Source: Pilasporangium apinafurcum (Eukaryota; Oomycota; Peronosporomycetes; Pythiales; Pythiaceae). From it: a stretch of 51,260 nucleotides of DNA. Positions 1 through 51,260 of this stretch are shown one piece after another. The translations under genes were made by a program, and so were the position numbers. The stretch is from contig BCKE01000103.1 in assembly GCA_001600495.1 (NCBI GenBank), positions 1 to 51,260 of the forward strand, written 5' to 3'. Position 1 is the stretch's first letter. Each line of letters starts with the position of its first letter. The notes beneath the pieces are model-generated. The model saw only the letters and a list, made by a program, of their open reading frames with translations, was not told where the DNA came from and did no database searches.

Positions 1-309
1 CAAGAAATTGAAGCTTTCTTGACGCGTAAATGGGAAAAGGAGACCCAGTACCGATTAATCAAGGAGCTCTTCGCGTTTGATGGCAACCGCATTGCCGTGC
101 GATTCGCCTACGAGTGGCTGGATGCTGACAAGCAGCAATGGTATCGGGCGTATGGGAATGAGAATTGGGAATTTGATGCACAAGGGTATATGGCTAAGCG
201 ATACGCATCGATCAATGATGTTGCCATTGACGAAAGCGACCGCAAGTACCATTGGGCACAAGGCCGTCGGCCAGATGACCATCCAGAATTGAGCGAACTA
301 GGAATTTGA
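1..309 (+). CDS. SnoaL-like / DUF1348 protein, C-terminal part (5' end outside window)
   Basis: The frame is open from base 1 and ends at TGA 307-309, giving 102 residues that begin inside the protein. They match the last 102 residues of the complete copy at 22016-22498 on the opposite strand almost base for base: the only difference before base 294 is a silent C/T at 240. The family (Pfam DUF1348, NTF2/SnoaL fold) is known as small alpha+beta barrel proteins from bacteria, fungi and plants, and its biochemical role is not established. Visible landmarks are [15 protein letters not shown], the aromatic-rich segment [12 protein letters not shown] and the tail [14 protein letters not shown]. The two copies diverge within the last few codons, so the duplication boundary lies at the stop codon. 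The start cannot be seen. Confidence 0.85.
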
Positions 310-498
310 GTAAGAAAATACTGGAGCTTAGAACAAAACCATACCATTCATGATAAACCGGTTTTTCTATTTGAATTCATACGCGTCTCATTCATTTTTA
401 TTGCTCACTCATACCAGTCACTACTTCAAACAGCGCTACTCCCCAAGTGTAAACAACAGCAAACGATCAAATGCAACAATGGTCACATCCGAGGCATC
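310..498. other. intergenic, convergent 3' ends
   Basis: Short spacer between the end of the DUF1348 gene and the end of the kinesin gene on the other strand. I see no gene or repeat in it. Confidence 0.6.
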
Positions 499-3400
499 TC
501 ATATCAATAACGCCGTCGGAAGGTTGTTTCGTCCAAAGCTCAGCTCCACAAGCTCTTTAACGCTCCTGCGCACGACAGCTGGCTCGTTAGTCTTGTTCAT
601 GTCCCACAATGTGGGCTGAGTAGCCGCTTGCTGTTGTGACAGTGACGATTCAGCTGAAGAAGAACTGTCGAGTAGGCTATTGGTCTTCAACATCCGTTCG
701 GTTCGATAGAACGGAGACATCTTGGTGAAATTTGGGTCGAACAATCGTTCGTCGAATGTGCATCGCCGTTGTGGACTAATCGCAGTATGACTGGGTAGAT
801 TTGACTGATTTAGAAGCGATAGCGCTAGATTACTCATCCCATCGAGGTTGCCACTCTGCTGACAGCTTTTTAGCGGAGGTTTCTGTGTCAGAGTCATCGT
901 TGAGACTACTTCTGTACTCTCTTGTGGGAAGCGACTCTGCGTGAGTGACTCTTGTTGAATGTTCTTGGCCATTGTCACCACACGTGCACATAAGACACAA
1001 TTAGCAAGCGAGTGCAATGCACACTTGCTCTCTCCCATTAAAAGTGAGTTGCACTCTGTATGGCTACCCTCAGCGCTGATATTCGTTGATGATGGAACGG
1101 AAGTGTTGGCTGCCACTAATCGTGATGTAGTGCTGAATTTACCGCAGATGAAGCAATTCGTGAGGCGATGACGATCACAGGGTCCTTCAGCCGCTTTCGA
1201 TGGTTCCAAGTTTCTCGCTTCGGAGAACGTATTTGATAAATCTTTGATAGATAAAGTAGGTTGGCGATTGTCTTTGATAACACAAAGTACACAGCCTTTC
1301 AGCCTGTGCTTTTCGCATGCAGCATTTGCCAAATTACCCGCAAACACCAAAGTGGAGGTCACTTGATTGGGAACAACTCGATCAATATTGCTACTTCTAG
1401 ACAGCACATTTGGGACATCCGTTGCAACGGGAGTGAGATTATCATGGTTGTCATTCGTCTCCCAGATCGGTTGGCGTGGAATGACGGCATTCGTTGGATG
1501 AGTCAGATTTGGCAGGCAATTACCATTGTCACGGTACTCCGGTGTAGCTTTCGGTACCAAAGCTGGTGCCAACACACCCGTCGTTATTGGAGTTATAGCT
1601 CCCTGAGTCTGATTTGTCTCAATATGATCGATAGAAAACCGACGAACTGGTGAAAGATGAACCAGATGATGATTTCTTTCTGGTACTGAGAGGATATTGT
1701 TGTGGATAGCCAGTGTTTTGGGAGACTGTTGCATTGCAACAGTGCTAGAGTTTGGTACATCGACTAAATTTTGCAAATTCCTACCAGTAGACTTGGAGTC
1801 ACTGTCGGACGGCAACGAGCATTTATCACCGTTTTGAGTGCTAAAATCACCAAGGTTATGTAGTTGATTACCACTATGCCATATCTGTATACGCTGGTAA
1901 ATTGCAGCTGGTTGAGTGTTGTCACATTGTTGCTGTTGCGGAAGCGCTGACTGGTGCTGCTTGACGTGGAAAGTTCGTTTTTCATTCTTTGAACTCATAG
2001 CGTAGCGCTCTAACAGTTGCTTGTACGACTGCTGCGCGCTATTATCTTCTTTTCTCACAGCTTCTTTCGTGATTTTAGGTTTTGAATACGATTTCTGAGA
2101 AGGCAATGACTTACAATTTTCAGTATCTTGATTCGATCTCTGACGTATAGGCTGTTCATTCGTCTCTGGAACGACTGGTATTGATTGTTCGAGAGGTAGA
2201 TCGGTTCTGCCTTTTGCTTGTTGTAGTGAGCTCTCTAGCTCTCTGACTCGACTATCTAGTGCCCGGATCTTGATTAAATCTTCGTCTCTCCATTTGATGA
2301 AGACTGCATTGTCTCTTGACAGTTTGAGGATTTCTTTGTCTTTGCCCTTTAACTTCTCCATAAAATCTCGTTGAAGAGCTTCGTGCTCTTTTAACCTTGT
2401 TTCGTGCCGCTTTCTCTTCTCCTTTTCTAATCGCTCCTTTAGTTTCGCGATCTGTGCCTTCGCTTGAATCAACTCAGTCGAGCCGCTTATCGACTCGTTC
2501 ACACGAACTGTTTGCATCACAGAGCGTGCTCGATCCGCAAACTGTAGAGTTCGGATGGTTTCGTCGCAAGCGCGTTGAGATGACGCAATTGTCGCGATCA
2601 AATAAGATTGTGTGTTTCCACCAAACGAGTCTTGAAGTAGTCGAGTTAATGTCGAGTCTCGATAAGGAATATGTTTCCTTCCAACTTTAGCTAAAGCAGC
2701 GATGCAGTTCCCCAGCGCTGACAGACTTGTGTTGATGTTCTTGAGTTCTTGCGAATGCATATCTTCCATTTCGATGTCGGTATTCCATTTCTCTGATCCA
2801 GCCAAATCAACCAGATTCAGGCGTGACTTTCGCGTACACTTATCCCCATTCACCAGTAGATTTTCCGTGACGATGGTGAGTTGAACGATTGCATGGCTTC
2901 TGCTACTTGCCGCATTCGACTCTGTTTCACGAACAGCTCGATTGGCACGTCCTCGTCGCAGTATTTGCAATGCGTCGAAGAGTGTCATGATAGGTTCACT
3001 CGATAAACCTTGCAAAATGACATTCGTCGTTCCTTCCAGTGTGGGCTGCTCACGAATGATCAGTGGTTTCTGGCGCTTGCGATCCGTCAGCAAATCAAAG
3101 AGCCGGTCGTTATAGATCTGCATGAAGCTACATCGTAGTTCTACACTAACTTTTTGTTTTCTCATGATGGAAGCTTGGTGCAGGATGTACGCTATGGCAC
3201 GAGGGATGATCCCACATGATGGACTCATAGTCGGTTGTGCGCCTTCGATTGGCTCGATAAAACCGCTCACGATACTTGAAACATCAACGTCTTCACCAAA
3301 GATTGTATGCGTCTTTCCCGTTCCAGTTTGACCATAGGCAAATACTGTAGCATTAAATCCTAGCAGTGATGAGTGTATACATGGTGTAACTGCATCAAAT

Positions 3401-4245
3401 ATATCCTCCTGTGTTGCTGTGTCCATGAAGACGCGATCAAAAGTGCATTCGGTGATAAAAGTTTGGCCACCCTGGCCACAAGAAGATTTGACCTGAATGC
3501 TGTTGGGACTATCTCCTCGGTTGGTCACAACTGCATCATCTTTGTGGTCGTTTTTCAGCATGGGACGAACACGCACCAACACCTGGATCCGATGCGGAAC
3601 TGCGGTGGTAGCAGGCGCTTCGCGTGAAGAGTCAATCAGTGGATTTTTTGAAGCAGCCAGATTCTCAGACTTTGATAGACTGTCATTATGAGGACTCGGA
3701 ACATCCACATCCTCGCTTTCTACGGTTGTCTCGTCTAGGGTGCGTGTCGTGTAGCTGGTTTCTTCACCATCCACATCTGGATCAGCCGCACTGCTGCAAG
3801 AAAAATTTTCATACCCGTCAAAGTCTTCAGTATCGAAGTCACTATCTTCAGCTTCAGCACTGTAAGGTGATGACGATAGCTCAACATTGTCACGCAATGA
3901 GCAAGCTGACACTCCCGTCGAACAATCCATCACGTAACTAGCGGAGTTATTTGATTCGCTGTATTCATTAGTACTGGATGTCGTGTTAGCGATCGGCGGC
4001 AATGTACCATCCATTTCAGGAATGGGATACGATATTTCCGATAAAATTTCCCATTCATCATAGTTGTGAACTTCCTCGGTTGATCCAATTGTATCGGTTG
4101 TGGAAGTAGCTGTAGATGGCACACTTCTCTCATTTTCACATGTATCCACTTGATCAAATGATGAAGATTGGGCGTATGGCTCGTTTAACACGGTGCTTCT
4201 GAGTACTGTTCTTGATGTATTTTCGGTCATATCCTGTGCTTCCAT
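499..4245 (-). CDS. kinesin-like motor protein with CxxHx4CxxC tail repeats
   Basis: One uninterrupted frame of 1248 residues starting at ATG 4245. Residues 1-215 are an acidic, Ser/Thr-rich extension. The motor domain spans about 217-580, with P-loop GQTGTGKT (about 305-312), switch I NAASSRSH (about 440), switch II DLAGSE (about 478) and the microtubule-binding helix region HIPYRDSTLTRLLQDSFGGN. It should be an ATP-driven microtubule motor; with the motor near the N-terminus, plus-end motion is likely but inferred. A charged coiled coil follows (about 595-690), then a long low-complexity tail. The tail holds three copies of C-x2-H-x4-C-x2-C at about 976, 1023 and 1074 (CEKHRLKGCVLC, CDRHRLTNCFIC, CALHSLANCVLC), which look like small zinc-binding modules. 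I cannot assign a kinesin subfamily. No intron is needed. Confidence 0.93.
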   Translation of the reverse strand: MEAQDMTENTSRTVLRSTVLNEPYAQSSSFDQVDTCENERSVPSTATSTTDTIGSTEEVHNYDEWEILSEISYPIPEMDGTLPPIANTTSSTNEYSESNNSASYVMDCSTGVSACSLRDNVELSSSPYSAEAEDSDFDTEDFDGYENFSCSSAADPDVDGEETSYTTRTLDETTVESEDVDVPSPHNDSLSKSENLAASKNPLIDSSREAPATTAVPHRIQVLVRVRPMLKNDHKDDAVVTNRGDSPNSIQVKSSCGQGGQTFITECTFDRVFMDTATQEDIFDAVTPCIHSSLLGFNATVFAYGQTGTGKTHTIFGEDVDVSSIVSGFIEPIEGAQPTMSPSCGIIPRAIAYILHQASIMRKQKVSVELRCSFMQIYNDRLFDLLTDRKRQKPLIIREQPTLEGTTNVILQGLSSEPIMTLFDALQILRRGRANRAVRETESNAASSRSHAIVQLTIVTENLLVNGDKCTRKSRLNLVDLAGSEKWNTDIEMEDMHSQELKNINTSLSALGNCIAALAKVGRKHIPYRDSTLTRLLQDSFGGNTQSYLIATIASSQRACDETIRTLQFADRARSVMQTVRVNESISGSTELIQAKAQIAKLKERLEKEKRKRHETRLKEHEALQRDFMEKLKGKDKEILKLSRDNAVFIKWRDEDLIKIRALDSRVRELESSLQQAKGRTDLPLEQSIPVVPETNEQPIRQRSNQDTENCKSLPSQKSYSKPKITKEAVRKEDNSAQQSYKQLLERYAMSSKNEKRTFHVKQHQSALPQQQQCDNTQPAAIYQRIQIWHSGNQLHNLGDFSTQNGDKCSLPSDSDSKSTGRNLQNLVDVPNSSTVAMQQSPKTLAIHNNILSVPERNHHLVHLSPVRRFSIDHIETNQTQGAITPITTGVLAPALVPKATPEYRDNGNCLPNLTHPTNAVIPRQPIWETNDNHDNLTPVATDVPNVLSRSSNIDRVVPNQVTSTLVFAGNLANAACEKHRLKGCVLCVIKDNRQPTLSIKDLSNTFSEARNLEPSKAAEGPCDRHRLTNCFICGKFSTTSRLVAANTSVPSSTNISAEGSHTECNSLLMGESKCALHSLANCVLCARVVTMAKNIQQESLTQSRFPQESTEVVSTMTLTQKPPLKSCQQSGNLDGMSNLALSLLNQSNLPSHTAISPQRRCTFDERLFDPNFTKMSPFYRTERMLKTNSLLDSSSSAESSLSQQQAATQPTLWDMNKTNEPAVVRRSVKELVELSFGRNNLPTALLI

Positions 4246-4516
4246 GCATCACTCAGCTTCAGATTGTACTTCGCTATCAAGAAATTATCGCTCTTTCATT
4301 CATGTAGTTTAGAGGAGAAGAGACGCAACAGGCATCCTTCCGTCCATGAAGCATCAATGTGATTCTATTTAAATATAAGCTCATCGCACATGCCCTAATT
4401 AGACCAAGGAAAGTAGATAGGGCAACTACCAAAATACAAACCACTTCGAACTTGGTCATATCAACTTTCAACAAATGAGGTTAGACCTCCATGACATGCC
4501 TGTCAGCACTGTGACT
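4246..4516. other. intergenic, kinesin promoter region
   Basis: 271 bases between the 3' end of the PHD gene and the kinesin start, both on the minus strand. It must hold the kinesin promoter. I see no recognisable element or coding region. Confidence 0.5.
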
Positions 4517-7500
4517 TTACTCAAATTGCTCAGTCTGCATGTAGGGAACACGAGTTAGCAGAAAACACAAAGCCAAACAATGATACCGAAGCTGCTTACC
4601 ATCTGAGGATAGTTTTGAGGTACCAAACCGTCGAAATCGCTAGGCTCAATTACGTCGATTGCGTCTAAAAGTCGCTTCTTTAAAATTACCGATAGTCTGG
4701 CATTTCCGACCCGATTATCGTCATCATCGGCCGCATCCTCCAATTTACGTTTGCTTCGCGTTGGAACTTGGCGAGAGCTACGTCTAGAGTCATCCTTACT
4801 GAATACATCCGAATCTGTCTCGAGGCGACGACGCTTTGATCTGCTTATGGGAGAGCCTATGTCCGGAGACGCATTCGTTTGGAGACGTCCACGTCGTCGT
4901 ACATTGCGATCAGGAGTGGAAATTGTGTCAGCACCTCGTTTTAGTCGATCCCTTGAAACTGAGGATCTGCTCGGTGACGGCTCCGGGGATTTTGATCTTC
5001 TAGGTGTATCCGTTAGCACTTCGCCTGTTATTGAATGATATACTTCTTTCATCGTTGCAGTAGGACGCTTCTTGAGAATTATCTCCATCGACGCTTCCAT
5101 GTAGGGCAGTCTGCATAAATTCAAGACACGCTTTTGCTGTCGATCTCGTTGTCGAGCCATTTCCAGAAGCATTCTGCCACGTTCCAATGATCGGCGAAGA
5201 TCCTGAAGTTGACTCAAAATTTCTCTTGTCATCCACGATTGGCGAGATTCATCATATACAGCGTCTGATGGAGGATGTAATTCACAGTAAAACTTCCACT
5301 CATTTCGATTCGATCGTGCACAATAGTATCGCTTCTTTGCTGCACATAGGGGGTGAAACCGTTTGTGACATTGGGCGCAATTGACGAGATGCCGCTGTCA
5401 GAGAAATCAAACAGTGAACAAAGCAATGGTCAGCCAGCTTAGTGTCAATTCTAAGAACAATTATGACAAACTTACCCCTCTCTTCGAGCAAACTTCGCAT
5501 CGAGTTCCCACCTTCTCGGAATTCAGAGTTGGTGTGTAGGCACAAAGCATTCGATTTTTGCGAATCGTTTTGGCTTTTTGCCACTTGCAACAATATACAT
5601 GAATCCACTTGTCATACAACCCTGATGATCCATTTGAGTGCACCTGAGCAGAATGTCCCATGTGTCCAGGAAACTGTAATTGTAATAATTGTTGTTGCTT
5701 CGCTTGGAGCTGTTGCTGCTGATATTGAAGCTGCTGTTGAAGTTGTAGCTGCTTTTGTACCATCGGGAGAAAGTGCTTTCCTTGAGGACTAGAAAGAAAG
5801 TTGGAGGAGGACTCTGGATTCAAAATCTGTGAGGATGGTAATGCCAAAGGCTGCTGCGTTGTCGAGTGTTGTGTGGAGATTGCAGTGGTAACTGGATCAA
5901 CACATGGCATCAAATACTCTGTTGGCTTATCACATACAATACATGCTGGCACAACTTGGTCTCCTGTGAGTGTGCATCGCTCACATATCCAATTACTTTT
6001 GAAGATTTCTGACCATGAACCAATTTCACTGATGCAGCAATCTGGATGAATGAAAACGTTGCAATATTGACAACGCATTAAAAATTGTCGACGGTGAAGC
6101 GTATTGACATCTGATAACTCGCCAATAATGGGAGAACAAAACTCGAAGCACGCAGAACACATCGGCATATCGGTCCAATCATTTGCTTCCATTTGTTCGC
6201 CTTCATTCTCTGCGTTAATAAGAGCTTGCATAATGGACCCAGACAGCAGTGACGAATCAACCCTGTCTCTCCTCGGCGTGTTGAACTTGTCAAGTCGGCT
6301 CTGTGTGATATAAAACGAATCAATTCGAAATCGACGCCGCCTTTTCCGCTGCGCCAGTCGCTCAGAGGGTAGGTAGTGATCTGGTAGATGATTTGCACAT
6401 AACATCTCAAATTTCAATCCAGCACCTCCCCCAGAATACAAAAATCCGTGATCACCAAGTGATATCGCCATGGGGAGACCATGAAACCATCCGCACAACG
6501 GATGAAAAGATGCAGAACAGTCGGGATGACTGCACTGGATAGTTCGTCCACATGCCACTCGACAACTCAGACACAAACTTCCTGATTCCAGGCTGGGAAC
6601 ACACAGCTTGGACGATGGGTGAACACCATTACTAGCTTTGTGGTTAGTGCTGTTTGCTTGTGAAACCAGAGTGTCGACTTCCGTTAATGTATCGACAAAG
6701 CGCGTTTGACTTGTTCCAGCTACTAAACTGATATCAGACAGTTCAAGAAGATTGCCGATCCAAACTCTTGGACACCACAAAGCACATACGACGTGCACCC
6801 ATTTTCCATCGACAGTAGGCTTAAAAGCTCCATCTCGTAACGGACATAACTGGCAAAACACGGCTGATGCAGGATCTTGGCCATCATCTTCAATGCTACA
6901 TCTGTCACAATAAAAGTCATTGGTTGGAACCTTCTGTAACCCATAGCATCGCAGATGCACAGCGAGATCACACCGATCACAAAAGATAATCGGGTTGGTC
7001 TCTGGCGATTGGCCATCAAAACACACAACACATGTGCCATCATCTACTGCATCTTCATCTGCCTGTTCATCCTGCGAAGGTGATGAACCATTTGAATCAT
7101 TTTCATGTTCTTTTTGCTCTGTTCCTGCTTCCACCTTTAAAGTTTCTCCGTCTTGCACACCTGGACTGGTATCCTTGTATCCGATTAGCAAGCTTTTGCA
7201 CAATCGCTTCCATGATGCAAACTCTTTATAATAAGCTTCCGCTGTCTTCGTGAATTCTAATCGCTTAGCCACTAGACTATTTTCACGATGCAATTTTTGA
7301 GACAGTGCTCGAATGCGATAGCGATTCTGTTTCATTTGTTCCCTGAGATGCTCCATTAAAAGGCTAATTTCTGGGGTCAGTTCATCGTGATCGATTGTTG
7401 CTGACGGGTCGACCTCATGATTCAAGGTCAGCTCGTTTTTTATACCTTCTTTGTACTCACAAACGTCTAATGAGACCCATAGGTCATCCCCTTGGGACAA

Positions 7501-9336
7501 TGGCACTTTGGTCGTTTGTACCGCAGATCCAGTCAGTGTACATAAATCATCATGCTGAAAGCGACTCCAAAATGCTCCATCTATCGGTTTCCTATTATCT
7601 TCGACTCCGTTTCGTGAAAGATGCATTGAAAGCTTGCACGCTGCTGATATGTTGTCTCCATTTCTAAATAATACACGAACTTCTCCATTTAAATTGTCTT
7701 GCAATCCATTGAGCTCCTGTTGGTATGACGCCATTTTTGGCTCTCGATTTGGGTTGTGAGTTATCTCGATTAGCGGATTTGCTTCTACATCAGTCATACA
7801 ATGCATGCGACTTGCTCGCATCATAAAATCACATCGATGAACTATCGCTGCTACCGTCAGAGTCTTCATGGGATCGTCTGTCTTACGTTCGAGTAGTACG
7901 GTGTCATTACAGTTCATCAACTCGTGTGCAGTCTTCTTGCGAGTGAAATTCCCAATATTCTCCAGCTTTGCCCCACATACATTCTTGCATAATTGATCCA
8001 TTCGCCTTTTCGTCAATGACTTGCTTGAGAAAAAATGATTATTAACGAGTTTCCATAGATGTGTGGCGTCCATGGGACTTCCAGCATTCTGTCCAGGCCA
8101 CGTTCCAAAGAGCACATCCGATAAATCCGACTCCATCGACGACGTTTCTTCCAGCTCGGAGCTCACGTTTCCTACTGATTGTGAGAGCTGGTTTTTGCGC
8201 TTCATAATGTTAGGATTCTTCGCTCGGCGTTTGTTGTTGGCATTTCCTGTTGTGTTTCGCGGACAGCGGTTCTTCAAGTGACCCATCATCAGCGTTTCAC
8301 GCACCATCTCTCCACATTCCGGACATGGACGCATCCCAATATGTTGGCGTTTTTTCTTGTCAGAGTTCGCTAATGTACCGCGTTTGGCCAATCGATCTTC
8401 ATTCGCAGCATGATGCATCGCTACGGGCATATTCGGATCACCAGGAACACGTTTCCCATTGGATTGCTGATGCTGATGATTACCCTTCGACTTACTGCTG
8501 GCATATGCAATCTTTGGCAATATAATCCCTAGCTCCTCCATGGTTTGTGTTCGTATTCGCATATCTTCTCTCGTCAACCACGCTAACAGGCATTGATTCT
8601 CGTGGATTTCTTGCTGCGCACGAACCTGTTTGTTGTGACAGATACGACATTTGCCTTCCTGCACGGGATGTTTGTCCAAAAATTGCTGCACACGCGGGAG
8701 GTTGCGCCAGGAATCATCGACTAACACAAACCGCGTATTGCTTATATCCGGCAGGTGCGACTTGCAATGATAGATCTGTTGATTTGCGGCGTTGAATCCC
8801 GTAAAAATCGCATTCGATGGCGAGCGGATCGCACACAATACATGAAACGACCGCGCACACCGACCACTAATGCATTGAATGCACCCGCCGCGTTGGCCGC
8901 AGACCTGGCACTTGAGCGTTTCACGACTGCGATCTAGTAATGCAATTTCTACAGGCTGGTCCATAGCATCTTCGTCGCGGCTATGGTGCAACTCTGGAAT
9001 CCAATTGCAGCACAGCACATGACACCACACCCCAGGTTGCGTCGTTAACCGTAACGCACCACCTTCAATGGGGCACACTGCACACCGCGGATGCACTCGT
9101 GTTGAAGACGAAGAAGCAAAAGACGATGGTGTATCAAGCTTACCCATGACGTACTGGCACGCTTGGCAGAACCACGTAGAATCATGAGACGTGACGGTCA
9201 TACCGTAGCATTTCACGTGCACGGGAATGGCGCATTTCCCACAGCGTACCATGATACTGCCGCGGTAGTCCATTTCTTCCAAGCAAACACAGCATTTCGT
9301 CTCGTCCGCATTGCCGTAGGAGACTACGGCATCCAT
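4517..9336 (-). CDS. protein with three PHD / extended-PHD modules, chromatin reader-like
   Basis: Three exons: 9336-5476, 5394-4600 and 4534-4517, all joined in phase 0, giving 1557 residues. The start is ATG 9336; the codon before it is GTG. PHD1 plus extended PHD cover about residues 14-195 (CCVCLEEMDYRG onward). A C-x2-C...H...C finger lies near 337. PHD2 plus extended PHD cover about 769-990 (CVVCFDGQSPETNPIIFCDR). PHD3 plus extended PHD cover about 1057-1340. The last extended PHD is split by the first intron: RCEVCSKRG is joined to RHLVNCAQCHKRFHPLCA. A helical segment precedes PHD2 and a Gln-rich stretch (about 1195-1225) lies inside module three. The C-terminus is basic with RRGR and KRRR patches. 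PHD-ePHD pairs occur in BRPF, JADE and AF10 proteins that read histone H3 tails, so a nuclear chromatin role is likely by family. No catalytic domain is visible. The 5-residue last exon is the least certain part. Confidence 0.88.
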
Positions 9337-10208
9337 CACACGCGCAATTGTTTGTTTGCTTTCTTTCTTCGTTTGGTGTTAAATAATAATAGAACGGTAG
9401 CGCACAAAGCGTCCAATATATGCACCTGCTCTCAGCGTTGATGTGAGCAGCCAAGTGGTTTCCCCTTGATAATGTGCTGCACCCTCTAAACCCAGAAGGA
9501 AGGAACGGCAGGCGCACCCCACACCGCTGTTAGCATGTCAGTACAATACCGGTACTCTATAGGTAATAAAAAGCAATTTGATATGTTTTAAACATGTTTA
9601 CATATTTTGACCAATCATCAAACGCGGCATTGTTACCTGTCCTGGTGACTTGGTAATGAAAAAAAGTGAAGCCAATCAGAGAAGATTTTAGAGCCACACA
9701 AGACCGACTGCTGTCGTGAAATGTAGCCACGTGAAGAAACGTGTCTCGATGAGATTTGCCATGTTTTACCGAGATGATAGAGACAAATAACAGCCGACAT
9801 TCGTCTTGCATCTAAATTTGCGTGGAAGGAAAATGATGAGAAATGATCCTTCGGCTTGCATCTGAATCTTTTTAGTCGTGACAATTAAAGACAGCCTCTT
9901 AGAGGTGCATCGATTCCGTATTCCAGTTTTTTTAGATATTCTTGCATAATCTGTAGATTGGAGGTTGCCTTACCCATCATGCTACAATCCTCAGATCCCT
10001 GGAGCCATGTTACGAGGTAAAGAGTAATGCATTTTTTACCAGAGGTTATTAATATTTAAAGGTTCAATAAAATTAAAGCCGGTTTATATTTGCATGCAGT
10101 CAAATCAGATTAGTAAGGGTACTGATAAAAGAAGGGTAAACGAATCCGAAACAGGGTCAGAATGGCTGAACATCATTTCCAAACGTGACACAAACGACAA
10201 GAATAGCA
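9337..10208. other. divergent promoter region
   Basis: About 870 bases between the divergent PHD-protein and phosphatase genes. It is AT-rich and holds the 8-base palindrome TACCGGTA at 9547-9554. The open frames here show no protein-like composition, and I see no RNA gene. Confidence 0.5.
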
Positions 10209-11321
10209 ATGGCGATCGACATACCGCAGGCCATCGATAACTGCAAGGATGCAAGCTCTGTAGCCACCAAACGGAAGCTCATTGCCGGTAGTGTAGACAG
10301 TCGGTGGCTGTTTAACCACTTGTATGTGGGTGTACTGTTGATTGACGCAAGGCCACGGGACCGATTCTTGCAAAACACGATCCTGGAAGCCATTTCCATC
10401 CCACCACCAAATGCAAAATGCCACACATTTGACGACATTTCGCGCGTGCTACCATCAGACCAGGCACACACGCTTACAGCAACTCGGAGAAAATTGCGAG
10501 ACATTATCGTCTTCGGCGACGTCGAAGATGTGGCCAATAAACGATCGTGGATGTACTATTTGACGCAGCTACTCATCGATGAGGCATTGGTTATGAGTGT
10601 CAAGACATTGACCGGTGGTTTTGGCATTTTCAATAAACGGTATCCGTTTTACACAACTGTTGGTGCACAAACTGCCGGTGGGTTGCTGGAGGACGGATAC
10701 CGCGTGACCTATCCAAACGAAGTCGTACCAAACTTCTTGTACTTAGGAAACATGTGGCAAGCAAAATCCAAGACTGTCATCGAGCAGTTAGGAATTACGC
10801 ACGTCGTCAATGCTAGTTTGGATGTCGGCAATGTGTTTGCGGATAACCATGTGCTCTACCATGAAGTCAAGCTCAAGGATACGCCAGAGGGGAATATCGG
10901 GCAGTTCTTTGATTCGACATTTGATTTCATCAATCGTGCTCGACACACGCGTCGTCCCACGACCTGTAGGGATGAGGTGGGTGCTCCCTGTCGCGTGTTG
11001 GTGCATTGCACGCAGGGTATTTCCCGCTCGGCGACGTTAGTTATCATGTATTTAATGCGTGCCCATCATTGGTCACTGGTGGAAGCGTTCAATCACACGC
11101 GTGCAAGTCGCGGCGTTATCATCCCAAATGAGGGGTTCCTTCTGGAACTGATGCGTGAAGAGCGACGGCTCTACGATAACCAGAACAGTCTCACTGAGGA
11201 TGAGCTGGATGTGTTGGTGCGTGGCAAGCTTCCAGATCGAGCCGCACCAGGCAATCACACAGGCGTTGGCTGTAATTCTATCTCCGTCTACAATCCGGAC
11301 AGAAATTGTGCATTCATGTGA
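10209..11321 (+). CDS. rhodanese-like / dual-specificity phosphatase (copy 1)
   Basis: Single-exon gene of 370 residues. I chose ATG 10209 (MAIDIPQAIDNCKD); the open frame reaches further upstream only through a GTG codon. Residues about 25-150 form a rhodanese-like domain (VGVLLIDARPRDRF) with no clear catalytic Cys loop, as in the regulatory domains of MAP-kinase phosphatases. Residues about 180-330 are a dual-specificity phosphatase domain. The signature HCTQGISRSA starts near residue 265, and the likely general-acid Asp is in KLKDTPEGNI. It should remove phosphate from Tyr and Ser/Thr, probably on kinases; the substrate is unknown. The gene at 12119-14551 is a close paralogue in the same orientation, so this is a local duplication. 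This copy ends soon after the phosphatase domain and has no FYVE finger. Confidence 0.92.
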   Translation: MAIDIPQAIDNCKDASSVATKRKLIAGSVDSRWLFNHLYVGVLLIDARPRDRFLQNTILEAISIPPPNAKCHTFDDISRVLPSDQAHTLTATRRKLRDIIVFGDVEDVANKRSWMYYLTQLLIDEALVMSVKTLTGGFGIFNKRYPFYTTVGAQTAGGLLEDGYRVTYPNEVVPNFLYLGNMWQAKSKTVIEQLGITHVVNASLDVGNVFADNHVLYHEVKLKDTPEGNIGQFFDSTFDFINRARHTRRPTTCRDEVGAPCRVLVHCTQGISRSATLVIMYLMRAHHWSLVEAFNHTRASRGVIIPNEGFLLELMREERRLYDNQNSLTEDELDVLVRGKLPDRAAPGNHTGVGCNSISVYNPDRNCAFM

Positions 11322-12118
11322 CACCCCCCTAGCTACGCTGGGCATACACTTACACTGTAACTTTATCACAAATCATCTACATAAGTATGGCTAAAAAAGT
11401 TCTTATTCACATATTTGTCCACTGATTCTCCGTTTTTTCGTGTCTCTCTCGCTTTCTTCGCCATTCGAGGCTGTAGACAGATCAGAAAGGAGAAATGATT
11501 TGGGAATCGTGATAACGGAAGATGGAGGTTCCTCGTGACTCTATCCAGCTGCCTTTGTATGTGCATAGATCGCACTGGAATGGCATTCGGCGTCGATTAT
11601 ATGGGAAACTCAGATGGAATAAAAGATGACTCGATATCACTTGAGAAATGTGTTGAAAGATACAGTACGTACCTAACGAGAGAGAGCGAGAACAGTAACG
11701 AAACGATACCGTATCTTGCTTGGAAAAACACCGTATCTCAAGAGGCACCAGCGGCTGCCGGCTACATAAGCATCAATCGCGTTTCCCTACCAATTTAAAA
11801 TTTTTATATAATATTACAGGTAATTTGAAACTGCCAGATTATTGATTACGTAGTGGATGTCGAAACCCATCCATGTGTTTGTGGAGGTAATGAGATCGCC
11901 CCGTTTGAACAAAAAAGTCGGTTTAGGTAACTTTTTTTTAGTTCCACGGGCACTTGGACAGCCAGGTGCGGTATACAATAATCTTTATTACGTATTTCAG
12001 CCAATGACCATCGCCAAAATGAGCAGTTGGGCACTCCGTCTCTTCGTGTGTGTGATGTGGGTTGTGAGGATCCATCAGGTTATATACTTAGGGAGTGGGT
12101 TATTAGGGTAATCGAAAG
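11322..12118. other. intergenic between phosphatase paralogues
   Basis: About 800 bases. An 87-codon frame at 11535-11798 has no recognisable domain and no counterpart near the paralogue, so I do not call it a gene. The downstream part should carry the promoter of the second phosphatase. Confidence 0.5.
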
Positions 12119-14551
12119 ATGCAGCAGGGAAGCCCAGTCGTGGTGGAGAAGACAACGATGGCAACGGACACATTGCCGCGCTACGACTCTTCCAGCCACC
12201 ACAATTGGTCCGACTGGACGCCTCAGCACCGGCTCGTGAAGAATCATCCTTCATCACAAGCCTGTGACAGCAACAGCAGCAGTCAGTGCAGCAATAGCAG
12301 CAACAACGGAAGTAGCAGTTGTAACAGCTCGGTCAGTCATAGCGGCTCGGTCAGTGGCGAAGAAGAACGCACTGTCCATACGATCATGTCGGTGGGAGAT
12401 GAGCGCAAACCCAAGACCCGCAGCGAGGAGGAGCACAAGGAAACAATAAATAATGATAGCGCCGTTGAGGCTCGACTGTTGCTTCAACCGACAAGACTCC
12501 AGCAACAAGTGCAACAGCAAATAATTAAGTCTACTACTACAACGACAACAGCAACTGCAGCAGCGATCCCGAAACGGAAAGTGCGCGTAGGGCGTGTGAG
12601 CTGCCAGTGGATGTATAACCAAGTGCAAGCTGCACGTGGACTCATCTTAATCGACACGCGACCGCCGGATGCATATGATGAAGATACGATCCCATCAGCG
12701 ATTAATATCCCCCCTATGGCGAATTGCTATTCGCTGGACGACGTAGAAGCAGGCATGCCCGAGGAGCAACGGTATCTGTTCTCGGCAAAAAAACGGCATT
12801 TGCGGGAGGTCGTGCTCTTTGGCGAAGTCGTCAAAACAGTGAGCAGCAGCACTACGATTCGAAGCAGCAGGAAAGAGACAAATGTAGGTCAAGATTCTTG
12901 GCTGCGATACCTAGAGCGATTGATTGTGCAGGATGGGCTCGTGACGAGTGTCAAGTGTTTATGGGACGGGTTTATTACGTTCAAATACCGGTATCCGTTC
13001 TATACGACGTCAGCGATGTTGGATGAGATTTCACGCGGATTGACGCGCACACATAGTGGCACACACAATTTAAATTACCCGAATGAAATCCTAGAGGGTT
13101 TTCTCTTTCTTGGGAACATGTGGCATGCGCAATCGAAGCAGGTAATCAAACATCTCGGTATTACGCATGTAGTCAACGCCAGCTTGGATGTTGATGACGT
13201 GTTTATCAATGATGGTGTGAAATACCTTGGCGTGAAGATCAAGGACAAACCAGATTCGGACATTGCCGCGTACTTTGACTCGACTTTTGCGTTCATCGAG
13301 TCGGCGAAACGCACACAGCATGGCAAAGTGCTTGTGCATTGCACACAAGGGATCTCGCGGTCGGCAACACTGGTGATAATGTATTTAATGCGTGCCCATA
13401 ATTGGTCGCTCGTGACTGCAGTCAACTTTTCTTTGGCGAGCAGGGGAGTCGTCTATCCGAACGAAGGATTTGTGCGCGCACTCATGGTCGAAGAATTCCG
13501 CCTTTACAATGGTAATAGCATGACCATTGAAGAGATTGACACGTTGTTACAACATCAACTGCCTGATCGTCCACTACCTCTGCAAATCCGGAACCAAAAA
13601 TCTGAAAACTGCTCGCAATGCAACAAGATCTTTTCACTGCTAGAATGGAAGCATAAGTGTAGTTACTGTCGCAAGGATTTTTGCAGCAAATGCTCTAGTA
13701 CTCGACTGGCGAATCCGGATCGTGAGAAACGCATGATCAACATCGAAGATGAAGGTCGTCCACGGCGTGTGTGTGATTGTTGTGTGAGCCGCTTGTGGAA
13801 GATCAATCTCCCACGGTCAAGAAAAGGGATTCAAGGAAGGTATATGCAGTGCAAGCATTTGAATGTGAACAGTTTGTCGACGTTCGGTCGTCCAGTATGT
13901 ATATCATATTTTGAAGGCACAGATCCTCAACTGGTCGTCGATGTGATCAAGACTCGTTTCGAAGTTCAGTCAACACAGATCATCGATATCTCGCTGGAGA
14001 ATGGAGAGCCTGTGGAGAATCTTGCTGAGCTGCCGGATGAAGCAGTCGTTTTTGTCTCAATTGGAAAGGCAGGAAATGTGCAGGACACCAAGATCAAGGT
14101 GCAACAGCAGCGAAGCTGGCAGCACCATCTCCAAAAAGCCTTGAGCTCTCCGAAGGAACGTGCGATGCGTGAACGTTCTTCATCTGAAGGTAATATGGAT
14201 GGTCTTCAAACCCAGGCACTACAGGAAGCAGATATTCCTCGTACTCGATCTTTTCAAACCGAGACAGCAACATCAGCACCAGATACGGCTGTATCAGATG
14301 TCATGAATGCCAAGTTTCGTGAACTCTGGCAGCTGTCGTTTCCGAACATGGGCATGATCGAACGCGAAGACCTCCTTCAAATTTGCAACCCTAGCATCTT
14401 GATGGACGTAATGATAATAATTAGCAGTCTCTCTTGCGGCGCCATGACGCTCCAGAACGTGAACCGTCGACTCGTAGAATTAGGACACACCGAGACTGAC
14501 CGGCAAGTCGTGACAAAAATGCTGGATAAGGTGCTGCGTGTACAACGGTAG
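12119..14551 (+). CDS. rhodanese-like / dual-specificity phosphatase with FYVE-type zinc finger (copy 2)
   Basis: Single-exon gene of 810 residues from ATG 12119. Residues 1-155 are Ser/Asn/Gln-rich and probably disordered. A rhodanese-like domain lies at about 158-310 (LILIDTRPPDAYDE). The phosphatase domain spans about 319-470, with HCTQGISRSA near 407 and the acid Asp in KIKDKPDSDI. A FYVE-type finger lies at about 496-560 with all four Cys pairs (CSQC, CSYC, CSKC, CDCC) and a final RVC. However, the basic RRHHCR core typical of PI3P binders is replaced by KHKCSYC, so endosome binding is not assured. Residues 720-810 form a helical domain I do not recognise. It is a paralogue of the upstream gene. 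Inference: the finger targets the phosphatase to a membrane or partner. Confidence 0.92.
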   Translation: MQQGSPVVVEKTTMATDTLPRYDSSSHHNWSDWTPQHRLVKNHPSSQACDSNSSSQCSNSSNNGSSSCNSSVSHSGSVSGEEERTVHTIMSVGDERKPKTRSEEEHKETINNDSAVEARLLLQPTRLQQQVQQQIIKSTTTTTTATAAAIPKRKVRVGRVSCQWMYNQVQAARGLILIDTRPPDAYDEDTIPSAINIPPMANCYSLDDVEAGMPEEQRYLFSAKKRHLREVVLFGEVVKTVSSSTTIRSSRKETNVGQDSWLRYLERLIVQDGLVTSVKCLWDGFITFKYRYPFYTTSAMLDEISRGLTRTHSGTHNLNYPNEILEGFLFLGNMWHAQSKQVIKHLGITHVVNASLDVDDVFINDGVKYLGVKIKDKPDSDIAAYFDSTFAFIESAKRTQHGKVLVHCTQGISRSATLVIMYLMRAHNWSLVTAVNFSLASRGVVYPNEGFVRALMVEEFRLYNGNSMTIEEIDTLLQHQLPDRPLPLQIRNQKSENCSQCNKIFSLLEWKHKCSYCRKDFCSKCSSTRLANPDREKRMINIEDEGRPRRVCDCCVSRLWKINLPRSRKGIQGRYMQCKHLNVNSLSTFGRPVCISYFEGTDPQLVVDVIKTRFEVQSTQIIDISLENGEPVENLAELPDEAVVFVSIGKAGNVQDTKIKVQQQRSWQHHLQKALSSPKERAMRERSSSEGNMDGLQTQALQEADIPRTRSFQTETATSAPDTAVSDVMNAKFRELWQLSFPNMGMIEREDLLQICNPSILMDVMIIISSLSCGAMTLQNVNRRLVELGHTETDRQVVTKMLDKVLRVQR

Positions 14552-14774
14552 TAAACAAACAAGTGACGTGAAGAAGCAAAATTGGTGGTGGTATGAAAAA
14601 TTGTTTGACCTAGAGAGAAATAATGCTGTAATCTTCGATAATAACACAACCATCACACAGCATTTGCTTAAGTTATCCTGGTCGTTATTCATCTATATGA
14701 ATGATGCGCTGTTTCATGTATCTGCTTTCTTCGCTCATAATGGGTAACTACTCAAGCGATTCCAAACCGGCAGC

Positions 14775-16354
14775 TCAAAACTTGGCGTCTTTCTCTTGTG
14801 GATACACATACTCGGTGCCGTCCATCTTGATGCGGCATCGATGCACCGTCAAGCTGAACTGAAGTTTTGGCAGCAAGTTCATCGTATTGGCATGTTTGGG
14901 TGTAGAAACCGATGCTGGTGTTGTTCTATATGGCACACGTATAACCACAACAACTTGTTAACACAAGGCAATCATCTCTGACTTATCAGCGTCACTTGAT
15001 TCGAATTATACCTCGCCGAGCCATTGAGAATCGTCGTGATTGCTAATGCCGCACCAACAGTAAGGCAACACTTGTGGGACCAGTGGAAGCCGTCGACACC
15101 ATATAACAAATGCACAAACAAGCACATGAGCAAGAAGCCAATGCTGGAGCCTTCGTCCGTCCATTCCACCCACTTGGGCAGGCTCTGTGGTGTGTGGTTA
15201 CCACGCTTGGGTGATTTCACGTGTGACGCTTGTGATACGACTTTGCATGTCACCGATACTGCAATATACAGAAAGCTATATCATTAGCACACGATACAGG
15301 AAGAGATAATGTGATAATCCGAGGTACCTTCAATATCCGTAGGTGCATCCGAATCGGTCACCTCAATCCAGCAGGCTCGACCAGCGTCCCAACTACCCAT
15401 AAGTGCTTGAGTTCCGATGCGACCAATACCTCCGCTCTGCAACAAGATCACACATGCGCCTCCTGGTGGCACAACGCCCAAGTCCAGCACTTCTCCCCAC
15501 GCCAACCGTCGCTTGATTACTTCTTCCATGGGCTTTGTGTCTCGTTCGCTTATTCGAACGACGGAGACCATGGCGATCCGTGGAGGCGACGTTTCCTGTG
15601 GATTGAGAAAGAGGACGCTTTTATATTCTACTTCCATCACGCCACACCACAGACGACACACATAGATGCATCTGCGTGTAAGCAAGCAAATCAACTTACG
15701 AAAAACGAAAACAGTTCATGGTGCCTCGCGAGCAGCGTGGGACTGGGTAAGGCCTCAGAAAACGAAGTTGTGGACTCACGTCTTTCCAGGTTGTCAGCAC
15801 GCAGCGCCTTGCGCTGCTCTTCAATGGCGATGGACCAGCTTTCGCAGGTCGATGCTTCGCTCACAGGTGTGCGCATCAGGAATGAGCGAGTATCCTGCAA
15901 TCACCAAACGTACATTTAACCAAAGTCTGTCTTTAGTACGTCTTCATGCATCAGCAACACGTCACAAACAGAAAAGATCTTACGGTTGTAATTTCTAGGT
16001 AGTAATGCTCGGCACCTGGCTCGATAGCTGACGACGGCACCTCATCTTCAGGCATCGCACGCACGGACTTGATTGCAGCCAATGACAACTACCAAAACCA
16101 CAGATCATTATGAGAGCTACATGTTCGCTAACAGCTCCATTGCAAAGATACAGATCAAGGGAAAAACTCACGTGTCCACGCTCTTCACCGAGCAGCTCCG
16201 CATCTGTCACTTTGCGGAAATAATGCAGTGACTCCGGCGTGAGGATGAAGAGTCGCGAAGCCCATCCGCCACGCACAGCGCCATCGCGGCGCTTCTCCAG
16301 CTGTCCACAGAAAAGCACGCGGCCGTAGAGGCCATACTCCATCGTCATCGTCAT
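14775..16354 (-). CDS. PH-domain protein with C-terminal hydrophobic segments
   Basis: Six exons: 16354-16172, 16088-15984, 15894-15700, 15595-15328, 15258-15012 and 14925-14775, giving 382 residues with consistent phases. The first three exons form a pleckstrin homology domain (GRVLFCGQLEKRR, RLFILTPESLHYF, HYYLEITTDTRSFLM, CESWSIAIEEQRKAL). PH domains bind phosphoinositides or proteins at membranes. The middle exon (RIAMVSVVRISERDTKPM) is not assigned. Exon 5 holds one or two hydrophobic stretches (GFLLMCLFVHLLYGV and CCLTVGAALAITTI), suggesting membrane anchoring. The gene is divergent from ARPC2 across a 187-base gap. The exon 4 donor GTACCT is unusual. The exon 3/4 junction is the only one tried that keeps the frame open. 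Confidence 0.75.
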
Positions 16355-16423
16355 TGTGTGGCGTTATGCGACGTGAAGGGGTTTCTTGCAGTCGTATCTC
16401 TTCGGGTTTTCCCGCTATATCTC

Positions 16424-16481
16424 CCGGTAAAATGACAGAAAATACCGGAGGTCACTTCAACCTTAACGGTATTTTTACCGG
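16424..16481. promoter_or_regulatory. cluster of four CCGGTA / TACCGG half-sites in a bidirectional promoter
   Basis: The 187-base gap between the divergent PH-domain and ARPC2 genes carries CCGGTA at 16424-16429, TACCGG at 16443-16448 and the perfect hairpin CGGTATTTTTACCG at 16467-16480, whose right arm is part of TACCGG 16476-16481. The arms form two inverted pairs. This spacing suggests a dimeric DNA-binding site serving one or both genes. The factor is unknown. Confidence 0.4.
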
Positions 16482-16541
16482 TTTAGCGTAATCTGACGAT
16501 ACACAGCATAACAGGAAAGACAGAGAAGGAAGCAGGGAGAC

Positions 16542-18081
16542 ATGTTGTTTCTGGAGAACGAGAACAAGATTATTAAGGAAGTGCTTGGCGGACGCCTAGG
16601 GGAAAAGTGCGTATGATGGAATGGTGGTAGTGGTGTGTGAGTTGCGGCGTAGTTATCTGATGGAATGATGGCATTTCTTGTTCGGTTGGTGTCTTGTTTG
16701 GTAGAGCCCCTCGCCCAGTTGAACCTCTTGAGATCCGATTGTGCGATTTTGATGGTAAGTGTGGAGAGGGAATGCGTTGGGTTTGGGGCATAGTAGCTTA
16801 GTAACGTAACCTTGGTTGTGCGTATGTGCACGTTCACAGATGTCCAATATGATATCTCTATCGCGAACAACCTGTTGACGATCTCGATGTCGTATCCCCC
16901 CTACAAAACTTTGGAAGGGTATGCTATCAATAAAAAATCAGCTCTTTCATGTCTGCTGTTGGTCTAGATAGTAAACTTGGCAGCTTGTGTTTTGCTTTGT
17001 TGACTTGTGTGCAGGTTGGGTGTGCAGCAGATGTTTAGCACGACGTACCCAGAGTTCACAATTGCTCCTACCAAAGCCGGTTACGACTTGTCACTTCAAG
17101 TGAACGTAGATGTCATTACACCTACCAACTCAGGTACCGTGAACTTTCAATGTGCTGTTGAGCGATTTACAAGAGTAATGGATCGTGTTTATCTGTAAAC
17201 ACTAATGTGGATGTGTGTTTATAGCATCCTTCATTGAACGGATTGCGGCTTTAAAGAGAAACATCCTTGCCGCCCCCTTCGAACAGTACGTTATCAGTAG
17301 ATAACAAGAGTGTATATTACAACGACTCAGTAATCTGTCTTACTAACAATCTACTGTTATTTGCTTCTTGTACATAAAGTTGCTTTGAAGCGCTGCACAA
17401 TGGAAACGCCACGTCGCTCACGCCTGTGCAGATCCCCTTCCGTCGTACCGAGACGATATATGTGCTGCCCCAAGCGGATCGTATTGTCATTGTCTACTCA
17501 ATCTGCTTTGATGACAAGACCGACCAAGCCATCGCACGCGTGTTTCTTCAGGTACTATGCGGTTTTCACTTCTGTGTGTATCGCATATGTCTTCGTTTTC
17601 CAATAACACGTACATGTTGTGTTTGTCTGATAGGATTTTGTGGACACTCGTCGAACGGTGAACAATGCACCTCCTGCTGCCTTCAGCAAAGACCCACCGC
17701 TTGAACTTCGTGGCGCTTCAGGGCTACGGAACTCGCCCGATCTCGTCGGCTACCTCAGTCTCGCGATCTTCCCCTCCCATGTCGATACGAAGGAGAAGCG
17801 CATCAACGCGGCATCGCTCGTCCAGGGTCTGCGCAATTACTTGCACTATCACATCAAAGCCTCGAAGACCTATTTGCACATCCGCATGCGCAAGCGCGTC
17901 GATCTGCTTCTGCAAGGTAGGGCTGACGATCTTGGATAATAATTCATCGTGTGACTATGCATTTTGCACTGACTAATTTTCTTGTGTTGTGGTGATAGTG
18001 CTTAACCGTGCACGTCCAGAGAAAGATCCGTCTAAGACGAACAAGAAGACCATCACGGGTAGAACGTTTGCGCGCGTATAG
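16542..18081 (+). CDS. ARPC2: ARP2/3 complex subunit 2 (p34)
   Basis: Eight exons: 16542-16606, 16705-16754, 16840-16918, 17015-17133, 17225-17285, 17380-17551, 17634-17916 and 17999-18081, giving 303 residues, close to the roughly 300 of animal ARPC2. The start MLFLENENKIIKE and the segments IRLCDFDG, IPFRRTETIYVLP, LRNYLHYHIKASKTYLHIRM and VLNRARPEKDPSKTNKKTI match the family from end to end. ARPC2 is a core scaffold of the seven-subunit ARP2/3 complex that nucleates branched actin; with ARPC4 it contacts the mother filament. It acts in the cytoplasm at the cell cortex and at endocytic sites. Introns are 82-98 bases. All phases agree, so the model is strong. Confidence 0.95.
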
Positions 18082-18327
18082 CCGTTGCGTTTTTGATGGG
18101 AACAACTTGACATTTTTGGCAAGAAGAGCGACAGGAAGAACGTATGCTTAGCTACAAAGGTAGTGAGCAAGAAAGACAGAAAGGTTGAGAAAGAGTAAAC
18201 TTGACATGGAAAAAGAGTACCATCATTACAATCCAGACACTAGCCGTATTTTTATATGATTTGTCTAATAATAATCAGTTGACTAATGCTCTTGATTTCA
18301 GCCAGTCATCGTCGATTGTTTGGTACC

Positions 18328-19049
18328 ATGCTGATCGCCTCATCCACCCGTCGAGTTGCGGCTACTGTGAATGGAAGAGCATGTAGAGACGCTTTGCGAC
18401 GAAGCAGCTCCATCACCGCTGTTCGATTCTTCTCTGACAACAGCACTATATCGACTTCTTCGGTTAATAGCAACCCACTCGGAGGCGATGCAGCATTAAC
18501 AACTCCATCAAAACCACCAACAAAAGCAACATCTCAGACGACCTGGCAGAGCATCGTAATCGGTGAAATCGTGAGTTTCCATCCGCATCCATCAGCCGAT
18601 CGCTTAAACATCTGTCACGTAAATGTGGGCGAACCACAGAACATGCTGCAAATCATTTGTGGAGCCCCCAATGTTCAACAGGGCGCGAAAGTACCTGTGG
18701 CCAAAATTGGCACAAAACTCGCCATGAAGGATGCAGAAAGCGGAGAAGTGTAAGTGTAACTTGCTCTCAATCATCAGTTTATACGTTCAAGCGACTGATA
18801 TGAAAGCATGGTTGCCATTGTCCATGGTTTGTTTGAATGATGCATAGGAAACTCGTAAAAATCAAAAAATCCAAGCTCCGTGGCGAGATGTCGCAGGGTA
18901 TGATCTGCTCCGAAGAAGAGCTTGGTTTAGCAGAAAAGAGTGACGGTATTTTCATCCTAACGGAAGACGCACCGGTGGGGAAGCTCATTCAGGATTGGGA
19001 AGCAATTGCCAGTCGCTTGACGCGAGAGAAGCAAAATGAAACAGAATAG
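18328..19049 (+). CDS. organelle-targeted tRNA-binding domain protein (PheT B1 / EMAP-II-like)
   Basis: Two exons, 18328-18749 and 18848-19049, give 207 residues. The first 40 residues are rich in Arg, Ser and Ala with no acidic residues until about 37 ([20 protein letters not shown]), typical of a mitochondrial presequence. The rest is an OB-fold tRNA-binding domain: [37 protein letters not shown], then [21 protein letters not shown] and [13 protein letters not shown]. This pattern is closest to the B1 domain of bacterial phenylalanyl-tRNA synthetase beta and to free-standing YtpR-type proteins. It probably binds tRNA in the mitochondrion; no catalytic domain is present. ATG 18328 was chosen over an in-frame ATG at 18286 because it places the presequence at the very start; the upstream ATG is possible. 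Confidence 0.85.
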
Positions 19050-19347
19050 ACCCAAAGCAAACACGTTCACCATAACAAGGCAAATAAATGACTATGGAAC
19101 AGAAAATGAACGGCAAGCTCTGCAAATTCTAAATCAGTTTTTTTCATCGTGTATCGATGACATTTACGAAGCATCTAGGATGCTCATGAGGACCACAAGG
19201 AACGATCAAATGAAGGAAGCGATAGAAATACAAAACGTAGCGTACATACAAAACGACGGAGTGGCCATCACACAAATTCAAAAACGCAGTAACTGGCGTG
19301 TCGGCGTGGCGCATCGGGGATCGATAATTGCGAAAAACGAAGAATAA
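19036..19347 (+). CDS. unassigned small frame overlapping the end of the tRNA-binding gene
   Basis: 103 codons starting at an ATG inside the last codons of the previous gene in another frame. The product is polar ([20 protein letters not shown]) with a possible helix [21 protein letters not shown] recognise no domain. It could be 3' untranslated sequence, or antisense to the end of the minus-strand gene that begins at 19985. It is listed only because the composition is not obviously random. Confidence 0.15.
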
Positions 19348-19482
19348 ACGGAGAACAAAATTTTGGCTTGAGGGTTGACATACAAAGATGAAATCGGCAT
19401 CGCTCTGAGAAGGATCACAATTATATGTGCTTCTTCTCTTTGGGTCGTGCAGTGTTCTAAGGGAGGAGGGGTTCGAACTTAC

Positions 19483-19985
19483 CGCTTCAGTGGCATGTTC
19501 GCGACACCATCGAGGAATTCGACGGTCTGATTACCAATCGTCACGTGGAGAAAGCCTGTGGGCTGCTTGTTTTCATATATCGACAATTCTATGGGTGTCG
19601 GTACACCAGGTGAGACCAGCAACACATCCGCTGGTGGTACCATGCCGGTAAATGGCGGCTGATACGTCTTGGCCATCGTCGGATTAGTATACAGCGGCAA
19701 TTGACGCAGTGCATTGACATTGTTCCCTACTGGCATGTGCTTCCCACCTAACAAACCCAGTGTTGCACCAGGTGGCGGTGTTGCCAGATTCAATGCGGAT
19801 GGCTGTAGGGCCACATTCGGTCGAGTTGGTGGTGTCGACGGCATTGGCACCGAGTGGCCCTCGACTGCGAGTGCATTATATCGCAATTGCATCTGGATCT
19901 GCAGTGCCGGATCAATGTTGGTCGTGTAATGTGTGTGTGCGAACGACGGTAACCGCGTTGGAGAACCACGATAGATCGCTGCCAT
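19483..19985 (-). CDS. unknown protein, 3' end unresolved
   Basis: The start is ATG 19985 (MAAIYRGSPTRLPSFAHTHY). 167 codons are open to 19483, where the sequence reads CG then GTAAGTTCG, a good splice donor; without splicing, the frame stops at once as 168 residues. The product is rich in Pro, Leu and Asn, with an ordered-looking segment LLVSPGVPTPIELSIYENKQ and HVTIGNQTVEFLDG. I do not recognise a family. One frame-compatible acceptor would start a last exon at 19404 and end it at 19278, for 209 residues in total, but the added tail is not convincing. The downstream end should be treated as open. Confidence 0.6.
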
Positions 19986-22015
19986 TTTGCTCAGTAGTTC
20001 TTGGTCACTCTAAAGGAAGCTTTGCTTTTCGTTTCTCTTGGCGCCGGCTGGCTTGGCTCGGCTCGTGCTCTTGCCCAAATTCGAAACCAAGGCGCTTCTG
20101 TAGTCCGATGGGAATGGAAGAGTGAGCTGATGCTTGCGGCCAGGCAAAGCCAAACCACAAAGAAAGAAAACCCAATTACCCAATGAGAAAATTCCACACC
20201 AATCGATTTTTAGCCAATAAAAAATTGACAAATAAGTTACAAATAAAATGATTTGATGAAAAGGGAAGGGCTTGTAGTGGGAGATACTCTGAAGCTTGCG
20301 TCGATGTTGATGGCAACACAAAGCGAACGACAGGGGTACACATCTGCTTCATGACATCCATCAACACAGTAGAATGTGTTGTCTTGCGTGAAAACGGAAA
20401 TCTATGCTTTGTTGCAGTCACAAAATCATCAGTAGCTAGATTAGTAAACTCATTTATGTTCTTTCTGTTGTATTAATGTGCACTCGAGAGGGCAGCACGT
20501 AATAATAGTGAACAACAGCAGTAGCCTCAAAAAAAATCTAAAACCGAGTTTAACCCGATCGAGGGCGAAATCCTGCATGTATCCATTAAATAAATATCAG
20601 AAAAATGTCACATAAACCGGACCCGATGGTTTTCAGTGCGGGTAAGATCGCAATGAACCCGGATATGAAAATGACATCGAAGAACAACACGCTCCTAATA
20701 TAAGAACTATACAGATGTTATACATACTTGTCTGATCTTATATCTATAAGAACAATAATAGACTAAAACGAACCATGCAGTATTTAACACGCACACTGAA
20801 ATACTTCAACTAAACGTCGACGAAATATTGGTAAAGCGATTGTTGAACCATATCTGATTGCAACTGAGCTCGAAATTTGTATACCACTGGTTGTGTCATT
20901 GTCGACTTCTAATGACTAAGTGTTCTTTCTGTCTACGTGTATACATCGGTGCCTCCTGACTGAATTAGCTGGCCCTAATTTTTAGCCAATTAGAGTCAAT
21001 TTTTATAGTGACCAGCTATAGCCCATTTTTGTAGGTCCATAAAGGGCCAAACTCAATAAAGAGCTCTGTGTAAAAATGCGAGCTTGTGTTAGGTTCAATT
21101 TTTATTATTTACGGATTATTCATAAATAAAATGCTACAGGACATGGAAAATACCATAACAGTCACTATTATCATGTCACTAAAGATGAACATGCCTCAAG
21201 TATAGGAATTTGTAAGTTGACCATCGATTCTTGCTCTTTGCCTCTATCTCCCATTTATCTTATCAGTAGGATATACTTTGACGTGGTTTCTGAGGACACG
21301 GAAAATCAAAGCGATTATGCAGAAACTGTGGTGCAATAGTATCGATGCGAAAGGAAGGTAAACATTATACTAAAAACATCTCTCAAGAATGAACACTTAG
21401 TTTCCTGGATCCATTGAGTCCAAGTGTCGGAGATGCCTACTTCGCGGTTGTTTAGTCTTAACTAACTTTTGTTTGTTGAGTCCGACCCAGATAAAAAACA
21501 GGAGATCCTCTCTGAGCTATCTATTGCTATCTTACATGATCTTTGGAGATTGTATAGCGAGATTTTTCTAGATTTCATTTGGTTAAAGTATGCTCACTTT
21601 TGGACTAACCATTAGGGCTCATAGCAAATTATTCTTATATAGAGGATTATATGTATCCCAGTTAGGAAGAGATGGCTATCACTGAAGCGAGTTTGTGTAT
21701 GCATTAGAAACTATTTGTTTTCAAAGCGTGGATAACTATACCTGCCATTCTCTCTCGCTCTTTTTGAGCGTGATACTAAAGAACAAAGACCGAGTTTCGC
21801 ATGTCCAACACCCAAGCATCAATTACTCAATTCAAGAGCTTTCATTTCTTCATAACATCTCCAAGAATACAGTCATTGTATCACTGCTTCTTTGAGGTTG
21901 CTCACATTGTAACATGAATAAGTTTGTGGTGATAGGCTGAGTAGTTCAGTATGTACATTCCATTTGCACGCGGCAAAAGAATACGACAGAGAAAAAAGTC
22001 TTCACCACAAATCAC
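19986..22015. other. 2 kb gene-free, AT-rich stretch
   Basis: About 2 kb with no frame showing protein-like composition on either strand. I see no tRNA-like fold, no transposase or reverse-transcriptase motif and no obvious tandem repeat. It is the longest empty stretch in the window and lies directly next to the inverted DUF1348 copy. It may be decayed sequence or a distal regulatory region. Confidence 0.5.
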
Positions 22016-22324
22016 TTATAGCCCAAGTTCACTCAATTCTGGATGGTCATCTGGCCGACGGCCTTGTGCCCAATGGTACTTGCGATCGCTTTCGTCAATG
22101 GCAACATCATTGATCGATGCGTATCGCTTAGCCATATACCCTTGTGCATCAAATTCCCAATTCTCATTCCCATACGCCCGATACCATTGCTGCTTGTCAG
22201 CATCCAGCCACTCGTAGGCGAATCGCACGGCAATGCGGTTGCCATCAAACGCGAAGAGCTCCTTGATTAATCGGTACTGGGTCTCCTTTTCCCATTTACG
22301 CGTCAAGAAAGCTTCAATTTCTTG
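22016..22324. repeat. inverted duplicate of 1-309
   Basis: Base p of the left copy pairs with base 22325-p here. Bases 1-239 and 241-293 of the left copy are identical to this arm after reverse complementing; the only earlier difference is at 240. Divergence starts at 294 and is complete by about 303. The repeat continues beyond the left window edge, so its full length is unknown. The two arms enclose about 21.7 kb. Confidence 0.9.
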
Positions 22325-22498
22325 ACGTCCATTGATAAATTCCGAGCGATTCCGCCAAGCACTGTCGACAGTGTATGCCATTGCCACACGCTTGGGATCA
22401 CGGGTGTTCCATGCGTCTTCTGCAGCTCGAACTTTTTGCGCCGCAGTCTCACGTGTGAACGGAGGCAACGGTGAGCGAGGCATTTCGGAAATGACCAT
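22016..22498 (-). CDS. SnoaL-like / DUF1348 protein, complete copy
   Basis: Intron-free frame of 160 residues from ATG 22498; a second in-frame Met ([10 protein letters not shown]) at codon 6 is an alternative start. It covers the whole family domain: [20 protein letters not shown], then [46 protein letters not shown] and [15 protein letters not shown]. The family has the NTF2/SnoaL fold with a central pocket; the substrate is unknown. The last 102 residues are nearly identical to the truncated copy at 1-309 in inverted orientation. Compactness and lack of introns fit a bacterial-type gene, but so do several neighbours, so transfer is not shown. Confidence 0.88.
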
Positions 22499-23108
22499 AG
22501 TTTTGGTACTATTTAATGGTTGATAACTCAGCCTTATGATTCAGATTGCAAAACCAATTGTGATGGCCTTATATGAAGCTAATAAGACTACCATAATTTC
22601 CATTTGGTTTGTCCAATTTTGCATTTGCCTGGCATTGTTGGCATTTGGGCCGAAAATGATGGTCTGATTGCGAATGACCAACATTCGAAATTGGAGACAT
22701 CTTTGAAATGCGGGTTTTAACCTGAAATGCGGGTTTAATTATTTGGATATGTGGGTAAATGGACAGCGTTGATTGATCAGATCGAGGAGCTGCACGCAGC
22801 TAACAAATCGGAAGCCGCCACCTCAAGAACTCATAGATGTTTGCGTATGAATAGTTGGTGTTCGTTTATGTCTTCATTTGGCTCAATAGAGTGTGTGTTT
22901 AAAGGAAATTGATGGATGTACGATGGCACGTGATGAATGTGAACCAATTTTTATGCGTGTCAGTTGAGTGTGGCGTGAGGAAGGAAACGGACAAGAGCGA
23001 AACGCGTCAGCGTGGATCAAGATCCGTTTTCTTCCTACAGCCAGACGTTGAGAAAGAAAATGGTTTGTCTCTGATGCTGGTTGAGTCAATTGATTAATAG
23101 ACTGATGC
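22499..23108. other. intergenic
   Basis: 610 bases upstream of the DUF1348 gene and downstream of the syntaxin gene. A 14-base direct repeat, TGAAATGCGGGTTT, occurs at 22704-22717 and 22723-22736. There is no coding signal. Confidence 0.5.
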
Positions 23109-24357
23109 TTAATAGTGTTTAATGATGAGGATGATGAAGCAGAGAAAGATAAGTGAGACAAGAGTGAAGATGCAACGTTCCGATCTTGTGTTGTGCTGGA
23201 ACCGCTCAGCGTGCTGGAGTTCCTTTAGTCCAGAGCGCATTCGAGTCACAACCTTTTGTAAGAATAAACGTCAGTATGGCCGCATTTAATGCAGAAATGC
23301 CCTTTGGGTGCAATTGTTGTACCTGTTCCATGTTGTAATCGATGCGATCCACGAGTGTGCCTTGATCGATGACCATATCAGCCACTTCTTTGAATACTGT
23401 CGCGAGTGTTGTCACTGAGCGCGCGATTCGCTGGATCTCGGCGTCGCGCGCTTGGATTGTTGTACGTGCAGTTTCCAGCTCACGGTCGATATACATCGAT
23501 GAGCGCTCACCCATGGTGACATCATCTATGCCGTGGACATCAAACATGTCAGCACCAAATTTTTGCATCCGTAGTCGTTGCAAATATTCATGCTGGCGTC
23601 GTCGAAATTGAGTGGAAATTTCCTGTAAACGTGTTGCAATAGACCGTTGCGTGTTCAACCGTACAAGTCTATCTGCTGCAGACGCGCTCGGCTCGCCACC
23701 GATGAATGGGCTTGTGATTTTCTTTAGTGACCGATCTGCAGCATGAAAAAGTGAGGTAATTTCGTCAGTTGTTTGCTCGATTTCGTTGTCCTGTTGCTCC
23801 TCTTCCTCATCAAAGCGGATCATCAATCGTCGTGTGTGGATCAACTGCAAGTATTCAACTATGCATATAGTAAATAGGATTGTATCAGTCAGTAGCTGGA
23901 TGAGTTGCGATAGATATCGTACGCACGTTTGACATGCAGCAACCGAATGGCTTCATTCGTTTCATCCGCGAACCGAATCCACTCGGGTTGCTCATTCTGA
24001 GTTTCCACAGTTCCCATTTCTAGTGCCGAAAACCCGCGTGCTTCCTGCAGCAATGCCTTCTCCATTGCACGGGACTTTGTAATATATATGAGAAGCGAGT
24101 TATAAGAGTGGGGATTTTAATACTTTTTGCATTACCTGCTTTGTTTGAAAGAGCGAACTGAGATTTAGCGACTGATCCTTGAGATGCCGCAACCGAAAGC
24201 GCAGATTCCGCTTCTTCAGATTCGCTCGACGCACCTCAAAGCGCTGTGTCAGGTCCCGATACGCCATCCTTGTCAACTCGATTGTCTTCTGTTGTTGGTC
24301 TAGAGTGTTGCTGCTGCTCAGGCAAGCAGGATATGGAAAAGAATGCCATGATTCCAT
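23109..24357 (-). CDS. syntaxin-16 / Tlg2-type Qa-SNARE
   Basis: Four exons: 24357-24136, 24074-23927, 23858-23323 and 23252-23109, giving 349 residues. The order is an N-terminal region (YRDLTQRFEVRRANLKKR), a helical Habc-like region with EQTTDEITSLFHAADRSLKK, the SNARE motif (about 245-305) and one transmembrane helix at the very end (CIFTLVSLIFLCFIILII). The SNARE motif has the Qa signature IDQGTLVDRIDYN with the central Gln, as in syntaxin 16. This protein class mediates fusion of endosome-derived vesicles with the trans-Golgi network. The last intron lies within the SNARE motif just before VVTRMRSGLKEL. The start is the weakest point: a good acceptor lies upstream at about 24395, so a short 5' exon is possible. 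Confidence 0.88.
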
Positions 24358-24598
24358 GACGGGATCTTCAAGAGACGCATATCGCCAAAATAGCTAAAAG
24401 CACACATTTTATCTCTAAATTATCGAACTTTACATCTATTTCAGTGTATTTTATGATCACAAACACTCCAATGTATAATTTCATTGGTTTAAATTACATT
24501 TATTATTTAATATTAACCAATCAATTGCGCCCCTACGCTTCCGCGCCGCTTCAACTTGGCCGCATTGAACGTTTGGAAAGGACAAGTGACGAGAGCTG
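24358..24598. other. divergent promoter, syntaxin / dynein
   Basis: 241 bases between two divergent genes. An acceptor-like pyrimidine tract ending in AG on the minus strand may belong to the syntaxin 5' end. Nothing else is recognised. Confidence 0.4.
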
Positions 24599-27500
24599 AT
24601 GGTCGTCCAAGAGAGCAGCAGCGGTGGGCTGCTGCGATGGAAAACACTCGACGCTGTTGCTGCTAGAAATGGTGGAGAAGTGCCGTCACGTCGATCAGGC
24701 CATTCACTATCGATCGTCGGGTCGAATGGGTATCTCTTTGGTGGTTGTGACTACAGCGATCCGCCCGGCCCGACAAACGATCTCTTTGTGTTGAAGATCA
24801 ACAGTAGCGCACCCTGTGAGTGGGAGCGTCTGCGATTTCCATCGAGTATTATACCACTGCCACGCTGGAAACATTCAGCGACAGTTGTCGACAATAGGAT
24901 ATACATCTTTGGTGGATTTCATAACGCTACAACACGATTCAACGACCTGTGGATATATAATCCGATTACAATGGAATGGACGCAATTCGATAGCACATCA
25001 GGATCAAGAGCAGGCACAAATGCAGCTGGGGCGGCCGCGGCAGCCCATCGACTCAGTGTCAATGCGAGTCCATTAGCACGGGCTGGCGCAGCGCCAGTCA
25101 CTCCAGCACCACGTGGTGGCCACTCTGCTGTGGCGATCCGACGCAACATTTACGTGTTTGGTGGGTATGGCGGCATAGGATACGGCAGGCGCGATTTTGA
25201 CGACTTATATGCGTTGCGCTTAGAAGATATGACATGGAGCAAGGTCACAGCAAAAGGGAAGCCACCAGAGAAACGCGCGGGTCACCAGGCGTGTGCCGTG
25301 GACGACCAAATGCTTGTGTGTGGTGGGTGGAATAGCGTCGCGCAGTTTAATGACTTGCATGTATTTGACACGCTCACCAACTGCTGGAGCATGGTCGAGG
25401 GCACGCACATGGCAAGCACATTACCGCGGTGGAACCATGCAGCGTGCGCTGTGCTCGCGATTCCGCACGCTAAAATGTTTGTCTTTGGTGGCGTAATGGG
25501 CGAAGCGAATAATTATAGTGGACAAGGTACGTTTATGAGCGATATCTGTGTGCTAGACACTGGTGAAATGGTGTGGAGTGTACCGGAGATCCAAGGCATG
25601 CCACCTTGTGGGCGTTCTGATACCACGCTGGTGTATGACGACAAAGGCAGTCGTTTGTTAGTTTTTGGTGGATGGGCGAACATCTGGCTGGGTGATCTTT
25701 ATTCTCTCGACGTGAGCTGCGTGGTGGGGCCGCCGTACGGCATTACTGGAGTGTTCCCTGAGTACGGGCCTATTACAGGAGGGACCGCGTTGGTAATTGA
25801 GGGCATTGATTTCATAAACAAACCGGTGACGATCCGATTCTCGTGTCGCAAAGGTGCAATCGATGTCTTGGGTGAGTATGTGAATGAGCACACACTCAAT
25901 GTGGTGACTCCAGATTTTACAATGTACCCACCTGGGGACGTTCAACTTCGAGTTGCGCTCCAGGGAGATTCCTTCACCACAACCTTCCAGACTTTCAACT
26001 TCTTTGCAGTCACGAATGCATCGATGTGCTTTGCATATGGCCCAGGTGTTTTGTGTGGTGGTGCAAGTGGAGAACCGACAACGTTTGTTATCCAAGCCCG
26101 AGATGCACAACGGAATATACGTACGCGTGGAGGCGATGAGTTTGTCGTCGAGGTGGAATCCCAAGATATGAATCCGCTCTTCCTCACAACGCTTCAGATT
26201 CAGGATCTACTCAATGGCACATACATTGTCAGCTACACTGCACCAAAAGCCGGTGAATATATCGTGCACGTGACTTTTCTGGGAACGTTTGGTGGAACAG
26301 CGGGGCCCGTTCGTGGATCTCCCTATAAGGTCTCGTTCGATGACACTGTCACTCGAGAAACGAATTTGATGACGGGCAAACTCGTACTTGATCAAGTGAT
26401 TCATGATTTGCAAGAGCTTCACCAATTAACTCGAGAGTGCAATGTTGGACTGGATCAACCACTCTCAGATCCGTCATGGACACCAGAGCAGGTAACCGAC
26501 GCTCTAATTGCACTGAAGGAACACGTTCTTAATGTTGACAAACGAGGGGAAAGCATCACCCTTACTATTGATGAATTGAAGATTGAGCTCGCTTTTCTCA
26601 AAGATAGTGGCATCGCTGTCGCAAAAGAACAAGAAGCAATTTCTGTCATCGAAACAGCGTGGAATGAAATCTTAAAGAAAGTACCGGCTGCGAGTGCACG
26701 AATCGCTCCGTTGATTTCGGCTCAGAGTCTCAAGTATCGGAACGATATTTTGTTGTATGTTGAAGAACTACAGAAAAAAGAGGCACAATTAAAGAAAAAG
26801 CCTTTCTGGACATTCAGCGTCGGAGTTAAGGCCGCGCTGGACTCCATCAACGAAGAGAAAGCTGCATTTGAACAAGTGCAGGCAGACTACGAGCGAAAAC
26901 GGCACGTGGTTGAAGTTCTTGAGTGTGAAGAAATTATGGAGCCATGTGAAAAAATTGTGAACAGTATGCAGAAGACGCTAGAGCAAGTCCATCAGCTATG
27001 GCAGTCTATTTCAGAAGTCATACGGAAAATTGATCTCTCGAAGAGCATACCATGGAATATGATTGATGGCCTCGTGCTAGAGGAAGAAGCAAAAGGATTT
27101 ATGACGCTGGTGAAGGCAATAAACAAGGGAATTCGAGACTGTGATGCGTACAAGCAGTTTGAACGTGTTGTCAAAGACTTTTTAAGTGCATGTCCGCTTT
27201 TCCAAGCACTTCGGCATCCATCAATGCGAAGCCGGCACTGGCAAGAGCTCATGCAAGTGACGGGAAAATCATTTGAATGTCCAAATGATAATCCTGGACT
27301 CCTCTTTTCGGATATTCTAGCGTTGAATTTGCACGAGCACCAACGTGACGTGGAAGAAATAATCGATCGAGCACAAAAAGATGCAAAACAAGAGGCGATT
27401 CTGCAAGATCTCGAGGCTCGATGGGTCGGCGTATCGTTTACTATGGTTCGGTACAAAGAGACTGACGTTCCACTTCTTCATCTGTCCGAGGATGTCATCG

Positions 27501-30500
27501 AAATGCTCGAATCGGATCAATTGCTGATTCTATCGATCATATCTGGTCGTCACAACTATTTTCAAACGCTTACATATAGCTGGCGTGCAAAGCTTATGGT
27601 TATATCAGAGGTTACAACAATTTTGAATGATATTCAGCGGTCGTGGTCGTACTTGGAACCACTCTTTGTGGGCTCTGAGGAAGTGAAGCGTGAACTACCA
27701 GAGGTAACCGCTCAATTTCAGCGCATTGACGAGCGTGTACGGAAAACCTTGCATCAAATGTGGTCACAGCAGTCGTGCGGCAATGTTTTACTTGCATGTC
27801 AGCTACCTGATTTGCAGTCATCACTTGGTGATATTCGTGCTCTTTTGGAACAATGCCAGCAGGCTCTGAAAGAGTATTTGGACTCAAAGCGCCGAATGTT
27901 CCCACGGTTTTATTTCATCTCAGAAGCAGAGCTTTTGGATGTATTATCAAATGGAAGCAATCCGGAAAAGATCATGGTTCATCTGGAGAAAGTCTTTCTT
28001 GCCACGCACACACTTCTTTTGGAGAAAACAACAATAGGTATTGCCACTGCCATCAAAGCTACTCACTTTGTTTCGCATGACATTGCCAAGGAGTGCATTA
28101 CGTTCGAACAGCCGGTGGGAATCGATGGAAAAGCTGAAATTTACCTCCAGGTAGTACTGGAAGCGATGCATGCTACGTTGAAATCACATGTGGCACGTTC
28201 GATTTCGCGATATCCGACACAAAATCGCGTTACATGGCTACTACAAAAGCTGCCTTTATCAAGTGAACAAGAGAGAACGCCGTTACCGATGGATGCCGCA
28301 CAAATTGCGCTATTAGTGGCTGGAATAATAGGTGTAAATGGTGTGGAGAACGCATTTGCCTTGTTATCGAAAGGACATGAAACTGCAATGAAGGAGTACT
28401 TTGACAAGGTAATCAGTCAGCTTAATGACCTCATCAACCTCACACAATCTATTCTTACAAAAGAAGATCGTCAACGAGTGATGTGCATGATCACGATGGA
28501 TGCCCATTCTCGTGATATTGTACAAAAACTGCTTTACGAGAAAATTTCTTCGCCGAGCTCTTTTCTTTGGCAATCTCAGCTCAAACAGCGCCGTGCCGAG
28601 CATACGAATAAAACATACCTCGAAATCTGCGATGCCAAATTTGAATATGGATTTGAGTATCTGGGTAACGGTCCAAGGCTCGTGATCACTCCATTAACAG
28701 ATAGAATCTACGTGACAGCGACACAAGCGCTTCATATTCAAATGGGTTGTGCTCCGGCGGGACCTGCTGGCACTGGGAAAACTGAAACCACTAAGGACCT
28801 TGCGAATATGATGGGTAAACTTTGTTATGTATTTAACTGTTCGCCAGAGATGGACTACAAAAACTTAGGGAATATTTTTAAAGGATTAGCGAGCGCTGGT
28901 TCTTGGGGTTGCTTTGATGAATTCAATCGCCTGGTACCAGAAGTGCTTTCTGTCTGCTCAGTTCAATTTAAAGCGGTATGTGACGGTATTCGTAATGATA
29001 GTGAGCAAGTTGTCATTGAAGGTGACACGGTCAGGTTGGACCCGACATGTGGGACATTCATCACCATGAATCCAGGGTATCTGGGGAGATCAGAGCTGCC
29101 TGAAGGACTCAAAGCCCTTTTTCGTCCAATCACTGTTATGGCACCTGACCTTGTCCTCATTTGCGAGAATATGCTTATGGCAGAGGGATTTCGAGAGGCC
29201 AAGCCGCTGGCGTCAAAGTTCTTTAGTCTCTATTCGCTATTGAAGGAGCTTTTATCCAAGCAAGATCACTATGACTGGGGATTACGCGCAGTGAAGAGTG
29301 TACTTGTTGTTGCAGGAGCATTTAAACGCGCCGAACCAAAGCTCTCAGAGCAGGAAATCCTCATGCGCTCTCTACGAGATTTCAATTTACCCAAGATTGT
29401 GGAACAAGATTTGCTTGTCTTCAACGGCCTTCTTGGGGATCTGTTCCCAAACATGAATCCACCCCGAAAGGTCGATGAAGCGCTGGAAAAATACGTTCAC
29501 CTGGCATGTGAAGAGCTGGGATTATGGCCAAACGAACAGTTTCGATTGAAGGTCATACAGTTACAAGAATTACTTGCTATTCGTCACTGCGTCTTTGTTA
29601 TGGGCCCACCTGGAAGCGGGAAGACTGAGTGTTGTGAAACGCTGGTGACAGCTCGAAAGAAACAAGGTGATGACTATTACACAAAAGTCGTAGATCTAAA
29701 TCCAAAAACTATTTCTACAGAAGAACTATACGGCTACATGGTGCTGGGTACACGCGAATGGAAAGATGGACTACTCTCAAAGCTGATGAGAGATATGGCA
29801 TCCGCTTCCACGAATGATCCACGACCGAAATGGCTCCTTTTGGATGGCGACTTAGACGCCAACTGGATCGAATCTATGAATTCTGTCATGGATGATAACA
29901 AAATGCTGACGTTGGCTTCGAACGAGCGGATTCCACTCAAGCAGAATATGCGCCTTGTTTTTGAGATCCGAGATTTAAAGTTCGCGACACCCGCGACGGT
30001 CTCTCGAGCTGGCATCTTGTACATTTCCAATGATGACGAATCTCAATGGCGGTCATTTTTAGCAAGCTGGGTAAGCACCAAAGGGACGAATGTGGAACAG
30101 CGTAAGGTGCTGGGAGAATCCGCTACCAAATATGTGGACCCGATTATCGCATTTATCAAGCATCAATGCAAAACCATCGTCCCAATGGAGGAAATCACGA
30201 TGGTACAAACGTATTTGTACTTCTTGGACGCGGTTCTGGACGCAGATACAATGAATGACGCAAAAAAAATAGACATACTGAGCGGATTTATCTCAGTCTG
30301 GGCCTTTGGCGCTGCATTGACATTTACCGACGATAGGAGTGACTATCGCAAAATCTTTAGTGAATGGTGGCGCAGTGAATTCAAACACATCAAGTTTCCG
30401 ACTCGGGATACAGTTTTTGATTATTGGTTGAATCCAACTACGCTCACCTTTGATTCCTGGCGAGCATCTCCACATTTCAGGACCGTACACTTTGATGGTT

Positions 30501-33500
30501 CGGTCCCCATGTCGTCCATCACGGTGCCAACACCTGAAACTGCATCAATTGCAAGCTGGATGAGCTTGATGGTCCGTGAAGAACGACCTTTCATGCTTTG
30601 TGGAAATGCTGGAACTGGAAAAACCCAACTTGTACAGGGTGTGCTCAATAGTATCGACACGTACACCGCCAATAAGGCAAAACAGGCAGCGAGCGTGGGC
30701 ACTTCCAGCATTGGTTCGTCTACTGTGAGCAGTATGAGCATCAACTTCAACTATTATACCAATTCCAGCGCACTTCAAATAATTTTAGAATCCAAGCTAA
30801 GCAAGCGAGTGGGGACGACTTTCGGACCGAGTGATGGTAGTCGGCTCGTTTATTTTCTTGACGACATCAATTTACCACAGGTAGATCCATATAATACGCA
30901 AAGTGCGCTGGCATTACTTCGTCAGTATCTCGATTATGGCCATTGGTACGATCGCACCAAGTTTACGCTCAAGCAAATTGTCGATGTGCAATTTCTGAGC
31001 TGTATGAATCCGAACGCGGGAAGTTTCTGGATCAATCCTCGTCTACAGCGACACTTTGTCACTTTTGCATTACCACAGTTGAGTATCGCGAGCTTGCAAA
31101 TTATCTATACCACCTTTCTTGAAGGATATGTGGCAGATTTTGTAGAAGATATTCGCAAGATGTCGGCGAATATTTTGAAGGCTGCGTTGGGATTGCACAC
31201 TCAGGTTTGTGGAACGTTTCGGAAGACAGCGGCCAATTTCCATTACGAGTTTAATATTCGGCATATGGCAAACGTCTTCCAAGGTTTACTCATGGCGAAG
31301 CCCTCGACATTTGAAGATCCATTAAAATTTGCCTTGCTCTGGGTCCATGAATCCACTCGCGTGTATGGTGATCGGCTGGTTACTTCGCAAGATGTGGCAA
31401 AATTTACATCTTTGGTGCAACAACAAGCTCGAAAGTGCTTTCCGTCATACAACTTCACGCGATATTTTACTCCAGCATCGGCCACGGATAGCAGTAGTAC
31501 TGGAGGAGATCTCATTCTCTTTTGCCATTTCGCAAACGGTCTACGCACGAATGAATACGATCAGGTAGCATCTACGCAAACACTCCATACGATTGTGGAA
31601 GAAGCATTGACAGAACACAACGAACTGTACACGAAAATGGATTTGGTGCTGTTCAAGGACGCGCTGGAGCATATCACGCGCATTGTACGAAGTATCTCAA
31701 ACACATCGGGTCATGCTCTATTGGTCGGCGTTGGCGGGAGTGGAAGAAAGTCATTGGCTCGACTGAGCACATTTATGTGTGGATACTCGCTCGTGGAGAT
31801 CACAATCACTCAAACATATTCCCTTGTAGATTTCAAAGCGGATTTACAAAACATGTTTATGAAGGCTGGTGTGAAAGGTGAAGGACTGACCTTCCTGTTT
31901 AGCGATAATCAAATCAAAACGGAGCGCATGCTGGTGTTGCTGAATGATCTACTGTCGAGTGGGAATATCCCAGACTTGTTTAACTCTGATGAACAAGCGA
32001 ACATCATCCAGCAAATTCAGCCAAAGATGGTGGCGGCCATGGCATCAGCTCCATCCGTACAACCCTCATCCCACGGAAATAGTACGAGTTCTGGCTTAAG
32101 CGAGAAATCGGAGAAAGACCAGTGCTGGCAATGGTTCATTCAAGAAATCAAACGCAATCTACATGTAGTGTTGTGCTTTTCTCCAGCGACTTCAGACTTC
32201 CGATTGCGAGCGCGTAAATTCCCAGCTTTAGTGAACTGCACCTCCATCGATTGGTTCCAACCATGGCCACAGGATGCGCTACACTCTGTCGCAATGCGGT
32301 TCCTCAATATCCACGATGACAGCTCTCCACTGGCCAAATGGATCCGCAGCGACACTCTTATGGCTGCGATTCAGAATTTTATGCCCTTCGCTTTTCAAAG
32401 TACCAACAGTATGGCACAAGAATTTTACACGAAAGAACGGCGTCGTGTCTATTCCACTCCGAAGTCCTATCTCGAGTGCCTGTCGCTATACAAAGAATTG
32501 CTTGTGCAGAAGCAAGACGGCATCGAGCGGGCGATACTACGGTTGCAAAACGGACTAGAGAAAATGGATGCTACCCGAGATGTGGTGGCTAACATGGAAG
32601 AGGAACTCAAGACAACCTTAGAAGAGGCCGAAAAGAAGAAAGTGCTAGTAGAGGAACTAGCATTGCGGCTGCAGAAAGATAAAGAGGTTGTTGAGAGCGA
32701 AACCGTCAAGGCGAATGTGGAGAAGGAGAAGTGCGCTATCATTCAAGCCGACGTGTCCACCAAAAAGGCCGACACTGAAGCGGATCTAGCACAGGCACAG
32801 CCAATGGTGGAGGCTGCTATGGCAGCACTCGACACGCTTAACAAGAAAGACCTTGGTAGTTGCAAAACGATGTCCAAACCACCAGCGGGTGTTGGAGATA
32901 TCTTTGGGGCCGTTGTTGTACTGTTCGCTGGGATCAACCCTAACATTACGGTTCAAAAGAATGGTAAGGTAAAAGATAAGGATCGTTCCTGGGAAACAAC
33001 GAAAAAGGTGCTGCTCGGCAACATAAATGCATTTGTAGATGAGCTGAAAGCCTTCAAGACGTTGGTCGATGACCAGCAAGTGCCAGAAGTGAACTGGAAG
33101 GAAATACGTCCATTCTTGCAGCTCGAGCACTTTAACGTCGAAATTATCGAGAAGAAGAACTCGGCGGCAGCAGGACTATGTGCGTGGGTCATCAACATTG
33201 TTCAATACTACGACGCTATTGTCGTTGTGGAGCCGAAAAAGAAGGCTTTGGCCGAAGCAAACGAAAAGCTAAGGGCTGCAAATGAAAAGCTGGAGTTGGT
33301 CAACCAGAAGCTATCCGCTCTTGAGGCGAAATTAGCTACGTTAACGGCAGAATACGATCAAACGAACAAAGATGTTGAAGACGCGATCCGTGCTGTTGAG
33401 CGTGGTCGACTACGAATGGAACTCGCAACGCGGTTGACAGCCGCATTGGGAAGCGAAAGCGTACGTTGGTCAGAAGAACTGGGACAGCTACAAGCTAGAA

Positions 33501-36500
33501 GTGAAAAGTTGGTCTGTGATGTAGTAATTTCAGCGAGTTTCGTCTCGTACATCGGTGCATTTACAAAAGTGTTTCGTGATGTCCTGATCAATGACAAATG
33601 GATCCCGTTTCTTCGCAAGTCACTCGGAGGTACTGGAGCTAACACTACCGAAAGCAATCCATTCATGTCAAATGACTGTAATCCACTGCAGATCTTGTCC
33701 ACAGATGCTGAAATTGCGGAATGGAATACGAGGGGTCTGCCTAGTGACCGAGTATCAACAGAAAACGGTGCCATTCTGCGAAATAGTAAGCGTTGTCCGC
33801 TACTGATCGATCCTCAGCTTCAAGGCATTTATTGGCTGCGCGAAATGGAAAAACATGCGCGTCAGTCGTCACCGAATTCGCTTCAAATCGTACGTCAGGA
33901 CCAAGTTAACCTACCCCAGATCCTGGAAGCTGCTGTTGAAAATGGGCATTCGCTTGTCGTCGAAAACATGAACGAGAAGCTTGAAGTCTGTCTGTGGCCG
34001 GCCGTCTCCAGGTCAACCACAATACGCGGACACAAAACTCTACTCAAGTTGGGGGACAAGTTAGTCGAGTTACACACTAATTTTCGATTGTACTTGCACA
34101 CCAAGCTCTCGAATCCGCATTATCCTCCAGAACTCCAAGCAGAGACGACGATGATCAACTTCGCTGTGACGCAACAGGGCCTCGAAGACCAATTGCTTTC
34201 TCTAGTTGTTCGCAAAGAGTACCCAAAGAAGGCTAAGGCTCGAACAGCACTTGTGCATCAACAAAATGAGTTCAAAATTCGCGTGCAGGTGTTAGAAGAT
34301 CGTATCTTGTCCAATTTGGCCGATACTGAGGGAGACATCACAGAAAATGTTCAGGTAATCAATGACTTGGAAACCACCAAGGCAACTGCGGTGGAGATTG
34401 CTATAAAGGTGACCAAAGCCAAGGAATATGAAGCACAAATCAACGTCCTCAGTTCAAAATACCAATCAGTGGCTGCTCGTGGGGCATTGTTGTTCTTCCT
34501 CATGGACGGGCTGCATCGAATACACCCTAATTATGTCTACTCGTTGAATGCATTTGTCGTGATCTTTCAACGTGGGATCGATTTGATGGCTTCGGATAAA
34601 AGCAAAGAAGCGAGCGGACTTCGTCCAGGTAGCACAGGTAGTGGTGGTGGATTGCTGGGGCGCCTGAAAGCAGCAGCCAAGAAAGTGATCGCGACTCAGC
34701 GATTCCAATGGAATGCCGATTTGCTGCTAGCTGATCGTGTCATTGAGAATACCTCTGAACAAGATATCGACGCTTTGTTGCAGGAGGCAGACAAAGAAGA
34801 AATACTTACGCCGGCACAGATTGAGGCTCGGTGTATCCAACTTAAAGTGTCCATCACCGAAGTCGTATTTAATTATATTCGGCGCGGATTGTTTGAAAAA
34901 GACAAGTTGATTTTGGCGACACAACTTTGCTTTGCAATCCTGCAAAGTGAAAATAAAATGGAATCAGCTGATGTCCAGCAGTTGATAATGAATGGCTGTG
35001 CGAGCGATGTGGGTTCTGGTATGGGGCTACTGAACGAGTGGATGAATGAGACGACTTGGCTACGCATTAGAAATCTAGAGGAAAACATCCAGAGTTTGCA
35101 GAAACTGACAACATATATGCGGTCCGACAGTGAAGAGTGGCGGGAATGGTACGACTCCGAGAAACCCGAGGCAAAGCCACTTCCTGGGCCGTACAAAACC
35201 TCGATCACACCTATACAGTTGCTGCACATCATTCGCGTTCTGCGCCCAGACCGAATGCTTTCAACTCTGCAGACATTTTTGACCAAGCATTTGGGGAGTC
35301 AATTCGTGCAACAACCTCCATTCGACATGGAAGCAACATACCAAGAGACCAGTGCGTCTACGCCCATGTTTTTTGTGTTGTTCCCTGGCGTTGACCCTAC
35401 TTCGTGGGTGGAAACGCTGGGTAAGAAGTTTGATTTCAGTTACGAACGTGGCAATCTGATTAATATCTCCATGGGCCAAGGGCAGGAAGCGACAGCAGAC
35501 AGCATTCTCATGAAATTTTCGCGTGAGGGCAAGTGGGTGATCCTACAAAATATTCACCTGATGCAGTCATGGTTACCAAAGCTAGAAAGAGCCTTGGAAC
35601 TCTATTCAGTCTCTGCAGACCAAAACTTTCGATGCTTCCTGTCAGCAGAGGTTCCTACAATCGCCTCGATGGCTAATCTCCCAGAATCGCTGTTGCAAAG
35701 CTGCATCAAAGTCGCAAGCGAAGCGCCAACGGATTTGAAAAGCAACCTCCGACGTGCGTGGGCGCAGTTTTCACTCAAGCAGATTGATGAATGTTCACAG
35801 CCAAACGAATACCAAGCCTGTTTATTCGCGTTGTGTTTCTTCCATGCACTGGTGCTTGGACGTCGTCGATTTGGGTTTCAAGGGTGGAGTCGCATGTATA
35901 GTTTCAATACGGGTGATTTGCTTATTTGCTCAGATGTGCTTCGGCGATACATTGATAATTCATCATCGAGTACGTCATCGAGCGGATCGACGGGTTTACC
36001 TTGGGATGATTTGCGCTATATTTTTGGAGAGATCATGTATGGCGGCCATATCACTGACTACTGGGATCGGATCACGAACAACACGTACTTGGCGCATGTA
36101 TTCACGCCCAGTATCCTCGAAGGGAAAGAGCTCACCGAAGGATTCAAATGCCCTGATCCTTTCGTGTTCACGTACAGTAGATACGCTGCCTACATCGAAG
36201 AGGAGCTTCCCCAAGAATCTCCAGTGGTGTATGGATTGCACCCGAACGCTGAAGTTGGCTACTTGGTGGAAGCTTGTCATGAACTCTTCTTCACGATCGC
36301 CACGTTTCAGCCCATTTCCTCTACTGGCCCACCAGCTTCGTCTTCGGCGCCACCATCACCACCCACAACATCCTCGAGCCAAGCCAAGGAAAGCTCACGA
36401 ATCCTTTCCATCATCGAGAGTTTGCTGCATCGGCTGCCGCCACCAATCGATTTGTTGGGATTGCATGCCCAAGCCGCGCCGTTACTAACCACCGAGCAGT

Positions 36501-37333
36501 CGCCATACGTCGTTGTTGCCTTGCAAGAAGCGACGCGTATGCACACGCTGATGCATCAGATTCAAACGAGTTTGATGGAGCTGTTGAAAGGTCTTCAAGG
36601 AACCTTAAATATGACTGAAGCCATGGAAGATCTCCAACAAGCACTTTCGATTAACCAAGTGCCCGGCCGCAACCCACTACATCTCTGTTCTTGGGAAAAA
36701 TCGGCATGGTGGTCGCGAAAGTCACTTGGTATGTGGTACACAGATTTGCTTGAGCGGATCAATTTCATTGCGACCTGGACGACCGAATTCCGCTTGCCGT
36801 ACTCAGTGTGGATCTCTGGTTTGTTTAACCCCACAGCGTTTCTCACAGCCATCAAGCAATGTAATGCACGAAAACACGGGTTCCCTCTCGATTCCATGGC
36901 AATCGAAACGCATCTCACAACCATCGTGAGCGCCGAGAACGCAGAAACATATCCAGACATGGGTGCGTTCATTCACGGTCTCTATTTGGAAGGAGCACGC
37001 TGGGAACTTCCCATCAAGGACGAAGAGCAAGTCTCTCCCTTTTCATACGAGGTCGATGGTATCCCCTGTGGTGGGCATTTGATGGATCCAATACCGAAAG
37101 CGTTATTCCCAGAGATGCCGGTCGTCTACGCGCGTGCGGTGTTGATTGAAGACCAATGGGAAGCTACGAGTGTGGGGTATTTCCGCCGGAAGGACAACGT
37201 CTTTGACTGTCCGGTGTATCAGACTACACTCCGTGGTCCGACATATGTTTTCCTCGCTACGTTGAACACCATCGACCCAAAATCGAAGTGGACGTTGGCC
37301 GGTTTGTCCCTGGTCATGCAGAAAGACAACTAA
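24599..37333 (+). CDS. axonemal outer-arm dynein heavy chain with N-terminal Kelch propeller
   Basis: A single 12.7-kb exon encodes 4244 residues from ATG 24599. Residues about 15-370 carry Kelch repeats (YLFGGCDYS, IYIFGGF, IYVFGGYGG, MLVCGGW, MFVFGGV, LLVFGGW). An IPT/TIG domain (about 375-465) and a filamin-type Ig domain (about 470-575) follow, then the linker and motor. P-loops are AAA1 GPAGTGKT (about 1388), AAA2 GPPGSGKT (about 1669), AAA3 GNAGTGKT (about 2001) and AAA4 GVGGSGRKS (about 2377). The antiparallel stalk with its microtubule-binding tip spans about 2640-2945, then AAA5, AAA6 and the C-terminal domain. A Kelch head in place of the usual tail is known from the alpha heavy chain of the Chlamydomonas outer arm, so this is probably its counterpart powering flagellar beating. 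Absence of introns contrasts with several neighbours. Confidence 0.95.
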   Translation: MVVQESSSGGLLRWKTLDAVAARNGGEVPSRRSGHSLSIVGSNGYLFGGCDYSDPPGPTNDLFVLKINSSAPCEWERLRFPSSIIPLPRWKHSATVVDNRIYIFGGFHNATTRFNDLWIYNPITMEWTQFDSTSGSRAGTNAAGAAAAAHRLSVNASPLARAGAAPVTPAPRGGHSAVAIRRNIYVFGGYGGIGYGRRDFDDLYALRLEDMTWSKVTAKGKPPEKRAGHQACAVDDQMLVCGGWNSVAQFNDLHVFDTLTNCWSMVEGTHMASTLPRWNHAACAVLAIPHAKMFVFGGVMGEANNYSGQGTFMSDICVLDTGEMVWSVPEIQGMPPCGRSDTTLVYDDKGSRLLVFGGWANIWLGDLYSLDVSCVVGPPYGITGVFPEYGPITGGTALVIEGIDFINKPVTIRFSCRKGAIDVLGEYVNEHTLNVVTPDFTMYPPGDVQLRVALQGDSFTTTFQTFNFFAVTNASMCFAYGPGVLCGGASGEPTTFVIQARDAQRNIRTRGGDEFVVEVESQDMNPLFLTTLQIQDLLNGTYIVSYTAPKAGEYIVHVTFLGTFGGTAGPVRGSPYKVSFDDTVTRETNLMTGKLVLDQVIHDLQELHQLTRECNVGLDQPLSDPSWTPEQVTDALIALKEHVLNVDKRGESITLTIDELKIELAFLKDSGIAVAKEQEAISVIETAWNEILKKVPAASARIAPLISAQSLKYRNDILLYVEELQKKEAQLKKKPFWTFSVGVKAALDSINEEKAAFEQVQADYERKRHVVEVLECEEIMEPCEKIVNSMQKTLEQVHQLWQSISEVIRKIDLSKSIPWNMIDGLVLEEEAKGFMTLVKAINKGIRDCDAYKQFERVVKDFLSACPLFQALRHPSMRSRHWQELMQVTGKSFECPNDNPGLLFSDILALNLHEHQRDVEEIIDRAQKDAKQEAILQDLEARWVGVSFTMVRYKETDVPLLHLSEDVIEMLESDQLLILSIISGRHNYFQTLTYSWRAKLMVISEVTTILNDIQRSWSYLEPLFVGSEEVKRELPEVTAQFQRIDERVRKTLHQMWSQQSCGNVLLACQLPDLQSSLGDIRALLEQCQQALKEYLDSKRRMFPRFYFISEAELLDVLSNGSNPEKIMVHLEKVFLATHTLLLEKTTIGIATAIKATHFVSHDIAKECITFEQPVGIDGKAEIYLQVVLEAMHATLKSHVARSISRYPTQNRVTWLLQKLPLSSEQERTPLPMDAAQIALLVAGIIGVNGVENAFALLSKGHETAMKEYFDKVISQLNDLINLTQSILTKEDRQRVMCMITMDAHSRDIVQKLLYEKISSPSSFLWQSQLKQRRAEHTNKTYLEICDAKFEYGFEYLGNGPRLVITPLTDRIYVTATQALHIQMGCAPAGPAGTGKTETTKDLANMMGKLCYVFNCSPEMDYKNLGNIFKGLASAGSWGCFDEFNRLVPEVLSVCSVQFKAVCDGIRNDSEQVVIEGDTVRLDPTCGTFITMNPGYLGRSELPEGLKALFRPITVMAPDLVLICENMLMAEGFREAKPLASKFFSLYSLLKELLSKQDHYDWGLRAVKSVLVVAGAFKRAEPKLSEQEILMRSLRDFNLPKIVEQDLLVFNGLLGDLFPNMNPPRKVDEALEKYVHLACEELGLWPNEQFRLKVIQLQELLAIRHCVFVMGPPGSGKTECCETLVTARKKQGDDYYTKVVDLNPKTISTEELYGYMVLGTREWKDGLLSKLMRDMASASTNDPRPKWLLLDGDLDANWIESMNSVMDDNKMLTLASNERIPLKQNMRLVFEIRDLKFATPATVSRAGILYISNDDESQWRSFLASWVSTKGTNVEQRKVLGESATKYVDPIIAFIKHQCKTIVPMEEITMVQTYLYFLDAVLDADTMNDAKKIDILSGFISVWAFGAALTFTDDRSDYRKIFSEWWRSEFKHIKFPTRDTVFDYWLNPTTLTFDSWRASPHFRTVHFDGSVPMSSITVPTPETASIASWMSLMVREERPFMLCGNAGTGKTQLVQGVLNSIDTYTANKAKQAASVGTSSIGSSTVSSMSINFNYYTNSSALQIILESKLSKRVGTTFGPSDGSRLVYFLDDINLPQVDPYNTQSALALLRQYLDYGHWYDRTKFTLKQIVDVQFLSCMNPNAGSFWINPRLQRHFVTFALPQLSIASLQIIYTTFLEGYVADFVEDIRKMSANILKAALGLHTQVCGTFRKTAANFHYEFNIRHMANVFQGLLMAKPSTFEDPLKFALLWVHESTRVYGDRLVTSQDVAKFTSLVQQQARKCFPSYNFTRYFTPASATDSSSTGGDLILFCHFANGLRTNEYDQVASTQTLHTIVEEALTEHNELYTKMDLVLFKDALEHITRIVRSISNTSGHALLVGVGGSGRKSLARLSTFMCGYSLVEITITQTYSLVDFKADLQNMFMKAGVKGEGLTFLFSDNQIKTERMLVLLNDLLSSGNIPDLFNSDEQANIIQQIQPKMVAAMASAPSVQPSSHGNSTSSGLSEKSEKDQCWQWFIQEIKRNLHVVLCFSPATSDFRLRARKFPALVNCTSIDWFQPWPQDALHSVAMRFLNIHDDSSPLAKWIRSDTLMAAIQNFMPFAFQSTNSMAQEFYTKERRRVYSTPKSYLECLSLYKELLVQKQDGIERAILRLQNGLEKMDATRDVVANMEEELKTTLEEAEKKKVLVEELALRLQKDKEVVESETVKANVEKEKCAIIQADVSTKKADTEADLAQAQPMVEAAMAALDTLNKKDLGSCKTMSKPPAGVGDIFGAVVVLFAGINPNITVQKNGKVKDKDRSWETTKKVLLGNINAFVDELKAFKTLVDDQQVPEVNWKEIRPFLQLEHFNVEIIEKKNSAAAGLCAWVINIVQYYDAIVVVEPKKKALAEANEKLRAANEKLELVNQKLSALEAKLATLTAEYDQTNKDVEDAIRAVERGRLRMELATRLTAALGSESVRWSEELGQLQARSEKLVCDVVISASFVSYIGAFTKVFRDVLINDKWIPFLRKSLGGTGANTTESNPFMSNDCNPLQILSTDAEIAEWNTRGLPSDRVSTENGAILRNSKRCPLLIDPQLQGIYWLREMEKHARQSSPNSLQIVRQDQVNLPQILEAAVENGHSLVVENMNEKLEVCLWPAVSRSTTIRGHKTLLKLGDKLVELHTNFRLYLHTKLSNPHYPPELQAETTMINFAVTQQGLEDQLLSLVVRKEYPKKAKARTALVHQQNEFKIRVQVLEDRILSNLADTEGDITENVQVINDLETTKATAVEIAIKVTKAKEYEAQINVLSSKYQSVAARGALLFFLMDGLHRIHPNYVYSLNAFVVIFQRGIDLMASDKSKEASGLRPGSTGSGGGLLGRLKAAAKKVIATQRFQWNADLLLADRVIENTSEQDIDALLQEADKEEILTPAQIEARCIQLKVSITEVVFNYIRRGLFEKDKLILATQLCFAILQSENKMESADVQQLIMNGCASDVGSGMGLLNEWMNETTWLRIRNLEENIQSLQKLTTYMRSDSEEWREWYDSEKPEAKPLPGPYKTSITPIQLLHIIRVLRPDRMLSTLQTFLTKHLGSQFVQQPPFDMEATYQETSASTPMFFVLFPGVDPTSWVETLGKKFDFSYERGNLINISMGQGQEATADSILMKFSREGKWVILQNIHLMQSWLPKLERALELYSVSADQNFRCFLSAEVPTIASMANLPESLLQSCIKVASEAPTDLKSNLRRAWAQFSLKQIDECSQPNEYQACLFALCFFHALVLGRRRFGFQGWSRMYSFNTGDLLICSDVLRRYIDNSSSSTSSSGSTGLPWDDLRYIFGEIMYGGHITDYWDRITNNTYLAHVFTPSILEGKELTEGFKCPDPFVFTYSRYAAYIEEELPQESPVVYGLHPNAEVGYLVEACHELFFTIATFQPISSTGPPASSSAPPSPPTTSSSQAKESSRILSIIESLLHRLPPPIDLLGLHAQAAPLLTTEQSPYVVVALQEATRMHTLMHQIQTSLMELLKGLQGTLNMTEAMEDLQQALSINQVPGRNPLHLCSWEKSAWWSRKSLGMWYTDLLERINFIATWTTEFRLPYSVWISGLFNPTAFLTAIKQCNARKHGFPLDSMAIETHLTTIVSAENAETYPDMGAFIHGLYLEGARWELPIKDEEQVSPFSYEVDGIPCGGHLMDPIPKALFPEMPVVYARAVLIEDQWEATSVGYFRRKDNVFDCPVYQTTLRGPTYVFLATLNTIDPKSKWTLAGLSLVMQKDN

Positions 37334-37526
37334 AATTTTGACATTAGAGCAATATACGAACTGAACCTGTGGTGAAGACAACACTCTTTGTAATTGCGTT
37401 CTTCATCGTTTTACATTTGACAATTAGAAAGAGGTTGATATCAATCGACATTGCAGCACATGCATAAGTTCATCAAAATGGATCAATAAACTCCTTGCTT
37501 TCCAGTACAAACTAAGCAGCGCGGGC
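37334..37526. other. convergent intergenic spacer
   Basis: 193 bases between the stops of the dynein and homogentisate dioxygenase genes. It should hold both 3' untranslated ends. No further feature is seen. Confidence 0.5.
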
Positions 37527-39516
37527 CTAAGGCTGGTTGGGATTAAAGAGCTTGGGCATTTGTTGCCAGCACTTCCAATAGTTGGAGTCGTTGTGGTCAC
37601 AGTTGAGCGCATAGTCGGTCAGCTTAATGAGATACGTAGTTTCAAACATAAACGCTAATCCGCCGTCAAATTTGTGTGGCTTCAAGTCCGCGTTGGACGC
37701 AGCGAGGAATGTCGCAGCATCTGGTCCATGTGGCGTGTCGACACTGTGAAGCGAGGCACCACCAGGGACAAAGCCGTCCTCTCCGCCTTTTTTGGCGTCA
37801 TACGTACCATAAACCATGCCCATGTACTCGGACATGCAATTGCGGTGGAAGTATGGGGGGCGGAAGGTATGTTCTTGTACCTAATTTCAAGAACAATATG
37901 AGTCAGAAACTAGATCTTGAATGAAAAGTGTGCTGCCATGCCGCTTACCATCCATCGAGGTGGGAAGATCACAAAATCAGCCACAGCATTTCCTGGCTCA
38001 TCGGTTTGACAGGTCAAAACACAGTAAATTGATGGATCCTAGTGCATCAAGCAAATATTAGCGTGCCAAGTCATAGTAGCAAAATTGTGTAATGTGGAGA
38101 TAGCAGTACTTACTGGGTGATCGAAGCTGACGGAATTCATGGTGCAGAAGTTGTCCAAGTTGTACTTGTATGGCACATAATTTCCGTGCCACGCCACCAC
38201 ATTAAACGGCGAAAACGACATCCTTGCTGAGAACATCTTGCCTCCAAACTAAGCAGGCATAAGATCAATATTCTCAAGTTAGCGACCCACCGTACTACGC
38301 AAACATCACAGCAGCCAAAGAAAACGGTGGTCCAATCTTTTGTTACCTTGTTGACAACAAGGAAATCGCATTCGCGATCTTCATACGCAGCAACAGGGTG
38401 TTCAAAGTCACGAGGGTTGGCCAGACCGTTGGCACCAATGGGTCCAAGATCAGGGAGCGTAAAATGGCGATTGTACACCTCCAAAATATAACCGCGAGAA
38501 GGTTCATCGATCGCTACCGAGAATCGAATTCCGCGCTACAATCATCATCAGCCACTAATCGTTAATTCTTCGCGCATATTCGACTTCTTCGATCGAATTG
38601 CATCAATAGTTTACCTGGATCACGCAAATCTCATGCGGTGATACCAGCAGTTTGCCGAATTCGGTGGTGATTTTCAGCACTCCATGCTGTGGAACTGATC
38701 ACAATAAATTTATCGTCAGCAGCCACAATTACTCGCTAGTTATCATGATAGAATTAGCGCATACCGATGAGATAATCGCCATCGGAATTGTAAAAGCACT
38801 TGTCCATCATGGAACGATTGGCTGCGTACGTGTGAATAGCCATTCCTGTCTTCAACGTCGGTTCTCCAGACCCACCTATTCGTTCAATAAATCGATAAAT
38901 TTTGTGAGTCACGGTAAGCAAAGAATAATTTTCACTCAGAACCCAGGAATGATCTTTACCGATAGTGCGCATTCCTTCAATGAAATCCAGGCTTTCCGAT
39001 TCATGTGGGAATGGAATCGGTCTCCATCGCATTTGCTGCGGTGTGAGCGTGGCGTTGGAGAAGTCTGCATGGATGAACGGATGCTCGATTTCCTTGTATT
39101 TCTCATGCACCACTGGTGGCAAGATGCGGTAAAGCCAACTATAAATCATGAAGAAAAAGAAAAAAATCAGTTGCCGTATAGATAGGAATGAAAATATACT
39201 GTGAGCGAGTGTAATGCACCTTCGTTGGTTCTTGTGGCGTGGGAGCGTGAACGCCGTGCCCGAGAGTTGCTCTGCATACAGTCCATACGCACACTATCCG
39301 CAAACAGCAAACCAATGTAATCAACAACGGTTCGATCCATTGCATTCACAAAGCGACATGTTTTACTTTTTGCGGGTTATTTTGTGCTTTCGGGAGTGCA
39401 TTTGGGAGTGTTTCCGAGCAGAAATGGCCGCCAAATCCTGGTAGATACGGCAATTTTTCCCATTCGGTCGCAAATGCGTTTTCCGCGCGCGGGGTCTTCT
39501 CTGCGTGGCTGCTCAT
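37527..39516 (-). CDS. HGD: homogentisate 1,2-dioxygenase
   Basis: Eight exons: 39516-39367, 39293-39220, 39138-38765, 38694-38615, 38535-38347, 38248-38114, 38038-37949 and 37880-37527, giving 481 residues. Family landmarks run throughout: [92 protein letters not shown] and TPHGPDA. The Fe(II) ligands His, Glu and His known from the human enzyme are present in HRNCMSE and TPHG. It opens the ring of homogentisate to maleylacetoacetate in tyrosine and phenylalanine breakdown, in the cytosol. The N-terminus is about 20 residues longer than usual ([20 protein letters not shown]) with no targeting signal I can call. Introns are 68-98 bases and phases agree throughout. Confidence 0.95.
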
Positions 39517-40388
39517 TGTGAACTGGTGAATCTTGTGCTTCTACATGTGGCGCTTTGTCTTCACTTTCCGTCGTTTACAGGTGTTTAGATGAGTTTATTG
39601 ACGCCCATCACCCTAAAATAGCAACCATAGTTAATAGCGAGTGGCTTGATATACTACTGTAAACGTGTGGTTTGACATGATGACAATCATTCTTTTGTTC
39701 CTAATTGAGGGTAACTCATTCTGTTTGTTAGGGGGATCTTCAACTTCAAGTGTGATGTCAGCGTTTCTTTTGCACCACTGCCATCAATTTAGTCTTCTAA
39801 TCAATCTCATGGCTACTGCCATCGAATACTCAAACAACACTTGCAGCAATGGATCTCGTGGTTGCTCTCGTTGTATTCGTTTGAACTTACAATGTATCCC
39901 CCTCTCGGAGACAACAGTCGAGAAACAATGGCAATAGCACATTGTGCTGGGTGCTACATCATGTAAAGGGCATTTCGGTTGGTGTTTGTTGCTCTTTGAG
40001 GATAACGAATACTGAGGAACTTGATGAACTCACCATATACCTCACATAGTTGATCATTGCTTACCCAACAGACAAGGCGTTGCATGAGCTCTAGTCTGTC
40101 GTTACTCTACAATTCTATATACATTCCGGGAGAAATAGGGCAGCAGAGTGGAAGACCTATACCAGACAAGACGTGCTTAGTACTATGGTTCACAAAAAGC
40201 AGGAAGACTGCACAAATGCAACAATGAGCTTGGTCGGGAGAATGCTATTTCTCTAGTCGTGCATTAGTCCCGGTAAATATACAGTGCATCATTCAATCAC
40301 GGCAAAATATTAGTTCAGTACAATATACCGTAGTATATACCGGGAATTGCCTTGCCAAAACGTCGGAATCTGTCAAAAACTGATTACG
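39517..40388. other. intergenic between HGD and the paralogous gene array
   Basis: About 870 bases between two divergent genes. A 90-codon frame at 39665-39937 is rich in Leu, Ser and Cys and shows no domain; I do not call it a gene. The inverted repeat at 40268-40345 is described separately. Confidence 0.5.
40268..40345. promoter_or_regulatory. inverted repeat just upstream of array gene A
   Basis: TCCCGGTAAATATAC at 40268-40282 and GTATATACCGGGA at 40333-40345 are imperfect inverse copies, 50 bases apart, ending 43 bases before the ATG of gene A. The core CCGGTA/TACCGG is the same as in the ARPC2 bidirectional promoter. Confidence 0.35.
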
Positions 40389-41996
40389 ATGGCCCACCTT
40401 CCAGATGCGGAGTTTCTGACTGCATTCACTACTGCGAGTGATAATGACAACGAGCGTATACAAGAACCAGTATGTCTGACAGATATGTGTCTACCACCAG
40501 GAGTACTGGTGGATCAGGAGTGCACGGACGAGGCGGTGTTAATAGACGACCTTTTTGGCGCAGATGGGGATTTCTCAGCCATACTTGCTGCATTTGAGGC
40601 AAGTGATGAAAATGAGGAGACCGATTACAACCTTGGCGATGATTTATCATCATCCAACACACCAACCGTCAATTCTGATGATATTCCATCGCCATCAACT
40701 GTTGAGACAACTCATAGTTTATGCAGAAAACCTCCACGGAAACGACGTAAACACGAACTGGACCGCCTCAGGGTGCTGATTGCGGCTCTGGAACGTAAAC
40801 TGACAGCGTTGAAGATCAAAACTCAACCTAATGAAACTGCATCGAGCATAATGGAGCACCAAAGCTGGCAGCGTGTGACCGCGCAGATGCTGGCTGCTAA
40901 GCAAAGAACAATGGGTGAAAACGCTAGATTGCGCGAGATTATGCACGAACAAATCAAGATAGTCAGGGCCCTGCAGCGTTCGCTTGCGAAGAGCCCCGAT
41001 TTAAGCGTAAGTATGGATTGGAGCTGTACACAAGTTTTCTCTCTTATGCGTTCTTTCTTTTGGTTGACAGAAACTCGGGATTTTCCCTCGGATAGATCAG
41101 CGCATCAATCCAGTCGAATCGTCCTCCAAAGCGCTTTACAAGAGCATGCTTGAGAGTATTATGTCCTCCTATCAGCGCATGGACAGTGTGTTCGCACAAG
41201 CGGACGTCCCAGATCCTCGTAAATCTTCACGGAAGCTCAATATGGAGATGCAAACCGAAGGCGATTGTCGCGTGATGTGCATACAGGTTGTGGAAAGCCG
41301 TGTCGTGCCGTGCAGTTTCTTGTTCATTGGGGATATGGCCTGGGAGTATTTGGCGAAGGAGAACGACGAGCGGCAACGCACAGGGTTTTATTTGGTACGT
41401 TTGATCAGTGAACCGTTAGATTTTCCATTTCTATTGAATTTATCCAACTATCCAATGCGCTCCCTGTGGTTTTTCTGACTGAAGGGATTTGAAAGTTTTG
41501 GCGATGTCATGTTTGGCGATTGCGCGTTTGATTCCCCATCGGAACGTGTAAAGTTAGAAGGCAAAGTAGCGCTGCGTCGCTTTAAGGAGAAGAATCGCCT
41601 CACTTTCGTTTGGGAATTCCTCGGACCCGCACAAACCGATTTCTTACAGCCACCTGCCGTTCGTCTTCTTCAAAAAGGATGGTAAACAAACAGCGACCAG
41701 AATGAGTGCTGTCGCAAACATATTATAGACGAAATTGACACTGTTGCATTTCTGTTGCGTGTAGGTTCGTGTTTGAGCCTTCGGAAGATGATCCACTCAA
41801 CACAAGTGTTTGTCGTACATGCATTCATTTCACTCCGACCCCCGAGTATCCTGGCGACAGCATTAATACAAACGCAATGGATGTTGGTCTCACGACAGGG
41901 CTTGTCTTGAGTGTCTTTGAGAAGACTGTGGGCTATATCTTTGAATCGGTGGTCAATTCGTTGTTGAAAAATTTGCTCTACCCACCGACGAAGTGA
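40389..41996 (+). CDS. array gene A: bZIP-like / START-like family protein
   Basis: Four exons: 40389-41006, 41071-41394, 41485-41681 and 41765-41996, giving 456 residues. The start ATG 40389 gives MAHLPDAEFLTAF, like the starts of genes B and C. An acidic N-terminus is followed by a basic stretch PPRKRRKHELDRLRVLI and a helix with spaced Leu residues (about 118-205, ending QRSLAKSPDLS). The C-terminal half holds the shared domain: LNMEMQTEG, CIQVVESRVVPCSFLFIGD, LRRFKEKNRLTFVWEF, FVFEPSEDDPLNTSV and VFEKTVGYIFESVV. I read this half as START/SRPBCC-like from its length and pattern. Oomycete databases, as I recall, label such proteins 'M96 mating-specific protein family'. A transcription-factor role is inferred. 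It lacks the first intron found in B, C and E. Confidence 0.8.
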
Positions 41997-42710
41997 TCCT
42001 CAAGCGCACGTATACGTGTAGATATAGATACTGGCTATATGGCAATGTGATCTGAAGCTCAAGTACATTTTCTCACACTGACGAGATACATGCAAGAAAT
42101 TTCTCGATTTTTGTAGAGCTGGTTGTAAGCTGACCCGTTCATTTTCGGAGATGAGCATCCAGAATTTTGCAACGAGATCGGGTCGAAATATTTGAAGCTG
42201 CAATCGGTACGTAGATTTCTATGACATCAGCGAAAACACCAAGCTGGAGTCAATGGATTCCGATAAGAGCCCATCCACGCTTGTTGCAATCACGGTCAAT
42301 CATGTACAAGCGCTTCGATGAAGAGAAAGTTTGAGCAACTTAAATGGCAAACAGCATTCACTAGGCTGTTCATAACGCTATTGTTTGTTCAAAATTTGAT
42401 ATGGATCGAATAGAACTTAGCAATTGCACCGCTGTCATTTGAGATGATTAGGAAACTCATCAAGGGCATTTGCAACTTGTAAACTTGGGCTAGAATACAA
42501 AAACAATCACGATACCAAATCTGCATAGAAGCGAATCAAGAAAATAGGATTCATAAAATTTGTCCATCTGTCCATCCTTCTAAAAGTAAAGGAATGATTG
42601 CGCTCTAGTGGCAATCATCTTTGACCTTCGAGGAAATAGGAAGTGTTCACTAATCGGCAGCTCAAATTCATATCCAAAACCACACACAACAGTACACACA
42701 GCGACTCCCA
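41997..42710. other. intergenic between array genes A and B
   Basis: 713 bases, with no coding frame resembling the family and no RNA gene seen. It should hold the promoter of gene B. Confidence 0.5.
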
Positions 42711-44348
42711 ATGGCGCAGCTTTCCGAGGCAGCTCTGATGGATCTCCTCACGCAGATCGATCACGGTGATCCATGTGCTGCAATTGGCCACACCGCCCAT
42801 GGCCTTAGCTGTAAGGTATTGTTCATCACAGCGACTCTTTTGATCTATTAAATACCTGTGAGACTGACTGAAGCAAGTGTTGTTCTCTACTGAAGCAAGA
42901 AAGCGTAAATCCATGGGAATCGACACGAGTGCCGTTAAGTTGGAATTTCCTGGCCGTTGATTTGGATTTTATAGAATCACTTTCCGACCATGACGAAGGC
43001 CGATTGGATGTGACAGCCTCAGACTCACCATCCACTTCAACATCGTTGCCTGACCCAAAACGAGATGATCAGAACAAACCAACTCCATCGAAAAATTGTC
43101 GGCGTCTGCGCAAACGACGGAAACACGAGCTTGATGATCTACGTGCTACATCATTAAGACTTGAAGACCAACTGGAACACCTTAAGAAAGCCGCGGGAAT
43201 TGACAAACCCGGTGCGATTGACTCCTGGAAAGCGAGAGCTGACAAGCTGTTACTTACCAAGCAGCAATCCATGCGCGAAAATGCTCGACTTCGGCAGATT
43301 CTCAAAGACCAATCTCGAGTCATACGTATCGTTCAGCGCACGCTTGCCAAGAGCCCTGATTTATCTGTATGTGTTTTGACAATCGGGTGTCTTTCATCAT
43401 GCAGGAAAAAGATTGATATTATATTTTTTTTATGCGACTTTGTTGTGTAGGAACTAGGGGTGATGCCGAACCGCCCTGCAAATGGTCAGCTTCAGTCCCC
43501 AACCTCGAATCTTTACGACAGCTTGTTTGCCAGTATCACGTCGTCATATTATCAGTTGGATAATTTTTTCCGCAATATTACGTTTCCAGATCCAGCGCTC
43601 TGCAAGAGAATGGTCAGTATGCAGCTTGAATGCAACGGGAGTGAACCCGTGATGGACATGCAAGTCGTGAAAAGCAAAACTATACCATTCAGCTTGGAGT
43701 CCGTTGGAGATGCTGTGCTAAAAGTACTGTCGTTAAAGGACCAAGCAGAAACAGATCGAGACGAATGGCAACCAGTATGGCGACCTAATTACCATTTTAT
43801 GTGTCTAACCACGACTAATTCACTGGTGGTATCGATAACATTAGGCTTTGGAGAAACATGGCGATAATTTCTTTGGCGCATGTCACGTCCTGTGTCCAAG
43901 TGATCTAGATCTTCATGGGCAAATCGCCATCCGTCAGTTTACAGAAACGAATCGACTCTCGTATTTGTGGGAGTGCAATGAGTTCTGCACGAGTGAAACC
44001 CGCGAGAAGCCAGCGATTCATATTCGGGACAAAGGCTGGTGCGTTACATTCATGTGGTGTTTTGAAGACAACGAAAAAAATTGAATTCTAGCGATGTGGA
44101 TTCTTTTCATGATGTATAGGTGTGTGTTCGAACCAGCCGAGGAAGACCCGCTGCGATCCACTGTGATGCGTTTGTGCGTGCAATTCAAGGTATCGTCAGC
44201 GACGGCGGGAGTGACGTTTGGGTTTTCTCCGAAGGACATCGGCAATACAACAGAGATAGTACTGAACATCCACGACAAGGTAATGGGGCATTTATTTCGT
44301 ATGATACAGGACTCGTTATTGTCAAGTGTAGCAGTCACATCCATGTAA
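42711..44348 (+). CDS. array gene B: bZIP-like / START-like family protein
   Basis: Five exons: 42711-42815, 42896-43366, 43451-43774, 43845-44038 and 44120-44348, giving 440 residues. Exon 1 (35 codons, MAQLSEAALMDLLTQIDHGD) matches exon 1 of gene C closely. Exon 2 has the basic region RLRKRRKHELDDLRATSLRL, a Leu-spaced helix and a Gln/Arg-rich end (ARLRQILKDQSRVIRIVQRT). Exons 3-5 hold the shared C-terminal domain (MDMQVVKSKTIPFSLESVGD, IRQFTETNRLSYLWEC, CVFEPAEEDPLRSTV). Genes B and C are the most alike pair, so they probably arose by the latest duplication. The last intron interrupts a Trp codon after TG, as in all five genes. A DNA-binding role is inferred from the basic/leucine pattern only. 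Confidence 0.8.
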
Positions 44349-45315
44349 TACTTGAGAAGAGCAATCTTGCACAACCTAACACGTGAGGTATTTAAAGTAC
44401 AGCAGGTAAATAGAACTTGCCGTGTATCGACAACTTTCGGGACCTTGTGCTTTAAAAATGACCAACGTGGCCATGGTCGATGCTGAGATGAGGCTACCAC
44501 AACATTTTTGTTTGGTGAACATCCAGAAATCACAGAATGTGATATCCACTCCGTATTCAATGGTATCACTGTTCTCGCAGAAAATAGGGCAGAAAACTGT
44601 AGAGCTATCCATGCACTGCAAACGCAGTATCATGATCTGACCATGCAGATTTATTGCAGACATGGAAATCGTATTCAGGATGAGCAGCTCCAACAGCATT
44701 CTTTAACCTCAAAAGATCATATGAGCCATCAAAGTACCTCGGGGAGGACCTCCTGTTTTTCTTTGGGTCCGACTCAACAGCAAAAGCTGACTAAGACCAG
44801 ACGACCGCAGCGTAGGCATATCCGACACCTGGACTCTGAAAACAAGTCTTTGTTGCATACTGTCCCTCACACTCGATCACGCATCCTCCAGTCCTTTCCG
44901 TCTTGTACTTCGATAGCTTCTTGAACTTGTAGTGAGATCACGTGAACATTGCTTTTGACGCTCTGCTTGAACGTCATTGCTTCATATCCGTCCTTGAAGA
45001 GAAGAATGGCACTGAAAAGAGTTCATTACGGAGAAATCGAAACGAGTTTTTGCTTCTACCAATGTGGATTGGTTTGCTTCAAAAAACGCATCAAAGTGTA
45101 TCCTATTGGTAGGAGAAATAGGATAGAGCATAAGAAAAATCTTCCAGAAAATAGAAGCTAAAATACTGTCATCCGAATAAAATAAGGAATGAATGTGTTT
45201 ACTGTGTCCCTATATCGTACAGTAGAGGAAGTACAGTAATCACAAGATGAGCCTTTTGATGTTCAGAACGAAAAGAACAACCAAGCACACACATAAGACA
45301 TCAAAGCAGACGGCG
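44349..45315. other. longest spacer in the array, with an unassigned open frame
   Basis: 967 bases between genes B and C. The stretch 44508-44924 is open on the + strand for 139 codons but has no ATG in frame upstream, only TTG. Its product looks partly helical (VLAENRAENCRAIHALQTQY) with a basic patch (KTRRPQRRHIRHLDSENKSL). It could be an exon of an unrecognised gene or a decayed relative; I cannot align it to the family. Confidence 0.3.
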
Positions 45316-46927
45316 ATGGCGCATATTTCGGAAGCAGATCTGTTGGATTTCCTCACGCAGATCGACCACGATGGCCCAGATGTTACAACTGATGATATCA
45401 GCGACGTCCACACCCATAAGGTATGTATCACAGTCAACGCAACCATTGATATGCGGCTAACTAACATTGGGTGGCTATAGGAGGACAGCACAAGCGCATG
45501 GGCATCAGTGCAAGATAATCTTTTCACCGACGATATTAATGGTTTTTCGGGCGTACTTTGTGACAGCGATGGAGGAGGATCCGATACATCGTCTGACACA
45601 ACATCATCATCAACATCCTCGACTTCAGCCTCTTCACCTGACCCGAAACGAAAACAAAGCAAAACAACAACTGCCATAAAACCACGTATAAGAAGGAGAC
45701 GCAAACAGGAAGTCGATGCTCTGCGTGCGATGTCCACAATGCTCGAAAAGCAACTACAACAGCTGAAGGAAGCCGCAGGACTTGACAAACCCGACACACA
45801 TAGGTTATTGAAGGCGACGGCTACCAAGTTGCAAATTGCCAAACAGCAATCTATGAGCGAGAATGCGCGGCTACGACAAATCCTGAAGGATCAATCCCGT
45901 GTTGTACGCACTATCCAGCGGTCGCTCGCCAAAAGCCCCGACTTATATGTACGTAGAAGAATAGGTAGGTTGTCATGGCAAGTCAATCATGAAGTTGATC
46001 GTATATTTTATTGCGTTTTCTGTGTAGAAACTTGGTGTGGTGCCTTCTCGGCCTGCGAATCATTGCTTTCACTTACCGTCGACCAGTATCTACGACGATA
46101 TGTTTGCGAATATTGCGAACAGATACCATGAACTGGGCAGGATATCCCAGGGTGTGGTCTTCCCAGATCCAAAACTGGACAAGCGAACGGTAAATATGCA
46201 AATGGAAAATAGCAGAGACAGTCACGTGATGACATTACAAGTCGTGGAAAGCAAACTCCTCCCATTCAACTTGAAAATTATTGGCGAGGCTGTGTGGAAT
46301 TCGCTCACGGGTACTGACTATCCAGGCGAGAAAGAAAGAGAAGAATGGCAACCAGTAAGTGTCAATTAGTCTTATCCTTTCTTGGTACCTACTAACACGT
46401 TATTGCTCCTAAACTTGCCGCAATTCAGACACTAGAGAAACGGGGTAATGACCTGTTTGGATCATGTTTGATTCACAGTGGCCATAACGCGATAGATCGA
46501 GCGGGTCGCCTCGTCATCCGCCGATATGAGGAATCGAATCGACTCGCATTTTTATGGGAGTGCAATGGCTATTGCCAGAGTGAGAACAGTAACAATCCAT
46601 ATATCCATTTTCGAGACAATGGATGGTGAGTAGCATGCATGTGGCATTAAACGGCGTGGAGATTTTCAGGCTGATGTTCTGCTATTCAGGTGCGTGTTGG
46701 AACCGGCAGAAGAAGATCCACAACATTACACTGTGATGCGTCTTTGCGTACACTTCGTGCCAACATTGCCTGCCACTGAGTCGGCATTTACGCCTTTGCC
46801 AATCGATATTGGGAGCATGACAGCAACAGCGCTGAACTTGCATGAGCAAACTGTGGGAAATTTGTTCACTTCAATCTACGGGTCCTTGTTGGCTAATATA
46901 GCAGTAGCACCTACTAAAGTGTATTAA
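45316..46927 (+). CDS. array gene C: bZIP-like / START-like family protein
   Basis: Five exons: 45316-45420, 45481-45948, 46028-46354, 46429-46625 and 46690-46927, giving 444 residues. I start at ATG 45316 (MAHISEADLLDFLTQIDHDG) by comparison with gene B; an in-frame ATG at 45247 would add 23 basic residues. After a Ser/Thr-rich stretch comes the basic region IRRRRKQEVDALRAMSTMLE, where the usual KRRKHELD is altered to RRRKQEVD, then the Leu-spaced helix. The C-terminal domain is complete (VMTLQVVESKLLPFNLKIIG, IRRYEESNRLAFLWEC, CVLEPAEEDPQHYTVM, LHEQTVGNLFTSI). Intron positions equal those of gene B; the 60-base first intron is the shortest in this array. Confidence 0.8.
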
Positions 46928-47351
46928 ATAATCAATTCTCTTTAATGCTTGCTCACTTTCTTGATGTCTTGCAAATGCGGCCACAACATATCAGGAGAGA
47001 ACGAAATAATTTGTTTTGCGTTAGAATGTATGTTACAACCTAACGGAATGTATGTAGGGCGTTTACGTCCATGGTGCTGGCCATCAACACCTTTTATCCT
47101 TTTTACTTTATGAGTATTCAGGTTTGATAAGTAGCTGATACTGGAGGTTGTTGGCATTTATCCAAGTTGACAAAATAGGACTCCTAAATATCCTAACAAT
47201 TGAGAATAAAATACACATTATTATTCTGAGTGTAAGTTATTTGGAATATCCGGATAAATAAGCCCATAGTATACTTTGCTCAGTATTAGGCGGCCGTTTT
47301 CCCGGATACAGGTGTTGAACATTGGCGAAGGGCTCCATCACTTATTACGAA
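46928..47351. other. intergenic between array genes C and D
   Basis: 424 bases, AT-rich, with no coding or RNA signal. It should contain the promoter of gene D. Confidence 0.5.
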
Positions 47352-48917
47352 ATGGCGGCATCACCTCAAAATGACGATGATTTCTTGCCCGTGCTCGAAG
47401 AAATAGACAGCGACAGTAACAGTGTAGCTGCTCACAGTACACCAGATACGCATCTATTGAGCAGCAGCCCGCTAGAAAGTGTGAGCGAATGGCCAGAAGG
47501 AGAGTTCGCAGTCGACAGCACCAGTTTCTTCGATGGGGATGTGGACATGTCTGACATAATGGGAACGCTAGAATGCAGCGATGAAGGGTGCAGTAGTCTC
47601 ATATACGAGATTAATAGTCAAGATAAACCTGGATCATTAATAGAAGAAAGTGTCGGGACCATTAAGGAAACAGATAAGAAACCAAGTCGTAAGCGACGAA
47701 AGCACGAGGTTGACCGTTTGCGCTCCGAGATTTCGATATTGGAAACAAAACTCCACTCACTCAAAAGTCAATCGTGCAGCAACGATATGAAGAGAAATTC
47801 AGACGGAAATGATACATCCAAACAAATTTCGGTCCAGATGTGCGTGGAAAAGCAGCGCGCATTGTCTGAAAACGAACGCCTTCGACACATTCTTCAGGAA
47901 CAGCTCAAGCTAGCTAAGTCGGTACAACGATCGCTAAACCGAATGACAGGATTAAAGGTAAGAAACTTGCTTAGTGTGCCTGAATATCTTGGTTTTTATA
48001 CATATTTGCGATGTTGTATCTGTTAAATGTGTCTAGGAGTTTTGCACTCTCCCGTTGCAGCAACGGCTAGACAAAGTCAACCCTTGTTCGAAGGAGATTT
48101 TTGGGAATTTGTTTGACTGCATTGCATCCTCCTACTTGGAAACAGACACCATGTTCCAGCGTGCAGAAGTTCCAGACCCACGCCAGAACACCCGCAACCT
48201 AAATATGCAGCTAAAGAACGACGGCAATCAAAGCGTGCTGCGAATTCAGGTCGTAGAAAGCAAGCTCCTTCCCTTTAGTTTCGCGTTCATTAGTAACGCT
48301 GCATGGAGATATCTCTCCAGTGAAAACGACGAGCGGAAGCGCACTGGTTTTCATTTGGTTGGTATTATAATCCTGTCTCGCGTTTTGTCCATGCTGTTTC
48401 AACTAAGTGTTGTGATTGATTATTCCCAATCTGTAGATATTCGAAGATTTAGGAGACGATATGGTTGGTGTATGTAAACTAGACAGCTCGGCATCTCTTA
48501 TGGAAGTGGCGGGACATGTTGCTATCCGTCGCTATATTGAACAGAATAGGATCATATTTGTATGGGGAATGCTCGGTAGTGCCCAAAGCCATGCAACGCA
48601 AAATCGATTCCAAGATATTGGATGGTAAGGCTAAATATTTTAGACATATCATGTGGTCGTCCTGGCTTTCTAATCTTTGTGCTGGTATCAGGGCCGTATT
48701 TGAACCCTCGCAGGACGATCCGCTGCATTCGACTATCATTCGGGCATGTCTACAGTGCACACCATTGTCAATTACAAACGAAACGGAAACCAATTTTAAA
48801 GAGGTTGGCGTGACCATGGAACTCGTATTAGCTGGATACGAGAAGACTGTGGGCTACATTTACCAGGCCGTCACCGACATGCTGCTGAAAGAGTTTCTAG
48901 GTGCATTACCGACTTAA
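47352..48917 (+). CDS. array gene D: bZIP-like / START-like family protein
   Basis: Four exons: 47352-47957, 48037-48357, 48437-48624 and 48692-48917, giving 446 residues. ATG 47352 (MAASPQNDDDFLPVLEEID) is the first ATG in frame. The N-terminus is strongly acidic, as in activation domains. The basic region PSRKRRKHEVDRLRSEISIL is followed by a Leu-spaced helix. The C-terminal domain shows LNMQLKNDG, RIQVVESKLLPFSFAFIS, IRRYIEQNRIIFVWGM, AVFEPSQDDPLHSTI and GYEKTVGYIYQAVT. It resembles gene A most: both have a single long first exon, and both end exon 2 with ENDER(K/Q)RTGF. The donor after exon 2 reads GTTGGT, which is unusual; its place is fixed by homology to the other genes. Confidence 0.78.
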
Positions 48918-49288
48918 AATGTTCTTTCAAGCAGTAATCGGTCTCACACCTGCACTGCATCCATGTCGTTCCTTCAACATCATCGTCGTCAAACCCTTGA
49001 AGTCGACGGCAAAGATTTATTCTTGTAGCTCTAGTCCATTCTGATCTATTAAGTATTTCAAAGAGGGTACCGGTTGCTATCGAACGCAAGTATTATGACG
49101 AGTGACAGAGAGCTCACAGGCTGTCATTGGAGAAGAAATTAATTGTAGCGTGCGATGAGAATCCTCTAATCTGTGTGGATGGCATATGACGAACTGGAGG
49201 TTTTGCGCATCCCTTAGAACCTATTCTATCTGTTATAAGAGGTTTGTTTATGTTGGCCCTTCTTCTATCCAGCTCACACAAAATAGAA
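48918..49288. other. intergenic between array genes D and E
   Basis: 371 bases without coding signal. TACCGG occurs at 49068-49073, about 220 bases before the start of gene E. Confidence 0.5.
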
Positions 49289-50912
49289 ATGTCCAAGATG
49301 CAGAGCTCAGAGACAGAACTAATGCAGGTGCTGGCGCAGATCGATGCTGGAAACCTCCACAAAAATGCCATGAATGGCGCTCTACTCTCACCGAAGAAGA
49401 AGGTTGGGTAGTATGATGTGTTATGCTGACTCTTGAAAGATACATGACAAAGTTTGTAACCGTAGCTCCTTATGGACGACATCAATCTGCCTCAATTAGC
49501 GAAAGTACAAGCACCGGAATCCATTGAGGAATTGCTAGCTAATGATATTTTCATCGCAGACGATGCTTTTTCGGGATTTACGGACACATTCATGGACCTA
49601 AACCCCGACGAAGAGAATTTCGATAGTCTTTCCGAATTAGCAGGCAGTCCTATGGCAACTCCACCACTTTTGTCATCCAAACCGTCGTTGGCAAAAAAGC
49701 AATCGTGCACACAGAAACCGCGTCGAAAGAGACGTAAACATGAACTGGATAGGCTCCGCGAATTGGTGACTACATTGGAACAGCATCTGAGCCGATTGAA
49801 GCATGCAGCGGGATTGGACGAGACAGGTACCAACTCCTCCTGGAAGAAACTTGCAGACCGCGTGTTAGTGGAAAAGCAGCGATCGTTGGTGGAAAATACG
49901 CGATTGCGTACGCTTGTGGTCGAGCAATTACGCGCAGTCAATGTCCTACAGCGATCCCTCGCGAAAGTCCCAGATTTAAGCGTAAGCAAGTACACTTTCT
50001 GTCGTCCTGACAGGCTACGCTGTGAAATTATTCTGCCAATGGTGTCGTTCTTATAGAAATGCGGATTTGCCCAGTTACCTCAGCCAATATATCAGCAAGT
50101 CTATCCGTCTCGATTTGGGAGCAATATGAGCAACATGTTTAACCAGAAGGACACTGGCGAGTCAGAGCGGAGGGTGAAGATGGAAATGATTCGCGTTGGT
50201 TCTCGGCACATGATGAGCCTGCAAGTAATGGAGACCAAAATCGTTCCCCTTAGCTTTCAAGTTGTTGGGGAGGCAGCATGGGTGTGTCTATCACGTGATG
50301 AACAAAACCATAACGGATTTACACTGGTAAGTAGCCGTCTACTGAATCTGTTGGGGTTCAATATTCTTGCTTGATCTGTTTTTACATGATTCTTCTTTTC
50401 AGGCTGTTCAGAAGCAGGGCGATGAAATCTACGGCAAGTGCATGATTGAGTCGAGTTCCGGCCCAAAGAAACTGCCGGCAAAAGTGTCATTTCGGCGTTA
50501 TGTCGAGTCCAACAAGATCACGTTTGGCTGGGAAAGTGTAGGATCATACCAGTTTGGTTGCACGAGAAGCATTAGTACACCTACGCTTCGTCTTCATCAA
50601 CAAGGATGGTACGTCTCCATCAGACACTTTGAATATATGGTTTGACTAGGTCTACTTCTGTATGATTATTAAATCACTAAACTATTTTACAGGTGCATGT
50701 TTGAACCTACACAGGATAATCTACTGCCCTCCACGCGATATCATACGTGTGTGCAGTTCACACCGACACCGGACGAAGAGGATTTTGCTGCCACGTCCAA
50801 GGATATTGGTTATGCTACCGAATTAGTGCTGGCTGTCTACGATATGACAGTGAACAATCTGTACAAGGCAGTTGTTGGTACATTATTCGAACATGCTGGT
50901 ACATCGTCTTGA
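49289..50912 (+). CDS. array gene E: bZIP-like / START-like family protein
   Basis: Five exons: 49289-49402, 49466-49981, 50057-50326, 50403-50608 and 50693-50912, giving 441 residues. Exon 1 (MSKMQSSETELMQVLAQIDA) corresponds to exon 1 of genes B and C, but its donor reads GTTGGG, so that joint is less sure; if it is wrong, the protein starts at ATG 49472 inside exon 2. The basic region KPRRKRRKHELDRLRELVTT and a Leu-spaced helix with two Val-Glu steps follow. The C-terminal domain is complete but most divergent: exon 3 is 90 codons against 107-109 in the others, losing the stretch before RRVKMEMIRVG. Landmarks are SLQVMETKIVPLSFQVVGEA, FRRYVESNKITFGWE, CMFEPTQDNLLPST and VYDMTVNNLYKAVV. Confidence 0.78.
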
Positions 50913-51260
50913 TGCACCACAAAAATTTTTGCAGTGGTGATGGTGACTTTAGATTATAACATTATGAGAATCTAAAACATCATCCCCATTGCCATTACAA
51001 GAACGACGACGGAAGCAAAGATGATCCATTCATCGCTCTTTCACTCCAGATATAAGCGTCCAGCGTGTGGTAATGTCTCCGTGCCCGTTTAACCTTTATT
51101 CCCCACTTGTACAACGCGTTGTATAAATGATGTGGGGAATAAAGATTAAAACTAAGATTGCCTTGTGTTGTTATTAGGTGTATTGAGGGCGGAGTGTAGT
51201 GCTGAGTTGGAGGCTAATCTGAAAGTAAATGGAATTGAGTTGGGTTTACCGGAGCACATT
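50913..51260. other. array end; hairpin and possible exon of the next gene
   Basis: 348 bases to the window edge. Apart from the hairpin at 51094-51144, the last 80 bases are open on the + strand and give protein-like sequence (RAECSAELEANLKVNGIELG). This could be the start of an exon that continues past the window, with an AG acceptor near 51177. No start codon is seen and I do not recognise the product. Confidence 0.3.
51094..51144. repeat. perfect 13-base inverted repeat with inner palindrome
   Basis: CTTTATTCCCCAC at 51094-51106 pairs exactly with GTGGGGAATAAAG at 51132-51144. Between them lies the 14-base perfect palindrome TACAACGCGTTGTA at 51110-51123. Each outer arm also contains AATAAAG on one strand, a polyadenylation-like signal. 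It could be a transcript end working both ways or a small inverted-repeat element. Confidence 0.6.

Follow-up and report, generated by a model that had tools for sequence, protein, structure and literature searches.

What kind of proteins does a run of five similar genes in the oomycete Pilasporangium apinafurcum encode, and do they join a bZIP-like zipper to a START-like domain, as the first-pass annotation of this DNA had proposed? The window, meaning the whole 51,260-nucleotide stretch that was analysed (contig BCKE01000103.1, here C103), carries the array, and the genome assembly searched comprises 36.5 Mb in 136 contigs. Splice-aware models confirmed the claim of five consecutive same-strand genes with one plan and products of 440-456 residues: the array consists of five intact + strand genes, g1-g5, spanning 40389-50912.

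40389-41996, + strand: g1, 456 aa; exons 40389-41006, 41071-41394, 41485-41681, 41765-41996
42711-44348, + strand: g2, 440 aa; exons 42711-42815, 42896-43366, 43451-43774, 43845-44038, 44120-44348
45316-46927, + strand: g3, 444 aa; exons 45316-45420, 45481-45948, 46028-46354, 46429-46625, 46690-46927
47352-48917, + strand: g4, 446 aa; exons 47352-47957, 48037-48357, 48437-48624, 48692-48917
49289-50912, + strand: g5, 441 aa; exons 49289-49402, 49466-49981, 50057-50326, 50403-50608, 50693-50912

For g1 and g5 a single model was obtained within the splice-site ranges searched. The g2 model was assembled by hand, the automatic splice-aware search having yielded none, and it admits four donor/acceptor combinations at intron 1 and two acceptors at intron 3. 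There are 10 splice variants of g3, those inspected differing in few residues, and three acceptor variants of g4 intron 1 give 438, 445 or 446 aa. Introns in the chosen models are 60-90 bp long and run GT..AG. Their positions and phases are common to all five genes, except for an additional first 5′ intron in g2, g3 and g5 that g1 and g4 do not have (exon-end phases 0/0/0/2 and 0/0/2, respectively).

All five proteins share an acidic N-terminus, an RKRRK patch leading into a leucine helix, a second long helix and a C-terminal domain, and this domain architecture is likely correct as described. The N-terminal parts are acidic in every member, with net charges of -9 to -25 across 97-116 residues. 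The C-terminal motifs listed in the first-pass annotation are present, though exact in some members only: QVVESK occurs in g3 and g4 and is replaced by QVVESR in g1, QVVKSK in g2 and QVMETK in g5; RRYxExNR is exact in g3 and g4 and varied in g1, g2 and g5; and FEPxxxDP is found in g1, g2 and g4, with LEP in g3 and a DNL ending in g5.

The common plan is not a chance resemblance, since all ten pairs of proteins align in blastp (E=2.0e-124 to 1.1e-56, 31-46% identity). The closest pair is g2 and g3, with 46% identity and a tree support of 99/99. Because a DNA-level match is left only between these two genes, in two short blastn stretches, the duplications must be old. Judged from these sequence comparisons, g1-g5 are old tandem paralogs within a large family. 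Outside C103 and the contig C116 we counted 41 or 45 more loci at E<=0.001, depending on whether neighbours were merged within 1500 or 600 bases, and 25 or 29 of these lie on a single contig, C6. The counts combine three tables, from six-frame searches whose queries were g3, g1 and a single-ORF relative, and are lower bounds by the search's own statement for large families; some of the loci match over the zipper part only and so could be other coiled-coil proteins. The proposed expansion is thus not exclusively local, as the majority of the family sits elsewhere in the genome and the array makes up a minor share of it, with no recent local burst. Positions 186-12557 of C116 are 100% identical to window positions 38889-51260 in all six overlapping pieces compared; C116 is probably a redundant contig of the assembly, and it was excluded from the counts.

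C12 carries another gene of similar exon structure. In the tree, its protein and the window genes together lie on the same side of a branch with full support (100/100); the C12 protein is a rough join, and the tree does not settle the branching order within the group. Nine relatives readable as single ORFs were scanned with Pfam, and eight of them (the short L070 excluded) were aligned with g1-g5, giving 11 invariant columns, which fall on the start Met and within the zipper, second helix and C-terminal domain (alignment A2). A family match with internal stops, G000:C6:99028-99658, is perhaps a decayed copy. Searches of viral and bacterial/archaeal collections with one family member gave no confirmed relatives, and an NCBIfam search gave nothing meaningful (best E 0.052).

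We then asked how far the N-terminal half resembles a bZIP; its parts are located here in g1.

40725-40820, + strand: residues 113-144 of g1, covering the RKRRK basic patch with the first zipper helix; leucines on bZIP heptad positions, bZIP HMM positions 13-38
40839-40991, + strand: g1 second long helix (residues 151-201), with an ENARLR motif, helical in AlphaFold2

For g1 exon 1, taken together with its counterparts, AlphaFold2 predicts helices at residues 118-144 and 151-201, so the leucine region of g1 is predicted as two helices separated near 145-150, of which the first begins within the RKRRK patch, and not as the continuous dimerising helix that had been supposed. Mean pLDDT is 90-91 over residues 121-140, 69 over 141-150, 77 over 151-160 and 92-97 over 161-200; it is only 58 over 111-120, and the start of the helix inside the basic patch is therefore not firm. 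Foldseek returned no matches to the exon-1 model.

Leucine occupies bZIP-register positions 11, 18 and 25 in all five proteins, and the basic patch has R at positions 1, 3 and 4 and K at 5 throughout. The bZIP basic region is marked by an Asn (and AA) in the motif N-x7-R/K. The DNA-contacting Asn (position -7) is absent from all five, being H, P, T, K and Q in g1-g5, and g1, g3, g4 and g5 have a proline at -1 or -2. Pfam bZIP models place none of the five above cut-off; bZIP_1 is seen in one (E=1), and in the genome scan g4 scores 16.5 bits with bZIP_1 against a cut-off of 27.6. As a comparison set we used six Asn-keeping bZIPs from the same genome, namely L094-L097 (four among the top five bZIP_1 matches), L091 (which passes bZIP_2) and L093 (under both cut-offs). 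In hhalign the family zipper columns match these six at bZIP positions 10-38 with a probability of 74 and E=2.8e-5, against 1.4 and 0.036 for the reversed control. An HMM built from the six, searched against 26 sequences, matches all five window proteins at E=4.5e-4 to 0.021, the best reversed control reaching 0.17, a value that two of eight relatives beat and six do not; its matches to g1-g5 begin at positions 10-13 of 38. These alignments place the zipper in the register of the genome's bZIPs, but of the basic region they cover the C-terminal half alone. Since the Asn-containing half is missing from all five, g1-g5 are best read as bZIP-like, neither canonical bZIPs nor HD-ZIPs; of the original bZIP-like label, the leucine register and the C-terminal basic half stand, and the Asn-containing half does not. 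The oomycete bZIP family, with the Cys/Val/Tyr variants that occur in P. infestans and P. sojae, offers the nearest oomycete parallel: it has the same leucine register and C-terminal basic half, and it also shows clustered gene expansions (excerpts of PMC11267843 and PMC4046829). Unlike those variants, in which one residue is replaced, g1-g5 are without the whole Asn-containing half.

The C-terminal domain was approached through both structure and sequence.

41071-41993, + strand: exons 2-4 of g1, C-terminal START-like domain; homologue of the domain modelled for g5
50057-50909, + strand: g5 C-terminal START-like domain, exons 3-5, the region that was modelled, with Foldseek and VIA matches

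The AlphaFold2 model of the g5 domain was made without a template, contains intron-derived inserts and is of low confidence (pLDDT 45.4, pTM 0.43). The first helix of this domain is shortened in g5 (alignment A1), and the exon-piece alignment A4 has no row for the middle C-terminal-domain exon of g3 and g4. Structure searches with the g5 model returned START/Bet v 1-type structures, in line with the first-pass proposal: all 43 informatively titled hits among Foldseek's top 50 are of START, Bet v 1, PYL or PR-10 type, the best being the CERT START domain (E=2.8e-4, with low TM-scores), and the best rows of a VIA search are the lipid-trafficking proteins 4xhr and PRELID3a. The helix-grip fold that marks the START/StARkin/SRPBCC superfamily appears in this low-confidence model, with CERT START, Ara h 8, PYL receptors, PRELID3a and the Lam4 StARkin as the closest structures, while sequence similarity to that superfamily is not detectable. 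The model makes a START-like (helix-grip/StARkin) fold likely for the domain.

Sequence homology to Pfam START found no support in Pfam, the genome scan or hhalign. PF01852 gives no hit to any of the five window proteins at E<=10; its 19 matches in the genome include none on C103, C116, C6 or C12; and hhalign of the domain against the START profile scores at control level. The first-pass idea of a START-like C-terminal half thus stands as a predicted fold and not as a Pfam START match. The genome's own Pfam START proteins possibly belong to the same fold superfamily; some appear by eye to carry FYVE- or PH-like parts, and the five window proteins have no FYVE or PH match in Pfam. Two of the Asn-keeping bZIPs, L091 (C21:425900-427900) and L093 (C26:281300-283000), have long C-terminal domains that look START-like by eye without support from profile comparison, and a bridge to START through them was discarded, all profile comparisons being at control level.

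Plant HD-ZIP III/IV factors share with g1-g5 a zipper followed by a START-fold domain (predicted in g1-g5) and, as a working model, ligand-gated transcription. In contrast to the plant proteins, g1-g5 have no homeodomain (no Pfam match in any of the five at E<=10); the basic patch leads directly into the zipper; a second long helix separates zipper and domain; and the START-like domain is missed by Pfam START. The seven homeodomain matches of the genome (E<=0.01) sit on C5, C35, C46 and C18. Kinship with HD-ZIP was rejected for want of a homeodomain. An excerpt of PMC3645734 calls HD-Zip unique to the plant kingdom. The Phytophthora M96 mating-specific family likewise forms tandem clusters in oomycetes; its proteins are secreted and His-rich, then Gly/Ser/Tyr-rich (PMC5999078, in part). 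Identity with M96 was rejected by definition, g1-g5 being by eye neither secreted nor His/Gly/Ser/Tyr-rich.

How such proteins might work can be pictured as follows. The acidic N-terminus, probably disordered given its low model confidence, could act as an activation or docking region. A short basic patch leads directly into a three-heptad zipper, the N-terminal half of the basic region of a bZIP being absent, and another helix, some 50 residues long, precedes the predicted START-like helix-grip domain. The helices would dimerise the protein, possibly also with true bZIPs; the patch would bring the protein into the nucleus and contact DNA in part at most; and a hydrophobic ligand, or else a partner protein, would bind to the START-like domain and change activity. 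The gene structures, the family, the register of the zipper and the loss of the Asn are established by the sequences and the fold has support, whereas dimerisation, nuclear location, ligand and regulation are what we infer here; our preferred reading of g1-g5, as dimeric, mainly nuclear regulators of this kind, is tentative and somewhat short of an even chance. A regulator role in the nucleus is given the same guarded standing, and direct DNA binding a lower one.

The genome was also searched for squalene cyclase and elicitins. Elicitins are an oomycete family of sterol carriers. Since they are abundant in this genome (50 of 52 matches above cut-off) and no squalene cyclase stands above cut-off (PF13249, the N-terminal part of squalene/oxidosqualene cyclase, has one match, under cut-off), the genome resembles one from a sterol-scavenging oomycete, which fits the earlier premise of sterol uptake over synthesis. 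Lipid- or sterol-gated transcription by the family is nevertheless a rather unlikely proposition. So is the broader idea that an oomycete lineage, independently of plants, evolved a lipid-sensing zipper plus START-like family, perhaps for scavenged sterols, whose roughly 46-50 loci (window included) would control transcription directly or by sequestering canonical bZIPs.

The missing DNA-contacting half of the basic region in all five proteins is compatible with other roles. These could be cytoplasmic coiled-coil lipid-transfer or scaffold proteins with a START-like domain, in which the basic patch would attach to acidic membranes or to RNA, with oligomerisation through the helices and no part in transcription. 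Such a role would suit the lipid-trafficking proteins at the head of the VIA search and the PDB sequence search, whose matches are few, weak and mostly coiled-coil chains (best multicilin, E=0.026); predicted monopartite signals are also insufficient for nuclear import in P. sojae (PMC5288373, in part). However, an acidic N-terminus and a zipper that aligns in register with the genome's bZIPs suit a regulator better, and Pfam finds no membrane-targeting domain in the five window proteins; this role is on the unlikely side.

An in-register zipper with half a basic region is also what one would expect of Id-like, dominant-negative partners that hold canonical bZIPs off DNA as heterodimers, with the START-like domain as a ligand-controlled switch or stability domain. 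Possible partners exist in the genome (18 of 69 bZIP_1 matches are above cut-off), and blocking by heterodimers has been proposed for non-canonical P. infestans bZIPs (PMC11267843, in part). Yet a pure blocker would not need the RKRRK patch that all five keep, and any partnering is putative; we consider this account distinctly unlikely. Finally, the START-like match might be a modelling artefact and the domain a different, lineage-specific fold. The low pLDDT and TM-scores, the intron-derived inserts and the undetected sequence similarity to START would all agree with that, but a template-free model whose informatively titled hits all fall into one superfamily makes it quite improbable.

Should the tentative reading as zipper-plus-START-like regulators prove true, a plan described as a plant speciality would have a second lineage with a similar form, in dozens of genes and in an organism seemingly without sterol synthesis, and lipid-gated transcription would become directly testable outside plants. 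A large regulator family beyond Pfam recognition would gain a name, and the START-like fold would be one that sequence models miss in such genomes. No description of such a family in oomycetes was found in the literature searched, a body outside which most subscription papers lie, and a main-text search of PMC4046829, on P. sojae bZIPs, gave no word beginning with START. Four genes with START-like domains are reported in Phytophthora sporangium formation (PMC11062530, in part); these might belong to the g1-g5 family.

Other ORFs of the window were noted. A 138-aa + strand ORF between g2 and g3 (44508-44924) has no Pfam match at E<=0.001. Adjoining the array on the - strand, at about 37520-39350, is a probable homogentisate 1,2-dioxygenase gene with one Pfam hit (38754-39149) and limits set by eye. 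An 810-aa + strand ORF at 12119-14551 combines a dual-specificity phosphatase with a FYVE finger and a rhodanese-like stretch, and an uninterrupted 4244-aa + strand ORF at 24599-37333 encodes a dynein heavy chain whose N-terminus bears Kelch repeats together with a filamin repeat.
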